The position numbers and the translations under genes are program-made. Under the pieces are notes generated by a model. It ran no database searches, was not told the DNA's origin, and saw only the letters and a list, made by a program, of their open reading frames with translations. 64,000 nt of DNA from Thermogutta terrifontis (GTDB lineage: Bacteria; Planctomycetota; Planctomycetia; Pirellulales; Thermoguttaceae): NCBI RefSeq assembly GCF_002277955.1, contig NZ_CP018477.1, positions 1,550,001 to 1,614,000 on the forward strand. The letters are read 5' to 3'. Shown here one piece after another: positions 1-64,000 of this stretch. Within the stretch, counting starts at the first letter, position 1; each line of letters opens with the position of its first letter.

Positions 1-204
1 GCGCGGTTAGAAATGGATTGGCAATCGCCGGCTGGAGGCCCGGCGGCTCCACCTGACCTCTGGCGGGACACCCTGTGCGGTGTCCTGGCGAATCATCTGG
101 AAGTGCAACGTGTAGCGTTGGAGACGCTTACCGAGGCCGCCGTGCAAAGCACTCTCCAATGGGCGCTAGATTGGCACATGACTGCGTTGAAAGAAAGTGT
201 GTAA
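1..204 (+). CDS. C-terminal end of an unidentified gene, cut by the window edge
   Basis: An open frame runs from the first base to a TAA at 202-204 and gives about 67 residues. The ATG at 13 is probably internal, since the frame is open upstream of it. The peptide is mostly helical in composition and ends in LDWHMTALKESV; I recognise no domain. It lies 13 bp before the RAMP gene on the same strand, so it is probably another member of the type III CRISPR operon, possibly the end of a cas10- or cmr3-like gene. That identity is inference from position only. Confidence 0.45.
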   Translation, partial: ARLEMDWQSPAGGPAAPPDLWRDTLCGVLANHLEVQRVALETLTEAAVQSTLQWALDWHMTALKESV

Positions 205-217
205 AGGAGCCAAAGCC

Positions 218-1252
218 ATGGCGAGTTATGAAAGGTTTGTCCAGATCGGCATTGCCCTGGACCCCATCCACGTGGGCACCGGGGTTGCTCGCATTGGTCG
301 GGTGGACCTGCCCATCGTTCGCGACCCGGTCACCCAAGTGCCCAAAATTCCCGGTTCCAGCCTGGCTGGGGTATACCGCACTTATGTAGCGATGCACTGT
401 GAAGAAGAGAGGCAGCGCAAGCAGGGAGCGTCTTCCTCCGGTCAACAATCTCAGGGGCGCCGGAAACCCTACTACCCTGACTGCGCCGGATTGGGGTTGG
501 ATAAGAACCGTGGCCACTGCCGTCAGCCCGATTGCCCCATCTGCACCGTCTTCGGCTTCGCCCGTGGGGCCGGCCAGGAGGGCGGTTTTGCCGGCTTGGC
601 CGCCTTCACCGACGCCCACGTGCTCCTCTTCCCGGTGCCCACTCGCCAGGGACCGATGTGGGTGAGCTGTCCCATGGCGCTTGACATGATCGGTTTTCCG
701 GTGAAGGGCGTATGCGACGACGCTGTCTATGTGGAAAATCCGGGAAATTGCCTCAACCTGGGCTGGCTCTTGCTGGAAACGCGAAGTTGCGCCCAGATGC
801 ACGATATCAAGACGACCTTCCAAAATCTCAAAATCCTCGACTTTATTCAGAACCGCCTGGCTCTCGTGCCCGACCGCCTTTTCGCCCACGTCGTCAACAG
901 CAACCTGGAGGTGCGCACTTCGGTCTCTATCAATCCGGCTACCGGTGCGGCAGAAGAGCGGGCACTTTTCTCGTATGAGGCTTTACCGCGTGGCACCGTG
1001 CTGGTGTGGGAGATCATCGCCAAGAATCCAGCGCACTTCAGCATAAATGGACAATCCATTACAGCCGTGTCCAGGCTGAATGATGTATACCAGAAGGCGG
1101 CACAGGCCCACGATTATCTCAAGCACCTGGGCATTGGTGGTATGGGCTCACGAGGTATGGGGCGTGTAGATGTGGTGTATGAGAGTCAACCCGTATCGCC
1201 TCGGACTGCCAACTGCAATTCACCTGCGAACCAGGGAGGAGGCCAGCCATGA
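218..1252 (+). CDS. Type III CRISPR RAMP protein, Cas7 group (Cmr4-like)
   Basis: This 344-residue protein should form part of the crRNA-binding backbone of a type III effector complex. It has an N-terminal RAMP strand followed by the turn PGSSLAGVYR, a Cys cluster (C-X11-C-X4-C-X2-C ending in CPICTVFG) like the zinc-binding segment of Csm3/Cmr4-type proteins, a DAHVLLFPVP stretch typical of Cmr4, and a C-terminal glycine-rich loop IGGMGSRGMGRV. I chose the ATG at 218 because AAGGAG lies 8 bp upstream; an in-frame ATG at 197 has no good ribosome binding site. It overlaps the next gene by ATGA. Family assignment as Cas7-type is firm; Cmr4 rather than Csm3 is likely but less sure. Confidence 0.8.
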   Translation: MASYERFVQIGIALDPIHVGTGVARIGRVDLPIVRDPVTQVPKIPGSSLAGVYRTYVAMHCEEERQRKQGASSSGQQSQGRRKPYYPDCAGLGLDKNRGHCRQPDCPICTVFGFARGAGQEGGFAGLAAFTDAHVLLFPVPTRQGPMWVSCPMALDMIGFPVKGVCDDAVYVENPGNCLNLGWLLLETRSCAQMHDIKTTFQNLKILDFIQNRLALVPDRLFAHVVNSNLEVRTSVSINPATGAAEERALFSYEALPRGTVLVWEIIAKNPAHFSINGQSITAVSRLNDVYQKAAQAHDYLKHLGIGGMGSRGMGRVDVVYESQPVSPRTANCNSPANQGGGQP

Positions 1253-1620
1253 GTAGCACTCAGATGACGAACCTGGACATCCGATGCGCCGAACTGGGGC
1301 GTGAGTTGGCGAATATTCCCAACATGGAAGAGAAAATCCTCAATGCGGCGCTCACAGTCCTGGAAGGACAGGGGCCGTATGCCATGTTCCTCTACCTAAA
1401 GGCCAAGCACAGCGCAGTAGCGGACCCAATCAGCGGGAAATCGCTCTCTTTCCTGAAAGATGTTTTCCATAACCGGCTCGACGGTGCAAATGACATCCTA
1501 GACGCCATAAAACGTTTGGCGGAGAACTTGGCCGATCTGCTTTTTGCCCGAGACCTCCTGCGCATGGCCCTTTCCTACGCGCGGTATCACCTGAAAGCGA
1601 GGGGAGATGGCTCATCATGA
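1249..1620 (+). CDS. Type III CRISPR small subunit (Cmr5/Cas11-like)
   Basis: A 123-residue, mainly helical protein between two RAMP genes, with ATGA overlaps on both sides. Size and position fit Cmr5, and the segment LEGQGPYAMFLYLKAK resembles the conserved Cmr5 stretch with a Gly, an aromatic residue and an FLKSK-like ending. In type III-B complexes this subunit lines the inner filament that contacts target RNA. The match is weak, as is usual for this fast-evolving family, so context carries much of the call. Confidence 0.65.
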   Translation: MSSTQMTNLDIRCAELGRELANIPNMEEKILNAALTVLEGQGPYAMFLYLKAKHSAVADPISGKSLSFLKDVFHNRLDGANDILDAIKRLAENLADLLFARDLLRMALSYARYHLKARGDGSS

Positions 1621-2519
1621 GTTGGACGATGTATCGCTGGATTTGGCAATTGAGGTCGCCTCTGCACCTTGGATGGCTTCCGGCCGGCGTCCTCAACCGG
1701 ACGCGACTGTATATCCCCGCCCGTGCTCTTTGGGGCGCCTTGACCGCGGAACTGGCACACAGGCAAACTTCTGACCCCCCGGATTACAAGACGGTTGGGG
1801 AAAAACTCCAGCAAGACGCCCGCTTCAGCTATCTGTTCCCCGCCGAGTTGGTGGACGGTGAATGGAAAGTGTGGCTTCCCCAATACCGGCAAGGGAAAGG
1901 GCTCGTGTGGCATCGGGAAGACGGAGAAGCTGAATTAGAAGATCGGCGCCTCCGGACGCTCCTTTTGAGCACTCGTCCGGGTACGGCCATTGCGCCCGAA
2001 TCCGACACCGCGGAGGAAGGCACTTTGCGGGGATTTGAGCTGATCAGTCCTTACTGGCAGGATGGAGATGGACAGTTGAAACCGGTGGCCATGGTGGGCT
2101 ACCTCTTTTGCAAGGACACACCTTTATTTGAGCAGGTCAAGGACATTGACGAAATCTTCGTCGGAGGGGATATCCGCTATGGCTTGGGCCACCTCCAGCG
2201 GGTATTCTGGGAGGAAGCAGTGGATCTTTTCGGCTCCACGGTGGATCTGAGCGACGATTCACCAAAAGTGCGCAGCACCAAGCGCGTACTGGCTCATACG
2301 TTACCCCGAAACGATTTAATACTGTTGGGAAGCATGGAATGCATCGCTGGCTGGGATACGGCGCAAGGTGGGCTCAAGAAGGGCGATTTGACCTGGGCGC
2401 CCGGGTCCTGCGCGGCCTGCTGCTCAAGAGAATACACCATCCGAAAGGATGGCTTATGGGAAGCCGAAAGAAGCCAATCCGCCGCCTCATCGAAACCGAT
2501 GAGATGCCCGTCGGGGTAA
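1617..2519 (+). CDS. Type III CRISPR RAMP protein, subtype uncertain (Cmr6/Cmr1/Csm5-like)
   Basis: This 300-residue protein opens with a RAMP fold: strand WQLRSPLHLGW, then the loop region LYIPARALWGALTAEL, and a later glycine-rich loop GGDIRYGLGHLQRV around residues 183-196. The C-terminal part has LTWAPGS and YTIRKDGLWE, a Trp-Pro-Gly-Ser plus Gly-Leu-Trp pairing seen in some type III RAMP proteins. It starts at an ATGA overlap with the small-subunit gene. The last 15 residues are Ser/Pro rich and unlike the rest, so the end may be slightly shortened or shifted. It should bind crRNA or cap the complex. No further cas gene follows before the helicase gene. Confidence 0.65.
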   Translation: MSWTMYRWIWQLRSPLHLGWLPAGVLNRTRLYIPARALWGALTAELAHRQTSDPPDYKTVGEKLQQDARFSYLFPAELVDGEWKVWLPQYRQGKGLVWHREDGEAELEDRRLRTLLLSTRPGTAIAPESDTAEEGTLRGFELISPYWQDGDGQLKPVAMVGYLFCKDTPLFEQVKDIDEIFVGGDIRYGLGHLQRVFWEEAVDLFGSTVDLSDDSPKVRSTKRVLAHTLPRNDLILLGSMECIAGWDTAQGGLKKGDLTWAPGSCAACCSREYTIRKDGLWEAERSQSAASSKPMRCPSG

Positions 2520-2724
2520 TTTCTCAGCACGCCCGCAAAGACGACAAGGTACGCAAGGGCCACCTGCATACCCTCCACGTCTGGTTAGCCACGGGACCGC
2601 TGGCCACCTGGCGAGGCGCCCTGCGACTGCCCCAGCCGGCATAATTCCCCTACGGCCTTCCGCCAGCAGACGGGCGAAGTCCCGGATGCCTTAACTGCTT
2701 TCTTTATAAAGTGGGCAAGAAATC

Positions 2725-2871
2725 ATGAAAAAAGAGGTAAGTCCCGCTCAAAAACCGGAGCAGCACCTCCCTCTCTGGCTGCAGCACATCATTCACCACC
2801 TCGCGCACAGTGGCGCCGCTCGTTCAAGACCACATGTTCCTTCGCACGATTTCGCCCTCGTACTTGTATAA
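2725..2871 (+). CDS. Possible 48-residue ORF between the CRISPR genes and the defence operon
   Basis: The ATG at 2725 opens a 48-codon frame (MKKEVSPAQKPEQHLPLWLQ at its start) that ends with TAA at 2869-2871. The middle contains several His residues in the pattern HIIHHLAHS. No clear Shine-Dalgarno lies upstream. The rest of 2520-2958 has no other gene I can support. This could be a small protein, the decayed start of a longer gene, or chance. Confidence 0.2.
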   Translation: MKKEVSPAQKPEQHLPLWLQHIIHHLAHSGAARSRPHVPSHDFALVLV

Positions 2872-2958
2872 CGGCATGTCTACAAGAAGAATATTGACTT
2901 AATGGAACACACGAGATTTTTCCCTACAGCCCCACAAAGTGAGGTGGTAGGTTAGATC

Positions 2959-5900
2959 ATGCCCCAGATCTTCGACAACATCGAGAAGGATCTCCTTTCT
3001 GCTCTCACCCAGGCGATGGGCCTTTCGGAACGCGCGGACTTCTGCGTCGGATACTTCAACCTTCGCGGGTGGAAACAGGTGTCGTCCCTGGTTGACAGAT
3101 GGCCGGGCGGCGACGGTCACTGCTGTCGGATCCTGGTGGGGATGCAGCAGATGCCGCACGATCAGCTCAAGCAGGCATTGAATCCCGTCAGGGGCGAGCA
3201 GGAAACCGATCAGGCCACCGCCAATATGATGAAGCGCAAGCTAGCCCAGGAATTCCGCGACCAGTTAACTTTGGGCATTCCGACCAACGAGGACGAAGCG
3301 GCACTTCGCCATCTGGCGTCTCAGATCGAGGCCAAGAAGGTGGTGGTCAAGGTGTTCCTCCGCCACCCGCTCCACGCCAAACTCTACCTCCTCTTTCGGC
3401 AAGACCCGCTCAACCCCAAGATCGGCTACCTCGGCAGCAGCAACCTGACCCTGGCGGGGCTTTCCAAGCAGGGAGAGCTCAACGTGGACATCCTTGACCA
3501 CGATGCCTGCGATAAGCTCGCCAAGTGGTTCGAGGATCGTTGGAATGACCGGTTTTGCTGGGACATTTCCGAGGAACTCGTGAAGATCATCAACGAGAGT
3601 TGGGCACGGCCGGCGCCGATCCCTCCTTACCACATTTATCTCAAGATTGCCTACCATCTTTCCCAGGAGGCCAGGGCGGGGCTGAGCGAGTTCCGGATCC
3701 CGGCCGATTTTGGCAACAAGCTCCTCGAGTTCCAGAAGGCGGCCGTGAAGATCGCTGCACATCATCTCAATAAGCGCGGTGGCGTGATCCTCGGCGACGT
3801 CGTAGGGTTGGGCAAGACCCTCATGGCCACGGCATTGGCGCGTATCTTCGAGGACGACTACGGGCTGGAGACACTCATCATCTGCCCCAAGAACCTGGTG
3901 TCAATGTGGGAGGATTACCGGCAGCGGTATCGACTCCGGGCCAAGGTGCTGTCGATCACGCGGGTTCTCCAGGAACTTCCCAACCTGCGTCGTTTCCGCC
4001 TGGTCATTATCGACGAAAGTCATAACCTGCGCAATCGCGAGGGCAAGCGCTATCGTGCCATCGCGGAGTACATCGCTTCGAACGATAGCCGTGTCATCCT
4101 TTTGTCAGCCACGCCCTACAACAAGACCTATCTCGACCTTTCGAACCAGCTCCGGCTCTTCGTTGACGAGAATGAGGACATCGGCATCCGACCGGAAAGA
4201 CTTCTCCGGGAACTAGGGGAGACTGAATTCATCCGCCGACACCAATGCCCTGTCCGCTCGCTAGCAGCATTCGAGAAGAGCGAGTACGCCGACGACTGGC
4301 GTGAACTCATGCGCCTGTACCTGGTCCGCCGTACCCGGAGTTTCATCCAAGAGAACTATGCCAAGTACGATCCTGTTAACAACTCCAAATACCTCGAGTT
4401 TGAGGATGGCCAGCGAGTGTACTTCCCTGTGCGCGTGCCGAAGACGATTAAGTTCAAGATCAATCAGGGGGACCCCAAAGACCAGTACGCGCGGCTCTTC
4501 GCCGATGACGTTGTACAGACGGTGAACGACCTTAAGCTACCCCGCTACGCCCTGGGCAACTACCTGAAGCCGTCGCCCCGTAAGCCGCCCACGCCCGAAG
4601 AAGCAAAGGTTCTGGCCGACCTCTCACGCGCCGGAACACGTCTCAAGGGCTTTTGCCGGACGAACCTCTTCAAGCGTCTTGAAAGCAGTGGGCACTCGTT
4701 CATCCTATCGATCCAGCGTCACATCCTCCGCAATTACATTTATCTTTACGCCATTGAAAATGGGCTGCCGCTCCCCATCGGGACGCAGGATGTGGGACTA
4801 CTCGATACGTGGGCGAACGATCAGGACAACGACCTTTGGGAGGCGACGGCCGGGGACGATAATGAGGACGCGCCCGAGGACTTGGACAAGCCGACTTACG
4901 GCCCTCTTACTGAGGCTGAGGCCCGCAGCCGAGCGGCCGCTGTGTATGAAAGCTATGCTTCCCGATTCCGAGGCCGCTTCAAGTGGCTGAGGCCGGACCT
5001 TTTCGATCAGGCACTGGCCGAGGACCTGCGCAGGGACGCCAAGGCATTGATGGAGGTTCTGGATCGTGCCGGGACATGGGATCCCCAGCGGGATGCCAAA
5101 TTGGACGCACTCGTAACCCTTCTCACGAAGGAGCATCCGAAGGACAAGGTCCTTGTCTTCTCCCAGTTCGCCGATACGGTCGAGTACCTCCAACAACAGC
5201 TGAAGGCACGGGGTCTGGCAGCCGTCGCAGCGGTCACAGGGGCAACCGATGATCCGACATCTATCGCCTACCGTTTCAGCCCCGTGAGCAATGAACGGCG
5301 CGACTGTATCGCGCCAGAGGACGAACTGCGGGTTCTGCTGACCACGGACGTTCTGAGCGAAGGGCAGAACCTCCAGGATTGCAGCATCATCGTGAATTAT
5401 GACCTGCCCTGGGCCATCATCCGGCTCATCCAACGCGCTGGCCGCGTGGACCGCATTGGCCAGAAGTCGGACAAGATTGTCTGCTACTCGTTCCTTCCTG
5501 CGGACGGCGTGGAGCGAATCATCCGCCTCCGCGAGCGCGTGAGGGCGCGGCTGCGTGAGAACGCGGAGGTCGTGGGGGCGGACGAAGCGTTTTTTGAAGG
5601 CGAGAAGGACGACTTGCCACTCATTAACCTGTACAACGAGAAAGCGGGCATCCTTGACGAGGAGGAAGACACGGAAGTTGACCTGGCGTCCTACGCTTAT
5701 CAGATTTGGAAGAATGCCGTGGACCGGGACCCTTCCCTTGAAAAAATCATTTCCGCTATGCCCAATGTGGTGTACTCAACAAAGCCCCATCAACCGACAG
5801 CCGACAGGCCGGAAGGCGTGTTGGTCTACCTTCGGACGGCCGATGGGAACGACGCGCTGGCTTGGATCGACAGGCAAGGGAACAGTGTCACCGAGTCGCA

Positions 5901-6375
5901 ATTTGCCATTCTCAAGGCGGCCGAGTGCGATCCCGACACACCCGCCTTGCCGCGTGCCGGGGATCATCACGAGCTGGTCGCCAAGGGGGTCAGGCTGATT
6001 GTGGAAACTGAGAAGTCGGTCGGCGGGCAATTAGGCCGCCCATCGGGCGCGCGGTTTCGCACGTATGAGCGGCTCAAGAGGTATGCAGAGCAGGTCAAAG
6101 GAACGCTCTTTGAATCTTCCGAACTGCTGAAGGCCATCGAAGACATCTACAAATACCCCCTGCTCCAATCCGCCACCGATACACTCAACCGCCAGCTCAA
6201 AAGCGGCATCTCGGACCAAGACCTGGCGGCCCTCGTCATCGGATTGCGGCAAGACGGCCGCCTGTGCCGCGTGGAAGAGAAGGGCGAGTCAGGCGAACCC
6301 CAGGTCATTTGCTCGCTCGGACTCCGCAGACCGGAAAGCGACGCCGGAAAACCAGGAAACAAAGGAGAAGTGTGA
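2959..6375 (+). CDS. PLD-nuclease / SNF2-type helicase fusion, putative restriction subunit
   Basis: At 1138 residues this joins a phospholipase D-type nuclease half to a superfamily 2 SNF2-like motor. The PLD motif is H139-x-K141 with the downstream GSSNLT at 159-164. The motor has Walker A GDVVGLGKT (279-287), DESH (352-355), SAT (383-385), and in the second RecA domain VLVFSQFADT and QRAGRVDRIGQ. PLD nucleases act as metal-independent DNases in restriction enzymes such as BfiI, so the likely role is ATP-driven scanning and cleavage of unmodified DNA. It begins the six-gene operon and sits 4 bp before the methylase gene. PLD-helicase next to a large methylase recalls class 1 DISARM (DrmD/DrmMI) and the helicase/PLD genes of dpd islands, but drmA/drmB-like genes are absent. 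Confidence 0.85.
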   Translation: MPQIFDNIEKDLLSALTQAMGLSERADFCVGYFNLRGWKQVSSLVDRWPGGDGHCCRILVGMQQMPHDQLKQALNPVRGEQETDQATANMMKRKLAQEFRDQLTLGIPTNEDEAALRHLASQIEAKKVVVKVFLRHPLHAKLYLLFRQDPLNPKIGYLGSSNLTLAGLSKQGELNVDILDHDACDKLAKWFEDRWNDRFCWDISEELVKIINESWARPAPIPPYHIYLKIAYHLSQEARAGLSEFRIPADFGNKLLEFQKAAVKIAAHHLNKRGGVILGDVVGLGKTLMATALARIFEDDYGLETLIICPKNLVSMWEDYRQRYRLRAKVLSITRVLQELPNLRRFRLVIIDESHNLRNREGKRYRAIAEYIASNDSRVILLSATPYNKTYLDLSNQLRLFVDENEDIGIRPERLLRELGETEFIRRHQCPVRSLAAFEKSEYADDWRELMRLYLVRRTRSFIQENYAKYDPVNNSKYLEFEDGQRVYFPVRVPKTIKFKINQGDPKDQYARLFADDVVQTVNDLKLPRYALGNYLKPSPRKPPTPEEAKVLADLSRAGTRLKGFCRTNLFKRLESSGHSFILSIQRHILRNYIYLYAIENGLPLPIGTQDVGLLDTWANDQDNDLWEATAGDDNEDAPEDLDKPTYGPLTEAEARSRAAAVYESYASRFRGRFKWLRPDLFDQALAEDLRRDAKALMEVLDRAGTWDPQRDAKLDALVTLLTKEHPKDKVLVFSQFADTVEYLQQQLKARGLAAVAAVTGATDDPTSIAYRFSPVSNERRDCIAPEDELRVLLTTDVLSEGQNLQDCSIIVNYDLPWAIIRLIQRAGRVDRIGQKSDKIVCYSFLPADGVERIIRLRERVRARLRENAEVVGADEAFFEGEKDDLPLINLYNEKAGILDEEEDTEVDLASYAYQIWKNAVDRDPSLEKIISAMPNVVYSTKPHQPTADRPEGVLVYLRTADGNDALAWIDRQGNSVTESQFAILKAAECDPDTPALPRAGDHHELVAKGVRLIVETEKSVGGQLGRPSGARFRTYERLKRYAEQVKGTLFESSELLKAIEDIYKYPLLQSATDTLNRQLKSGISDQDLAALVIGLRQDGRLCRVEEKGESGEPQVICSLGLRRPESDAGKPGNKGEV

Positions 6376-6379
6376 ACAC

Positions 6380-9300
6380 ATGAAATTCGACGTTGCCGCC
6401 GTCAGGCAGTGCCTCAAGTCCTTCGACTTCAAGACCCTTTTTCGGGAACACCTGGGATGGGACAACCATCACGCGACGCTGGATGTCTCCGTCGAAGGAA
6501 ACGTGTACAGACTTACAGCAGTTGCTCAGAAACGGGGATTCGTCGCGTTCTTGTGCCCCACAATCCCCGACCGAGCCACTCGCCTCAAGATCGACCAACG
6601 GGTGACCAAATCCGTCCGCGAGCACTTTGTTATCTATACGGACGAGAAGGCCGGCGAGCAGGTCTGGCACTGGGTACGTCGCGAACCAGGGAAGCCTCTC
6701 GCCAGCCGGGACCATCGATTTCACATCCAGCAAACAGGTGACCCTCTCATTCAGAGGCTCAACCAAATTGCCGTGAGCCTCGAGGAAGAGGAGCAAATCA
6801 CCGTCGTGGATATAGCCGGCCGTGCCCGGGCCGCATTCGACGTGGACAAGGTCACCAAGCGGTTCTACGACCGCTTCAAGGCCGAACACGCAGCCTTCCA
6901 AAAACTCATCACAGGGATCCCCTCGGACGACGACCGCCGGTGGTACACGTCGCTCATGCTCAACCGACTGATGTTCGTGTACTTCATTCAAAAAAAGGGC
7001 TTTCTGGACGGCGACACGGACTACCTGCGCCATCGCCTCTCGATGGTACAGAAGATCCGAGGCAAGGACGAGTTCCACTCCTTCTACCGCTACTTCCTGC
7101 TGCGCCTGTTCCATGAAGGACTTGGTAAGTCCCCCGAGGAACGAAAGCTCGATCCCGAGTTTGAAAAACTGCTTGGCAGGGTGCCGTTTCTGAACGGCAG
7201 TTTCTTCGAGGTCCACGAATTGGAAGAACGCTGGCGCAACATCGACATCCCCGACCGTGCCTTTGAAAAACTCTTCGACTTCTTTGACCAGTATGCCTGG
7301 CACCTCGACGAGCGTCCCCTCCGCGCCGACAACGAGATCAACCCGGACGTGGTCGGCTACATCTTCGAAAAGTACGTCAACCAGAAGCAGATGGGGGCCT
7401 ACTACACTAAGGAGGACATCACGGAGTACATTAGCAAGAACACGGTCATTCCCTTCCTGTTCGAGGCCGCGAAGGCAAAGTGCGCTATCGCCTTCCAGCC
7501 CGATTCCGCCCTCTGGCGCCTCCTGCGCGACGACCCGGACCGGTATATCTATCCGGCCGTCCGCCATGGCGTCATTCGGGACGACGGCTCCGTCGTGCCG
7601 GAATCGGACCTGCCGGATTTCGTCCAGAAAGGAATGCACGACCCCCGGGCCCGGATGTTTGACAAACGCTACAACCTGGAGCAAGCCCCGGCGGGCGACC
7701 CAATCCGGCTTGTCACCGAGACCTGGCGCGAGTACGTCTATCGGCGCAACCGCTGTCTGGAAATCCGTGAAAAACTTCAGCGTGGCGGGGTGCACGAGAT
7801 CAACGACCTGATCACGCTGAATCTGGATATCTGGCAATTCGCACGGGATGCCATCATCAACTGCGAAGGGCCAGAACTTTTGCGTGCTTTTTGGAACGCA
7901 ATTCAGCACGTGAGCGTGCTCGACCCCACCTGCGGTTCCGGCGCCTTCCTCTTCGCGGCCCTCCGCATTCTGGAGACCCTTTACAGCGACTGCCTCGAGC
8001 GGATGGAACGATTCGTCGAGGACCTCGAGGGAAAGAAACATCACCCGGAACAGTTCAGCGACTTCAAGAAGGTTCTTCAGCAGATCGCCAAGCACCCCAA
8101 CGAACGCTACTTCATTCTCAAGTCCATCATCATCAACAACCTCTTCGGCGTGGATATCATGGAGGAGGCGGTCGAGATCTGCAAACTGCGTCTCTTCCTG
8201 AAACTCGTTGCCCAGGTCGAGACGATCGACCAAATCGAACCATTGCCGGACATCGACTTCAACATCCGCGCCGGGAACACGCTTGTCGGGTTTGCGACGC
8301 TCGACGATGTGCGAAAGGCGATGCAGGGACGATTCGACTTCGACAAGGCCGTCAAGCGTATTGAGGAGGAGGCCGAGTTGGTCGAGCGGGCGTTCAACCA
8401 GTTCCGCGCCCAGCAGACCACTCACGGTGGTTGGGTCACCGTCCAAGACAAGCAGGAGCTCCGGGAACGGCTGCGAAAACTAACCGACCAACTCGACCGC
8501 TTTCTGGCAGCCGAGTATGACATCTCAGAGAGTAAATACCGATCGCAAACGGCTTACGAGGAGGCATTCTCCAAGTGGAAGGCCAGCCACCAGCCCTTCC
8601 ACTGGTTCGCCGAGTTCTATGGCATTATGCAGGCGGGTGGATTCGATGTGGTGATTGGGAATCCACCGTATGTGGAGTATAGCAAAGTCAAGAAACAATA
8701 CACCGTTCTAGGATACGCAACGGAACAGTGTGGGAATCTCTATGCGTTCGTGATGGAGCGAAACGCGATTCTTGCGCACGCAAGCGGTAGAAGCGGCATG
8801 ATTGTGCCACACTCCTCCATTTGCACGGACCGCATGGCCCCGGTACAATCGCTGTTAAAAGACATGCCCAATGCGACTTGGATCTCAACATATTGCATTC
8901 GGCCGGCCAAGTTGTTCGTCGGGGTCGACCAGCGACTAGCAATCTACCTTACACTGCACAAGGCCGCGTCTCCTGCATTGGCCGCTTCGCGTTATCATCG
9001 CTGGCATGAGGACTTTCGGCCCTACTTATTTTCTTTGGTGCAATACGTCGATGTCGCGCTGGCGCGCTTCCCGAACTCTATACCGAAAGTTCACAGCGGA
9101 ATCGAAATTGTGCTGTGGTCAAAATTAGTTGACTTCCTTGCCCTGGGCAACGTAATCGTGCCCCGTAACGGTGCACTAGTGTATTTTCATAATGCCCCCA
9201 GATATTGGATCCGCGCCATGGACTTCCGCCCCTACTTCTGGAACGAGCGCGACGGCGAACAGATTTCAACGCAGGTCAAGACTCTCCGATTGCCGAACGG

Positions 9301-9700
9301 AACCGACGCCGCTGTCGTCGTGGCTGTTCTGAATAGTTCGCTTTTCTACTGGTGGTTCGTGATCCTTTCCGACTGCCGACATCTGAACATGCGCGAAATC
9401 GAGAACTTTCCACTTGGCCTGGACCGGATGTCGGAAGCGGTCAAAGCTGCGTTGGCGAAGCTGACCCGCGACCTCATGACCGACTTCAAGCGACACAAGA
9501 AGCGCAAGGAGTGCCAGTATCAGTCCACCGGCAAGGTGGTGTACGACGAGTTCTACCCAAAACACTCTAAGCCCATCATCGATAAGATCGACTGCGTCTT
9601 GGCCAAGCACTACGGCTTCACGGATGAAGAACTCGACTTCATCATCAACTATGACATCAAGTACCGCATGGGAGGCGACGCCGTGGGGGACGAAGACTGA
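6380..9700 (+). CDS. Eco57I-type N6-adenine DNA methyltransferase
   Basis: A 1106-residue class I methyltransferase. The SAM-binding motif is DPTCGSGAFLFAAL near residue 515 and the catalytic motif IV is GNPPYVEYSK near 760, which indicates amino-group methylation of adenine. About 500 residues precede the catalytic domain; they contain no PD-(D/E)XK nuclease motif that I could see, so cleavage is likely done by the PLD-helicase encoded 4 bp upstream. The region after NPPY is the likely target-recognition domain. In the operon it should mark self DNA. Length and layout fit the large methylases of DISARM and BREX-like systems and Eco57I-type enzymes; assignment to a named system is not possible from sequence alone. 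Confidence 0.88.
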   Translation: MKFDVAAVRQCLKSFDFKTLFREHLGWDNHHATLDVSVEGNVYRLTAVAQKRGFVAFLCPTIPDRATRLKIDQRVTKSVREHFVIYTDEKAGEQVWHWVRREPGKPLASRDHRFHIQQTGDPLIQRLNQIAVSLEEEEQITVVDIAGRARAAFDVDKVTKRFYDRFKAEHAAFQKLITGIPSDDDRRWYTSLMLNRLMFVYFIQKKGFLDGDTDYLRHRLSMVQKIRGKDEFHSFYRYFLLRLFHEGLGKSPEERKLDPEFEKLLGRVPFLNGSFFEVHELEERWRNIDIPDRAFEKLFDFFDQYAWHLDERPLRADNEINPDVVGYIFEKYVNQKQMGAYYTKEDITEYISKNTVIPFLFEAAKAKCAIAFQPDSALWRLLRDDPDRYIYPAVRHGVIRDDGSVVPESDLPDFVQKGMHDPRARMFDKRYNLEQAPAGDPIRLVTETWREYVYRRNRCLEIREKLQRGGVHEINDLITLNLDIWQFARDAIINCEGPELLRAFWNAIQHVSVLDPTCGSGAFLFAALRILETLYSDCLERMERFVEDLEGKKHHPEQFSDFKKVLQQIAKHPNERYFILKSIIINNLFGVDIMEEAVEICKLRLFLKLVAQVETIDQIEPLPDIDFNIRAGNTLVGFATLDDVRKAMQGRFDFDKAVKRIEEEAELVERAFNQFRAQQTTHGGWVTVQDKQELRERLRKLTDQLDRFLAAEYDISESKYRSQTAYEEAFSKWKASHQPFHWFAEFYGIMQAGGFDVVIGNPPYVEYSKVKKQYTVLGYATEQCGNLYAFVMERNAILAHASGRSGMIVPHSSICTDRMAPVQSLLKDMPNATWISTYCIRPAKLFVGVDQRLAIYLTLHKAASPALAASRYHRWHEDFRPYLFSLVQYVDVALARFPNSIPKVHSGIEIVLWSKLVDFLALGNVIVPRNGALVYFHNAPRYWIRAMDFRPYFWNERDGEQISTQVKTLRLPNGTDAAVVVAVLNSSLFYWWFVILSDCRHLNMREIENFPLGLDRMSEAVKAALAKLTRDLMTDFKRHKKRKECQYQSTGKVVYDEFYPKHSKPIIDKIDCVLAKHYGFTDEELDFIINYDIKYRMGGDAVGDED

Positions 9701-10386
9701 TGAACCGCTCGCGTCCGGCCAGAGACATCCGTCGCCCCATCCGCGTGGAGCGGAATGACGACGCCTATCCCGCTTCGGTCAAGGCGTTCTTCGGCGAACG
9801 CGCCCCGGAGTGCATTTTCCTTCAGGGGAACCCTGAGCTCCTCCAGAGGGATTCGCTGGGGCTGTTCTGCTCGATCAAGTGCCCGGGCAGTATCATTCTC
9901 AAAACCTACGATGTGGCGAAGGCGTTGCGGGACTCAGGTATTCCCGTCATCGGGGGGTTCCATACGCCGATGGAAAAAGAGTGTCTCGCTCTTCTCCTGC
10001 GTGGGACCCAGCCCATCGTAATCTGCCCGGCGCGCGGCTTGGAGAGAATCCGACTGGCGCGGGAAGTCAAGGAGGGCGTTCAATCCGGTCGCGTCCTGCT
10101 TGTCTCCATGTTCGGGACCGCGCATCGTCGGGCCAGGGCTGAGCTGGCGGACCAGCGGAACCGTTTCGTGGCGGCTCTGGCAGCCAGGATTTTCGTGTCC
10201 CACGCCGCGCCGGGCGGAAAAACCGAGGCTCTCTGCCGCGAGATCATCACGCTGGGCAAGCCCCTTTTCACCATCGACGCCCCGGAGAACACCAATCTTC
10301 TTGCTTTGGGCGCGAAGGCGCTGACGCTCGAGGAAGTCTTTGTGCTTGGGGAGGAGGACTCGCGACAACGTGAGCGACACGGGTGA
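9700..10386 (+). CDS. DprA/Smf-like SLOG-domain protein
   Basis: This 228-residue protein keeps the Rossmann-like SLOG core of DNA-processing protein A: GGFHTPMEKECLALLLRG around residue 86, then PARGLERIRLAREV, LLVSMFG, RNRFVAALAARIFVSHAAPG and a final segment with N-x2-LLALGA. DprA binds single-stranded DNA and loads RecA in transformation; SLOG domains elsewhere bind nucleotides as sensors. There is no C-terminal winged helix of full DprA. Its ATG overlaps the methylase stop by one base (TGATG), so the two are translationally coupled. I infer a ligand or DNA sensing role in the defence operon rather than a role in transformation. Confidence 0.75.
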   Translation: MNRSRPARDIRRPIRVERNDDAYPASVKAFFGERAPECIFLQGNPELLQRDSLGLFCSIKCPGSIILKTYDVAKALRDSGIPVIGGFHTPMEKECLALLLRGTQPIVICPARGLERIRLAREVKEGVQSGRVLLVSMFGTAHRRARAELADQRNRFVAALAARIFVSHAAPGGKTEALCREIITLGKPLFTIDAPENTNLLALGAKALTLEEVFVLGEEDSRQRERHG

Positions 10387-10392
10387 GGTGAA

Positions 10393-12393
10393 GTGTGGGC
10401 AGCTCCGTCGTTCTACGCTGGGAAGAGGCCAACCGACATGACGCTCCATCCCTCCGTGCTCACGGACAGCTTGCACGACGACCTGCACAAGGATTTCAAG
10501 GCCGACTATAATCTCGCCAATCCGCTCTTCAATATGAGCGAGTGGGGCGGCCAACGGCTCACCGACCATCCCCGCCGGAAGTACAGCGAGTCCATGTGTG
10601 GACGGACGGTGACATACCAGTTAACGCCCGTTTCATGGGCCTCGGAGCATACTTGTCGGGAGTGCAAAGAGATGCCGTCGGGTCAAAAGGATTTGATCAT
10701 TCTTGGGTGCTCGGCCACGAAGCGTCCTGTTTCAGGGAAGGTGCCGGCGATCTACCTTTACGACGGCCCTGCCTTCCGCGTCCTGCGTAGCTATTTGAGG
10801 AAGTACCGGTGGCCGGAGAGGCTGTCCCTGGCGATCCTATCCGCAAAGTACGGCCTGATTGGTGGCTTGTCCCCGATTGCCAATTACAATCAGAGGATGT
10901 CTGCGCAGCGTGCCGACGAACTTTCTCCCCAGGTAACGACAATATTGACGCGGTGGGCAAGTCAGCACGGTAGGATCTTTTTGCTTTTGGGGAAGGATTA
11001 CGCGCGTGCCATCGACGGTGTATTGAATAATCGCCCCGGTGTTACTCTTCCAGAGGGTGGCATTGGGAGAAAGCTTGCCGCGTTAAAGCATACGCTGGAG
11101 AAACTGGGACGCGTCGAACACCCGGGGGTGCGCAAACCGGAGCGCATCGATCGGCCTTTATATTTTTTACCAGACTGGGACGACTTTATTGATTCCGAAT
11201 TCGATTTCCAAACGGAGTGTTTCTCAGCAAATCGGCGTTCTGATCGACGCGAATTGCATGTAAGCCAGCTCGTTCATCCGCTAAAACTGTGCGACGGTAT
11301 CCTCGTCAGCCTGGCACAGCATATGACCAGCAAGGGGCTTTTGAAGAAGTTTGCCCCTGACGATGATCAGGCACTTGCTCCGTCGCTTGTTCGAGAACAC
11401 TTCAAGCTGCGTCCAGACCAATGGGCCTTCGGTGACTGTGGCGCTTTTTCCTATGTAGGCGAAGAGACGCCGCCCATCTCGGTAGAACATGCAGTGGCAC
11501 TGTACGACCTTTACGGCTTTGACTTGGGCGCAAGCGTTGATCACATTCCAGTCAGTGAACTGCGAACTGCCAGCGGGAAGCGCCGGCTGACACGAACTGA
11601 GCAGCTTGCACGTATCCGCCTGACACGCCAAAACGCTGAGCAGTTCCTCCGGCTTCACCAGGAGTGGGAGGCACAATTCATCCCTGTTGGTGTGATCCAA
11701 GGAGTCACGCCAGACGACTATGCCAAGCAAGTACCCGATTACGTGGACATGGGGTACTCCTACTTGGCGATCGGTGGTCTGGTGCCACGTCCTGACGCGG
11801 AGGTGCTGGAGATAGTCAAGGCGGTTGCGCATGCTGCGAGCCGGTTGCGCAAGAGGCCTTGGATACACCTATTGGGCATTTTTCGCCCGAAGCTCCAAGC
11901 GTTGTTTCGGGAGTACGGGATCGCCAGTTTCGACAGTGCAACATATTTTCGAAAGGCCTGGTTGCGGTCTGACCAAAACTACTTAGGGGCGGACGGAAGA
12001 TGGTACGCGGCAATTCGCGTTCCGCCCCTTGATGACCCACGGACCCGCAGGCGGCTTCAAACCTGCGGACAGAGCGAGGATCGGTTACGGAAACTAGAAA
12101 AAGCAGCGTTACGATCGTTGGACGCTTACGAGCGCCGAGAGATGAGCGTTGAGCGCGTGCTTCAGGCCGTGCTTGCCTACGATCGATTGCTTCTCCGAAC
12201 GCATTCTGACACCACCGAGTTGGCTGAAAAATACCGGGAGACTTTAACCTCGCGGATTTGGGAACGTTGTTCCTGCCGAATCTGCAAGGAGTTGGGGATA
12301 AACGTCGTGGTGTTCCGCGGTGTGAATCGTAATAAGCGGCGCGGGGCCCACAACACCTTGATGCTTTACCAAATGGTTTGCTGTGGCAAATAG
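10393..12393 (+). CDS. dpdA: DpdA-like transglycosylase (DNA 7-deazaguanine insertion) with fused N-terminal domain
   Basis: A 666-residue member of the tRNA-guanine transglycosylase superfamily, of the DpdA branch that exchanges guanine for preQ0 in DNA. The C-terminal barrel has GDCGAFSY (Asp348, the equivalent of the TGT Asp in DSGGF), DHIPV, IQGV, IGGLVPRP, IHLLGI, and FDS with Asp514 at the nucleophile position. The zinc site C-x-C-x2-C-x21-H is complete at C626, C628, C631 and H653. Residues 97-240 form an extra domain opening with LIILGCSATKRPV, resembling DUF6884; ahead of it lies a Cys group (C69, C88, C91). Start is GTG at 10393, 6 bp after the previous stop; an ATG at 10438 is an alternative. 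No preQ0 synthesis genes are in the window, so the base would come from elsewhere. Confidence 0.82.
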   Translation: MWAAPSFYAGKRPTDMTLHPSVLTDSLHDDLHKDFKADYNLANPLFNMSEWGGQRLTDHPRRKYSESMCGRTVTYQLTPVSWASEHTCRECKEMPSGQKDLIILGCSATKRPVSGKVPAIYLYDGPAFRVLRSYLRKYRWPERLSLAILSAKYGLIGGLSPIANYNQRMSAQRADELSPQVTTILTRWASQHGRIFLLLGKDYARAIDGVLNNRPGVTLPEGGIGRKLAALKHTLEKLGRVEHPGVRKPERIDRPLYFLPDWDDFIDSEFDFQTECFSANRRSDRRELHVSQLVHPLKLCDGILVSLAQHMTSKGLLKKFAPDDDQALAPSLVREHFKLRPDQWAFGDCGAFSYVGEETPPISVEHAVALYDLYGFDLGASVDHIPVSELRTASGKRRLTRTEQLARIRLTRQNAEQFLRLHQEWEAQFIPVGVIQGVTPDDYAKQVPDYVDMGYSYLAIGGLVPRPDAEVLEIVKAVAHAASRLRKRPWIHLLGIFRPKLQALFREYGIASFDSATYFRKAWLRSDQNYLGADGRWYAAIRVPPLDDPRTRRRLQTCGQSEDRLRKLEKAALRSLDAYERREMSVERVLQAVLAYDRLLLRTHSDTTELAEKYRETLTSRIWERCSCRICKELGINVVVFRGVNRNKRRGAHNTLMLYQMVCCGK

Positions 12394-12402
12394 GTGGCAA
12401 CG

Positions 12403-14799
12403 ATGTGCCAATACAGTTATCGACAGTTCGTCCAACTGGTTCGGGCAGCAATACCGCACCGCTTCGGCAATCAGTGGCTCAACCAACAGCAGGAACAGGC
12501 CGTAAGCACGCCGCTAACGCCCCCAACCTTCATTGTTGCGGGTCCTGGCACAGGCAAGACTACCGTCCTCGTACTTCGACTACTGAAGCATATATTCGTT
12601 GACGGTGTGCGGCCAGAGCAGATCATCGCGACGACATTTACCCGCAAGGCTGCTGGCGAACTGCGGTCTCGAATTTTATCTTGGGGCTATGCCGTCCTCG
12701 ACTACGCTATCCAGCATGCCCCGAATCAGAGTTGCCAGCGGTGGCTTAGCGGGCTTGACATGACCCAGGTCTATACGGGCACGCTGGACTCGTTGGCCGA
12801 AGAGTTTCTCATCAGGGAGAGACAGCCAGGGCAAATCGTACCTGCTACCGCGGGGGAATACCTGGCAACCAGCCTTATGCTTCGGCAAGGCCTTTTTCCC
12901 CAGAACCGGCATCGGGACCAAGACTTGGAACAACTTTTGAAGAACTTAGGCTTGCTGCCCGCGTACGCTCCAAGTATTGGCTCGAAGGTTTCAGCGCTTA
13001 TGAGCTTCGCAGATCGCGTACGACACGATGATGTGGATTTGCAGACATATCGGCAACGAACTGCAGGACACAGAGTGCTTTGCGACGCGATAAGTGATTA
13101 CCTAGCCTACTTGCAAAGCAACCATCTGGCGGATTTCGCACGCCTAGAGGAGTTGCTCCTCCAACGCTTGCAGGCTGGCAATCTGGGGCAGATGTTAGGT
13201 AACATACGAGTCTTACTCGTTGACGAGTTTCAGGACACGAATTACCTGCAGGAGCAAATCTATTATGAAATTTGTCGCCAGACTGGAGCGAGTCTCACCG
13301 TTGTTGGAGATGATGACCAGTCCGTCTACCGTTTCCGTGGAGCCACGGTCGAAATATTCTCTAACTTCCCGAACCGCATTGCTTCGGCGTTGGGCCCGAA
13401 CTGGCAGCCCAGAATTGTGTATTTACACGAAAACTATCGTTCTACCAGACGAATTGTCGAGTTTTGTCAACGCTTCGCGGAGTGTGATCCAGTTTACCAA
13501 GCTGTCCGCGTAAGGGGAAAACCTTCATTAGTCGCTTCTGCTCCTCACGCTACGCTGCCGGGGAGCAACGTCCCCGTGCTTGGCATGTTCCGGGATGATA
13601 TAGAAACGCTTGCTACGGATCTGGCGCAGTTTCTCTGGGACACTTTCCGCGGAGGTGGCCGGGTCATCGGCTATCATGGAGGCTCTTACCACATTCAGCC
13701 TGCCCAGGGCGGCGACTTCGGTGACGCCGTTTTACTCGCGCACTCTGTACGGGAACAGCGGCCACCATCACAGCCACAGCAGCCACCTCAAAAGCGATTG
13801 CCGCTGCTCTTGCGGCAGGAGTTAGAAAACCGCAAAGTGCCCGTTTTCAACCCGCGAGGACGGAGGCTCGATGAAATCCCGGACATTCGTAGGCTCCTTG
13901 GCCTTGCCTTGCTTTGTATTGATCCTGGATTAAGGATTATGAACGGAATTCAGACGATGACCCAAAACGCTCGGAATGCCATAAACCAGTGGGTCCAGGA
14001 CGCGCAGAGCTTCATGCGAGGAAATCCACCACCCGGCGGTCTTGAGACATTTATCCGAGACTGGCAGAACCGGCAGCCAAGCGCCGCGTCAAGAATGACC
14101 AAATGGCCCAGCGAATGGCCACTTTTGGAGTTGCTGTTTACCCTGACCACATGGTTTCCATTTCTTCAGACGGATCCGGAAGGGCAGGTTTACCTAGAGG
14201 CAGTAGCGCGCACGGTAGCGGAAGCTTCCCAGTTCGCGGGCTATGGCTCCCATATCGTTTTCAAGCCTCCGCATGAGCAACGGTCAGTACAAGAGGCGAT
14301 TCGCACCGTGTTTGAACCGATTGCGCAAGGTGCCATTGACGTTAACGAGGAGATCATGCCCCATGTCCCGAGAAACTACTTTCAGATCATGACCATTCAT
14401 CAAGCCAAAGGGTTGGAATTCCCTCTGGTGATCGTGGACGTCGGCAGCGATTTTCGGATGAATCATCATGCCCAACGGCGTCTACGGGCGCCTGACGGGC
14501 CCGACTCGGTACACGAGGTGGAAGATGACGTTGCCCCGTGTTCGCCGGTGGGCAGTCTCCGCACGGCTCGCTCAGGCATAGACCGAGCATGGGACGACCT
14601 GAGGCGTCTCTACTTCGTGGCTTTTAGCCGAGCGCAGAATGTTCTCCTGCTTGTGGGGTTGACCAGTGTAATCCGAGAGCCAAATCCCGTGCCCGCGATT
14701 GGGTGTGGGGCACTCAGCGGTGGGGGAAGCTATATGCAATTCGTACCTGCGTCAAGATGGGATCCGTCGATGGGACCGGACGTCGTGGCACTTATTTGA
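12403..14799 (+). CDS. UvrD/Rep-family superfamily 1 DNA helicase
   Basis: A 798-residue SF1A helicase. Motifs in order are Walker A AGPGTGKTT, motif Ia TTFTRKAAGELRSR, Walker B VDEFQDTN, motif III GDDDQSVYRFRGA, motif IV HENYRSTRRI, motif V TIHQAKGLEFPLVIVDVG, and motif VI FVAFSRAQNVLLL. It should unwind DNA 3' to 5'. I chose ATG 12403 with TAGGTGG just upstream; a GTG at 12394 directly after the dpdA-like stop is the alternative. It is followed 13 bp later by an AddB-like nuclease gene, so the two probably work as a helicase-nuclease pair. The C-terminal region after motif VI is short and lacks a nuclease domain of its own. Confidence 0.85.
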   Translation: MCQYSYRQFVQLVRAAIPHRFGNQWLNQQQEQAVSTPLTPPTFIVAGPGTGKTTVLVLRLLKHIFVDGVRPEQIIATTFTRKAAGELRSRILSWGYAVLDYAIQHAPNQSCQRWLSGLDMTQVYTGTLDSLAEEFLIRERQPGQIVPATAGEYLATSLMLRQGLFPQNRHRDQDLEQLLKNLGLLPAYAPSIGSKVSALMSFADRVRHDDVDLQTYRQRTAGHRVLCDAISDYLAYLQSNHLADFARLEELLLQRLQAGNLGQMLGNIRVLLVDEFQDTNYLQEQIYYEICRQTGASLTVVGDDDQSVYRFRGATVEIFSNFPNRIASALGPNWQPRIVYLHENYRSTRRIVEFCQRFAECDPVYQAVRVRGKPSLVASAPHATLPGSNVPVLGMFRDDIETLATDLAQFLWDTFRGGGRVIGYHGGSYHIQPAQGGDFGDAVLLAHSVREQRPPSQPQQPPQKRLPLLLRQELENRKVPVFNPRGRRLDEIPDIRRLLGLALLCIDPGLRIMNGIQTMTQNARNAINQWVQDAQSFMRGNPPPGGLETFIRDWQNRQPSAASRMTKWPSEWPLLELLFTLTTWFPFLQTDPEGQVYLEAVARTVAEASQFAGYGSHIVFKPPHEQRSVQEAIRTVFEPIAQGAIDVNEEIMPHVPRNYFQIMTIHQAKGLEFPLVIVDVGSDFRMNHHAQRRLRAPDGPDSVHEVEDDVAPCSPVGSLRTARSGIDRAWDDLRRLYFVAFSRAQNVLLLVGLTSVIREPNPVPAIGCGALSGGGSYMQFVPASRWDPSMGPDVVALI

Positions 14800-14812
14800 A
14801 AGGAGTTACATC

Positions 14813-15991
14813 ATGGCTCTTGGGCGAAGGGAACTGCCTTTCGAGGTACCACGCTACAGCTTAACAGGCGACATTCTGTCTTTTCAGCGCTGTCCGTTGC
14901 AGTATCGTTACTACAACGGAACTTCGCTGCCACCTTCCAGACCGGTCCAACTCTGGACCGGTGAGTTCATACACGGGGTCTTGGAGGAGGCGTACCGCCA
15001 CTGGCAGCAGCATCGTCCCCCATTTCCTTGGCCATGCACTCTCACACCATGGCCGCCTCAGCCACTGCCTAGCCAAAGGGCACCAAATGACATCGGAGTG
15101 ATCGGCGATGCTGTGGAAGCCAGGCTGGCCGCCGATGGAAAGCGACCTCGCAATACCAAAGCCCGTGACATTGCGTACCAACGTGCCACAGAAGCCATTA
15201 ACCTCCTGGGTCCCGATCTATTTCCCCTCATTACCGATGCCGAGCGACGCATCTCAGGGACACGTCCTATGCCCCAGTTGCCTCAGCAGCACCCCGCCCG
15301 GGGTGATCGGTACGAGTTGACAGGAGTGGTTGACGTCATATCACATGTCAGCATGACCGCAAACCCCCAAAATAGACTGGTCCGGACGCTGCAAACACGG
15401 TGTCCGGGCCTCAACCCGCCGTTTGAGATCATCATTGACTACAAAGCAGAGCGGCGTCCTCCGATCAACGATCCTCGGCGCCGGCACCACGAATGGCAGG
15501 TCCAGACGTACGCTTGGCTTCTCACGAGGCTGCCCCAGTCAACGCCGGTGGGTGCGGCGATGATCGTCTACGTAAACGAACTTGTTCCCTCGCAGGAAGA
15601 CTTTCAGACTCTTCAGCAAGAGGTGAGAAACGGCACAACGGATGTGATTCCTTCGCGTGGGAGCGCTGACTACTACGCCATCACCCGGTGGCAACCTGGT
15701 GCCGCCATTCCCAGCCTTTCCAACGACTACCGGATCGAGCGAGCTATTTGGATCGTTGCCGTATCCCAGGCCAGTTTGACAAACGCGGTTGCGCAAATTG
15801 ACACCGTAGTTGCGCAAATCGAGACATCCGCCTGTAACGAACATAATTCAGGGAACATCCTGTCAAACTGGGCGGCAACTGGCTTGGATCGAGATTGCGT
15901 CGCCTGCGACTTTAAACACTTTTGCCCAAATCCCGCACCGCGCAGTTCAAGTGGTAGCAGGCGTCTCACCGCACCGCCTGCTCCCGGCTAA
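14813..15991 (+). CDS. PD-(D/E)XK nuclease with Cas4/AddB-type iron-sulfur cysteines
   Basis: A 392-residue RecB-family nuclease. The active-site elements are GVVDVI, IIDYKAER (Asp-x-Lys pair) and the helix motif QVQTYAWLL. One Cys near the N-terminus (LSFQRCPLQYRYY) and three near the end in the pattern C-x2-C-x5-C (CVACDFKHFC) match the 4Fe-4S staple of AddB and Cas4. The start ATG at 14813 has AAAGGAG upstream, directly after the helicase stop at 14799; a longer in-frame start at 14699 would overlap the helicase. As the last gene of the operon it probably degrades DNA unwound by the UvrD-like helicase. Good conservation of all motifs suggests an active enzyme. Confidence 0.85.
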   Translation: MALGRRELPFEVPRYSLTGDILSFQRCPLQYRYYNGTSLPPSRPVQLWTGEFIHGVLEEAYRHWQQHRPPFPWPCTLTPWPPQPLPSQRAPNDIGVIGDAVEARLAADGKRPRNTKARDIAYQRATEAINLLGPDLFPLITDAERRISGTRPMPQLPQQHPARGDRYELTGVVDVISHVSMTANPQNRLVRTLQTRCPGLNPPFEIIIDYKAERRPPINDPRRRHHEWQVQTYAWLLTRLPQSTPVGAAMIVYVNELVPSQEDFQTLQQEVRNGTTDVIPSRGSADYYAITRWQPGAAIPSLSNDYRIERAIWIVAVSQASLTNAVAQIDTVVAQIETSACNEHNSGNILSNWAATGLDRDCVACDFKHFCPNPAPRSSSGSRRLTAPPAPG

Positions 15992-16440
15992 GTCAGGGCA
16001 GGGCAACGGTGTGATCCTCACACACCACCCGGAATTCTCGCCTGAGAAACAGGCCGACAGGCACGTCTGCTTGTTCAAACGGCGTTACACCCGCGCTTCG
16101 CCGATAAAGCTTACCGCAGCCAGTACGACTTCATCGACGGCTTCGCCCGCCGCCTCCGCCACACGCGCCCTACGCCTATTGCAAAACGCCTTCTCCTGCC
16201 TGCTTCGGCTGGCGTGCTGGCACGCAGCGGCGCACAAAATCTGTCAAGGGCGGCATGAATTTGTGCGCCATTTTCTTGTGTGAGTCGTAACCTCTTGTCT
16301 GTAATCGACTTGCGCAGAATTTCTGCGGCGCACAAAATCGGCCCGGTAACACCAGGAATTTGTGCGCGCGAATCTTCCGGTAGACTCCAAGAGAAAGACG
16401 ATGCAGGCCACTCTTTCAACACGTATGGAGAGGTATTCGC
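15992..16440 (+). promoter_or_regulatory. Gene-poor junction with two paired inverted repeats
   Basis: No gene is supported here. The sequence GGCGCACAAAAT occurs at 16229 and 16327, each followed about 28 bp later by its near-reverse complement GAATTTGTGCGC (16257 and 16356). The two 41-42 bp units start 98 bp apart. They lie just upstream of the excisionase-like gene and the replication genes, so they may be an operator, Xis-binding sites or a replication origin. A codon-biased open frame at about 16045-16258 lacks a start and may be a decayed gene end. Confidence 0.55.
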
Positions 16441-16668
16441 ATGACTGAACGCCTTCTGACCGCCCATGAATGTGCCCAATTCCTTCGTGTCAGCCGTCGC
16501 CATTTGGATCGGCTCAAGGCCGTTGAGGGTCTGCCGTTCGTTCGCCTGGGTCGGCGGGTTCTCTTTCCTGAATTTGCTGTTCGACAGTGGCTGCAAAGCC
16601 GCACCGAATCCATCCACCCAGGGGCCCAAGCAAATTACGGCTCGACACCGGAAAACGGCAGGGACTGA
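16441..16668 (+). CDS. Excisionase-family helix-turn-helix protein
   Basis: A 75-residue DNA-binding protein of the MerR/excisionase fold. The segment LTAHECAQFLRVSRRHLDRL is the helix-turn-helix and VRLGRRVLFPEFAVRQWLQS is the usual wing and second helix. In integrative elements such proteins act as recombination directionality factors or as regulators of the excision operon. It is the first gene of the plus-strand module that continues with a primase-polymerase, a DUF3631 ATPase and the integrase. The repeats directly upstream are candidate binding sites. Confidence 0.75.
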   Translation: MTERLLTAHECAQFLRVSRRHLDRLKAVEGLPFVRLGRRVLFPEFAVRQWLQSRTESIHPGAQANYGSTPENGRD

Positions 16669-16976
16669 AGTACTCCATGTGGAGTGCGGTGATTTATCGC
16701 CGCTTTTTGGCGAAGGCTTTAGCCTTCGCAGTGCGACGGAGGCCTTGGGTATGACTTACGCACGGAACAATGGCTCTCCATCACCGCCATTTGGTATTGG
16801 CTACCTGCCACGCGGCCGTGGCGGCTCCCGCTCCCCGTTGGGGTTTTCCATTGGTGTTTGCCCACCGCCATTCGCCGCTCGCTATTCGCCCTTGCGGCGG
16901 AGACCGAGGTTCCATGTGGAAAGCGGGGCTAAAGCCTCGCACTCCAAACTTCAACGTTCTATGGAGGAGATTTTTC
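16669..16976. repeat. Intergenic hairpin repeats
   Basis: No gene is supported. Three short hairpins are visible: GCGGTGA...TCGCCGC (16686-16703), GCGAAGGC-ttta-GCCTTCGC (16710-16729), and GCGGGGC-taaa-GCCTCGC (about 16923-16940). The first and third are each preceded by CCATGTGGA, suggesting two copies of one repeat family flanking about 200 bp. The GGAGGA at 16963-16968 is the ribosome binding site of the next gene. Confidence 0.45.
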
Positions 16977-17846
16977 ATGAGCGCCGTCGATCCTGAGACC
17001 AGTGTGGATCTAAAGCGATATCTTGCCCTCGGCTATCGTGTGCATCCGATCTGCCCGGGGCAAAAAACTCCCCTTTTACCCGGCTGGCCCGACAAGGCAA
17101 CCAACGACACGGCCACGCTCCGTGAATGGGCTCGTCAATACCCGGGTTGCAATTGGGCGATTGTGACGGGCGAGGGCTTTTCCGTGCTGGATATCGATCC
17201 CGCCGCCCTGAAGGCTGGCTGGCCGGGTGAGGAACGTCGACGAGAGCTGAAAGCCACTGGTTGCCCACTGGTGCAAACGCCCCGCGGGGGCTTTCACTTG
17301 TACTTTCGGGCCGGCTGGCCGAACAGCACAGGGAGAGTGGCTTCCGGCGTCGACACCAAGGGCTCACGGGGCTATGTCCTCGTGCCGCCTTCGTCGGTCC
17401 ATGCTCAGCCGTACGTGTGGATCCGGCCCTTGGTGACGATCGACGAACTCCCAGCCCCGCCAGTCTGGCTGGAAGCCGAAGTCGTCGAACTGAACGCCCA
17501 AGCCCCGGGTCGGCTTCGCTCCCCAGAGTCCGCCCAAAGTAATGTTAGCGAGGACTTGGAAGCGTTGTTGGAGGGCACGCGGAATATCGGACTAACCCGA
17601 CTGGCTGGCCGCCTGCGAAGGCTTGGGCTTAGTCAGGCTGAACTGGAGTCCGCCCTCCTAGCCGCGAACTCATTCCGCTGCCGGCCACCGCTGCCAGAAC
17701 GCGAAGTCCTGGCCATTGCCCGCAGTGTGTCACGGTATCCACCGGCCATCGCATGCGCCACCTTTTCCCGAAGTGTCGCTATGCAACGGGCATGGCGAGC
17801 TTCCCTGAGAGTTCATTCCAAACCGAGAAAGGAAGGCAAAACATGA
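16977..17846 (+). CDS. Bifunctional DNA primase/polymerase (prim-pol domain)
   Basis: A 289-residue archaeo-eukaryotic primase-type protein. After YLALGYRVHPICPGQKTP come the usual prim-pol features: WPDKAT, NWAIVTGEGFSVLDID with the metal-binding Asp-x-Asp, the RGGFHLYF histidine motif, and GVDTKGSRGYVLVPPS. The C-terminal part has helical repeats ending in the LLAANSFRCRPPLPEREVLAIARSV type of PriCT tail. Such proteins prime or replicate plasmid and integrative-element DNA. I chose ATG 16977 because GGAGGA is 8 bp upstream. The stop overlaps the next start as ATGA, so it is coupled to the DUF3631 gene. Confidence 0.85.
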   Translation: MSAVDPETSVDLKRYLALGYRVHPICPGQKTPLLPGWPDKATNDTATLREWARQYPGCNWAIVTGEGFSVLDIDPAALKAGWPGEERRRELKATGCPLVQTPRGGFHLYFRAGWPNSTGRVASGVDTKGSRGYVLVPPSSVHAQPYVWIRPLVTIDELPAPPVWLEAEVVELNAQAPGRLRSPESAQSNVSEDLEALLEGTRNIGLTRLAGRLRRLGLSQAELESALLAANSFRCRPPLPEREVLAIARSVSRYPPAIACATFSRSVAMQRAWRASLRVHSKPRKEGKT

Positions 17847-19453
17847 GTTGGTCCCACAGCAGCATGGAAATCTTGGTCGCTCCCGCCGGTCGGGGATCAA
17901 CCCGGCTGGTCGAAGTTTACCACGGTCCCCACACGATTCGGGAGCGTGTCGATACCGATTCGATGAGCGCCGTCCGCAAGTTCGCAAAATACATCGCGGA
18001 CTATCTCAACTTGATCAAAGACGATGCCAACTTTGACGACTTCTTTCGCTGGTTTTACAGCACCCTCACCCAGGCCGCTGAGGCCGCCGATGAAAAGGCC
18101 CTACAGGCGGCTGCACGCCATCTCGCCGCAACCGCCACGGAATTGCCCAGCAACATCATCCCGGGTCAGGGACGCCCCGTGGAGCTTCGGGAGTTGGAAC
18201 CGTGGCCCGACCCGGTAGATCTCAAGGAAACTCTCCACCAGTGCGCTCGGTACATCCAAAAATATGTGTTTTGTCAGCCGGAAGAGGCCGACACGGTTGC
18301 CCTCTACCTGGCCTGGACCTACTGCTTCAAACATTTCGAGGTGGCTCCCATCCTCGTCGTCACCAGTCCCACCAAACGGTGCGGGAAGACGACCCTTCTC
18401 CGCTTGATTCTCCACGTGGCCAATCGGCCGATCCCTGCCGTGAATATTAGCCCGGCCGGCATTTATCGGGTCGTGGATGCATTTCTGCCCACGCTCCTTA
18501 TCGACGAGGCCGACACCTTCCTCGGCCGTAATCCGGAGTTGACGGGCATCGTCAACTCGGGGTGGATGCGAGACAACGCCTACACCCTTCGCTGCGACCC
18601 CGAAACTGGCGAGCCACGGATGTTTTGCACCTTCTGCCCCAAGGTGATTGCCGCCATCGGAAGACTCTCCGACACCATCGAGGATCGCTCCATCGTCATC
18701 ACGATGGAGCGCCGGCCAAAGAACGTCCATCTCGCTCGGGTCAGAAAGGCCGCCAAAATGGAAGGAGAAACTCTTGCCCGACAATTTCTCGCCTGGGTGC
18801 TCGAGCACCAACCAGAAATCAAAGAAGCCGCCGAACGCGAACCCCACTTGCCCGATGAATTGGACGACCGTGCTTATGAGAACTGGCGACCCTTGGTCAT
18901 ACTCGCGGAACTGGCCGAAGGAGATTGGCCCGAGCGGGCTCGCCAGGCGGCCTTGCAGGTGTTCGCTGGAAAGACGGAATCACCACCGCAAGATTTAGCG
19001 ACCCGCCTGCTGGCCGACGTGCGGGAGGTGTTTGGCGAGGCAGACGCTTTGACATCAAGTGAACTAATTCAGCGGCTAACAAACCTGGAAGAAGCTCCCT
19101 GGTCAACCTTCTCCCATGGCCGACCTATAAGCCCCCATAAAGTGGCGTCTATCTTGGGACGATTTGGTGTCAAACCGGTTAAGCGGAAAAATGCAAATCA
19201 CTACCTCCGCGACGACCTGCAAAGAGTCTTCACACTCTACCTTCCACCTCAAAGTTCCACAAGTTCCACCGTCGTCCTAAGTCATGAATTACACAACAAC
19301 TTAGGTGGTGGAACTTTGCCTGGTTCACCTTCTTCTTCAAATACAAAGTTCCACCCCTTAAGTGATTTTGACAGAATACGTTACGACTACGATGGAACTT
19401 CTGGAACTTCGCCCAGTGAAAACAGGGATCTGTACGAGGAATATGAGTTATGA
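17843..19453 (+). CDS. DUF3631 ATPase, element replication helicase-like
   Basis: A 536-residue protein with a central P-loop ATPase: SPTKRCGKTTLLRLIL (Walker A) and LLIDEADTFLG (Walker B), followed by the DUF3631 region with CPKVIAAIG and the arginine-finger-like segment DTIEDRSIVITMERR. DUF3631 proteins commonly follow a prim-pol gene in phages and integrative elements and are thought to act in replication initiation. The start at 17843 lies in an ATGA overlap with the primase gene. The final 80 residues are Ser/Thr rich and poorly ordered, and local codon use becomes AT-richer there. Confidence 0.8.
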   Translation: MSWSHSSMEILVAPAGRGSTRLVEVYHGPHTIRERVDTDSMSAVRKFAKYIADYLNLIKDDANFDDFFRWFYSTLTQAAEAADEKALQAAARHLAATATELPSNIIPGQGRPVELRELEPWPDPVDLKETLHQCARYIQKYVFCQPEEADTVALYLAWTYCFKHFEVAPILVVTSPTKRCGKTTLLRLILHVANRPIPAVNISPAGIYRVVDAFLPTLLIDEADTFLGRNPELTGIVNSGWMRDNAYTLRCDPETGEPRMFCTFCPKVIAAIGRLSDTIEDRSIVITMERRPKNVHLARVRKAAKMEGETLARQFLAWVLEHQPEIKEAAEREPHLPDELDDRAYENWRPLVILAELAEGDWPERARQAALQVFAGKTESPPQDLATRLLADVREVFGEADALTSSELIQRLTNLEEAPWSTFSHGRPISPHKVASILGRFGVKPVKRKNANHYLRDDLQRVFTLYLPPQSSTSSTVVLSHELHNNLGGGTLPGSPSSSNTKFHPLSDFDRIRYDYDGTSGTSPSENRDLYEEYEL

Positions 19454-19569
19454 GCGATGCTATTCTGACGACACTATTGGCCAAAGGCCTGGAATTTCTT
19501 CTCAGGGCTGGAGAACTCAGAATCCGCGAAAAAAAGGGGTTGTATCCCAGCAGGAGATGGAATGGATAG
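19450..19569 (+). CDS. Small coupled ORF, 39 residues
   Basis: The ATG at 19450 overlaps the DUF3631 stop as ATGA, the same arrangement that joins the two preceding genes. It encodes a 39-residue peptide starting MSDAILTTLLAKGLEFLLRA, an amphipathic helix followed by a basic tail. No family is recognised. The coupling is the main argument that it is translated; it may also serve only to pass ribosomes to the next reading frame. Confidence 0.4.
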   Translation: MSDAILTTLLAKGLEFLLRAGELRIREKKGLYPSRRWNG

Positions 19570-19723
19570 CCACCAACCGCGGGATGATGATCGACTGTCT
19601 AAGAGCACAAAAGATGCATAAATTAAGGGCAGCGGCCCTCGCCGGCTGCTGGAGTCCCTTTGGGCAGCAGGTTTTCGCGTGGAACTCGTGCCGTCCTTCA
19701 TTAACCCTAGCGGCTACACCTGA
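19562..19723 (+). pseudogene. Small ORF interrupted by an in-frame TAA
   Basis: An AGGAG at 19552-19556 precedes an ATG at 19562. The frame reads 19 codons to a TAA at 19619-19621, then continues openly with a protein-like segment (LLESLWAAGFRVELVPSF) to a TGA at 19721. The downstream part has coding-like composition, so this may be a small gene with a nonsense mutation or two tiny genes. The remainder of 19724-19950 before the integrase shows no gene. Confidence 0.3.
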
Positions 19724-19950
19724 CGCCCCGAGGGGAGGGAAAATAGAGCGGGGGTTGGCGAACCCCTACGAGCGCTACCACGACGCAGCAGTGGCTTTGC
19801 TGCTTCAGATTCAGATACTGCCCACAGATCCCCACCACCCCGGCGTGCAGTGGTGTGGAATACTTGCGGGCGGAGACAGGCCTCCGCTTCTCAGTCGTTG
19901 CCAATGAGCTCCCAAGGACTTTACACTGGAAGACGAAAGGAGACACACCC

Positions 19951-21825
19951 GTGGCAAGTCTTTCTCGCGATGGCAAAGGTTGGCGAATCCTTTTCTGGGA
20001 TACTGCCGGGAAGCGAAAGACGATCCGGCTGCCTCGCGGACTGGACAAAAAAGGGGCCCAAGCCGTCAAACTCAGGGTGGAAACCATTATCGCAGCCAAA
20101 TTGGCCGGCACTCCCCTCCCTCCGGATCTCGCTCTTTGGCTGCGCGAAATCAGTGACGAACTGTACGACCGCCTCGTCCGCGCTGCTCTTGTTCCGCCCA
20201 GAGAAAACCGGCTCACAGTCAAAGATTTAGTGAATTTCTGGCTCTGTGAGGCCCAAAAATCCCAGGCTAAGCCCTCCACGTTGGCAGCCATGCGAGTGGG
20301 GGCGGCCAAACTCCTGGAATTGTTCGGCGATCGACCGGCCGCCACGATTACCATGGAAGACGCCCTCCGGTATCGAGATGAGCTTCTCGCCTCGGGTCTG
20401 CGTCCAGCAACGGTGTCCCGCCGGATTCAACATGCTCGCCATGTCTTTCGCGAGGCTCAACGACGAGGGCTAATTACCAACAATCCATTCGAGGCTGTCA
20501 GACCCCCCAGCCATAACCCGGCTGATCGCCGTAGATACGTGACCCTCGAGGAGACACAACAACTGATCGAGGCAGCCCCCGATTACTTGTGGCGGCTCCT
20601 CATTGCCCTCGCTCGTTACGCCGGACTAAGAGTCCCTTCCGAAGCCCTTTCTCTCCGCTGGCAAGACGTGCTTTGGGATAGCAACCGTCTGGTCATTCGC
20701 AGTCCAAAGACGGAACGCACTGGCAAGCCCTATCGCGTCATCCCCATGTTCCCCCTTTTAAAGCCTTACCTCGAAGAAGCCTTCGAACGAGCCCAGGACG
20801 GAGACGCCTTCTTATTCCCTCAACTATGGCGGCAACGAGCTCAGGGGGCAACCGGTTGGGTGAACTGTAACTTCCGAACACAGTTCAAACGCATTATTCA
20901 CAACGCAGGGCTGGAACCTTGGCCACGATTGTGGCACAACCTGCGGGCATCCTGTGAATCCGACCTAGCTCAATCCTTTCCGTTGGCAGTAGTGGCCAAG
21001 TGGTTGGGAAATACTCCCAGCATTGCCCTGCGGCACTACGTTGACCCAACCGACGCCGCTTTTCAGCAAGCCCTCTGTTGGCATCCAGGACAACCAACGG
21101 CAACACCTCACGCAGAATCTTCCTTAGAGAAGAAACCCACTCAGGCTGAACTCGCCATGCGTGGAAAATGGGCAGAAGCAGGCCGTCACATCCGTGAAGA
21201 AATCGCAGAGGTGACGCCGACTGCTCAGAACGAAACTTCGCTCCCTGCGCACCGTGCCCTTCTAAAAGCCGCAGCCACCCACCGGATGCCTGCCACTGAA
21301 AAGACAATTTCTTTGGAAACCGCGGGCCTGTGCACGACCGGCCAGGAAAGAGGAGTTAAACCACAGGAAACGACCGCGAGCGAGCAAACCCTGGACCTGA
21401 ACCTTGTCTCACAAGCCGCAGGGGAGTTCGCCATGGAAAGGGCAACACCCCCGGACAGCCCAACCACTCTCAATAGAGACGAGAGAGCAAAAGCGGCGAA
21501 TATGAACGCTTCCTTTTCGCAGTCTGACGCGGAGCTTGCCATGGAAAGGGCAATCCCCACAGACAACCCGGCCTTGTACGATAGACTCGCCGAGAAACGT
21601 TCCCGAGCGCAGACGCCTAGAAAAAGTGGTGGCTCCAAATCCGGCTCCACGGTGGCTCCAAGTCCGGCTCCGCAACCGACCGCAATAGAGCGCAATGAAG
21701 CGAAGACAGCGCCGCAACTGCTGGAAAATAGGCAACTTATGCCTCCACTTGCGCCGCACGACTTCTCTTGGCCCACTTCCCCATTGGGCGATGGCCGACT
21801 CGAACGGCCGACTTCCACCTTGTAA
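19951..21825 (+). CDS. int: Tyrosine recombinase (integrase) of the tRNA-Val element
   Basis: A 624-residue integrase. After an N-terminal arm and a core-binding domain (LTVKDLVNFWLCEAQ...), the catalytic domain shows Arg in ARYAGLRVPSEALSLRW, the His-x2-Arg box HNLRAS, the second box WLGNTPSIALRHY and the nucleophilic Tyr in RHYVDP. I chose GTG 19951 (MASLSRDGKGWR) because AAAGGAG lies about 9 bp upstream and planctomycete integrases often begin this way; GTG 19855 is an alternative. A long Ala/Glu/Thr-rich tail of about 240 residues follows the Tyr and has imperfect repeats around LAMERA. The last 13 codons lie antisense within the tRNA-Val gene, so integration at that tRNA fixes the protein's C-terminus. 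Confidence 0.88.
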   Translation: MASLSRDGKGWRILFWDTAGKRKTIRLPRGLDKKGAQAVKLRVETIIAAKLAGTPLPPDLALWLREISDELYDRLVRAALVPPRENRLTVKDLVNFWLCEAQKSQAKPSTLAAMRVGAAKLLELFGDRPAATITMEDALRYRDELLASGLRPATVSRRIQHARHVFREAQRRGLITNNPFEAVRPPSHNPADRRRYVTLEETQQLIEAAPDYLWRLLIALARYAGLRVPSEALSLRWQDVLWDSNRLVIRSPKTERTGKPYRVIPMFPLLKPYLEEAFERAQDGDAFLFPQLWRQRAQGATGWVNCNFRTQFKRIIHNAGLEPWPRLWHNLRASCESDLAQSFPLAVVAKWLGNTPSIALRHYVDPTDAAFQQALCWHPGQPTATPHAESSLEKKPTQAELAMRGKWAEAGRHIREEIAEVTPTAQNETSLPAHRALLKAAATHRMPATEKTISLETAGLCTTGQERGVKPQETTASEQTLDLNLVSQAAGEFAMERATPPDSPTTLNRDERAKAANMNASFSQSDAELAMERAIPTDNPALYDRLAEKRSRAQTPRKSGGSKSGSTVAPSPAPQPTAIERNEAKTAPQLLENRQLMPPLAPHDFSWPTSPLGDGRLERPTSTL

Positions 21826-21858
21826 GGGTGGCGCTCTAACCAACTGAGCTAATCGCCC
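21785..21858 (-). tRNA. tRNA-Val (anticodon TAC)
   Basis: The minus strand folds as a complete cloverleaf: acceptor GGGCGAT with ATCGCCC, D arm GCTC...GAGC, anticodon stem CCACC/GGTGG with loop CTTACAA giving anticodon TAC, and T arm GGCCG-TTCGAGT-CGGCC. The discriminator base is A and no CCA is encoded. The 3' end points toward the integrase gene and overlaps its last 41 bp, which marks the tRNA 3' half as the likely attachment site. Confidence 0.95.
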
Positions 21859-22208
21859 TAAATATTCTTCTCAATTTGTTCGCCCTCAATCGCTCGCTTG
21901 CAGGGAGCGACCGCCGCGATGAATCTTGCCTAACCCGTGTGTTTACCAATTAGCCGTGCGCCAAGCACTCACGGCGAGAACAGGTCATCGCGACAATCCA
22001 TCCGTCGAGGCGCCCAGAAATCCGGAGCGGGTCTCGTGAACTACACCCTGCCCGCGTGGACGCAAGTCGTCCACCGGTCCTACCCCAGGCATTCCACCAA
22101 GGGTCTAAAATTAATTTTGGCCGTCGATTTCTCCGGGGTCAACCGAGGCCGCGACTGATCCGTCGCCACTCTTATGCAAGCGATGAGATGCCGGGGAGCC
22201 CATGGGCT

Positions 22209-22235
22209 GTAGGGGCAATTCATGAATTGCTCCTG
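22209..22235 (+). repeat. Palindromic repeat, copy 1
   Basis: Near-perfect palindrome with arms GGGGCAATT and AATTGCTCC around CATG, preceded by TGTA. A second copy in reverse orientation lies at 33573-33600. Confidence 0.55.
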
Positions 22236-22338
22236 CGGTTAAATGGAAATCCAAATAAGCAAGCGGACCCTGTCAATGAAGTGGAACATCCATGGCTGGG
22301 ATATGAACTTGACAAACCGCTCCTTTCGGAAAGCCCTT

Positions 22339-22416
22339 CGGAGGGGCACGCTTGCCATGCCCGTGAGAGCAAAATGGTTCATCCAATGCTAAAATCGGAC
22401 GTGGCGAGCACGTCCC
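22339..22416 (+). repeat. Two-hairpin interspersed repeat, copy 1
   Basis: The element starts with CGGAGGGGCACGCTTG, followed by CATGCCCG, then about 32 bp, then the hairpin GGACGTG-n5-CACGTCC. The same arrangement in reverse orientation is at 37432-37510. Confidence 0.6.
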
Positions 22417-22668
22417 TCCGAAAGCGGACATAACAAGCGGATTCCTCCGGTCTGCGTCTTGCTCCTGCGTAAACCCGTGTGGACGTCCGCGTCCCGGACA
22501 GTAGATGAAACGCGAGAATGTGTCGGAGGTCGCGGGTCCGACATTTTCGAGAGCAGTATGTCCAATGGACAAGACCATTGGGAAAAACGTGCGGCCACCT
22601 GATAGCTACAACCGGGGGAGATGGTGACCGGTGCGGTTCGTCATGGTGCGAAAATAGACGCCGGAGCT

Positions 22669-23634
22669 ATGCCCAAACAGTTTCTTTTTTACTACGATCG
22701 AGCCCTCAAACTCCTTCCGGTTGATCTGGCGGTTGATGCCCGATTTCGTCAGGCCCGCGCCTTTGTCTCGCACGCGCATGCTGATCATGTTGCCCGACAC
22801 GAGTATGTCCTCTGCACGGAAGAGACGGCCGCTCTTTTAAACCATCGTCTCGGTCCGCGGACCGTTCGCACTCTGCGATATGGCGAGTCCATCAACTGGG
22901 CGGGAGTGCGGTTGACGGTTTATCCCGCGGGTCATTGCCTGGGCTCGGCAATGCTCCTGGTGGAATATGCCGGAGAGCGACTTCTCTACACCGGCGATTT
23001 CAAGTTACGACGGTCATTCACGGTCCCACCGGCAGAGCCCGTCGCTGCCGATATCCTGATTATGGAAAGTACATACGGCCACCCGATGTACCGCTTCCCA
23101 CCGGAGGATGTGGTTTTTCGTGATCTGGTGGATACGATTTTCAGGCTTTTCGAGGAGGGGAAAACACCCGTTATTGTTGCTTATGCGCTGGGCAAGGCGC
23201 AGGAGGTAACTCGGCGCCTCAGCGATGCGGGGTTAACTTTAGCCGTTCATCGACATGTGGCCGACATCAGTCGTATCTACGAGTCATTTGGCGTCAATGT
23301 GGGCCGATACCGAGTGTTCGATGGAACAATGCGTCCGGGCGAAGTGCTGGTTGTATCGCCTGGTACGAAGCTGGACCTCGTCAACGACCACATATGCCGC
23401 ATCGCGGTGACAGGATGGGCTATGGACCCCTCGGCACGCTACCGGCTGGGGGTGGATCTGGCGTTTCCGTTCTCGGATCACGCAGATTACGACGGATTAC
23501 TGGAACTCATCGAGTTGGTTCGCCCACGTGTCATCTACACCACCCATGGGCCGGAATGTTTTGTGCGGGACCTTCAAGTGCGGGGATGGGAGGCGTACCT
23601 GCTCGACCGTCCGACGCAGAAGACGTTATTCTGA
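22669..23634 (+). CDS. MBL-fold exonuclease-like metallohydrolase
   Basis: A 321-residue metallo-beta-lactamase fold protein. The metal motif is SHAHADH, followed by AGHCLGS, the GDF of LLYTGDFKL, the STYGHPMYRFP segment and a late FSDHADYDGL. Length and motif spacing fit the small beta-CASP-like DNA exonucleases that accompany ligases and Lhr-type helicases in DNA repair, though neither partner is adjacent. I prefer ATG 22669 (MPKQFLFYYDRALKL); an in-frame ATG at 22621 sits directly on GGGGGAG without spacing. It overlaps the end of the converging GH36 gene by 9 bp. RNA or DNA substrate cannot be decided from sequence. Confidence 0.75.
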   Translation: MPKQFLFYYDRALKLLPVDLAVDARFRQARAFVSHAHADHVARHEYVLCTEETAALLNHRLGPRTVRTLRYGESINWAGVRLTVYPAGHCLGSAMLLVEYAGERLLYTGDFKLRRSFTVPPAEPVAADILIMESTYGHPMYRFPPEDVVFRDLVDTIFRLFEEGKTPVIVAYALGKAQEVTRRLSDAGLTLAVHRHVADISRIYESFGVNVGRYRVFDGTMRPGEVLVVSPGTKLDLVNDHICRIAVTGWAMDPSARYRLGVDLAFPFSDHADYDGLLELIELVRPRVIYTTHGPECFVRDLQVRGWEAYLLDRPTQKTLF

Positions 23635-26292
23635 CGCCCGCGCCGGTCCGCTGGCCTGGTGTGAAACTTTGTGGTACACGATCACGATGGCGCTGGGAGC
23701 TTCCTTGGCGAACAGTGAAAAGCCCTTTTCCATCAACGTGCGGCCTGTTTCCGTGAGATTCCAGTCCGAATCATACGCCTTTAGATTGTAGCTGGCATCA
23801 GATTGGAGGCCGCCAAGTCGGAATAGCGGCGACCGCTCCGGGGCTTCGTCGCGGCGAAACGCCTGGATCATGCCGCGGCCTTCTTCTGGGAGGTCGAACT
23901 GCCAGGCGATCCACACGTTTTTCTCCAGACTATAAGGAGTAAGTGGGTAATAATCTCCGTAGTAACAGGGAGATATTTCGCGGAACTGTCGATAGAGTCG
24001 GCGGAGCGTCTCGTAGTCCAATTCTTTAACGCGGATGTCGATGCCGCATCCTAAGCTGGGAGCCGCGTTACTCCAAAAGGCATAGGGCTGAACTGGGGTT
24101 GGCCCGGAACCATAATACGGGGCGCCGGTGTAGGCCACGGTGCCAGTGCCGTGATAAGGAAGCCAGAAGCTCAGCGCGTAAGTCATGCCCTGGTGGCCGA
24201 TGGGTTCATAGGCATAGTCGCTTCTCCACAGGGGGACTGCCCGTCGCATCGTTTCCAGGTCATTTCGGCGGCCGCCACTGGCACACGAGTCAATGAGCAT
24301 AGTGGGATGGCGACGCCGTAATTCGTCCCAGTAGGCAAGATGCCCGGTGATGTGGTGATTCTCCGTGATGCCTCGGCGGTCGGGTGTGTCGGCGGCTCGC
24401 CAGAAGGGAAGGGGATCGATATTGAAATCCTCTCGATAGAGATCGATTCCCTGTTCGGTGATCAGCCGATCGATATGGTTCGTCAACCATTCCCGGGCTT
24501 CAGGGTTCCCCAGGTCAAGCAGGCGTGGACCTTCGTGTTCGGGTTGAGCCGGCAGGTCATAGAGTTTGAAGGTCGTCGGATCAGGTCGAGCACCCGCCGC
24601 CATCCATCCGTAGGACCACACGCCCGTTGGGTTCTTCTCAGGGCTAAAGTCCTTGGCTGCGTGGAACACACGCCCATCCGGTCCGCCGACGAGAACTTCC
24701 AGACCGGTAGAATCGCAGATGTAGCTGCCGTTACCGAAGCCCACCACGAAGTCGAGCGTCTCTCCCGACTGGAGCGTGACGGTGCCCTGGTAGGAGGCTT
24801 CAGGCCCGGCACCATCCAAACGGATTTTGCCCTCAAAGAGGGATTCGTTGTTCCGGATGATATGAACCGAAGTTGTGGTTTGCTGGTCGATAGCCAGGAA
24901 GCGGGCGTTGATACGGTATTCGCCCGGAGAGGGGGCGGTGAATCGGACGACGCTGAATTCCCCTTTCGGGCCGGGATGAAACGAAAGGCGTCCCGGCGTC
25001 CACTCGATCCCAGCGACGCGGCATACTTGATCTCCGAGGTTGCAACTTACGTTGGGGTCGGGAGTTGTGAAAGATCGGCTGCGCCATGCCCGCATCCCAG
25101 CCAGGGCGTGATTTCGGCCGCTCGGCGAAAGCAGCCATTCGGGGTGGTTCTGGTACAACCAGGTCCCGGGCATCACACGCTCGGGCTCGAACCAAACGAG
25201 GATTTTTACGCCATGGGCATGAGCGAAATCGCTGATGGGCTTAAAACCACGAGGAAAACGGCGTGGGTCCACCTCCCACGTGCCGACCTGTGGCCAGCCC
25301 TGCTCTTGGATGTACCAGCCTGCATCCATCCACCAGTAGTCGGGTTTAAGGCCTTCTTCCAGATACCTGCGGATATGCATGATCTGGTTTTCCTCGTTGG
25401 CGTGGATCATCTCTTCGTATGCCCGGGAGGAAGAGGCCACAAATTGAGGCGGCGGGAGCTGACCGCCTGGTTTGGGCATGCTGTGCTTCATCATCCACCG
25501 TCGCCACAGATTGTGTGCCCGAATGCGGTCTCCCTGCCAGAACTGGATGACGATACGGGGCGTGCGAATAGATTCGCCAGCCAAAAGCCGCAAATGGCAG
25601 TCTTCCTGTCCGATCTGGAGATGCAGCTGGCGTTCGCCTTCACGGGTGAAGTTCGCCAGCCACTGTCCCGGCCAGCCCACGGCGATGGTTCGCCCCCCAT
25701 CGTCGTAGGCGATGTCGAAGTACGGCCAGTCGGTGTTGCTCGGCCGGCCGCCGGCTCCGCTCAATCGCTTGGCTTCACCGGAGGAAAGAACAGTTACGAG
25801 AGGTTCATAGTCCCTTTGTGAAGCCTGAGAGCCACGATGATGATAGAGCACAAACTCGGCCTGGCCCTGTCGCGCCCACGACTCGTCCATCGCCAGAACA
25901 TTTTCTAAGATCGGACTGGCGTCCGAACCGTCGTTCTTGAACTCCAGGACCCATTCGATGACGGGAAAATCGTGATACACGGTGAGCTCGTAGCGGACAA
26001 CCAGACCCGTCAGGGGATCACGCCAGGTGTAAACGTGTTGTTCGCGTCCCTCCTCCGCAGGCTTGGCCTCCTCCTGAAGGTTCCATCGCGGCAATAGGTC
26101 GTCGGAAGGTTGCCCGCCATAACGGAACGAGAAGGGCAAGCGAGAGCCTTTGCCGGGACGATGCTCTGCCAGCCATCGTTCGCGGGCTGCGAATTCATCC
26201 GGTGCAGGTGTGGGTTGGCCAAGGGCGAGCGGTCCCAAAAACACCAGGGCTCCCATCAGGGTTGACGCAGTGAGCGTATGAGGTGTGCGCAC
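23626..26292 (-). CDS. Secreted GH36 alpha-galactosidase with inserted beta-sandwich domain
   Basis: An 888-residue glycoside hydrolase of family 36. An N-terminal signal peptide is followed by the beta-supersandwich and a TIM barrel with DYWWMDAGWY, ILVWFEPERV, the nucleophile Asp in DLYREDFN (about residue 622) and the acid/base region SCASGGRRND (Asp near 678). Roughly residues 405-590 break the barrel with a Ser/Thr/Gly-rich segment containing FTAPSPGEYRINARF, which resembles a carbohydrate-binding jelly roll. The GTG at 26292 is the better start because AGGAGG lies 6 bp upstream; a longer ATG start at 26322 has none. It follows the DUF1080 gene by about 100 bp on the same strand and may share its transcript. 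Confidence 0.85.
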   Translation of the reverse strand: MRTPHTLTASTLMGALVFLGPLALGQPTPAPDEFAARERWLAEHRPGKGSRLPFSFRYGGQPSDDLLPRWNLQEEAKPAEEGREQHVYTWRDPLTGLVVRYELTVYHDFPVIEWVLEFKNDGSDASPILENVLAMDESWARQGQAEFVLYHHRGSQASQRDYEPLVTVLSSGEAKRLSGAGGRPSNTDWPYFDIAYDDGGRTIAVGWPGQWLANFTREGERQLHLQIGQEDCHLRLLAGESIRTPRIVIQFWQGDRIRAHNLWRRWMMKHSMPKPGGQLPPPQFVASSSRAYEEMIHANEENQIMHIRRYLEEGLKPDYWWMDAGWYIQEQGWPQVGTWEVDPRRFPRGFKPISDFAHAHGVKILVWFEPERVMPGTWLYQNHPEWLLSPSGRNHALAGMRAWRSRSFTTPDPNVSCNLGDQVCRVAGIEWTPGRLSFHPGPKGEFSVVRFTAPSPGEYRINARFLAIDQQTTTSVHIIRNNESLFEGKIRLDGAGPEASYQGTVTLQSGETLDFVVGFGNGSYICDSTGLEVLVGGPDGRVFHAAKDFSPEKNPTGVWSYGWMAAGARPDPTTFKLYDLPAQPEHEGPRLLDLGNPEAREWLTNHIDRLITEQGIDLYREDFNIDPLPFWRAADTPDRRGITENHHITGHLAYWDELRRRHPTMLIDSCASGGRRNDLETMRRAVPLWRSDYAYEPIGHQGMTYALSFWLPYHGTGTVAYTGAPYYGSGPTPVQPYAFWSNAAPSLGCGIDIRVKELDYETLRRLYRQFREISPCYYGDYYPLTPYSLEKNVWIAWQFDLPEEGRGMIQAFRRDEAPERSPLFRLGGLQSDASYNLKAYDSDWNLTETGRTLMEKGFSLFAKEAPSAIVIVYHKVSHQASGPARASE

Positions 26293-26398
26293 AGACAACC
26301 TCCTCTGCCGTGCGAGCCGCATGGAATGATCAACTTCAGTGTCATAGCGAAACGATGCTCGGCGATGTGCGATCGTCCCGCTAATGTACTTGCCGTGA

Positions 26399-27040
26399 TT
26401 ATTCCTCAGGTTCCAGGATTTTAATGTCTTTGAACATCACGAGCATGTCGTTGCCGCCATGGAGCTGGAGGGCAAAATGACCCTCGCGCCGGCCGGGATC
26501 GTTTTTGACCTCGGCGGTTTTCACCCCATTCACCCAAACAGTGATGTCCCCACCTTTGGCCGCCACGATCATCTCGTTCCATTCGTTGGGCTTGAACGCC
26601 TTTTTAACGACTTCCGGTGAAGGCTGGACCACCCATGCCCGACCATTCGTCTCATAAAGTCCGCCGGTGTTGGCGTCGGGTGCGATTTCCGCCTGGAAGC
26701 CAGAAACACCGCTGTAGCCTTTTTCTTCCACGCGGAAATAGAATCCGCTGTTTCCCTGGAGGACCTTGAATTTAAGTCGGACCACGAAATCCTTGAACAC
26801 ATCGTCGCTGACGAGATGTCCAAACTCTTTTTCTTCCGCTTTCTTACGGCCGACGATCGCGCCATCTTCGATAGTCCACGTGCCGACGCCGATTGTATGC
26901 CACCCTTTAAAGGTTTTGCCGTCCCAGAGGGGTTTCCATTTTCCACGGAATTCCTCGGCCCCAACGCAGGTGCCATAAAGCAAATTAAGGGAAACAGCCA
27001 GCACAAACATTTCAGTCACTGCGACGAGTAGCTTCTTCAT
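26399..27040 (-). CDS. Secreted DUF1080 (3-keto-disaccharide hydrolase-like) protein
   Basis: A 213-residue protein: signal peptide MKKLLVAVTEMFVLAVSLNL, then one DUF1080 concanavalin-like domain with LWDGKTFKGWHTIG, WTIEDGAIVG, DFVVRLKFKV, NSGFYFRVE, NEWNEMIVAAKG, and a final GHFALQLHGG. The family is greatly expanded in planctomycetes and includes enzymes cutting 3-keto-glycosides. Start 27040 has GGAGG 8 bp upstream. It precedes the alpha-galactosidase gene on the same strand, which suggests joint use in glycan breakdown. Confidence 0.85.
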   Translation of the reverse strand: MKKLLVAVTEMFVLAVSLNLLYGTCVGAEEFRGKWKPLWDGKTFKGWHTIGVGTWTIEDGAIVGRKKAEEKEFGHLVSDDVFKDFVVRLKFKVLQGNSGFYFRVEEKGYSGVSGFQAEIAPDANTGGLYETNGRAWVVQPSPEVVKKAFKPNEWNEMIVAAKGGDITVWVNGVKTAEVKNDPGRREGHFALQLHGGNDMLVMFKDIKILEPEE

Positions 27041-27498
27041 GGGGCATCCTCCGTCTGCTGCTTTCTCTGGGACAACTACATGTTCAAGAAATCTACATTC
27101 GCCGGCCATCGTGATCATTTGGCCAATAACACAGTAATCCCCGAGTGGCGGGGCGTCAACCGCTCGGTGGTGACGAAAAGCCCGCTGCGTTTTTTTATCC
27201 GGGGTTGGTCATAAGGGAAGAATCGCGAAAGTGTCGCCCCGACGTACTGGGAGGTCAATGCTTTTCCCAGTGGATTTTGCGTGCAACACTTTAAGCCGAG
27301 GATGCCACCGGGGGAGCATGTCTCATGCCTGACGGAATCGGCCGGAAATTTCTGCCGTGCGATGGCACTCTATCGCGCTATTGATATTGGGGCAACCAGG
27401 ATTGCAATGTTGTCTTTGACAGGCCGACGGACAAAACACGAATTGTGAGGCAGTCGCCGATTCGGCCATTGGGTAAACTTTCTCGCAGGAGTGTCGCC
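27041..27498. promoter_or_regulatory. Divergent promoter region
   Basis: This 458 bp gap separates the leftward DUF1080 gene from the rightward sulfatase and must hold both promoters. I see no clear gene, repeat or confident -35/-10 pair. Confidence 0.35.
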
Positions 27499-29082
27499 AT
27501 GAAGAACTTTTTGAGGGCTGCTGGCCCCCTGCTGGCAGTATTGACCTTGGCGCTGGCGGGGGTGCGCCATGGTGGAGAGGGAACCTTCGCTTCGGAGACG
27601 GCAAACAAGCCGTCCGGCAAGTATAACGTCTTGATGATCGCGGTGGACGATCTGCGGCCGGAAGCGGGATGTTACGGGGTGCCCATCATTAAGACGCCCC
27701 ACATCGACGCGCTGGCGTCCCAGGGATTGCTTTTCAATCGAGCTTATTGCCAGCAGGCGGTTTGCAGCCCTTCGCGCACTTCGCTGCTGCTGGGGCGCCG
27801 ACCGGACACGACTCGGGTGTATGACCTGCAAACACATTTCCGGAAAACGCTACCAGACGTGATCACGTTACCCCAGCACTTCAAAAATCATGGGTACCAC
27901 ACACAGGGCCTGAGCAAGATCTATCACGGTGGGCTGGACGACCCAGCAAGCTGGAGCGTTCCTCACTGGTCCCCGAGCAAGCCGATGTATGGCAAACCTG
28001 AGACGCTGGCGGATTTGGATCGGCGTCGGGAAGAGATGCGAAAGAAGGCGGGACCGGCTACCAGGGTCTTAGAGAAGGATCCCAAAACCGGCATCCCGTT
28101 GCGGTTGTCGGCACCCCAGTATCGGGTGTATGGTCCGGCGTGGGAAGACCCTGATGTCCCCGATGACGCCCTGCCAGACGGCGAGACCACCAACCGCGCC
28201 ATCGAACTATTGCAGGAGCTTAAAGATCGCCGGTTCTTTCTGGCGGTAGGATATTTAAAGCCGCACCTTCCTTTTGTGGCGCCCAAAAAATACTACGACC
28301 TCTATCGAAAAGAGGACATTCCTCTGGCGGCGAATCCGTTTCCGCCCAAGGATTGTCCCCCCATCGCCCTGACGAACTGGGGCGAACTCCGCGCCTACCA
28401 GGGGATTCCTGCCGCGGGCCCTCTGCCGGACTCGATGGCCCGGGATCTGGTACACGGGTATTATGCGGCGACCAGCTATGTCGATGCCCAGATTGGCCGT
28501 CTGCTGGCCGAGGTGGATCGCCTTGGGCTGCGCGATTCAACCATCGTGGTCCTGTGGGGCGATCATGGCTGGCACCTCGGCGATCATGGTCTGTGGTGTA
28601 AACACACGAATTTCGAAACTGCCACGCGGAGTCTCCTCATTTTCCGGGTGCCCGGCCAGCCACATCCCGGGGCCAAGACGGATGCGCTCGTCGAATTCGT
28701 GGATATTTATCCAACGTTGTGCGAACTCTGCGGCCTGCCGATTCCAGAGGGGCTGGAAGGAACCAGCCTCGTTCCACTCTTCGAGAATCCCCAACGCCCC
28801 TGGCAGAAGGCCGCCTTCAGCCAGTATCCGCGGGGGAAGGTGATGGGCTATTCCATGCGGACGGACCGTTATCGCTACACCGAGTGGCGACCGTCGGGCG
28901 GAGGCGAGCCTGTGGCGGTCGAACTGTACGACCACACCACAGACCCGCTCGAAAATGTCAACCTGGCTGGGCGACCGGAATACAAAGATCTTGTTGCCCA
29001 GCTTCATCAGCAGCTCGAAGCCGGCTGGAAGGCAGCAAAACCGGACAGTGAAGCGGCGTCCTTTCCCAAGATTTCCAAATAG
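27499..29082 (+). CDS. Secreted sulfatase (iduronate-2-sulfatase-like)
   Basis: A 527-residue arylsulfatase-superfamily enzyme with a signal peptide. The metal-binding NVLMIAVDDLRPE lies at 43-55, and the formylglycine signature CSPSRTSLLLGRR starts at Cys89, which must be oxidised by a sulfatase-modifying enzyme. Later motifs are HFKNHGYHT, LPFVAPKKYYDLY and WGDHGWHLGDHGLW, the pattern of the iduronate-2-sulfatase group (S1_7). It would remove sulfate from glycans such as algal or host polysaccharides. ATG 27499 has AGGAG 8 bp upstream; the in-frame ATG at 27445 would place the signal peptide too far inside. It is close to glycan-degrading genes. Confidence 0.88.
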   Translation: MKNFLRAAGPLLAVLTLALAGVRHGGEGTFASETANKPSGKYNVLMIAVDDLRPEAGCYGVPIIKTPHIDALASQGLLFNRAYCQQAVCSPSRTSLLLGRRPDTTRVYDLQTHFRKTLPDVITLPQHFKNHGYHTQGLSKIYHGGLDDPASWSVPHWSPSKPMYGKPETLADLDRRREEMRKKAGPATRVLEKDPKTGIPLRLSAPQYRVYGPAWEDPDVPDDALPDGETTNRAIELLQELKDRRFFLAVGYLKPHLPFVAPKKYYDLYRKEDIPLAANPFPPKDCPPIALTNWGELRAYQGIPAAGPLPDSMARDLVHGYYAATSYVDAQIGRLLAEVDRLGLRDSTIVVLWGDHGWHLGDHGLWCKHTNFETATRSLLIFRVPGQPHPGAKTDALVEFVDIYPTLCELCGLPIPEGLEGTSLVPLFENPQRPWQKAAFSQYPRGKVMGYSMRTDRYRYTEWRPSGGGEPVAVELYDHTTDPLENVNLAGRPEYKDLVAQLHQQLEAGWKAAKPDSEAASFPKISK

Positions 29083-29146
29083 TCATGTGTGAGCCGGACG
29101 CTCCCTCCGAGAAGATTTGCCTGGCGGTTGCGCGAACTCGGTGGCT

Positions 29147-30238
29147 TTACGGCACCTGAACCGGGTTCCCATCTCGGATATCACCCAGCCGGGCGTAGAG
29201 GGTGGTGTTGATGGTCTCGGAGATGAATTTCACGGACCCGTCCCCGAAGAGGAAGTTCGCTCCCCCGGGATGCTTGCTTCCGAAGCTGTAATCGGAAGGG
29301 CTCAGGCTGTTGATGATGTTATTCACCTCCTTGTTGTTTAAATAGGCGAAAGGACCGACGAGTCGGGCCCAGGAAGAAATTCTCCACTGTCCCTGCCAGT
29401 TGTTGTTTCCACCGGCCCAAAGCGGGAACACCCGATCGATCATCGTCCGTGTGACATTGGCAGTTTCCGAGACTTCTCCCACTGCGATGACATTACTTGA
29501 GCCGTCGGTGATATCGGCGAACGTCATGACGTAGTGGAAATTGTTGGTCTGGGCCAGCCGAAACATGCCGTTTTGCTCAGTGGCGCCCGACGGCCGACTC
29601 CAACTGGTCGCACCGTTGGCGATGAAGTAACTCGACCAGGGCTCGTCGCTTCCCAGGCAGCAGCAATAATTGGACTTCCCGTAACCGTCGTTATCTTCCT
29701 TGGGAAGAACATCACTGGGGCAGAGAAAGGCGGGAAGAATGGTCTTGGCTGCCACACCCCGCTGATTGTTTGGATTGCCATGGTTGTTTCTGACCTGGCA
29801 CCACCAGTTGTAGGAGTCCGTGTTTTGAACGGGGTGACCGGTGGGCAGGGCCGGGGAGACCCCGGGAATTTCTCGAATCGCCCCGTGAACGAGGCGATTA
29901 TCTCCGCCCGGAATATAGACCAGGGCGGCTCCCCCGCTGACCAGCGTGTCGTACATTTGCTTCTGTTCGATGAAGGGGAGGATATAAGCCCCCCAGGCGT
30001 AGTTGTCGTTGTCGTCGTCGGGTTGCCCGACGGGGAAAACCTTGTTCACATCATGGAAGTTGTGGATGGCTAGGCCGATCTGTTTCAGATTGTTTGAACA
30101 CTGGCTTCGCCGGGCGGCCTCTCGCGCGGCCTGAACGGCAGGTAACAGAAGAGCGATCAAAATCCCAATAATCGCAATGACGACAAGCAACTCCACCAAC
30201 GTAAACGCCTGCCGATGAGAACAACCACCAATCCGCAT
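29147..30238 (-). CDS. DUF1559 protein with prepilin-type N-terminus (paralogue A)
   Basis: A 363-residue planctomycete DUF1559 protein. Residues 11-40 form a type IV pilin-like N-terminus ([20 protein letters not shown], then [15 protein letters not shown]), processed by prepilin peptidase. The C-terminal [19 protein letters not shown] is the hallmark of the family. Their function is unknown; they are thought to be pseudopilins or surface proteins. A paralogue of exactly the same length lies at 46060-47151. GGAGGT precedes the start. Confidence 0.9.
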   Translation of the reverse strand: MRIGGCSHRQAFTLVELLVVIAIIGILIALLLPAVQAAREAARRSQCSNNLKQIGLAIHNFHDVNKVFPVGQPDDDNDNYAWGAYILPFIEQKQMYDTLVSGGAALVYIPGGDNRLVHGAIREIPGVSPALPTGHPVQNTDSYNWWCQVRNNHGNPNNQRGVAAKTILPAFLCPSDVLPKEDNDGYGKSNYCCCLGSDEPWSSYFIANGATSWSRPSGATEQNGMFRLAQTNNFHYVMTFADITDGSSNVIAVGEVSETANVTRTMIDRVFPLWAGGNNNWQGQWRISSWARLVGPFAYLNNKEVNNIINSLSPSDYSFGSKHPGGANFLFGDGSVKFISETINTTLYARLGDIRDGNPVQVP

Positions 30239-30528
30239 GAGTCACCTCCAGCTAGAGTAGAACCAATACCGCAGCCAAAGCCGTAACACCCTCAGCCAAT
30301 TGCCTGGTCCCGTGTAGAATAGCTTATCCGGGGAGAAGTGACATGTCAATGACTTTGCTAGTGCAATTGTGCGATATTTTTACTCAGTGTGCGATAGGGT
30401 GGTGATCAATTTGTCTCTGCGTAAATGTTCTGGTTTGGTAATCCACGCGGATTTTTTGGCTGTCGGTTTCGTGCCGTGAGCGAAAAGGAGTCTTTTAAGG
30501 AGTCTTTTTCGGGGCGGCTTCGTGTCCC
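30239..30528. promoter_or_regulatory. Upstream region of DUF1559 gene A with direct repeats
   Basis: GTGCGATA occurs at 30369-30376 and 30389-30396, 20 bp apart, on the upstream side of the leftward DUF1559 gene. A tandem 12-mer AAGGAGTCTTTT also lies near 30485-30510. Either may be regulatory or chance; no gene is seen. Confidence 0.25.
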
Positions 30529-31260
30529 CTAAAAGATTTGCCGGCAAAGGTCGTAGCCTATCGCAAAGATAGCGGCATCAATGCAGGCATGACTGATCCA
30601 TGGGGCGTAGAGCGTCCTCCAGCGGTGGAACATGACACACCAGACGATACCACCAATGGCTACGCCGGCTGAGAAAAGAATCTGATAGACCGAGCCCCAG
30701 CCGAAGTATTTGCCGAGAATGATGACATGATGCCCGGTGAACGCCACCGACGAGAGGAGACCGCTCATTTCGGCTGACAGAAAAAGCCGTAATTTTTCAA
30801 AAACAAATCCTCTCCAGTAGTACTCTTCCAGGAAAGAATGTGCCACCGAAATGACTGCCGCAAAGGCTAAAAATCGGCTCGGCGTGTCTATTCCGAAACC
30901 GATAATTTTGTTTTTAATGGCTGCGGTGGCCTCGCTGAACACGCCCATGGGCCTGAAAAGAAAGACATAAAGCAGCCCCATACCCGCTGCCACCGCAATC
31001 CCAAACCCCAAGCCGGCGAAAACTTCGATACGTCTTGGACCAGGGACCCGGAGAGAAATCCGATCCACGCACACAAGCCACGCAGCGGGAAGGAGCATCA
31101 CCAGCTTCGCTGCGGCGTAAAGGGCTTGCTGAATCCAAGAGGGCAGTTCCTCGGCCAAAACAAAATACCCCACGGCGGATACCGTGGGGGTTACCATCAG
31201 GAACAACAGCACCAGGGCGAGTGCCCACCGTTTGACACCGCTTTCAGCAGCGGCTTCCAT
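30529..31260 (-). CDS. CPBP-family intramembrane metalloprotease
   Basis: A 243-residue multi-pass membrane protein of the CAAX-protease/bacteriocin-processing family. The catalytic glutamates are in EEYYWRGFVFEKLR, with histidines in FTGHHVI and SHACIDAAIF, as expected for the zinc-independent or metal-bound glutamyl intramembrane protease core. About six hydrophobic segments are visible. It starts 3 bp after the stop of the radical SAM gene, so the two are co-transcribed; the functional link is not known. Confidence 0.82.
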   Translation of the reverse strand: MEAAAESGVKRWALALVLLFLMVTPTVSAVGYFVLAEELPSWIQQALYAAAKLVMLLPAAWLVCVDRISLRVPGPRRIEVFAGLGFGIAVAAGMGLLYVFLFRPMGVFSEATAAIKNKIIGFGIDTPSRFLAFAAVISVAHSFLEEYYWRGFVFEKLRLFLSAEMSGLLSSVAFTGHHVIILGKYFGWGSVYQILFSAGVAIGGIVWCVMFHRWRTLYAPWISHACIDAAIFAIGYDLCRQIF

Positions 31261-31263
31261 GGA

Positions 31264-33060
31264 TCAGCCCTGAAGCACGGGCACCGGCAAAGGCTGAGTG
31301 GCCCGAGTCGGGGTGATCAACGGGTACTTGGGGCCCGGGGGTGCGTCGTGATATTCCAGCGGACCCACTGCCAATTGGTAGAGCCAGTGTCGGGCATTCC
31401 ACACCGATTTCACGACGCCAATCATGCCGTGGATCTGCGTGAACACTCTCTCGGCCCACAGGGGATCGAACCGCGGCAGGGCCCGCAGCAGATTGAGAGG
31501 ATTATAGAACGCGATATATCCCGCAAGCATGTTGAGTTGCCTTTGCAGGGGGCTGGAATGCGCCGTCGCAATGGCACGATTGCCGTCGTAGTGATAGTCC
31601 TCCACGGGTTGTCCCGCCACTCGCTTCAGGACGATGCCATCCTGATAGGGCTTTTCATATCCTTTGCTTCCCACGGAAGGAGTCAGGAGAGTGATTTGGC
31701 ACGTGATCGCGCCCACTTTCCGCAGGAAGCCGACCTGATTGATCAGCCCACGGAGACTCCGCCAGGTCCACAGCGGTTGATTATCGTGATGCATCATCAT
31801 GGGCATAGGGGCGATCCCATGCTTGATGAGCTCACGGAAGACCGTGATGGTCTTTTCCGGCGACTGTCCTTTCTTGACAAGATCGGCGGTGAGGTCTTCG
31901 ATTCCAAACCAGATGCTCCGCAGGCCTGCCTTTCGGGCGAGGGGAATGAGATCCAGGTTCTTGTGCACGTCGAATTCCGTGGCTTCTGTGGCGAAAATGA
32001 TCGAGTCACCCAGCGGCTTACGATCAATTTCGGCCTTGGCCATCACGGAGAAAATTTCCTCCACCGTTTGCCGATTGTTAAAGAAATTGTCGTCGGTGCC
32101 GAAGAAGAACCGGATTCCCGAGCGTTTGTAAATTCCTGTGAATTCTTCAACTAACCGTTCCGGGCTGCGGAACCGGAACGTGTCCTGGTTGTACGCCGGA
32201 ATGGGACAATATGGGCAATGGAATTTGCACCCGTGGGTTGTGACTACCGCCAGGACCTTTGCGTATTTCCCAAGCTTCTCCGCGGGGAGTGGCTCAGGCG
32301 AGAGGGTCGTCTTTTTGTGCGGTGGCTCAAACAGTCCCAGGGCATCGAACGGTAGGGGAAGTTCGTCCAGATTCTGCACCAGGCGCTGCACACCCGTGTC
32401 GATGAGGTACTCTGGATGGCCACGTGGCGGATCTGGCCGGAAAACCAATCCGTGGATGTCATTGAGCAGGCCCTCCTCTCGCACCCGCTCAAATGCGGAC
32501 CGGATGTGCTCGCCGGGCAGCTTGTTTTCAAGGATTCGGTCGAGCAGCTCGAGGAGGACGTACTCCTCACCGGTGCATACCACGTCGGCACCTACCGTTC
32601 CATCGTTGGAAAGGCCGAAGAAATCCCATGGTTCGTAGATCGCCTTGGCACCACCGGCGATGATCAGCGGGCGCTGGTCGCCCAGCGTCCAGGCATCTCG
32701 AATCAGATCGTACGCCCGGGCGCTATGGATCTGCATGCTGGAAACCAAAAGCAATTGAGGGACTTCGCCATCGATTCGGGCTTGGCTGGGACGAATATTC
32801 GGATTCCACTGCTGCATCACCACGCGGATCTTGCGGAATCCAGCCGCATACATGGCCGAGGCCAGCGCCCGGGGCGCGCCCGGAATCATGATGTCCTGGA
32901 CCATCACGAATGGTCCGATACTTGTTCTGCGGTCAAAAGCATAAACGATCAGCGTGGGGATGTCTTCTTTAACAGCCCGTTCCCGCACGCTGCGTTCGAG
33001 CTCGCGGTACTTTCCGGGCAGGGTAAAACGGTCGTTCTTGGCACGTTTGGGTAATTCCAC
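31264..33060 (-). CDS. B12-binding-domain radical SAM protein
   Basis: A 598-residue protein. The N-terminal half looks like a cobalamin-binding Rossmann domain (PLIIAGGAKAIYEPWDFFG, ADVVCTGEEYVLLELLDRIL), and the second half is a radical SAM barrel with the 4Fe-4S motif C-x3-C-x2-C in THGCKFHCPYCPIPAY. It belongs to the broad class that methylates or rearranges unactivated carbons; the substrate is unknown. I use the GTG at 33060 because GGAGG lies 7 bp upstream, while the GTG at 33090 has no ribosome binding site. It leads an operon with the CPBP protease. Confidence 0.8.
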   Translation of the reverse strand: MELPKRAKNDRFTLPGKYRELERSVRERAVKEDIPTLIVYAFDRRTSIGPFVMVQDIMIPGAPRALASAMYAAGFRKIRVVMQQWNPNIRPSQARIDGEVPQLLLVSSMQIHSARAYDLIRDAWTLGDQRPLIIAGGAKAIYEPWDFFGLSNDGTVGADVVCTGEEYVLLELLDRILENKLPGEHIRSAFERVREEGLLNDIHGLVFRPDPPRGHPEYLIDTGVQRLVQNLDELPLPFDALGLFEPPHKKTTLSPEPLPAEKLGKYAKVLAVVTTHGCKFHCPYCPIPAYNQDTFRFRSPERLVEEFTGIYKRSGIRFFFGTDDNFFNNRQTVEEIFSVMAKAEIDRKPLGDSIIFATEATEFDVHKNLDLIPLARKAGLRSIWFGIEDLTADLVKKGQSPEKTITVFRELIKHGIAPMPMMMHHDNQPLWTWRSLRGLINQVGFLRKVGAITCQITLLTPSVGSKGYEKPYQDGIVLKRVAGQPVEDYHYDGNRAIATAHSSPLQRQLNMLAGYIAFYNPLNLLRALPRFDPLWAERVFTQIHGMIGVVKSVWNARHWLYQLAVGPLEYHDAPPGPKYPLITPTRATQPLPVPVLQG

Positions 33061-33830
33061 TGGAAAACCTCCATAAACACCACTAGTCACACACCTGAAA
33101 ACCCACCTCCGCCGAGACCAGACCGACCTTCACGATCGCCCGGCTGGAAAAGGCTTGAGGAAATTATACGCGTCTTCCGGCCAATTACCAGTAAGCCATT
33201 CCCTATCTGTTGAGTCACCTATCGAATGCCGGCTCCTGTGAAACCATCAAATACCCGGCATCCCGCAGTTCCGGTCAGTTTGGTCACGTCTTCAGTCCTC
33301 TTAGCCTCCCGAAAATACGTGCAATCGTCTTTGGCCAAGGCCATCCTGCCAATTTAGATTGTCATTATGAGCCGAAGGCGAAACGCCATGCAACTCCGGT
33401 TTGGCTTGCCCCATCCCGACTTTTCCACTGCCGTCACGCGCAAATCGCACCTCGCCGAGACCTTCCGCGGGAGTGAAAACCAGCTCGGAGGGCCTGCCTG
33501 TCAGGTCCACATTGCGACGTTGGGCAATCCAAATGCGGGATTTATCTGCCAAGTTCAATTGCCGTAAAAATGTGGCGGCAATTTATGAATTGTCCCTACA
33601 ACATATTGAACCTTTGGTGTCTGACACATCCCAGCGAAAAATGGATATGGATCAGCGGTTTATTCCTCGCCAACGTCAAAGTCTCGCTTCTCCACGTAAG
33701 TGTTATAAGTATCGTATGCCATTCGAATTGCCACAGAATCTGGGATCTGGAATCCCGCGGCACCCACCGGTTCCGAATCGACAAGTGACATCCAAGTCGG
33801 CTGCCCGTCCAGAGCAGCCGGCGGGCCACT
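33061..33830. other. Intergenic region with one palindromic repeat
   Basis: About 770 bp without a supportable gene. Several short open frames exist on both strands but none has a ribosome binding site or recognisable protein. A palindromic repeat copy lies at 33573-33600. Confidence 0.45.
33573..33600 (-). repeat. Palindromic repeat, copy 2
   Basis: Read on the minus strand this begins TGTAGGGACAATTCAT, followed by AAATTGC, and matches the 22209 element at all but two positions over 22-23 bp. Confidence 0.5.
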
Positions 33831-34976
33831 TCATGGAACATCGCCGCCGCGCTCGCCAAACTCCAGCGCTGGTTGTGGATCGCCGACTATTTCCACCTGG
33901 GGAATCCCTGCAGGGGTATTGAGAAGGAAGATACCGGCGACATTCCCTCGTTGTTGACAGAAGCGTCTGGCGTCATTCGGACCGAGGATGAAAAACGCTG
34001 TAGCCAGGGCGTCCGCCTCGGCCGCCGTGGGGGCGAGTACCGTCACACTGAGCACCTCGTCGGCAGGATATCCGGTGCGGGGATCCAAAATGTGGCCGAA
34101 CCGTTTTCCTTTGTGCCAGAAAAACTGAAGGGCTGTACCGGAGGTACCTAATCCCTGAGCTTTCAGCCAGACACGTCCGACCCGCCGCCCTGGGTGAAGG
34201 GGATCGCTCAAGCCGATCGGCCATCCCTGTGGGCCTTCCGTGCCCTCGGCTGGTGAAAGTTCCCAGGAGTCCCCCACGGCAAAGACACTGCTCAACCCTC
34301 CGTGGAGGGCAAAGTCCCCAATGCCTGCCTCAATAATCACCTTCGCTAGGCGATCTAGGGCGTATCCCTTGCCCACACTTCCTAGATTGAGCGCCACCCC
34401 TGGCTTGTGGAAGCGGATGGTTTGCCGCCGAGCGTCGAGTTCCACCCATCGCCACCCGCAGAGTTCCCGCGCTTCCCTGATTTCACTGTCACTTGGAAGT
34501 CGTCCTTCCCGCCGGGCGAAGCCCCACACCTGCCAAAGAGGAGCTGCCGTAATGTCGAATGCCCCGTCTGTTGCCTCCCATAGCTGGCGGCAATAAACCA
34601 GCAGTTCCCACAGTTCGGCCGACACCTCCACCTCCCGTTGAAAAGCCTCGGCATTGATCCGCCCAAGTTCTCCCTGAGGTCGAAAGAAGGACATCATGTC
34701 CTCCAGTGGTTCCAGCAGATCCAGAGCAGTTAGCCCGACTTCAACGGCGTTTTCATACTGGCCCAGGTTAAAAATGACCTGAAATTCGCTGGCCATAGCC
34801 CGCCGGCCTAACTGCAACTTGTAGGTCCCGCGTCGCGGAACGGTAGGTCGAGCGCCGGCCGTCTGCGGATTCGGCGTCTCTGCGTCGGCGGGGGCTGCTG
34901 TGGGCTCGACGGCATCGCTGAGTTGTCCGCGAGTCAGCCGTCGCAAAAAGTCGCGGCGATTGCTTTCTATTGTCAT
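33831..34976 (-). CDS. apbE: FAD:protein FMN transferase (ApbE family)
   Basis: A 381-residue ApbE protein that would attach FMN to target flavoproteins outside the cytoplasmic membrane. It starts with a twin-arginine-like NRRDFLRRLTRG, then has the ApbE features MMSFFRPQGELGRIN, GAFDITAAPLWQVW, VALNLGSVGKGYALD, ALHGGLSSVFA and HILDPRTGYPA, followed by the Asp/Thr-type metal region TAAEADALATAFF. Start 34976 puts the Arg pair at the N-terminus; the longer ORF to 35072 adds an unlikely leader. No flavoprotein partner such as an Rnf or Nqr gene is nearby. Confidence 0.85.
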   Translation of the reverse strand: MTIESNRRDFLRRLTRGQLSDAVEPTAAPADAETPNPQTAGARPTVPRRGTYKLQLGRRAMASEFQVIFNLGQYENAVEVGLTALDLLEPLEDMMSFFRPQGELGRINAEAFQREVEVSAELWELLVYCRQLWEATDGAFDITAAPLWQVWGFARREGRLPSDSEIREARELCGWRWVELDARRQTIRFHKPGVALNLGSVGKGYALDRLAKVIIEAGIGDFALHGGLSSVFAVGDSWELSPAEGTEGPQGWPIGLSDPLHPGRRVGRVWLKAQGLGTSGTALQFFWHKGKRFGHILDPRTGYPADEVLSVTVLAPTAAEADALATAFFILGPNDARRFCQQRGNVAGIFLLNTPAGIPQVEIVGDPQPALEFGERGGDVP

Positions 34977-35252
34977 TGATACGAAAGACGCATCGGTTGC
35001 GAAATTGGTCGAAAGTCGGTACGGGACAGGTAACGACCATTGGTTCGGGCATGGCGTGAAGAACCTGCCCACGGATCATTCCGCGGCGATTCACCGGGCG
35101 TGTCTATCCTTTGATTTTACAAAACTTCTGCTTTGGCATGCGCAGTTTCAATATGGGCTGGTCAAAGCAGACACCTGGCGTGGGCAAAGAGAGTTAAGCC
35201 CGACTGATCAAGTTTCGCAGCTTCCCTTTCCGAATGTGCAGCAAGACGTGCC

Positions 35253-35963
35253 TTACTCCTGTGATTTTTCCTGGCCGGCAGATTTTCGCGTTTTGCGGAG
35301 ACTGAGGATCAGTTGCACTTCGCCTACGGGCAGACCGGTTCGATGGGCGATCTCGTCAGGATCGTATCCGTAATCTGCCAGAGTGTAAATTTCTTCAGCC
35401 GGTCTGGCTTCGCGTGACGACCCTGCCACAACTTTTGCGTCGTGTTCCCCCGACTGCTCAGCGTCCGCTGGAGCATTGTCTGACTCGCTGGCAGGCCGAG
35501 CCGTAACCTCAGGCGGCACGGGGCCCGGCTCTCCACTGGCGGAACCCTGTGGGACATGCGGGGGCTCTGGCGACAAAACTCCAGCCGCCTGCGTTTGTCG
35601 AAGCTGCTCGCTCGCCCGGAGGGCAGCTTCAAGGCGTGCGGCCGCCCGATCGGCTTCGCGGACCAGGTTTTCCAGAAGTCCCAGCTTGCTGGTGATCCTT
35701 CCTTCGATGTCCCGGGCGAGTTCGTGCATTCGGACTTCCCAATCGGTGACAGTGGAAGGATGGGGCATGTGGCCAGGCTCATGCATTTGGCCGGTGAGAT
35801 CACTCCGCTGTGTTTCATCGCGAAGAGAGGGAGGGACTTGACGACCGCCGCGACGCTGCATCCGGATGAGGGAAAACCAGATGAAGACGATCGCCAATGC
35901 CAACACGATCCACGACAGGGTGCTGTTGTCCAGGGCAATGGGTATTTGAAGCAAAGGCCCCAT
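35253..35963 (-). CDS. Single-pass membrane protein with C-terminal HTH-like segment
   Basis: A 236-residue protein with one N-terminal membrane helix (TLSWIVLALAIVFIWFSLI), a coiled-coil stretch (residues about 70-125), a Pro/Ala/Glu-rich linker, and a C-terminal LADYGYDPDEIAHRTGLPVG segment that resembles a helix-turn-helix. Similar architecture occurs in DUF6115/DUF2802-type proteins. Start 35963 has GGAGGGG upstream and lies 13 bp after the larC stop, so it is co-transcribed with larC. Confidence 0.65.
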   Translation of the reverse strand: MGPLLQIPIALDNSTLSWIVLALAIVFIWFSLIRMQRRGGRQVPPSLRDETQRSDLTGQMHEPGHMPHPSTVTDWEVRMHELARDIEGRITSKLGLLENLVREADRAAARLEAALRASEQLRQTQAAGVLSPEPPHVPQGSASGEPGPVPPEVTARPASESDNAPADAEQSGEHDAKVVAGSSREARPAEEIYTLADYGYDPDEIAHRTGLPVGEVQLILSLRKTRKSAGQEKSQE

Positions 35964-35976
35964 AATTCCCCTCCCA

Positions 35977-37203
35977 TCAACCACCTTTGCAGGAATGCTC
36001 GTCTGCCATCTGTTGTGCACCCTGGTGGCGGAATGCTTCTTCTGCGGCCTCGTAAACTTCCCTCAGGGGGACCTGATGCCGTCGTGCGATCTCGCGGCAG
36101 GCTTCAAACTCCGGCGAGAACTCCTGAACGCCATCCGGCAAGACGCGGACCTTACCTCGGATCTCCCCCCAACGTGTCTGCACGCTTGCCACCTGCCGTG
36201 GGAGCACGTGGCGTTCGACCGGCCAGAACCGTACCCCCAGCGTGGTCGTTTCCCGGAATAAAAGCGATTCCACGGCGGGCACAAGTTCCTCATTGCAGAG
36301 AACGGTGAGTTGCACTCCCGGACGGTTCTTCTTCATCTGGATCGGGGTAGTGAAAAGATCGAGAACTCCAAGCTCCCATAGCTTCTCCAGAGTGTAACCG
36401 AGGACCTCTGCGGAAAGATCATCGTAGTTTGTTTGCACGACCCAGATGCGGTCCCGCAGAACTGACGGCGAAGTTGCCTTCGCACAGGCGAGTTCCCCCA
36501 CAAAAAGGCGGAGGACATTCGGGCGGTGAGGAATGTCGCGAGATCCGGCCCCATACCCGATGCACTGGATTTCCATGGCGGGCAAGGGCCCGAACTCCCG
36601 TGCAAACGTCGTAATCAGGGCCGCGCCGGTGGGAGTCGTCATTTCCATTTGCACGTCGCAGGGAAGAAGCGGAACACCTCGCAACAATTCCGCCGTCGCC
36701 GGAGCAGGTACGCTCACCTCGCCATGGGCGATGCGGACTGTCCCGCCCCCGGTAGGAATGGCCGATGCGTAAACGGCCTCAATTCCCAAATAGCTGAGCC
36801 CGAACACGCTGCCCACAATATCGACAATCGAGTCAGCGGCGCCTACTTCGTGAAAATGCACTTTTTCCAGCGGCACTCCATGAACGCGGGCCTCCGCTTC
36901 GCCCAATCGGGTGAAAACCTTGACGGCTTGTTCCTTCACCGTGTCAGAGAGTGAGGATCGCTCAATCATTTCCACAATGTGGTGGAGGTGCCGATGATGG
37001 TGCTCGTGCGGAGTGTGGACGACAACCTGGGTCGCCCGAAAACCATTCTTTCGTACTTCCCTAGTTTCTAGACGGCAGTTGGTCAGCCCCAGCGAATCGA
37101 CGACCTGCTGGATGGCGTCGATGGGCACACCCGCGTCCACCAGCGCACCAAGGACCATGTCGCCACTAATCCCACTGAAGCAGTCGAAGTAAGCAGTTTT
37201 CAT
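35977..37203 (-). CDS. larC: Nickel-pincer cofactor biosynthesis protein LarC
   Basis: A 408-residue DUF111 protein. It inserts nickel into pyridinium-3,5-bisthiocarboxylic acid mononucleotide to make the lactate racemase cofactor. Typical features are AYFDCFSGISGDMVLGALVDAG at the start, the His-rich HEHHHRHLHHI metal site, VHFHEVGAADSIVDIVG, and the C-terminal TNYDDLSAEVLGY and PIQMKKNRPGVQL regions. The frame is continuous, whereas some bacteria need a frameshift to fuse LarC1 and LarC2. larA, larB and larE are not in the window. An ATG four codons upstream (37215) is equally possible. Confidence 0.88.
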   Translation of the reverse strand: MKTAYFDCFSGISGDMVLGALVDAGVPIDAIQQVVDSLGLTNCRLETREVRKNGFRATQVVVHTPHEHHHRHLHHIVEMIERSSLSDTVKEQAVKVFTRLGEAEARVHGVPLEKVHFHEVGAADSIVDIVGSVFGLSYLGIEAVYASAIPTGGGTVRIAHGEVSVPAPATAELLRGVPLLPCDVQMEMTTPTGAALITTFAREFGPLPAMEIQCIGYGAGSRDIPHRPNVLRLFVGELACAKATSPSVLRDRIWVVQTNYDDLSAEVLGYTLEKLWELGVLDLFTTPIQMKKNRPGVQLTVLCNEELVPAVESLLFRETTTLGVRFWPVERHVLPRQVASVQTRWGEIRGKVRVLPDGVQEFSPEFEACREIARRHQVPLREVYEAAEEAFRHQGAQQMADEHSCKGG

Positions 37204-37794
37204 CGGAGTGCACATCGAAAATGAGTCTACCCGCTGCTGATCGGCAGCGCACAAGAGGTGGACAACTCGTTTTCCTGGAGAATGGTTGACCGTTGGAACC
37301 GGTTGTAATCTTCTGCTGATTCTAAACGACCCCTGGGGCGAAACAAGCCCAAGCGTAGTTGACTCATCCCCACTCGTTCCCAATTTGCCATGGCATGCCA
37401 TGGGTACAGTCCGCCTTCCGGTTTTTTCGCAGGGACGTGCCTGTCACGTCCGATGAACACCGATTGACGCCCCATTCTTTTGTCCCGGGCACGACAAGCG
37501 TGCCCCTCCGAGGGATTTCTCGGAGAAGCCTGCTTGGCAGGTCCGATCAACGGCGGTCGATGAGTCATAGGATTTTGCCAAAATGGGGATGACCTGGCCC
37601 TGGCACGTGTTGAGGACGGTGAGTTCGCGGCTTGATCGGCCTGGCAGCGGCGTCAATAATGAGGCAAATGGCTGTTGTGGAGCGGTTAATTACTGTGCTG
37701 GCGCAACAGGGATTGCGGCACGCGGTTGCTAGGATGCGGTCCGTTTTCACTCATTGAAGCGTCTCTGGGGAATGCCTACGACGGAGGCCCCGAC
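37204..37794. other. Divergent intergenic region with interspersed repeat
   Basis: The gap between larC and the thioredoxin-family gene has no gene. It contains the second copy of the two-hairpin repeat and must include both promoters. Confidence 0.4.
37432..37510 (-). repeat. Two-hairpin interspersed repeat, copy 2
   Basis: On the minus strand it reads CGGAGGGGCACGCTTGTCGT, then GCCCG, about 33 bp, then GGACGTG-n5-CACGTCC. Order, spacing and hairpins match the copy at 22339-22416; the intervening DNA is more diverged. Confidence 0.6.
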
Positions 37795-38457
37795 ATGAGT
37801 CTCTCCCGCAGGATTCTTCCGATCTTGATGCCGGTTGTCGTTCTGGCTTTTGTGGGTTGCCAGGCTTCGAGGAATGAGAACCCGGCGAAAGGCGAGGCCC
37901 AGCAATCGTCCGCGGAAGTGAAGCAAACGGCCGTGAAACTGCCCGACCTGGTGGTCGAGGTGGGCGACGAAAAGGATCTCGACGCGATTCTCAAGGAAAA
38001 CAAAGGAAAAGTCGTGCTGGTCGATTTCTGGGGGACGTGGTGCATGCCGTGCATGGAACTGTTGCCCCATACCCTGGAGCTTGCCGAAAAATATGGCTCC
38101 CAGGGACTGGTGGTGGTGACTGTGGCGATCGAGGATATCAATGATCCGCGGAAGGTCGATGAAGTTAGAGGCGTGCTCATCAAACACGGGGCAACGGGCC
38201 AGGTACGGGCATTGGTCAGCCGATACGGAATTGGCGAAGAAGCATTCACGAAATTTAACATCGCCAGTGGCGCTCTCCCTCATCTGAAATTGTTCGGCCG
38301 GGATGGCACGCTGGCAGTGACCTTCGGATTGGAGGCTGAAAAGCCGGATCCCGAACGGATCGAAGCAGAAGTTCAACGGCTTCTCAAAGAGACGGCGGTT
38401 TCCCAGAGCCAGAGCACGGATGGGCCAGAGCTGGTCATCCCAGAAGCCAACTCTTGA
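37795..38457 (+). CDS. Lipoprotein thioredoxin-fold protein (TlpA/ResA-like)
   Basis: A 220-residue thioredoxin-family lipoprotein. The N-terminal segment MPVVVLAFVGCQAS carries a lipobox with Cys at about residue 22. The thioredoxin domain has KGKVVLVDFWGTWCMPCMEL (CMPC active site), VVVTVAIEDIND, and the cis-Pro region ASGALPHLKLFGRDG. It probably reduces disulfides or acts in cytochrome maturation in the periplasm. GGAGG at 37783 supports ATG 37795. It is 85 bp ahead of panB but unlikely to share its function. Confidence 0.82.
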   Translation: MSLSRRILPILMPVVVLAFVGCQASRNENPAKGEAQQSSAEVKQTAVKLPDLVVEVGDEKDLDAILKENKGKVVLVDFWGTWCMPCMELLPHTLELAEKYGSQGLVVVTVAIEDINDPRKVDEVRGVLIKHGATGQVRALVSRYGIGEEAFTKFNIASGALPHLKLFGRDGTLAVTFGLEAEKPDPERIEAEVQRLLKETAVSQSQSTDGPELVIPEANS

Positions 38458-38542
38458 GGGGTGTCCCGAGTGCGGAGTCCTTCCCGAGATAGTTTCGGCA
38501 AGCTGTAGCGCGTTCCTGGTTTAAGGAAAGTTGCCCGCGACG

Positions 38543-39346
38543 ATGAACGTCGATACCGGTCCTTTAACCGTTCCGAAGTTCTCCGCTCTGAAGCGCGCCG
38601 GCCGAAAAATCGCCATGGTAACGGCGTACGATTTTCCGTCGGCTGCGCTGGCCGACCTGGCCGGTGTGGATGGGATTCTCGTGGGCGACAGTGTGGGGAT
38701 GGTGGTCCAGGGGAAAAGCACTACTTTGCCCGTCACACTTGACCAGATGATTTACCATGCGGAGATGGTATGCCGGGCGGTGCGCCGTGCGCTGGTGGTG
38801 GTGGACATGCCGTTTATGAGCTATCAGACGGGAGTGCGGGACGCTCTTATCAACGCAGGGCGGATTCTCAAGGAAACCGGCGCGCAGGCGGTGAAACTGG
38901 AAGGGGGGCGGGAACAGGCAGAGTTAATTGCGGCACTGGTTCAGGCGGGGATCCCGGTACTGGCCCATTTGGGGCTTCGGCCGCAGGCCGTTCGGGCTGT
39001 GGGCGGATACCGCGTGGAAAGGGATCGAGAACGTTTGCTCGCCGACGCGGAGGCTGTCGAACGGGCGGGAGCTTTTGCGGTCATCCTCGAATGTATCCCG
39101 GTAGATATCGCCGCTGAAATCACCGCCAGTGTCGAGATTCCCACGATCGGTATCGGTGCGGGACCCCGGTGTGACGGTCAAATTCTCGTCTTCCATGACC
39201 TGCTGGGCTACGCCGCAGGCGGACGCAAGCCCAAGCACGCTAAACAGTATGCCAATTTGGGGGAGATCATCAACCAAGCGCTTCGGCAGTACATTCAAGA
39301 GGTCCAGGAAGGTAAGTTTCCCGGACCGGAGCACAGTTTCTCGTGA
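38543..39346 (+). CDS. panB: 3-methyl-2-oxobutanoate hydroxymethyltransferase
   Basis: A 267-residue PanB. It adds a hydroxymethyl group from 5,10-methylene-tetrahydrofolate to alpha-ketoisovalerate, the first step toward pantothenate. Recognisable blocks are KIAMVTAYDFPSAALAD, ILVGDSVGMVVQG, VVDMPFMSYQ, AVKLEGG, PVLAHLGLRPQ, ILECIP, PTIGIGAGPRCDGQILVFHD. ATG 38543 is used; a TTG at 38531 would sit on the ribosome binding site. panC and panD are not seen nearby. Confidence 0.93.
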   Translation: MNVDTGPLTVPKFSALKRAGRKIAMVTAYDFPSAALADLAGVDGILVGDSVGMVVQGKSTTLPVTLDQMIYHAEMVCRAVRRALVVVDMPFMSYQTGVRDALINAGRILKETGAQAVKLEGGREQAELIAALVQAGIPVLAHLGLRPQAVRAVGGYRVERDRERLLADAEAVERAGAFAVILECIPVDIAAEITASVEIPTIGIGAGPRCDGQILVFHDLLGYAAGGRKPKHAKQYANLGEIINQALRQYIQEVQEGKFPGPEHSFS

Positions 39347-39403
39347 AATCGAGCGGGGCCGTATCGCACGATTCGTCGCTATTCAGATCTGCAACGATGC
39401 GAT

Positions 39404-40003
39404 TCAGGCAGCAGGGCGCCGCTGGGCCAAATACGGGTTGTAGGCCGGATCATTGTACATCTTGAATTGGCGATAGATCTTCATCACGCGTTTGCCGGAG
39501 AAGAGGTCGGCTAGCAGATCCGCCAGTGCCGTGCTGAGGTCTTCGTGCTGCTGGTGCAGGATGCTCAACTTGGCCCTGGCCCGTTCCCGATGCTCCTCGT
39601 CCACGTCGGTTCGCTGCGTTTGCTCCTCCATATGATAGATGCGAAGCGCAAGAATCGATAACCGATCAATGGCCGCACCCGGCGTCTCCGTGTTCAATTT
39701 GGCCCGAGGAAGAGGACGCACTCCCCAAGCGGCAAGGTTGTTGAGAATGTATTCGTCAAGACGCTCAATCCAGTCGTTGCGTTCCTGGTTCAGCCGATCG
39801 ATTCGTCGCTTCACGGCGGCAATTTCGTGATCGCTGGCGGTGGGATCGCGGGCTTTGTCCTCCTCGTGCCACAAAAGAAAATTCCTCTGGTGCTGTTCGC
39901 AAACCAGATTGAGGAAGCCCCGGTAGGGGTTGTCAATCGGAGCGTGGTGCCATCTTTCGGTGCACTCTCGATGCAGATCGGTGATTGCGAACACATCGAT
40001 CAT
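39404..40003 (-). CDS. DUF4254 protein
   Basis: A 199-residue protein of DUF4254, a family of unknown function often found near glycosyltransferases and heptosyltransferases in Gram-negative-like bacteria. Typical features are LVCEQHQRNFLLWHEEDKARDP, IDRLNQERNDWIERLDE, and TPGAAIDRLSILALRIYHMEEQ. It is all helical and soluble. Start 40003 (MIDVFAITDLHREC) fits the family; longer frames add an unrelated leader. No glycosyltransferase is adjacent here. Confidence 0.78.
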   Translation of the reverse strand: MIDVFAITDLHRECTERWHHAPIDNPYRGFLNLVCEQHQRNFLLWHEEDKARDPTASDHEIAAVKRRIDRLNQERNDWIERLDEYILNNLAAWGVRPLPRAKLNTETPGAAIDRLSILALRIYHMEEQTQRTDVDEEHRERARAKLSILHQQHEDLSTALADLLADLFSGKRVMKIYRQFKMYNDPAYNPYLAQRRPAA

Positions 40004-40535
40004 GGCGGTCTTTCTCGCTCGCCGAATGGAATCTGGTCCAGGTTTTTGCTGGGGTTGACTTGTTTCGAAATCGACCAGATAACCGCCCGACGGCTGCTTT
40101 GCAGAAACCACTGGCAACCTCCCTTTTAAGAGTGGCACTCGGAAGCACCTTGTCGAGCTCAACAGGCTCGTGGTCGAGTGCCCACTTTCATATGCTCCGT
40201 CTCATCCTGTGCAAACTCTACACCGAAGTGACTCGGTGCTCACAAGACGTGAAGGGGAGTTTAGCAGTATGCGGAGGCTGTGCTCAAGGGCAAAAACAAT
40301 CCCCCACCGAGTAACGCGCTGCGCCACGGACACGCGCCACGCGTCGAGAGCCGAAAAACTGAAAACTGCTCTTGGCCGATGATTACCATTTTCGTATCAT
40401 GGGCACGCTTGGGAGTCTCGGCACCTCTTCGGTACATCCGGCTGGAAAACTGGCGGGACAACGAAGGCACAGGACATTTATCGCGGGTCGGGGTTCAGGG
40501 AGCGAACCATCGCCACATGTCACGGAGGACCGTCA
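40004..40535. other. Divergent intergenic region
   Basis: No gene is supported. A weak stem of TGTCGAG/GGTCGAG-type repeats lies near 40150-40180. GGAGG 7 bp before 40536 is the ribosome binding site of the next gene. Confidence 0.3.
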
Positions 40536-41804
40536 ATGGAAACGATCAAAACCATCGGCGTCCTGGTCGTTCTGCTCGTCGTTGGGTATCTCGGTTACAA
40601 AGCCGTAACGACTCCCCCGCCAACGCCTCCCCGTGACGATGACGCCCATCCGCCACCTGCCACGAGTAATCTCAATGTACCCATCCCGGAATTGCCCGCG
40701 GAACTGGCACAGCACTCGGGAAATGCCCCCGCCGCAGGCAGTCAACCAATGAGCGGGGCCGCTTCCGATGCAAATCAGGTAGCGGCCGGCAGACAGCCAC
40801 CCCCGGCGTTTATGGGAGGAACAGTTCCTTCCTCGAGCGACCCATCTCCAGCTTCCTCCCCGAATGTTGCTGGAGATGGAAGTCGGAATAAAGACGGCCA
40901 GATGGCTTCCCTGACCCCGCAAGCAGCCGTTGCCAGCGCGATGAGCCGGCCACCCGCAGACGTCCTGAGCCCGGCGGGAGCAATCGGGATGCCCGACGTT
41001 TCTAATACCGCAGGGAATGCGAATCCCAGGACCGGGGAACAGCAACCGCCGGATTCTTCGGGTTCTCCATCAGCGGGTGACATTGGGCAAAGCGGGATCC
41101 GCAAAGAATTTGCTGAATTCCTGGAAGCCGCTTACCGGAAACTGGATCGGGGAGAATTCTCTCAGGTCCATACGGTGCTCACGGCCTGGTACGCTGATCC
41201 CCGGTTGACTCCCCAGGAAGACGCGCAACTGACGGATTTACTTGACCAGGTGGCGGGCACCGTCGTTTTTTCCCGCCAGCATTTGTTGGAAAAGCCGTAT
41301 ATCGTTCAGCCGGGGGATACCCTCCAGTCGATTGCCGAACGCTACAACGTCACGCCCGAACTGCTCGCCAAAATCAACGGCATCGCCAAGCCAGAAGACC
41401 TCGTTCCCGGGATGACGCTGAAAGTTCTTCGCGGACCGTTTGATGCCGTCATTTATCTCCACCGACGGGAACTCGTTCTCATGTTGCAGGGCAAATATGC
41501 TGGTCGATTCCGCATCGGAATCGGAACCGATGCCCGTCAGTGTGAAGGGAGCTATCAGGTCCGCGAGAAGACTCGGTTTCCCCGGTATTTCAGCGACTCT
41601 GGTGTTTATGAGGCGGGAGACCCGCGGAACCCGCTGGGGCCGAAGTGGATCGGCCTGGAAGGACGCCTGGGAATTCACAGCACAGACGATCCCGCCCAAT
41701 TTGATAACCCCCAGGCCCCTGGTTCGATCTTTGTTTCCGCCAAGGACATGGAGGACCTTTTTGACATTCTGACGATCGGATCGCGAGTGACCGTGCTGCC
41801 GTAA
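40536..41804 (+). CDS. LysM / L,D-transpeptidase-fold protein lacking the catalytic Cys
   Basis: A 422-residue protein: a membrane anchor at residues 5-22, a long Pro/Ser/Ala-rich linker, a LysM domain (about 254-300, YIVQPGDTLQSIAERYNV), and a YkuD-type domain (about 303-422). The YkuD domain keeps NPLGPKWIGL and the His381 of GIHST, but the SHGCIRM box is replaced by APGSIFVS, so the nucleophilic Cys is Ser397 (TCG at 41724). It therefore may bind peptidoglycan without cross-linking it, or use another chemistry. It sits before pyrE on the same strand. Confidence 0.8.
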   Translation: METIKTIGVLVVLLVVGYLGYKAVTTPPPTPPRDDDAHPPPATSNLNVPIPELPAELAQHSGNAPAAGSQPMSGAASDANQVAAGRQPPPAFMGGTVPSSSDPSPASSPNVAGDGSRNKDGQMASLTPQAAVASAMSRPPADVLSPAGAIGMPDVSNTAGNANPRTGEQQPPDSSGSPSAGDIGQSGIRKEFAEFLEAAYRKLDRGEFSQVHTVLTAWYADPRLTPQEDAQLTDLLDQVAGTVVFSRQHLLEKPYIVQPGDTLQSIAERYNVTPELLAKINGIAKPEDLVPGMTLKVLRGPFDAVIYLHRRELVLMLQGKYAGRFRIGIGTDARQCEGSYQVREKTRFPRYFSDSGVYEAGDPRNPLGPKWIGLEGRLGIHSTDDPAQFDNPQAPGSIFVSAKDMEDLFDILTIGSRVTVLP

Positions 41805-41987
41805 TGTGATGCTGTATGGCGAGCCTGCAACTTCGGCGCCAGTCAGCGCTGCCCCAGGCCGCACGATTGTCCGAGTCTGTCCGGTGCCCTTGGTTTTCCG
41901 AACGAAGGACCTCACAATCAGGAAGGACCAGTGAACATGCGGGAGAGAGACCAAGCATCCGGTTGATCGAAAGGGAAGGCTCGACGA

Positions 41988-42536
41988 ATGTACGATCGAG
42001 AACAATTGCACCGTTTGATTCGTGAAAAGGCACTCCGCTTCGGCCAATTCACGCTGGCATCGGGCAAAACATCAACATTTTATCTGGACTGCAAGCAGGT
42101 CACGCTTGACCCCGAAGGGGCCCGGCTCATTGGGGAAGGTTTTCTGGACCTGCTTTCCGAGTCTCGGCCGGACGCCATCGGAGGCCTGGCTATCGGGGCC
42201 GATCCGATCACCGCCGCGGTGGTCACGATGTCGGCGGTTCGCAAAACACCCATTCGCGGATTTATGGTGCGGAAAGAACCGAAAGGTCATGGCACCCAAC
42301 AGTTCATCGAAGGACCAGTTTTTCCGGGCGATCGAGTGGCTATCGTTGAGGATGTCATCACCACGGGAGGTTCCGCGCTCAAGGCGGTTGAGCGGGCGGA
42401 AGCGTACGGTTTGAAAGTCGTCCAGGTGCTGGGGATCATCGACAGGTTGGAGGGAGGATCGGAGGAGTTCCGGCGACGGGGACTACCGTTTGCCAGTCTT
42501 TTTACGATCCGTGATTTCGGCATTGAACCAGCATAG
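41988..42536 (+). CDS. pyrE: Orotate phosphoribosyltransferase
   Basis: A 182-residue PyrE. It joins orotate to PRPP in pyrimidine synthesis. The PRPP-binding loop is VAIVEDVITTGGSALKAVE; other blocks are FTLASGKTSTFYLDCK, GLAIGADPITAA and RKEPKGHGTQQFIEGP. GGAAGG upstream supports ATG 41988. Length and motifs are complete. Confidence 0.94.
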   Translation: MYDREQLHRLIREKALRFGQFTLASGKTSTFYLDCKQVTLDPEGARLIGEGFLDLLSESRPDAIGGLAIGADPITAAVVTMSAVRKTPIRGFMVRKEPKGHGTQQFIEGPVFPGDRVAIVEDVITTGGSALKAVERAEAYGLKVVQVLGIIDRLEGGSEEFRRRGLPFASLFTIRDFGIEPA

Positions 42537-42714
42537 ACCATCATAAAATCGTGCGTACGGACGGCAGACAGGCAGCCGCGGCGGAGCTTCTCAACGAGGA
42601 GTGTGCCTGCTCGCCATATCTGAACGGATTGCCGATCGAAGCGCTCGGGTTTTGACAGGTAGGTGTTCTGTTCGTCAGTGAAATGTTTGGGCTCGGGACA
42701 CGGAGGGTCGTTCC

Positions 42715-43413
42715 ATGGAACATTCACTGCATGCGGACTTGAAGCGTTTTTATGCAGGTCCAGCGCCGTCTGTGGAGGTTGTTGTTGACGGCTACCGCAT
42801 CGACGCCACCAGCCATGGATGGTTGATTGAGATTCAGCAGGGGCCACTCTGGGCGATTCGAAGAAAAACCCAGGCGCTTTTGGACAAACACCGCGTGCTG
42901 GTCGTCAAGCCGATCGTGATGACCAGAACGATTGCCCGGCTGGAAGGAGAGGGAGGCCAGGTGATCTCTTACCGCAAGAGTCCAAAAGAGGGACACCGGT
43001 GGGATGTGTTTGAGGATCTTGTCCATTTTGCCAAGGTGTTTCCCCATCCCAGGCTGCGTATCGACGTGGCTTTCGTGGATGTGGTGGAATACCGTTATCC
43101 GCGGCAGCGCCGCTCGTGGCGCCGTCCCCCGTATCAGCTCGCCGACCGCCAGCTCGTGCAGGTGCGCGAGACGGTGACCCTTATGACACCGGATGATATG
43201 CGTCTGCTCCTGCCGGAGCTTCCTGAGGTGTTCGACAGTGCCGACCTTGCCGCGGTACTCGCAGTTCCCCGGTGGCGGGCGCAGCAGGTAGCGTATTGCC
43301 TGCGGGAAACGGGAGCCGTGCAGGTCCTGGGACGTACTCGTCGCGGCTGGCGATATTCGTGGCGGCCGACGCAACCCGCTCCCGTCGACCGCCTTTCCCT
43401 CCTGGTTGCTTAA
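42715..43413 (+). CDS. Conserved hypothetical protein, nuclease-like (DUF8091-type)
   Basis: A 232-residue protein. The N-terminal half reads VDGYRIDATSHGWLIEIQQG followed by an RRKTQALLDKHRVLVVKPI segment, an Asp/Glu-x-Gln plus Lys arrangement reminiscent of a PD-(D/E)XK core. The C-terminal half looks like a winged-helix (ADLAAVLAVPRWRAQQVAYC). I do not recognise a characterised relative; DUF8091 is the closest family I recall. GGAGGG precedes the start. It lies between pyrE and glnA with no tight coupling. Confidence 0.5.
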   Translation: MEHSLHADLKRFYAGPAPSVEVVVDGYRIDATSHGWLIEIQQGPLWAIRRKTQALLDKHRVLVVKPIVMTRTIARLEGEGGQVISYRKSPKEGHRWDVFEDLVHFAKVFPHPRLRIDVAFVDVVEYRYPRQRRSWRRPPYQLADRQLVQVRETVTLMTPDDMRLLLPELPEVFDSADLAAVLAVPRWRAQQVAYCLRETGAVQVLGRTRRGWRYSWRPTQPAPVDRLSLLVA

Positions 43414-43484
43414 TGGCGCCGCGTTGCCCAATATCTGGGCACAAAAGTCCCTATCTTAGGCAGTGATTTTCCGGACCTTGTCTG

Positions 43485-43498
43485 TTTCGCGCGCGAAA
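43485..43498. promoter_or_regulatory. Perfect 14-bp palindrome upstream of glnA
   Basis: TTTCGCGCGCGAAA is fully self-complementary and lies about 85 bp upstream of the candidate sigma-54 promoter, the right distance for an activator site. Binding protein unknown. Confidence 0.3.
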
Positions 43499-43568
43499 AC
43501 AACATGACATTGACGTTCTGCTGTCGCCATGCATGCTTAGACCATGCTTCGGCGTTTGTCGAATTTTT

Positions 43569-43584
43569 TGGCATAGAACCTGCA
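43569..43584 (+). promoter_or_regulatory. Candidate sigma-54 promoter of glnA
   Basis: TGGCATAGAACCTGCA matches the -24/-12 consensus, with GG and GC exactly 12 bp apart. It lies 110 bp upstream of the glnA start, which would give a leader of about 95 nt. Nitrogen control of glnA by RpoN is common. Confidence 0.45.
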
Positions 43585-43693
43585 ATTCCATCAACATCCT
43601 GGCTGCGGCTGGGGTAGTTGGAAGGTACAGTTTGGTTTTCAGCGTTTACCGATCGGGTACTTCTGTTGTCCAAGAGCAAAGCGAGGAGAAGGT

Positions 43694-45106
43694 ATGACCC
43701 CTAAGGAAGTCATCGCATTCTGCCGGGAGAAAGGCGTCAAGTCAGTTGACCTGCGGTTTATGGATTTTCCGGGCGTGTGGCAGCATTTCACAATCCCGGT
43801 GACCGCACTTACCGAGGATGTTTTCGAAGATGGGCTTGGATTCGATGGCTCGAGCATCCGGGGATGGCAGCGGATTAACGAGAGCGACATGCTGGTCCTG
43901 CCTCAGCCCGACACGGCCGCTCTGGACCCATTCGCGGAGATTCCCACGCTCATGATGATCTGCAACATTCAGGACCCCGTGACCCGCGAGGACTATTCCC
44001 GGGATCCACGGAATGTTGCCCGCAAGGCGGTCAACTACCTCAAAAGCCTTGGCATTGCGGATACCTGTTACGTTGGTCCGGAGGTGGAATTCTTCATTTT
44101 CGACGACATTCGCTACGATCAGACCTCGCACTGTGGATATTACTTTGTGGACAGTGTGGAAGGTGAATGGAACCGCGGGCGAGACGAGAAGCCCAATTTA
44201 GGCTATAAGCTGCGACATAAGGAAGGCTATTTCCCGGTGCCGCCCGCCGACCAGATGTTTAATATCCGCAATGAAATGATGCAACTGATGATTGAATGCG
44301 GGGTTCCCGTGGAAGCCCAGCACCATGAAGTGGCCACGGCTGGTCAATCTGAAATCGATTTGCGTTTCGACGAGCTCGTGACCATGGCCGACCGCGTGAT
44401 GGTTTACAAGTACATCGTCAAGAACGTGGCGCGGCGGCATAACAAGGTGGCTGTCTTCATGCCCAAGCCGATCTTCGGGGACAACGGCTCCGGGATGCAC
44501 ACCCACCTCTCCCTGTGGAAGAAAGGGCAGCCGCTTTTCGCGGGAAGCGGTTACGCTGGGCTGTCCGATATCGCACTTTACGCGATTGGTGGCCTGTTGA
44601 AACACGCGCCGGCACTTTGCGCCTTCACAAATCCAACCACCAACAGCTACAAGCGGCTTGTACCGGGATATGAAGCTCCGGTCAATCTCGCCTACTCCCA
44701 GAGGAATCGTTCGGCGGCCATCCGCATTCCCATGTACAGTGCCAATCCCAAGGCCAAACGGATCGAGTTCCGATGTCCCGATCCATCGTGCAACCCCTAT
44801 CTGGCCTTTGCTGCCATGCTGATGGCCATGATCGACGGGATTCAGAACAAGATCCATCCCGGGGATCCGCTCGATAAGGACATCTACGATCTTCCGCCGG
44901 AGGAACTTCAGAACATTCCCAAGACGCCAGGGTCGCTGGAAGAAGCACTCAACGCCCTGCGGAATGATCACGAATTTCTATTGCGGGGTGATGTATTCAC
45001 ACCGGACGTGATCGACACCTGGATCTGGTACAAGATGACGAACGAAGTGGACGCTATTCGCTTGCGTCCGCACCCCTATGAATTCTGCCTCTACGCGGAT
45101 ATTTGA
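43694..45106 (+). CDS. glnA: Glutamine synthetase type I
   Basis: A 470-residue GSI enzyme making glutamine from glutamate, ammonia and ATP. Landmarks are [47 protein letters not shown], the ATP-binding [36 protein letters not shown] and the [20 protein letters not shown] block. The adenylylation site is present in [11 protein letters not shown] (Tyr398), which places it in the GSI-beta class regulated by covalent modification. A sigma-54-like promoter precedes it and a strong hairpin terminator follows. Confidence 0.95.
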
Positions 45107-45163
45107 TTTTCAATGGGCGACGCCCCTGCCAAACTGTTGCCCCAATAACCATTGAAGTTTCGC

Positions 45164-45202
45164 CGGTCCCGGGTGAATGTCGCGGCAGCTTACCCGGGAC
45201 CG
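45164..45202 (+). terminator. Terminator of glnA
   Basis: Perfect 11-bp stem CGGTCCCGGGT/ACCCGGGACCG with a 17-nt loop, followed by GACGTTTTG. Confidence 0.6.
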
Positions 45203-45264
45203 ACGTTTTGTATGTCTGATGATTGGTTAACAGCCAGGCGCTGAATGGGGCCAGGTTTTCTAAA

Positions 45265-45305
45265 AGAAAAGACGGCGTGAACCGATAGCTGGGGTTCACG
45301 CCGTC
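45265..45305 (-). terminator. Terminator of the leftward lipoprotein gene
   Basis: On the minus strand the stem GACGGCGTGAACC/GGTTCACGCCGTC is followed by TTTTCTTTTAG. It is a classic intrinsic terminator 40 bp after the lipoprotein stop. Confidence 0.75.
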
Positions 45306-45344
45306 CGGAAAGTCTTTCAGTGAGACAATGCTTTTGCCGCCGAG

Positions 45345-45794
45345 TTATTTCTGCATAGGCACCAATTCGATTGTGATTTCATTTTGACCGGGCTTAACTT
45401 CCACCACCTTTTCCTTGGGGACCAGACCGGCGTACGGCGAGGGCTCCGGTTTGTCCTCGTAGGTCTCAGCCCCTTTGGAGACGGGAATATAGGAGACCTC
45501 GTGTTTGCCTACCACGGCACCGTCACCGTCGGCATACGTGCTGAGGACAAACGTCCCGTCGCTTTTGACTTCTCCTGTGGCCGGTTTGCCGAGTGAGCCT
45601 TCTTTGGCGCCGGGAACCTCGATCGGACGGAAGCGGATGCCGCCACTTGTCACCGGCTGGCCATTGTAAATCACCTTACCACGGACAGGCGCCACCTTGT
45701 ACTCGGCTCCAGATTTTCGTCCACAACCGGCCAAAATCAGAAGGCCAGTCGCCACGGACAGCACACATACAACTGCCAGTGATCGCACTTTCAT
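45345..45794 (-). CDS. Small lipoprotein with carboxypeptidase-regulatory-like fold
   Basis: A 149-residue lipoprotein: hydrophobic leader ending LLILAGCG (lipobox Cys), then VRGKVIYNGQPVTSGGIRFRP and a late EVKPGQNEITIELVP, the pattern of the transthyretin-like small lipoproteins common in planctomycetes. Start 45794 has AGGAG 8 bp upstream; a GTG at 45803 is too close to it. It lies downstream of a DUF1559 gene on the same strand, a pairing typical of planctomycetes, and its partner's role is unknown. Confidence 0.75.
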   Translation of the reverse strand: MKVRSLAVVCVLSVATGLLILAGCGRKSGAEYKVAPVRGKVIYNGQPVTSGGIRFRPIEVPGAKEGSLGKPATGEVKSDGTFVLSTYADGDGAVVGKHEVSYIPVSKGAETYEDKPEPSPYAGLVPKEKVVEVKPGQNEITIELVPMQK

Positions 45795-46059
45795 CTCAGA
45801 CACTCCTCCCTACTGGGGCGATGGTGAGACCTTGACCTGATCAGCCTCTTTCGAAATTCAACTCGATTGAATATCTACCTTGGCGGTAAAGCTACCACAC
45901 CAGGGCGGGTTTGGCAACACGCCCTTTAAGGGAATGAGAAAGGCGGATGCAGGAGTGCACCCGCCCGTAACTGTCCGATCGATCAGTTCGACTGCGCGAT
46001 TGACCGTCTGGCGGAAATAATGCCAGGTCTCCGTTTGCTTTGCGAGTTGTTTCTAACCG

Positions 46060-47151
46060 TTACGGAACCTGAACCGGGTTACCGTCGTTGATGGCGGCCA
46101 GCCGCTCGTAGAGGACCGTGTCGATTGTCTCGGAGAGGAAATGCACGGAACCGTCACCAAACAGGAAATTAGCACCACCCGGATGCTTGCTGCCAAACGC
46201 GAAGTCCGAGAGGGTAATGTTTACGACGGGGGTGGTATCTTTGCTGTTGATCGGGGTGTACTGACCCGCGACACGAGCCCAGGAGGAGATCCGCCATTGA
46301 CCCGCCCAGTCGTTGTTACCACCTGCCCACAGCGGGAAAACGCGGTCGATCATCGTCCGGGTAACGTTCCCTGATTCCGATACTTCTCCGATCGCGATGA
46401 CATTGCTGGAACCGTCCGTAATGTCTGCGAAGGTTGTCACGTAATGGTAGTCGTTCGTCTGTGCCAGCCGGAACATGCCGTTCTGACCAGAAGCCCCGCT
46501 GGGCTGCGACCAGCTTGGACCACCACCCGTGGTCAATTGAACATACCAGGGGGTATCGCCACCCAGGCAGCAGCAGTAGTTGGATTTCCCGTAGCCGTTG
46601 TTGTCCTGCTTAGGCAGAACGTCGCTCGGGCAGATGTACACGCTGATGATGGTTTTAGCACCCTGATTGTTGGCACCGGTCGGATTACCGTGGTTGTTAC
46701 GAACCTGCGTCCACCAGTTGTAGGTGTCCGTGCTACGCACCGGGTGGCCAGTGGGTAATGCCGGGGAAACTCCCGGAATCTCCCGAATGGCCCCGTGTAC
46801 TTTGAGGTTGTCACCCCCGGGGATGTACACCAGGGCCGCACCGCCACTCACCAGCGTGTCGTACATCTGTTTCTGCTCCACGTAGGGGAGGATGTACGCA
46901 CCCCACGCGTAGTTGTCGTTGTCGTCGTCCGGCTGACCGATCGGAAATACGTTGTTCACATCGTGGAAATTGTGAATGGCCAGACCCAGTTGCTTGAGAT
47001 TGTTGGTGCACTGGCTCCGGCGCGCCGCTTCGCGTGCTGCCTGGACCGCCGGCAGCAGGAGGGCGATCAAGATCCCAATGATGGCGATCACCACAAGGAG
47101 CTCGACGAGCGTAAACCCTTTGCGTAATAAGAGTTGCGGAGACTTCGTCAT
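46060..47151 (-). CDS. DUF1559 protein with prepilin-type N-terminus (paralogue B)
   Basis: A 363-residue DUF1559 protein, the same length as paralogue A at 29147 and nearly identical in many blocks, including [29 protein letters not shown], and [18 protein letters not shown]. The N-terminus is [19 protein letters not shown]. Differences cluster in the middle (residues about 180-240) and near [22 protein letters not shown] 47151 has GGAGG upstream; the longer frame to 47253 runs through the leader repeats. A lipoprotein gene follows. Confidence 0.9.
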
Positions 47152-47230
47152 GAAACTACCTCCATACCTCATGAGACAACCTGTACAAATACAAAGACGG
47201 CATGTCACCTGCGCGCAACGGGCCCACGAG

Positions 47231-47300
47231 GGCTTCCGGAGTGAGCTGCTCACGAGAAAGACGATGGCTTCCGGAGTGAGCTGCTCACGAGAAAGACGAT
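47231..47300. repeat. Tandem 35-bp duplication with internal palindrome
   Basis: Two exact 35-bp units (47231-47265 and 47266-47300) lie in the leader of DUF1559 gene B. Each contains the perfect palindrome GTGAGC-t-GCTCAC. This could be a duplicated operator. Confidence 0.6.
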
Positions 47301-47840
47301 CGTTCTTTCTGTTCCGTTTTGGGGGACTCGTTAGGCGTGAGCGAGCGGGTTTAACTGCTTCTAACGCTATTCTAGTTTATACTCTCCATGATGTAAACGG
47401 TTTGGCTCGCACAAAGTTCCGCGGGCCGAAGTAAAAAAGAATCGTCATAATACGTGCACTGTGCAATCATATAAGAAACATAGAATATTTCTCCTGATAA
47501 CTTGACATGAAGCGCGTTTTTGCGCATGACGCCATGTGATGAGTCAGTGGGCTCGTCTTGCTGCCGGAAGGTCAGTCCCAAGCAATTGGGCAGGTGAAGA
47601 TCAGTAGCTCACCACGGATTTGCACCAAACCTTACCAGCCTGGCTGGTTCGGTCTGCACTTCGGTGGCACATCCGACACACCGACTTGTCGATGCTCAGT
47701 ATGCATGTTTATTGAAAAAGCGTCTTCTTAATATGGCTCTGGCAATAAAACCGGGGCGCATTAACGCGCCAATTATCTTTCAATTTGTTTTACGGCGGCT
47801 AACGACACCACACCCGAGTGTAAGTAGCCCCGGCAGGCGA
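47301..47840. other. Intergenic region upstream of DUF1559 gene B
   Basis: About 540 bp, AT-richer than its surroundings, with no supportable gene. A small stem GGCGCA-ttaa-CGCGCC (47754-47771), followed on the minus strand by CCGGTTTTATT, may be a weak terminator of the leftward PQQ-like gene. Confidence 0.35.
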
Positions 47841-49175
47841 TTATTGAGCGTCGGCCGACAGGTCTGCACACACCAGTTCCTCGTCATTCCGGTTGAACAC
47901 GTGTCGGCCTGCGAAAGCCGGATGAGACCAGGTGACTCCCTCTCCCCGGGGAAGTTGTCCCCTGGTGGGACGCAGGAGCCGGGCACGCGAGATGATATCG
48001 ATACCCTGGGGGGACAAGCGTGCAATGATGAGTTCTCCCTGATCGTTGAACATCCACACGCGATCCGCCTGCTGGACCATGTGGAGCGTGCCCCACCGCA
48101 ACTGAGAGGTTAATGTGGTGTTTTCCCAAATTCGGTCTCCATTTTTGGCGTCCAGACAGCGAAATTGCCCGTAGCTGTCCACTCCGTAAATCCAGTTCAA
48201 TTCCAGAATCGGGCTGGACATCAGGCAGTGGAGGGCGTCAGTCTCAATTTCGTTCTTCCCCTTCCGCGCCCAAAGTTTCTTTACGGTCAAACGTTCTGGG
48301 TCGAGCTGAAGCATCAGCGACCCATCATCGAAACAACTGATGAACAGGCGACCGCTGGCAGGATCAAACACAGGCGAAATGATGGCGTCAATCCAACGAC
48401 GATGGGTGAAAGGGACCTCCCACAGGATTCGACCGGTGTGAGCTTCCAATCCGGCCAGGCGCTCGCCAGTCCACACGACAACCACATCGTGCTCTCCCTG
48501 GCGTATGGCAATGGGGGCGGAGTAGGACGCGTCGTCTTCCAGCGCGGTCCAGCGGACTTCTCCTGTCTTTCGATCCAGCGCGACAACACAACCCTCGCGA
48601 GCCCCGATCTGCACGATGAGCAAGTCACCCACCACCAATGGAGCGGCGGCCACGCCCCAGGTAGGCACACGGACCTCCCAGTCGACGCCTGGTATTTTCT
48701 TCCAAACCACTTTTCCCGTAGCCGCCTCCAAACATAGGAGATGGCCCATGGTCCCCAGCGCGTAGGCCAGACCCTCGTGAATTGTGACAGACGCGCGGGG
48801 GCCGGTCCGGTAGGTGACGTTTTTATAAGGGCATGGATAGGAAAATACCCAAAGAGGTCTTCCCGTGCGGACATCGAACGCCAATACGCGCTCCTGTTCT
48901 TCGGGTTCTGTGAGACGATCTGTCACAAAGACCCGGCCATCGGCCACCGTGGGTCCTGAATATCCACCGGATATTTTGGCCCGCCAGCGTAACTTGATTT
49001 CCGGGCCATCGAAACGATCGATAATCCCCGTTTCCCGCCAGACGCCATCCCGATTGGGACCCCGCCATTGAGGCCAGTCGTCTGCGTACACGCTTTTCAT
49101 CACGGCTGAAGGCAGTGCAGAAAGGCCAAGTCCGATCAGCGCCGTAAGAATAATGAAAAACCTCTGGGACATCAT
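47841..49175 (-). CDS. Secreted PQQ-like beta-propeller protein
   Basis: A 444-residue exported protein. A signal peptide (FFIILTALIGLGLSALPS) is followed by DWPQWRGPNRDG, the usual start of planctomycete outer-membrane-type PQQ propellers, and then repeated blades with Trp-containing turns such as TGRPLWVF, TGKVVWKK, TGEVRWTAL, TGRILWEVPF and NGDRIWE. True PQQ-dehydrogenase residues are not evident, so it is probably a binding or scaffold propeller related to BamB. Start 49175 has AAGGA upstream. Confidence 0.85.
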   Translation of the reverse strand: MMSQRFFIILTALIGLGLSALPSAVMKSVYADDWPQWRGPNRDGVWRETGIIDRFDGPEIKLRWRAKISGGYSGPTVADGRVFVTDRLTEPEEQERVLAFDVRTGRPLWVFSYPCPYKNVTYRTGPRASVTIHEGLAYALGTMGHLLCLEAATGKVVWKKIPGVDWEVRVPTWGVAAAPLVVGDLLIVQIGAREGCVVALDRKTGEVRWTALEDDASYSAPIAIRQGEHDVVVVWTGERLAGLEAHTGRILWEVPFTHRRWIDAIISPVFDPASGRLFISCFDDGSLMLQLDPERLTVKKLWARKGKNEIETDALHCLMSSPILELNWIYGVDSYGQFRCLDAKNGDRIWENTTLTSQLRWGTLHMVQQADRVWMFNDQGELIIARLSPQGIDIISRARLLRPTRGQLPRGEGVTWSHPAFAGRHVFNRNDEELVCADLSADAQ

Positions 49176-49458
49176 GCTATCGGTCCTTGCTCGGTGGCTC
49201 GTTTTCGCGAACCGTGCAACAGCGACAAGAACGAATTATGATAGATTACCGAGTGGTGAGAAGTCCCCAGGGGAGTTTGCCAGCCTTCGAGAGTTTCCGG
49301 GAAAGTGCGTTTCTCGCCTTGAAATCTGGCTTCCTGTCCTTTAGCGGTGGTGCAGCGGCTTCGGAACTAACCTGGCACAGGAAACGTGTTGGCCGGTGAG
49401 GATGGTCCTCCCGGCGTTCCGAGTGGTTCGTCCGATTTTACCAAAAGGAGGAGGACCG

Positions 49459-50295
49459 ATGACGCGCAAAGTTGTGTGGGGAGCGGTGGGCGCCGTGCTG
49501 GTCATGGCGCTGACCGCCGAGGTGGCGAGTGCCGGGCTGTTTCGCCCGGGTCCAGGGCTTTTGGCCAGGCTGCGTTGTCGCCGGGTGAATCCCGCCGTCC
49601 TGGCACTGCAGGAGGAGCGAGCCAAAGCCGAACAAGCGAAGAAAGAGGCAGAAGAGGCTAAGGCCGCCGCGGAAGCCGCGAAGCGAGAGGCTGAGGCCGT
49701 GAAAGCCGCCGTGGAAAAGGCTCTCGCGTCGGTTCGTGAGGAAGCCGCCAAGGCCCTTGAAAAGATTCGGCAGGAGACGGAAGCTGCTCTGAAGGCGAAA
49801 GCGGAGGCGGAGACTGCGTCTGCCAAAGCTAAGGCCGACGTTGCAGCAGCCGATCAGGCCAAAGCCGAAGCCGAAAAGATGAAGGCAGAGGCTGCCAAGA
49901 TGATGGCAGAGGCCAAGGCCCTCATGGATCAGGCTAGGGCCGAGATGGCAAAAGTGGAAGCCGCCAAGGCCGACCTAGCCAAAGCTCAGCAGGCGCTGCA
50001 AGCAGAGCAGCAGAAGCTCGAAACGGCCCAGGCCGATTTGGCCAAGGAAAAGGCGGCGGTGGAGAAGGCGCGTCAGGAGGCCGAGGCCCTGAAGGCCGAA
50101 GCCGAAAAGGCCAAAGCGGAGGCTGAAAAGAAGTCGGAGTCAGCCGCTCCCAGCCAGGCCGCCCCATCTGCCAATGAATCGGGGAGCCCAGCTCAGCCCG
50201 CTCAGTCGGCCGAAAACGTCTCCGGCGCCGAAGCTGGCTCTGCGGGGGCTTCGGCGCAGGATTCGCCCGCCCCTTCAGCGGCCAGCAGCCCGTGA
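49459..50295 (+). CDS. Exported Ala/Glu/Lys-rich coiled-coil protein
   Basis: A 278-residue protein with signal peptide VVWGAVGAVLVMALTAEVASA, a short basic segment, and then about 170 residues of almost unbroken heptad-type helix rich in Ala, Glu and Lys (for example AKAEAEKAKAEAEKK). The end is Ser/Ala/Pro rich. Low complexity makes homology unreliable; a structural role in the envelope is a guess. GGAGGAGGA precedes the start and a strong terminator follows. Confidence 0.7.
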   Translation: MTRKVVWGAVGAVLVMALTAEVASAGLFRPGPGLLARLRCRRVNPAVLALQEERAKAEQAKKEAEEAKAAAEAAKREAEAVKAAVEKALASVREEAAKALEKIRQETEAALKAKAEAETASAKAKADVAAADQAKAEAEKMKAEAAKMMAEAKALMDQARAEMAKVEAAKADLAKAQQALQAEQQKLETAQADLAKEKAAVEKARQEAEALKAEAEKAKAEAEKKSESAAPSQAAPSANESGSPAQPAQSAENVSGAEAGSAGASAQDSPAPSAASSP

Positions 50296-50343
50296 GTCCA
50301 GCACCTGTGTAAAAGCCGCCTGAAGGCGGGAGTTTCCCGCAGG

Positions 50344-50376
50344 CCCGGTGGAGCCGCGAACTCCACCGGGTTTTTT
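50344..50376 (+). terminator. Terminator of the coiled-coil gene
   Basis: Stem CCCGGTGGAG/CTCCACCGGG with a 7-nt loop followed by TTTTTTG. Classic intrinsic terminator 50 bp after the stop. Confidence 0.85.
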
Positions 50377-50538
50377 GTTGCGCCGATACGTACTCCCCAA
50401 AAGGCGGCCGGGAAAAGAAAGCGGTTTTCAAAAGAGGCTGGATATTTCATCCTGGCCTGATATATTCAAACGAATCACTCCAGTCTCGAAGATTGTGATG
50501 AAGAAAGAGAACACTGCGGATTATCGAAGGGTTTTGCC

Positions 50539-51408
50539 ATGCGGTTAGTTTCCTACGTCTCACCCGAGGGGCCTCGGGCAGCGATTGTCCGTGATGGCGA
50601 GATTGTGGATCTCCATCAAAATGAACCGGCTCTGCCCACGGATCTTGGCGCGGTTCTTGCCATGGGAGAAGATGCCTGGTCGTTTCTCAGAAGGGTGGAG
50701 GACCAGGGAAAGGCTCTTGGCGAAACCGTGCGGCTAACAGCCCCCATTCCCAAACCCCGAAAAGTTATCTGTGTGGGTCTCAACTACGCGGACCACGCTG
50801 CCGAGACGGGCGCCACACCGCCGCCCGAGCCCGTCATCTTCAATAAGTTTCCCACCACCATCATCGGGCCAGAGGAAGCCATCCATCTGCCCAGCGACTC
50901 CCGCGAGGTCGACTATGAGGCAGAACTGGTCGTCGTTATCGGGCGGAGTGGCCGTCGGATTCCAGAACAGGAGGCCATGAATTATGTGGCGGGGTACATG
51001 TGTGGCAATGACGTGTCGGCACGGGACTGGCAACTCAAAAAGCCGGGGGGCCAGTGGCTGCTCGGCAAATCCTTTGACACGTTCGCTCCCACCGGACCGC
51101 ACCTGGTGACCAAGGACGAAATCGAGAATCCGCACGACCTGGGCATTCGGCTCATTCTCAATGGAAACGTCATGCAGGACTCGCGGACGAGCCAGTTCAT
51201 TTTTTCGATTCCGCGGCTTATCGCGTACGTGTCCCGTGTCTGCACTCTGGAGCCCGGCGACCTCATCTTCACGGGGACCCCCGGCGGTGTTGGCTTTACG
51301 AGAAATCCCCCCGTCTTTTTAAGGGCGGGCGATGTTGTGGAGGTGGAGATCGAAGGGATCGGCAAGCTGAGCAACCCGGTGGTGGCAAGTCGACTGGCAG
51401 ACGCGTGA
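50539..51408 (+). CDS. Fumarylacetoacetate hydrolase family protein
   Basis: A 289-residue FAH-family enzyme. The conserved core includes KVICVGLNYADHAAE, PVIFNKFPTTIIGPEE, the metal-binding VDYEAELVVVIGR (Glu residues), GNDVSARDWQ, KSFDTFAPTGPHLVT, and ILEPGDLIFTGTPGGVG-like TLEPGDLIFTGTPGG. Members hydrolyse, decarboxylate or isomerise 2-oxo acids; the substrate cannot be told from sequence. Its end adjoins a decayed glycosyltransferase on the other strand. Confidence 0.85.
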   Translation: MRLVSYVSPEGPRAAIVRDGEIVDLHQNEPALPTDLGAVLAMGEDAWSFLRRVEDQGKALGETVRLTAPIPKPRKVICVGLNYADHAAETGATPPPEPVIFNKFPTTIIGPEEAIHLPSDSREVDYEAELVVVIGRSGRRIPEQEAMNYVAGYMCGNDVSARDWQLKKPGGQWLLGKSFDTFAPTGPHLVTKDEIENPHDLGIRLILNGNVMQDSRTSQFIFSIPRLIAYVSRVCTLEPGDLIFTGTPGGVGFTRNPPVFLRAGDVVEVEIEGIGKLSNPVVASRLADA

Positions 51409-52192
51409 TGGCCGCAGCCGCCGCTGATACTCCGATCTCCGTTTACCCAATTCGCGAAGCCCTCGGAGCTCGGGTTTTGCGTTCTGCCCAATCTCGCCGA
51501 CGAATTCCACGTGGGGTTGTGACAGGAGCGGCTCGATGCATTCTCGGAAATACTGCAAATCGGCCTTGTCCACCTTGGCGGCGATCTTGATTTTCATGCC
51601 TGCGCGCCGGGCGATCTCAATCGCGCGATCTGGTCGTTTCTCCGGAGAAATTCGCCCCAGAAAGGCCACATAGTCCCCCTTCGGATTCGGATTGAAGAGG
51701 CACACGTCTGCAGGCAGACCATGGTAAACCGTGCCTACCCAATTCGCGAACGGTATTGGCCGCCGCTGATCGTTCGAGATGGAAACCACCGGCATGTGCT
51801 GAAATTCCCAGAAAAACGGTTTCAAATCGGAAAGATCCAGGCGGCCGTGAAGCGTGGTCACGGTCTTGTGGGCGATATCGCGGAACAGGGGGAAGTGGAT
51901 TAAATCGACATGAAAATGCAGGATGTCGAACTCGCTGGCTCGCTGCCGCACACGCTCCAGTTGCATGAGCATGTACGGAAGAGGTTCCTTGACTCGTGGA
52001 TTCAAGCGAATGGCACGATCAATGCAGGGGACGAGTTCTGCCGATGTGACGGAGTCGCCGCTGGCGAAGAGCGTCACTTCGTGACCCTGCCGGACGAGTT
52101 CTTCTGTCAGATGTCACAACGCCCTCTGGGGGGCCGCCATAGAGTCGCAATGAGGCATTTGAAAACCTGGGTGGAATGCCACGGATCACGCA
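51409..52192 (-). pseudogene. Decayed family 4 glycosyltransferase
   Basis: The minus strand from 52077 reads a GT4-type protein (VTLFASGDS, FDILHFHVD, TLHGRLDLSDL, GTVYHGLPADV, YVAFLGRISPEKRPDRAIEIARRAG, HVEFVGEIGQ). Upstream, LTEELVRQGHE joins this in one frame but the preceding LYGGPPEGVVTSD lies in another, so a frameshift breaks the N-terminus. After GEIGQNAKPEL the family sequence ends and about 130 residues, including the GT4 C-terminal Glu region, are missing; the frame runs into the FAH gene. This is a nonfunctional remnant. Confidence 0.7.
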
Positions 52193-52278
52193 CACAAATT
52201 TCCCTGCTATCGCGTTAGCACGCACGAGGTGAAGAATCTATGGACGTTACACATCTCCTTCCCGTTTGTGAGAAAATC

Positions 52279-52319
52279 GAAAAAAAGCGGGCACTGCCAT
52301 TTTCGCAGTCCCCAGTGCC
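52279..52319 (-). terminator. Terminator downstream of acs
   Basis: On the minus strand the stem GGCACTG/CAGTGCC is followed by CGCTTTTTTT. It lies about 110 bp after the acs stop. Confidence 0.55.
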
Positions 52320-52429
52320 AAAATGACCACCTCATGGGCTCCCGATGTCGCCGTTACGCCGGGAGCTGGAAACACCCTTAGAGGGAGGACCCTCATTCCC
52401 GGACCGGTTTGTCCTGGGCGGACGGCCCA

Positions 52430-54379
<1,950 letters not shown>

Positions 54380-54740
54380 GAGCAACACCTCCCTTCCGCG
54401 TTGGTTCGGAAGATAGAACGAGAATTGGACACCACCACGCTAATCAATTCCGCTTGATTCTAGAAGTGGAGAAAACGGCTGTCAATAATGGTGCCCACTG
54501 AGACATTTCCCCTTTTCCTTTCGCGTTCACAGTATCCCACGTAGTTTTTTCAAAAATGGCAGTGGTTTGGTGGTATCCGCTTCAAGAGGGGATTGCCATA
54601 GGTATTTCGGTTTAGCACAATAGCACCATCCGTGGTTCGTGGGCCGGCCTTTTCCCGGTTACGGGGTAAAAGCGACTCGGCGATCTGTTATGGCCCATCA
54701 GCATGCTGACAAAGTTAACAAAGGAGTCGAGGAACTGACC
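54380..54740. promoter_or_regulatory. Divergent promoter region
   Basis: The 360 bp between acs and the isomerase gene has no gene or clear repeat. Both promoters must be here; I could not assign them. Confidence 0.3.
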
Positions 54741-55760
54741 ATGGCAACGGGCGTGCATCCCCAGGTGATTCTTTCCGGGTTTGCCGATGAGGCGGCGATC
54801 AACAAGACTGCCATCGAGCAATTTGTCGCGTTCGCAGCTCTCGGGTTGTCTTATTACAGCATTCGTTTCATCGATGTGGGGCAGGGCGTGAAGAACGTCA
54901 TGAAGCTGACGCCCGATGAGGTTAAGCTGGTGTGTCAACTGCAAAAGGATTACGGGCTGCAGGTGTCCTCGCTCGGCTCTCCCATCGGCAAGATCAAGCT
55001 GAAGGATGTGGAGGATGGAACGAAAAACGTCTACATCCCGTTTGACAAGTATCTGCAGGAAGATGTCCGCCGGGCATGCGAACTGGCCCAAACCTTCGGG
55101 ACAAAGCTCATCCGCGGCTTTTCTTTCTACCATCCCAAAGGCGAGGATCCCAGACCCTACCTCAGTGAAGTCATCGATCGATTGGGCCGGATTGCCGACG
55201 TGTGTCGCGACGCCGGGCTGATTTTTGGCCTGGAGGTCGAGGCCAATCTGGTCGGCCAAAATGGGTATCTGCTTGCGGAAATCTATCAGAAGTTGCAGCA
55301 CCCCTCGCTGGTTCTCGTTTTTGATGGGGCCAATCTTGTGGTGCAGGGATACACGGCCGCGGAGATCTACGATCAGTACCTGGCCATGAAGCCGGGTCTC
55401 GGATGGATGCACATCAAGGACTATCGGCGTCCCCAACGCGACGCCAAAGGGGGACACGTGGACGAGGACATGCTCAAAAACTTCGTTCCCGTTCACCTGG
55501 GCGATAGCGGTCATGAGGTCATTCTGCGAGATTTCGCTTCCTACATCCCCGAGCTGGAGACGCGGCTTCGCGCGTTCGGTGTTCCGGGGGTCTTCCTGGA
55601 TTTGGAGCCGCACGTGAAAGGGGGCGGCCAGTTCGGTGGATTCAGTGGACCAGATGGCATGGGCGTCGCCTTGCGAAGTCTCTGCCGACTTCTCGACTAT
55701 GTAGGAATCGGCTACCACCTCCGCGATTTCGAGGACATTCGGGCCGCAAGAGGATTCTGA
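54741..55760 (+). CDS. Sugar phosphate isomerase/epimerase-like TIM-barrel protein
   Basis: A 339-residue AP-endonuclease-2-like TIM barrel. Recognisable stretches are GFADEAAINKTAIEQFVAFAALGLSYYSIRFID, VSSLGSPIGKI, KLIRGFSFYHP, GLIFGLEVEANLVGQNG, LVLVFDGANLV, LGWMHIKDYRR and PGVFLDLEPHVKGGG, with metal-binding Glu, Asp and His at the strand ends. The family includes xylose-isomerase-like and inosose dehydratase-type enzymes and is abundant in planctomycetes. I use ATG 54741; longer starts at 54690 and 54639 are possible. Substrate unknown. Confidence 0.78.
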   Translation: MATGVHPQVILSGFADEAAINKTAIEQFVAFAALGLSYYSIRFIDVGQGVKNVMKLTPDEVKLVCQLQKDYGLQVSSLGSPIGKIKLKDVEDGTKNVYIPFDKYLQEDVRRACELAQTFGTKLIRGFSFYHPKGEDPRPYLSEVIDRLGRIADVCRDAGLIFGLEVEANLVGQNGYLLAEIYQKLQHPSLVLVFDGANLVVQGYTAAEIYDQYLAMKPGLGWMHIKDYRRPQRDAKGGHVDEDMLKNFVPVHLGDSGHEVILRDFASYIPELETRLRAFGVPGVFLDLEPHVKGGGQFGGFSGPDGMGVALRSLCRLLDYVGIGYHLRDFEDIRAARGF

Positions 55761-55938
55761 CGGTCTCCGCGGACGAGGACTCAGAAGGCCCGCGCAAAAG
55801 TCCGGAGGAAAGACTTTTTCAACCCGCAATTTGGGTGGCCAGGTTATTTATGATGGCCGGGCAGCAAAGTCTGTTGACGTTGCGGGTGCTTGACCGACTC
55901 CTCAAAGGGCGGTTGGACGGCGGATGGAAAAAATAGAG

Positions 55939-55972
55939 AAGGCGTCAAACGGGGGAACCGCTTGACGCCTTG
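55939..55972 (-). terminator. Terminator of the TPR gene
   Basis: On the minus strand the stem AAGGCGTCAAGCGG/CCGTTTGACGCCTT is followed by CTCTATTTTTTCC. It lies 44 bp after the stop of the leftward TPR gene. Confidence 0.65.
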
Positions 55973-56015
55973 TGTTATTTCCTCGACTTTGGAGAGCCGT
56001 GCCTGTCGGCAAGGT

Positions 56016-56765
56016 TCAGGTGGCGAATGGATTTTCGTTGGCAGGAGGTTGTGCCGGCTGCTGAGGAGCCGGTTGAGGCGCTGGCTGGGGTTGCGGCGGT
56101 GCGGCCGGAGCGGGCTCCGTGCTGAAGGGATTCTCCTGCGCCGGGGCCGGTGGTGCAGGCGGCTGCTGAGGAGCGGGCGCAGGCGGCGTCGCCGCGGGAG
56201 GCTGGGCCGGCGGTTGAGCAGGAGCCGTGGCTGGCGGTTGAGCGGGGGCTTCAGCGGGTGTGCTCGGGGCCGGTGAGGTCACTTCGGGGATTCCCACCGG
56301 AGGAGTTGATCGGTCAAGCACCCGGGCCTCTTCCCGTCGCAGCTCTTCGTAGCGGGCCCGTCGCTGCTTTTCCAGCTCGACCATCACCGCCAATCGGGCC
56401 TGTGTCCGGTATTCCTCGATGAGGAGTCGCTGGCGTCCCTGAATCCGTTCCAAAGCCCGACTGACATTGAAGAACTTTGTGGCGGATTTCATCTCCAGCT
56501 CGGCCCCTTTTTTGAAATCCTCCTTCGCCTCATCCTCTCGACCCAACTGGAGATAGGTCAGGCCCCGAAAATAATAACAGCGGGGGTCGTCACTGCCATT
56601 TTCGATAGCGGCATTGAAATCTTCGAACGCGCCGGAGTAGTCTCTGGCAAAAAACTTATGAACGCCTTGACCATAGAACTGACTGAGAATGCTGTCCTGT
56701 GCCATCAATGAGGCAGCACCGACAGCAACCCCTGCCGCGAGGACGCAAAGGATTGTCCGCAACAT
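56016..56765 (-). CDS. Exported TPR protein with Pro/Ala/Gln-rich tail
   Basis: A 249-residue protein. A signal peptide (LRTILCVLAAGVAVGAASLMA) is followed by a TPR pair (GVHKFFARDYSGAFEDFNAA, YYFRGLTYLQLGREDEAKED), a helical coiled region, and a 100-residue Pro/Ala/Gln tail with NPF repeats (ENPFSTE, ENPFAT). Start 56765 has GGGAG upstream. Probably an envelope scaffold; function unknown. Confidence 0.72.
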   Translation of the reverse strand: MLRTILCVLAAGVAVGAASLMAQDSILSQFYGQGVHKFFARDYSGAFEDFNAAIENGSDDPRCYYFRGLTYLQLGREDEAKEDFKKGAELEMKSATKFFNVSRALERIQGRQRLLIEEYRTQARLAVMVELEKQRRARYEELRREEARVLDRSTPPVGIPEVTSPAPSTPAEAPAQPPATAPAQPPAQPPAATPPAPAPQQPPAPPAPAQENPFSTEPAPAAPPQPQPAPQPAPQQPAQPPANENPFAT

Positions 56766-57303
56766 TGAGCTTACTCCCGAGGCAGAATGTTTCCCACAAT
56801 TGACCGGTGCTAAAAGCCGACGTCCCGTGCCAACAAGTTTCCCCTCACTTTCTTCCCAAGCCAACCAACTGCGCCCGCTCGGGTGATGTCAAAGCATTCC
56901 ATCCACCCGTTGTCATCGGGGAAAAGGCCCAACCTGCGCCGCCGGTCTAATGGCCATCGTAATTAGGAAAATAGGGCCTTTCAAGTGTCTCCCGATGTCT
57001 GCACAGTCTTGGAAGAAAGGACAACGCGGATAGGATAATCCTATCGAAGCAAGATTGCAAGCACCGGCAGCCTGCGATCTTGGTTCTGTGTGAAAATGGA
57101 TTCAAGCAACCCGCATCGGGCAACGTCTGCGTGCCAAGGGAGATTCTGTTACCATAAGACAAAACGGAGGACCGACGCGGCCTAAATCTGTCATGTCGAA
57201 GAACATCGAGGAAGAATATATTTTTGATTGCGCGCTATTTGGTAATACTTGAAACGTTGTCCCGGCGAGAACTGCGGATGGCAACGGAGGCGTTCAAGAT
57301 ATT
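56766..57303. other. Divergent intergenic region
   Basis: About 540 bp with no supportable gene. The GGAGG 13 bp before the next start is distant, so the start of rdgB is slightly uncertain. Confidence 0.3.
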
Positions 57304-57930
57304 ATGACACCACCAACAGGCGTTTTGGGCACCGGCAATGCGCATAAGGTCAGAGAGCTTCAGGAACTACTTGCCGACACTCCCGTACTGTGGCGCTCCC
57401 TGGCCGAGTTTCCGGGAATTCCCGAAGTGCCAGAAACCGGACAGACTTTCGCCGAAAACGCCCGGCTTAAAGCGGTCGGGTATGCTCGGGCGATCGGACA
57501 GTGGGTGCTGGCGGAAGATGCCGGTCTGATGGTGGATGCCCTTGGGGGAGAACCAGGAGTCCTGTCCGCCCGATACGCTGGTGAACCGCGGGACGATCGC
57601 AGAAATATTGAACTTTTGCTCCAGCGACTCAAAGATGTTCCCCCGGAACGCCGGACCGCCCAGTTCGTCTGCCATATGGTACTGGCCGACCCTGCCGGTC
57701 AGATTGTCGCCGAAACCACGGGTTTATGCCGAGGACGGATCACCGACGCACCACGTGGTGATCATGGATTCGGTTACGATCCAGTGTTCGAGATTCCCGA
57801 ATATCACCGCACGTTTGCGGAGCTTGGGCTTGCGGTGAAAGGGTGTCTCAGCCATCGTGCCCGCGCTGCCCAGGCGATGGTGAACCACATCAGACGGCTG
57901 GTGACGTCCGGCCGCTGGCGCGGCGAATGA
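57304..57930 (+). CDS. rdgB: XTP/dITP diphosphatase (RdgB/HAM1)
   Basis: A 208-residue Ham1-family pyrophosphatase that removes deaminated purine nucleotides. Landmarks are GTGNAHKVRELQ at the start, TFAENARLKA, LAEDAGLMVDALGG, GVLSARYAG, and the final GFGYDPVFEIPE, FAELGLAVKGCLSHRARA. Its stop lies next to the region before the substrate-binding protein gene. Confidence 0.92.
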   Translation: MTPPTGVLGTGNAHKVRELQELLADTPVLWRSLAEFPGIPEVPETGQTFAENARLKAVGYARAIGQWVLAEDAGLMVDALGGEPGVLSARYAGEPRDDRRNIELLLQRLKDVPPERRTAQFVCHMVLADPAGQIVAETTGLCRGRITDAPRGDHGFGYDPVFEIPEYHRTFAELGLAVKGCLSHRARAAQAMVNHIRRLVTSGRWRGE

Positions 57931-58094
57931 GGAGCATGAGAAGGCCATTCGGACAACAATTTCCTATCACAGAGGGATTGTGTCACGATAAGCCGCCGGC
58001 TGGCCCATGCACCAAATTTGGCAGAGCGCATCCAAGCGTCCCTTTGGAATGGGCTTTGAGGAAGCTCAAGGAACACATAAACCCGCGGCAAAGC

Positions 58095-59975
58095 ATGACA
58101 GGTCGATTCATCGCTGCCTATGGTGTGATCGCCCTTGGGTTGGTGGGTTTGGTTTGGGCATTCTGGAGGCCCAAAGAGCCCGCGGCAGACTTTTCTTTTT
58201 GCAATGGCACGGAAATCAAAACCGTGGACCCAGCGCTTGTGACCGGGCAGCCGGAGGGCAGGGTGGTTTGGGCGATTTTTGAAGGGCTGACCACCTACGA
58301 CCCAAAAACGCTTGCGCCACGTCCCGGAGTGGCCGAAAGCTGGGAGGTTTCCAAAGACAAGAGAGTTTACACGTTTCACCTTCGCAAAAACGCTTACTGG
58401 TCGGATGGCACGCCTTTGACGGCCGAGGATTTTCACTGGTCTTTCCGCCGCCTCCTCCATCCGGAAACAGCCTCGGAATATGCCTATGAGCTGTGGTACG
58501 TGGTCAACGCGGAAAAATACACCTCCGGGCAGGTCGAGGTGGGGGATCCCGTCGAGATCGAGTTGAACGAAAAACCGCCGGGAGCTCGTCCTTATGCATC
58601 TGGTGTGATTCTGCGAGGCAGGCTTGTCGCCATTGAAGCTGGGCCAACCGGAAGGATGGAGAATCAAGCTGAGGCATCGCCGGTTTACGTGGTGGAGATC
58701 GACGGTCGCAAGGAATATTTCCAGAAACCCGAGCGGGAGGGCCAGCCGCCACGCGATCCACGGGCCCGCCCTTATCGGTGGTTACTTTTCGACTTTGAGC
58801 ATGTGGGGATCAAGGTGCTCGATCGATTCACGCTTCAGATGACACTCAACCATCCGGTACCGTACTTTCTTCAGATCATTGGCTTTTTCCCGATGATGCC
58901 GGTGCCCCGGCACTGTCTTGAGAAATATGGTTATCCCGCCTGGACCAAGCCCGAAAACATCGTCTCGAATGGGCCATTCGTGCTGCAGTACCGCCGGATT
59001 CGCGACCGGATTCGGCTGGTCAAGAATCCATGGTATTGGGATCGCGAGAATGTTCGGCTGAATACGGTGGATGTCCTGGCGGCGGAATCGGCCATTACGG
59101 GACTCAATCTGTACATGACCGGTGCCGCGGACTGGATTCCCGTGGTTCCCAACGAAGTTGTGGGAGAACTCCTCCGGCAGAAGCGGAAGGACTTTCAGCC
59201 CGCTCCCTATCTGGCAGTGGAGTACTACATCGTCAACACGCGTCGGCCACCGCTGGATGATCCCCGCGTGCGCCGGGCGCTAGCCCTGGCCATCGACAAA
59301 CGTGAAATCATCAACCGGATTCTTCAGACCGGCCAGGAACCTGCAATGAGCTTTGTTCCCCCATCAATTGCGAATTACATTCCCTATCAACCACCGCAGA
59401 TGCCGGAGTACGACCCCGCAACCGCCCGCCGGTTGCTTGCCGAGGCCGGATATCCTGGCGGGAGGGGCTTTCCCAAGATCGAAATCCTGTACAACACGCA
59501 CGAATCGCACCAGGCTATTGCCGAACTTGTTCAGGCCCAGTGGAAAAGAAATTTGGGAATCAACGTGCGGCTGCAGAATCAAGATTGGGCCCGGTATCTG
59601 GCCAGCCGACGACAGGGCGAGTTCTGGGTGGCCCGCGCTGGATGGATTGCTGATTATCTTGATCCGAACACGTTTTTGGAAATGATGACCACGGGCAATC
59701 CCAACAATCATGGGGGCTGGAGCAACGCCGAGTATGATCGGTTGATCTCCCGGGCGCAGGTGGAGGTGGACGAGCAGCGTCGATTGGCGTTGTTTAAGGA
59801 GGCGGAAACCCTCCTCCTGGAAGAAATGCCAATCCTGCCGCTCTATTTTCCGGTTACCCGAGCCATGGTTCGCCCATATGTGCGCGGATATTACGGCAAC
59901 GTCTTGGACATCCATCCCCTAAAGGATATTTGGGTGGATGTTTCCAAAAAGAGCGGGAAAACAGCCGACCAGTGA
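58095..59975 (+). CDS. Membrane-anchored peptide-type substrate-binding protein (SBP_bac_5)
   Basis: A 626-residue solute-binding protein. A single membrane helix (VIALGLVGLVWAFW) precedes GTEIKTVDPALVTG, IFEGLTTYDPKTL, GVAESWEVSKD, LRKNAYWSDGTPLTAEDF and LDDPRVRRALALAIDK, the pattern of the DppA/OppA family. Compared with usual members there is an extra block of about 90 residues after YVVNAEKYTSG, containing an SH3-like ILRGRLVAIEAG. Other in-frame starts exist (57927 in an ATGA overlap with rdgB, and 57936); 58095 puts the membrane helix at the N-terminus. No permease gene follows. Confidence 0.75.
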   Translation: MTGRFIAAYGVIALGLVGLVWAFWRPKEPAADFSFCNGTEIKTVDPALVTGQPEGRVVWAIFEGLTTYDPKTLAPRPGVAESWEVSKDKRVYTFHLRKNAYWSDGTPLTAEDFHWSFRRLLHPETASEYAYELWYVVNAEKYTSGQVEVGDPVEIELNEKPPGARPYASGVILRGRLVAIEAGPTGRMENQAEASPVYVVEIDGRKEYFQKPEREGQPPRDPRARPYRWLLFDFEHVGIKVLDRFTLQMTLNHPVPYFLQIIGFFPMMPVPRHCLEKYGYPAWTKPENIVSNGPFVLQYRRIRDRIRLVKNPWYWDRENVRLNTVDVLAAESAITGLNLYMTGAADWIPVVPNEVVGELLRQKRKDFQPAPYLAVEYYIVNTRRPPLDDPRVRRALALAIDKREIINRILQTGQEPAMSFVPPSIANYIPYQPPQMPEYDPATARRLLAEAGYPGGRGFPKIEILYNTHESHQAIAELVQAQWKRNLGINVRLQNQDWARYLASRRQGEFWVARAGWIADYLDPNTFLEMMTTGNPNNHGGWSNAEYDRLISRAQVEVDEQRRLALFKEAETLLLEEMPILPLYFPVTRAMVRPYVRGYYGNVLDIHPLKDIWVDVSKKSGKTADQ

Positions 59976-59980
59976 CTTTG

Positions 59981-61042
59981 TCAGACGGGTTTGACGAATC
60001 GTGCCGTCATCTGCCTTGTCAATTCGAGGTATTTCCGTCCGTCTTCCACGGATGGCTCGATCTCGCTTCCTTCGTGCCACTCGTTCCAGGAAGTGATGAG
60101 AACCCAATCGGGGTCGGCAGCGATGGCGGCCTCCCATTGCACGGTGTAGCTCTGCCCGTCGTAACGTTCCACTTTCAGGCCGGGCTTGCGGATCTTGGTG
60201 TCGTCGTATCCCGGGATGACTGTGAGGGAACTGATTCGGCCGGCGTCCCGGGCGAGCTTGACCCACCGTGGAAACGTTTCTTCGCACCAGGCTTTCACCT
60301 GCTCGAGAGATTTGCCGCGAAGGTGTCCCGCCGTGCTGTAGGTATGGAGTCCATCGAACACCTCAGCCGCCTTGGGAGAGAACTGATCGCCCTGGAAAAT
60401 TGCTCCTCGGCTGAAGGATTTATTGACCATCTGGATGACCTCTGCCCAGGCCGCCACGCCGATTTCACCGACCGCTCGACCGTAAATGAAGACGACCGGT
60501 TTTCCTTTGACCTGCAGCCAGGCCGGATGAGCCGCATATTTCTCCAGGAGCCGCACAATATCCTTGGCCGCATTTTCCGGGGTTTTTGGCTGGCCGGGAA
60601 TCGTTTCGTAGTAGATGGTTACCGCCAGGCCGTGTTCAGCGGAAATATCCAGGATCCGCGGCACGGCCTGATCCTCGAAGGAGCGATGCCCCCACCAACT
60701 GGCAATCCAACCCGTTAACCCTGCTTCCTTCGCCCATTGGCAGTGCTGGCGGATGATTTTTGGGTCGTGGGAATCGTATGGGCCAAGCTCCGGGTAATGG
60801 GTGCTCGAGCCGATCGTTTTAACGTTCTCGTCAACATCTCGCCAGTGACTCCATCGTCCACTTCCGCCGGTGGCCGCTGGATTACCATACCACGGGTAGT
60901 AGAAGGCCAGGACGTGTCTGGGAATCTCACGGCTTGAAACCGCGGGAGCTTCTGCCCCGTAAAGGGACGCAAGACTCTTCCCACCCAGTGCTAACGTGCC
61001 CAAAGTTCCCATCTGGCGGAGGAAATCGCGTCGCGTGCTCAT
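59981..61042 (-). CDS. Tat-exported GH99-like endo-alpha-mannosidase
   Basis: A 353-residue protein. The N-terminus STRRDFLRQMGTLGTLALGG is a twin-arginine signal. The fold is GH99-like: AFYYPWYGNP, GWIASWWGHRS, VVFIYGRAVGE, and the final TSWNEWHEGSEIEPS, a strong family marker. GH99 enzymes cut within alpha-mannans. GGAGAAAA precedes the start. It converges with the substrate-binding protein gene, 5 bp apart. Confidence 0.82.
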   Translation of the reverse strand: MSTRRDFLRQMGTLGTLALGGKSLASLYGAEAPAVSSREIPRHVLAFYYPWYGNPAATGGSGRWSHWRDVDENVKTIGSSTHYPELGPYDSHDPKIIRQHCQWAKEAGLTGWIASWWGHRSFEDQAVPRILDISAEHGLAVTIYYETIPGQPKTPENAAKDIVRLLEKYAAHPAWLQVKGKPVVFIYGRAVGEIGVAAWAEVIQMVNKSFSRGAIFQGDQFSPKAAEVFDGLHTYSTAGHLRGKSLEQVKAWCEETFPRWVKLARDAGRISSLTVIPGYDDTKIRKPGLKVERYDGQSYTVQWEAAIAADPDWVLITSWNEWHEGSEIEPSVEDGRKYLELTRQMTARFVKPV

Positions 61043-61193
61043 GGTTTTTTCTCCTCACGGTCAAGGGACATACGGAAATCGGGGAAAACCTGCAGGGTGC
61101 GCAGCGGGAACGCTCCATCCTGCGGACAGAAGCCAAACAGGATTGGCTGTCCGCCTCACGGTCAAAATGCCATGTACAATAAGGCGGGTTGTT

Positions 61194-63815
61194 TCATTGG
61201 ATTTCGATTTCGTACCACAGCGTCCTGAATTGGGGCCCTATTTCGACAACGGCCTGATCGCCACCAGAAACCGTCACCGCGTCCCTGCGGCGTCCCGCCT
61301 CGTCGAGGGCATAGACTTTCACGCGGCTGGACGAAACCGGCAGCACGATGCGAGCCGGCACTCCTTCGCAGAGGATCGGCTCGTCGCCCCAGCGGCGTCC
61401 CACGGTCACCCGATCGCCCTCTTTACGGAAGTCCCAGCCTGTATTTTGGGCCTTTCCCGTAGCAGCGAGGAGGATTCGGCCAGGCCGATCAAATCCGTCC
61501 CCTTTGATAACGGTGAGCGAAACGGTCGCCCAACCCAGCTCCGTTTCTCCAATCTGAATCTGGATTCCATTCAGATTGAAAGTTCTTCCGGCGGGGAAAC
61601 CGGTCACGAGTTTCGTTTTCGGCGAGTTGACCAGGAACACCCCGGCGCCGGGCTGAGAGACATCCCAGCAGATTTGTTGCGTATCGGACAGGAAAACCTT
61701 CTGCTCCGCGGACAGCGTGGGTGGTGGCACACTATCGCTGGGTTCTTTCAGTGCCATGGCCACCCGATGGAGCAAGCTCAGGTTGGCGGGAATACCCAAA
61801 CGGTCGGCGGTCAGCGCCCAGGGATTGAGTGTTTCTCGGAGGATGGATTGTTCCTTTTCACGGGTCATGCCCACGACCACAGCCTGGGTGGCGGGTTGCA
61901 CATCACCCCGGTAGAACATGGCGACGCAGGCGGGCATGTGAACGAGTTTGGTCACCTCGCTTTTGATGTCGAAGAAACCCGTGATTTTTCGCGGCTCGTA
62001 ATCTCGACTGTGGCTGTAAGTGAAGCTGAAGATTCCATCCCAATCCTGAAAAGCCCCAAAAGCCGCGATCATCGGAAATCCTTCGGCGGCGTATTCGTTG
62101 GGAGCCGGGTGGTTGTATTCGCTCACGGTGAACGGCAAACCTTCGACACGCCGACTGGCGAGTCCGGAAAGTGTGCCTCCCGGCTGATTCACGAGGGCCA
62201 GACTACGCACATACCAGTTTTCCGGATCCCATGGCCTGCCGGGGAAAACGGGATGCTGCCAGTAGGCATGCGAGTCGATGTAGTCCAGCCCAGCTTGAAT
62301 GTGAACTGGACTGTAGGAGAGTTGCGTTCCCGCGACCAGCGGCTTCAGCTTGAGTTCCTCCTTCAGAAATCGGTACATTCCCCACCAGTAGTCGCGTTCG
62401 AGCTCCCACAAAAAATCTGCGAAGTCGGCCCGGGCGGCGGCCGTCATTTGCGGTCCGCGAGCAGGAACAATGGGAACCGTCTGATCGGCGAGGGATTGGC
62501 CCTCTTCCAGGCCGATGACCCCACCCGGCCGGAGTGACACGTCTGCCAGTTCGTACGTCCCGGGACGGAGTTGGCTGAACGTGATCCTGGCATTTGGATC
62601 ATCGCGATCCGCCACAAAGCTGAGGCGATATTCCTTCCACTCGGCCGAGGTTTGAACATCCGCGGAAAGGCCGAGACGCTGCCAGGGATCGTGGTTCATC
62701 ATGCAGTTCACGTCGATCCGGCCCGGTTTGTCCGCTTTCAGCCAGAATCGGAGAGTGTACACCTGACCTTTCTGAACTGAAAAACCGCCCTGGCTTAACT
62801 GGGGGATCCAGGTTTCTTGTCCGTTGCGGATGACGCGCAAACGCAAGGCGGGTTTGCCCTGAAAGCCATTCGGAATGACCTCGGCGACGACCTCCGAGAG
62901 ATTGTCACGCTGGAGGTTCCACACCTTTTCCCACTGGCCGGAAAAGTCACGATTTTTCAGGATTTCCTCGCCCAGGGGTTGACGCTGGGCATTCCACGCT
63001 TTGCGAAGCGCGTCGTCACTGCCGTATTTCTTTTTCAGCCAGGCATTCCACAGCTTGCGGAGTTGGCTGGCGTACGGCTCGGGCAAATGATCAAACGCTC
63101 CCTTGCGGTACTCGTCAAACGCTGCATTTTCGTTATTGATTTCGACCATCGCAATGGCCGGTTCGTTGATGTACGCCGTGCCGGTGTAGGGATTGACGTG
63201 CGTGAGCAAATCGCGGGCATATTTTTTCTGGTACTCGATCATCCGGGGTTCAAAGTTGTCGATCCCTTTATCGTAGTTGGGGAGGCCCTCCACCGCGGGA
63301 AAGCCTTCGGCCGGGCCAAACTCCCGGGACACATGCAGATTGAGGTTGGTATAGATCCCGTGCAATTTCAATTGATAAATCAGGTAATCCAGCTTATCCA
63401 GCATTTCGGGATCAATCGTCAGCTTATTGGGGCTTTTACCCCAGATGTGCCGATTGTCCATGTGATGCATTCGCACACAATTGATCCCCAGGCTGGCGAG
63501 ACGCCTGGCAAGGCGTTCTGCCTCTTCCTTGGTTGGGAAGCAGGCTTCAAAACAGAGGTTAGTGGCCCACAGCCGGATCCGCCCGGCATCTGTCACAAAG
63601 TGCCCATTTTCCGCCCGAATAAACCCGTGCTTCCCAGCGGGACGGTCAAGCCATTCTGAGATGTTTGTGATGCTGTCCGTTGGTTCGTAGCTCAGGACAA
63701 ACGGAAAGAGCTTGCCTGGAGTTGCCGTTTCTTCTCCCCGAGAGGGTGTTGCTCCGAAGCACAGTAGCCCAAGTAGCAGGATCAGAATGCAATCGAACGC
63801 AACGTTTCGCCTCAT
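61194..63815 (-). CDS. Secreted clan-A glycoside hydrolase (GH5-like) with inserted binding domain
   Basis: An 873-residue exported enzyme with a (beta/alpha)8 fold of the GH-A clan. RADENG-type start FIRAENGHFVTDAGRIRLWATNL leads to LGINCVRMHHMD, the acid/base Glu in VEINNENAAFDEY, and the nucleophile Glu in VSEYNHPAPNEY. Between about residues 290 and 440 a beta-sandwich segment (YTLRFWLKADKPGRIDVN, ITFSQLRPGTYELADVSL) interrupts the barrel and resembles a CBM4/9-type module. The exact GH family is uncertain. GAGAGG precedes the start. Confidence 0.7.
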   Translation of the reverse strand: MRRNVAFDCILILLLGLLCFGATPSRGEETATPGKLFPFVLSYEPTDSITNISEWLDRPAGKHGFIRAENGHFVTDAGRIRLWATNLCFEACFPTKEEAERLARRLASLGINCVRMHHMDNRHIWGKSPNKLTIDPEMLDKLDYLIYQLKLHGIYTNLNLHVSREFGPAEGFPAVEGLPNYDKGIDNFEPRMIEYQKKYARDLLTHVNPYTGTAYINEPAIAMVEINNENAAFDEYRKGAFDHLPEPYASQLRKLWNAWLKKKYGSDDALRKAWNAQRQPLGEEILKNRDFSGQWEKVWNLQRDNLSEVVAEVIPNGFQGKPALRLRVIRNGQETWIPQLSQGGFSVQKGQVYTLRFWLKADKPGRIDVNCMMNHDPWQRLGLSADVQTSAEWKEYRLSFVADRDDPNARITFSQLRPGTYELADVSLRPGGVIGLEEGQSLADQTVPIVPARGPQMTAAARADFADFLWELERDYWWGMYRFLKEELKLKPLVAGTQLSYSPVHIQAGLDYIDSHAYWQHPVFPGRPWDPENWYVRSLALVNQPGGTLSGLASRRVEGLPFTVSEYNHPAPNEYAAEGFPMIAAFGAFQDWDGIFSFTYSHSRDYEPRKITGFFDIKSEVTKLVHMPACVAMFYRGDVQPATQAVVVGMTREKEQSILRETLNPWALTADRLGIPANLSLLHRVAMALKEPSDSVPPPTLSAEQKVFLSDTQQICWDVSQPGAGVFLVNSPKTKLVTGFPAGRTFNLNGIQIQIGETELGWATVSLTVIKGDGFDRPGRILLAATGKAQNTGWDFRKEGDRVTVGRRWGDEPILCEGVPARIVLPVSSSRVKVYALDEAGRRRDAVTVSGGDQAVVEIGPQFRTLWYEIEIQ

Positions 63816-64000
63816 GGTGGGACCTCTCTTGGGTGCAGGATCTTATTTGACGGTTTGCTGATCCGACACAACATTCTCACGGCGGACGCACGGTGTGCTG
63901 CCGCAGGCAAGAGGTGGCATGCGAGAGTTGATTATAGGCTACAAACTCCAGCCATTGCGATAGGGTGGATTCAGGAGGGCATTAGCTTCGTCGGAGTTGG
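63816..64000. other. Upstream region of the clan-A glycoside hydrolase gene
   Basis: No gene or clear motif is seen before the window edge. Confidence 0.3.

Follow-up and report, generated by a model that had tools for sequence, protein, structure and literature searches.

Two adjoining defence units in Thermogutta terrifontis, one of them a probable compact 7-deazaguanine restriction-modification system

Genes at the locus and the joint between them

The stretch of Thermogutta terrifontis DNA analysed here (64,000 nucleotides; the window) carries six closely packed genes on its + strand (Table 1), and profile matches confirmed the families to which a preliminary description, made from the sequence alone, had assigned them. 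That description also counted two motor-nuclease pairs among them, a reading that stands. The six genes are two unrelated three-gene defence units lying end to end and joined by recombination. Unit A (2959-10386) is a defence pair of PLD-SNF2 protein and Eco57I-type methylase, to which SLOG is an optional addition, and is a system separate from unit B (10672-15991), in which a DpdA-type transglycosylase is followed by a helicase and a nuclease.

Table 1. Features of the two units and of the scar between them
Feature	Coordinates	Strand	Evidence
PLD nuclease domain + SNF2 helicase (P0001), 1138 aa, unit A gene 1	2959..6375	+	PF13091, PF00176, PF00271; HAK at 139, GSSN at 159; PADLOC 'HKD+Snf2' 150 bits
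Eco57I-type N6-adenine methylase (P0002), 1106 aa, unit A gene 2	6380..9700	+	PADLOC PDLC03628; PF07669 E 2e-25; DPTCGSG, NPPY
SLOG/DprA-like protein, 228 aa, unit A gene 3, optional	9700..10386	+	PF02481 E 2.1e-10
Type I (HsdM-like) methylase remnant, motif IV region, scar between units, in DpdA frame	10393..10671	+	PDB 3khk; PADLOC MTase_I
DpdA with N-terminally fused DUF6884 (DpdC-like) domain, 573 aa, unit B gene 1	10672..12393	+	NF041059; 7UI4; PF21818
UvrD/Rep-type superfamily 1 helicase, 801 aa, unit B gene 2	12394..14799	+	PF00580 E 2.5e-48; Walker A GPGTGKT; DEFQDT
Fe-S PD-(D/E)XK nuclease, RecB/Cas4/AddB type, 392 aa, unit B gene 3	14813..15991	+	PF12705 E 1e-12 (on longer frame); invariant motifs

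The three unit B genes were found together in all ten loci that carry the trio, the window included. In the stretches examined, unit A was absent from all nine other B loci, some of which are short (only 1.2 kb lies 5' of DpdA in L026 and 1.4 kb in L030), and unit B was absent from all seven other A loci; co-occurrence of all six genes, whose lack elsewhere had been named beforehand as refuting the one-system reading, was seen in none of them. When window positions 1-30000 were compared with the nearest relative, the Desulfobacterales locus L025 (blastn, E 1e-5), two pieces aligned at 73-74% (10659-10934 and 11152-15994); similarity begins 13 bases 5' of dpdA and stops 3 bases 3' of the nuclease gene. 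Third-position G+C is 0.737, 0.737 and 0.755 in the unit A genes vs 0.613, 0.587 and 0.601 in those of unit B.

The open frame of DpdA extends mechanically to a GTG at 10393, and the nine other trio loci align to it only from residue 60 (L025), residue 73 (L031) or residues 92-101 (the other seven). Residues 24-66 of this long frame match a piece of type I methylase (PDB 3khk, E 1.5e-4; PADLOC MTase_I, E 2.2e-11), and in L025 a frame of its own directly 5' of DpdA, 344 aa long and HsdM-like by eye, matches residues 24-72. An earlier reading took the methylase-like stretch as the N-terminus of DpdA; this was rejected, since in none of the nine other loci does the DpdA frame contain anything that corresponds to the first 59 residues, and the stretch is instead an HsdM-like remnant between the units. 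A start at ATG 10672 fits the relatives and leaves 285 bp between the SLOG and DpdA genes, so that the gaps of at most 16 bp first described do not hold throughout. The overlap of the helicase and nuclease genes was not sustained: ATG 14813, preceded by AAAGGAG, is a likelier nuclease start than the overlapping frame from 14699, and the two genes thus lie 13 bp apart. A terminator scan found 14 candidates vs 14.1 in shuffled sequences; promoter-like sites numbered 9 vs 4.8 in shuffles, and the one at 10484-10512 is supported only by its fit to the consensus.

The preliminary description had proposed a single six-gene system in which self DNA is marked doubly, by adenine methylation and 7-deazaguanine. 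The closeness of all six genes on one strand speaks for it, as does the plausible ability of each half to modify DNA and to cut it; however, the mutual absence of the units from the other loci in the stretches examined, the HsdM-like scar and long gap at the joint, the end of DNA similarity there and the difference in third-position G+C make it extremely improbable, and the one-operon reading was rejected because of this co-occurrence and boundary evidence. Adenine methylation by unit A and deazaguanine marking by unit B may coexist in the cell, as two systems.

Unit A

The P0002 methylase matches a type IIG model over its full length (PDLC03628, 1160.8 bits over residues 1-1100), and a nuclease domain was absent among its Pfam matches. 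The SLOG gene is present in two of the seven other A loci, directly after the methylase gene and in the same order (L061, 50%; L062, 35%). The remaining SLOG matches among 246 genomes are a context-less 3.5-kb contig (L067, 48%) and distant DprA-like proteins (L068 and L069, 22-27%), and a search for matches on plasmids found none. Given its place behind the methylase gene in these two loci and the empty plasmid search, a partnership of SLOG with DpdA was rejected. The tag slr6095, considered for the pSYSX methylase, was likewise discarded, since the accessible part of the source gives it as a type I subunit.

Unit A partly resembles DISARM class 1 and DISARM-like systems, in which DrmD, DrmC and DrmMI supply SNF2, PLD and N6 methylase parts. 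It differs in that PLD and SNF2 form a single chain and in that P0001 scores 134.7 vs a DrmD cut-off of 610. Among the matches listed for nine window proteins (for P0001, the best 25 of 52), DrmB had none, and DrmA had no curated match, only a 56-bit helicase match. Judged by sequence, unit A would fall outside DISARM defined as DrmA and DrmB with DrmC/DrmD/DrmM.

Unit B: a DpdA fusion with a helicase-nuclease pair

DpdA of unit B clearly exceeds its curated cut-off (NCBIfam NF041059, 348.4 vs 200 bits). The DNA preQ0 insertase 7UI4 was its best PDB match by sequence (E 4.7e-68) and its best fold match (E 1.9e-28 vs 1.7e-8 for the best tRNA enzyme). Motifs FGDCGAF, SFDSA and CxCxxC..H are kept in DpdA of all nine loci checked (L049 lay outside that check). 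The sequence alignments had 9 rows for DUF6884-DpdA, with starts chosen by the analyst, and 12 rows each for the helicase and the nuclease.

The N-terminal part of this protein matches DUF6884 (PF21818, 40.4 bits, cut-off 30), a model that all five DpdC proteins tested also match, each under the cut-off. Profile comparison of the domain with eight DpdC proteins gave 91.4% probability (E 8.9e-7), with CxxxK and SAxxG paired. A search with a three-sequence DpdC HMM (E 1e-3) missed the domain in every one of the ten trio loci; at about 160 residues it is half as long as DpdC (about 310), and L027 and L031 have R in place of the last G of its LSAxxG motif. The first match of its predicted fold was YaaA (5caj, E 4.1e-4, TM 0.49), and DUF6884 was related to YaaA/PF03883 in the accessible part of one study (PMC11701544). 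DUF6884 is also listed with 'e.g., dpdC' in the portion available of another (PMC11888242). The sequence, profile and fold comparisons suggest a remote relationship between the domain and DpdC.

The host has a QueC match of 201.4 bits (cut-off 150.3), which speaks for preQ0 supply, and two QueD-like matches of 81.4 and 66.9 bits, under the curated cut-off of 89.25. QueC gave a weak match in the Desulfobacterales MAG and one under the cut-off, at a contig edge, in G021. QueD over the cut-off lies within 1 kb of the nuclease gene in 4/10 trio loci (L027, L029, L031, L049); none was seen beside the trio in the other six, including L026, where the contig ends. The DpdB model PDLC02811 matched in 0/9 genomes with unit B, several of them MAGs, and twice in the control genome G144. 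DpdB was reported to be dispensable in some clusters, as far as the accessible text of PMC12839542 states.

The nuclease keeps I.DYK, Q229/Y233 and four cysteines (C27, C362, C365 and C371) in all 12 aligned sequences, that of the window included, which upholds the initial iron-sulfur reading. It had no match in PDB or in annotated phages. A plasmid search with the nuclease (P0006) retrieved four records, all with a DpdA-type gene, and a viral-collection search added one new contig, also with DpdA. DpdA is thus present in 5/5 new replicons reached via the nuclease, a count that leaves out G000, G512, G354, G652 and the contig of L032, which are rows of the search profile itself. A haloarchaeal plasmid is among the DpdA-bearing replicons, as is a dpdABC-queEDC island of rhizobial origin, and two rhizobial plasmids carry the same kind of pair beside dpdC-dpdB-dpdA-dpdB and preQ0 genes. 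In 392 Planctomycetota genomes and 277 genomes of the phylum of G652, the profile matched strongly only in four known trio genomes; the trio nucleases are themselves rows of profile A3, with which the genomes and the viral collection were searched, and hence these recovered genomes are no independent support. Among 13 DpdA loci fetched regardless of the nuclease, only L076 has the pair, and weak partial nuclease matches occur in G328 and G558 without a DpdA match. In the wider sense, UvrD/nuclease pairs are not confined to DpdA: a relative of the L076 pair adjoins DISARM genes in a Nostoc plasmid, and Nitrosomonas and Peribacillus have related helicase-nuclease proteins next to DNA methylases, the nuclease relatives being divergent.

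Proposed function and relation to known systems

Unit B is probably a compact 7-deazaguanine (Dpd-type) restriction-modification system, a reading to which we assign a probability of about 0.7. It is supported by the boundaries relative to the nearest relative, the recurrence of the trio, the conserved catalytic motifs, host QueC, the absence of a DpdB match in the genomes searched and the linkage of nuclease and DpdA. In the proposed mechanism, preQ0 would be drawn from the host queuosine pathway, and the DpdA domain would exchange guanine for it in host DNA, without DpdB. The fused DUF6884 domain would turn preQ0 into the amide (ADG) or place the base, and the UvrD helicase and Fe-S nuclease would jointly degrade DNA that lacks the mark, in the style of AddAB/RecB motor-nucleases. 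We infer the modification and defence functions of unit B, namely DNA as its substrate, the amide as its product, unmarked DNA as its target and protection from phages.

Other functions are conceivable for the same genes. Unit B may be type IV-like or mark invaders, with DpdA/DUF6884 marking or recognising foreign DNA and the helicase-nuclease destroying what is marked. In the viral-collection contig of L092, a free DUF6884 protein directly precedes UvrD and nuclease genes, and some 18 kb separate it from DpdA, which has a second nuclease beside it; hence DUF6884 may act as a reader within the nuclease arm. Base flipping was also proposed for a DUF6884 protein (PMC11701544, accessible part). 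The two rhizobial plasmids, however, pair the helicase-nuclease with a self-marking Dpd arrangement, and we regard invader marking as unlikely. It is more doubtful still that unit B shields the DNA of a mobile element or phage that carries it from host restriction, rather than protecting the host. Unit B does lie inside a putative 27.8-kb integrative element, and its relatives occur on plasmids and two viral-collection contigs, but mere protection needs no helicase-nuclease pair, and three B loci (G000, G065, G363) are in single-contig assemblies of chromosome size. In an empty-site test against three genus mates, the query from the element flank was swamped by a dispersed repeat; G002 and G003 showed matches of tRNA length.

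Enzymes of the TGT fold act on several kinds of substrate, and a CBASS-associated TGT is said to act on tRNA or protein. A tRNA or protein substrate for unit B is nevertheless very improbable, because the best matches, the curated DpdA model and 7UI4, far outrank tRNA enzymes, and because DpdA is partnered by a helicase of DNA type and a nuclease of the RecB family.

A Dpd-type system, as we read unit B, shares with the Dpd islands (dpdA-K) a DpdA DNA insertase, a putative DpdC-superfamily domain, preQ0 precursor genes near part of its loci, and separate modification and restriction parts. It differs from them in having no DpdB match in the nine genomes searched, in its shorter DpdC-like part fused to DpdA, and in having a single UvrD helicase with a single Fe-S PD-(D/E)XK nuclease instead of DpdD-K. 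None of dpdD-dpdK exceeded its curated cut-off among nine window proteins scanned; the SNF2 protein reached 75 bits with the PADLOC DpdE model and 108 vs a cut-off of 500 with that of NCBIfam. The plasmid islands L079 and L081 have DpdJ/DpdK and lack the UvrD-nuclease pair in the stretch examined. To our knowledge, it is not settled which of dpdD-K has the cutting role.

The helicase and nuclease recall AddAB/RecBCD and Cas4-type Fe-S nucleases in combining a UvrD/RecB-like motor with a RecB-family nuclease bearing a C...CxxCx5C cluster. The unit B pair, however, is two small separate proteins; the helicase is far under the curated cut-offs (PcrA 128 vs 911, AddA 115 vs 708), and the nuclease scores 24.5 with the Cas4 model (cut-off 65). 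Gabija also has a UvrD-like helicase, and GajB (117.6 bits) was the best PADLOC helicase match among the matches listed. The partners in unit B are instead a nuclease of another kind and DpdA, and GajA was not among the matches listed for nine window proteins (four of the nine lists hold the best 25). BREX-related capture systems resemble unit B in that a TGT was recruited to a defence locus lacking DpdB and DpdC, and self-marking was proposed for them, but they carry PglZ, HerA/FtsK, DUF6079, STAND-NTPase and DUF4007 (PMC12839542, accessible part); none of these was among the matches listed for the nine window proteins.

No description of the unit B trio was found in the open literature searched, and the initial statement that no described system combines all six genes was borne out within that literature. 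We read the restriction arm of unit B as without counterpart in the openly readable Dpd descriptions. Known dpd islands have up to eleven genes, and a dpd survey required dpdA and dpdB (PMC11888242, accessible part); surveys with this demand would miss systems of the unit B type. Tentatively, and at slightly less than even odds, unit B may represent a second class of DNA 7-deazaguanine restriction-modification that goes down to three genes. A single polypeptide would insert the modified base and complete it without DpdB, and UvrD plus the Fe-S nuclease would form the whole restriction arm. Such a class would span several bacterial phyla and haloarchaea and include DpdA-DpdC fusions of opposite domain order, with the same kind of motor-nuclease serving as an interchangeable arm in DISARM and methylase systems. 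With a three-gene version, a small number of purified proteins would suffice to test how a cell distinguishes DNA that bears deazaguanine from DNA that does not, and a modular restriction arm would be common to guanine-exchange and methylation systems.

Two defence units in one stretch

The preliminary description had read six genes as one operon; its find is real, yet two systems had been merged into one. Family scans confirmed the gene families named there, and the starts of the DpdA and nuclease genes required correction. All six genes lie on the forward strand of a single-contig genome of 4,810,751 bases. In the stretches examined, unit B was seen at none of the seven unit A loci besides the window, and P0001 and P0003 were absent from the nine other trio loci.

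Coordinates of the features discussed (in the window unless a locus is given)
Feature	Coordinates	Remark
Cmr4, Cmr5, Cmr3 genes	197-2519	
P0001, PLD-SNF2 protein	2959-6375	unit A
P0002, Eco57I-type methylase	6380-9700	unit A
P0003, SLOG/DprA-like protein	9700-10386	unit A
DUF6884-DpdA fusion	10672-12393	unit B (trio); corrected ATG start
UvrD	12394-14799	unit B
P0006, Fe-S PD-(D/E)XK nuclease	14813-15991	unit B
Integrase	19855-21825	inside putative element, next to tRNA
22-base direct repeat	21783-21804; genome 1543989-1544010 (L024:3989-4010)	
Dispersed repeat	~22307-22495	
Unannotated gene	L028:8967-9920; L030:6761-7723; L049:14915-15913	adjoins unit B
Unannotated gene	L056:10928-11959	dpdABC locus
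QatC-like protein	L028:4452-5834 (= L022:8564-9946)	
dGTPase-like genes	L064:2683-4020; L025:6711-8105	222 bits; 38 bits
Halobaculum plasmid locus	L095:5878-16488	
DUF6884 protein, UvrD, nuclease	L092:7168-11185	viral collection
DpdA, second nuclease	L096:428-2650	same contig as L092
Relative of L076 pair, DISARM genes	L098:3514-13002	Nostoc pNPM2

As a methylase-helicase-PLD set, unit A belongs to a known type. Its methylase was matched in 5 of the 246 genomes of the order, the host included (E 1e-30), and in the four other genomes (L051-L054) a PLD-SNF2 protein was adjacent or at most ~2 kb off, with none of P0003-P0006 seen at these loci; the L054 methylase is only ~28% identical to P0002, and that of L052 is partial. 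Synechocystis plasmid pSYSX carries the PLD-SNF2/methylase pair too (54% and 49%), with two small genes in between, and two viral-collection loci keep the order PLD-SNF2, methylase, SLOG (77, 61 and 50% in L061; 51, 40 and 35% in L062), so that SLOG was found at two of the seven loci. Other methylases near trio loci L031 and L032 had weak, partial similarity to P0002 (24-26%).

Comparison of window positions 1-30000 by blastn with L025, the Desulfobacterales locus nearest to unit B, gave two pieces only (10659-10934 and 11152-15994, 73-74%), so that DNA similarity begins shortly ahead of the corrected DpdA start and ends shortly past the nuclease stop. In the long DpdA frame, residues 24-66 are HsdM-like, as is, by eye, a 344-residue frame at the corresponding place in L025; we take the HsdM-like piece before DpdA as a probable recombination scar. 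Third-position G+C was 0.737, 0.737 and 0.755 in unit A versus 0.613, 0.587 and 0.601 in unit B.

The 3' end of tRNA-Val(tac) recurs as an exact direct repeat, and DUF3631 and Prim-Pol genes accompany the integrase next to the tRNA. Both units and the Cmr genes share one putative 27.8-kb integrative element, which would explain why unrelated defence units stand side by side. A flank query spanning a dispersed repeat of ~190 bases had 95 matches in the host and 88 in a genus mate, and most among the matches listed fall in that repeat.

The DUF6884-DpdA protein and its clade

The DpdA part was identified by its match to NF041059, by the match of both sequence and predicted fold (pLDDT 78.7) to the DNA preQ0 insertase structure 7UI4, and by active-site and zinc residues that are kept in the trio. 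The N-terminal 160 residues are DUF6884, with CxxxK in all nine loci checked and Leu-Ser-Ala invariant in nine alignment rows; in L027 and L031, R replaces the last G of LSAxxG. CxxxK and SAxxG are also common to DpdC proteins, all five of those tested matched the DUF6884 Pfam model below its cut-off, and DpdC and this domain align in profile comparison. The first match of the domain's predicted fold (pLDDT 87.1) was YaaA, and a DpdC HMM built from three sequences missed the domain. Because DpdA proteins of ~690-715 residues in Cyanobacteria and Paenibacillus carry a similar N-terminal part by DpdC HMM (L065, L077, L078, L081), the DpdC-type fusion is not unique to the trio clade; in L065 and L077 this part exceeds the DUF6884 cut-off as well, and L076 stayed under the limit.

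Unit B loci were sought by DpdA, with seven from the genome collection, one from the viral collection, and L049 of G363. Among 392 Planctomycetota genomes DpdA was matched in eight, with the trio in four (the host, G354, G363 and G512) and other kinds in four; trio genome G021 (L026) was placed in the host's family. The three genes keep their order in all ten trio loci, window included; UvrD and nuclease are divergent in L031 and L049, where the nuclease is still PF12705. The ten trio DpdA proteins formed one clade in a midpoint-rooted tree of 26 rows (support 100/100; stem 1.74).

QueC, of the preQ0 supply, scored above its cut-off in the host, as it did in 9 of the 12 genomes or records searched; the G021 match, at a contig edge, stayed under the cut-off, that of the Desulfobacterales MAG was weak, and the viral record had none. 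QueD-like matches in the host scored below cut-off. DpdB, sought with one model, was absent from all nine unit B genomes, several of which are MAGs, but the host, G065 and G363 are single-contig assemblies. We consider it likely, at roughly 70%, that unit B is a compact Dpd variant having its own restriction arm.

Other genes were observed around these loci. A gene of 317-343 residues adjoins unit B in three loci and occurs in a dpdABC locus (copies ~30-40% identical); it had no match in Pfam (one copy, the same gene in L022), PADLOC (four) or NCBIfam (three). In L028 a QatC-like protein (205.7 bits, under the cut-off of 280) is encoded ~4 kb ahead of unit B, and dGTPase-like genes lie upstream of DpdA, UvrD and nuclease in two unrelated loci.

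Helicase-nuclease pairs and their partners

Searching plasmids with the nuclease alone returned four records, all with a DpdA-type gene; three cover at least 80% of the nuclease, and Halobaculum covers 70% at 26% identity. In Bradyrhizobium pB41S5 (L063), nuclease and UvrD are divergent from dpdC-dpdB-dpdA-dpdB-queE-queD-queC, and in an unannotated Rhizobium plasmid (L064) UvrD-nuclease-dpdC-dpdB-dpdA-dpdB is followed, by eye, by queE, queD and queC. A Picosynechococcus plasmid (L065) has a fusion DpdA ~9 kb from the pair. In the haloarchaeon Halobaculum, a UvrD-like helicase and the nuclease adjoin queC-folE-queE and a PTPS gene, and the 968-residue DpdA (HMM E 4.4e-55) has a DpdC match as well (E 3.8e-5), which by eye falls at the C-terminal end, the reverse of the domain order in the trio fusion. 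Among viral contigs the nuclease profile hit two loci: one is on the already known L032 contig, the other on an 86-kb contig where a free DUF6884 protein, UvrD and nuclease stand in a row, with DpdA and a second nuclease ~18 kb off. DpdA was present in all five new replicons found via the nuclease.

With the nuclease profile, strong matches among the 392 Planctomycetota genomes (E 1e-10) and the 277 of G652's phylum (E 1e-20) were confined to four trio genomes, whose own nucleases are part of the profile. Scoring took in just the top few candidates of each genome, and the divergent G363 nuclease was missed. G328 and G558 had partial matches of ~60 residues each and no DpdA match. When 26 DpdA loci were scanned, UvrD and nuclease were found in all 10 trio loci and in 4 of the 16 others, three of which (L063-L065) had been fetched on account of the nuclease; among the remaining 13, which include the short stretches L044 and L045, only L076 has the pair. 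The DpdA genes of L064 and L082 are close in the tree and the pair was seen in L064 only; the restriction arm is therefore modular.

DpdA accompanied every close relative of the window's nuclease that was seen. The divergent nuclease of Scytonema (L076) retrieved ten plasmid records, seven of which were examined. DpdA is present in Scytonema itself and in Halobaculum; a helicase-nuclease protein in Nitrosomonas p2, and a UvrD-type gene with a nuclease in Peribacillus, have site-specific methylases as neighbours. Natronococcus and Salinigranum each have a single helicase protein, and their annotation shows no DpdA within 12 kb; Salinigranum has a TGT elsewhere on its plasmid. In Nostoc pNPM2 a relative of the L076 pair directly follows the DISARM genes drmA and drmC, as if it were a swappable restriction arm. 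Because relatives of the pair adjoin DpdA, DISARM genes or methylases in some of the plasmids examined, the wider helicase-nuclease kind looks, from gene neighbourhoods, like a general restriction arm of modification systems.
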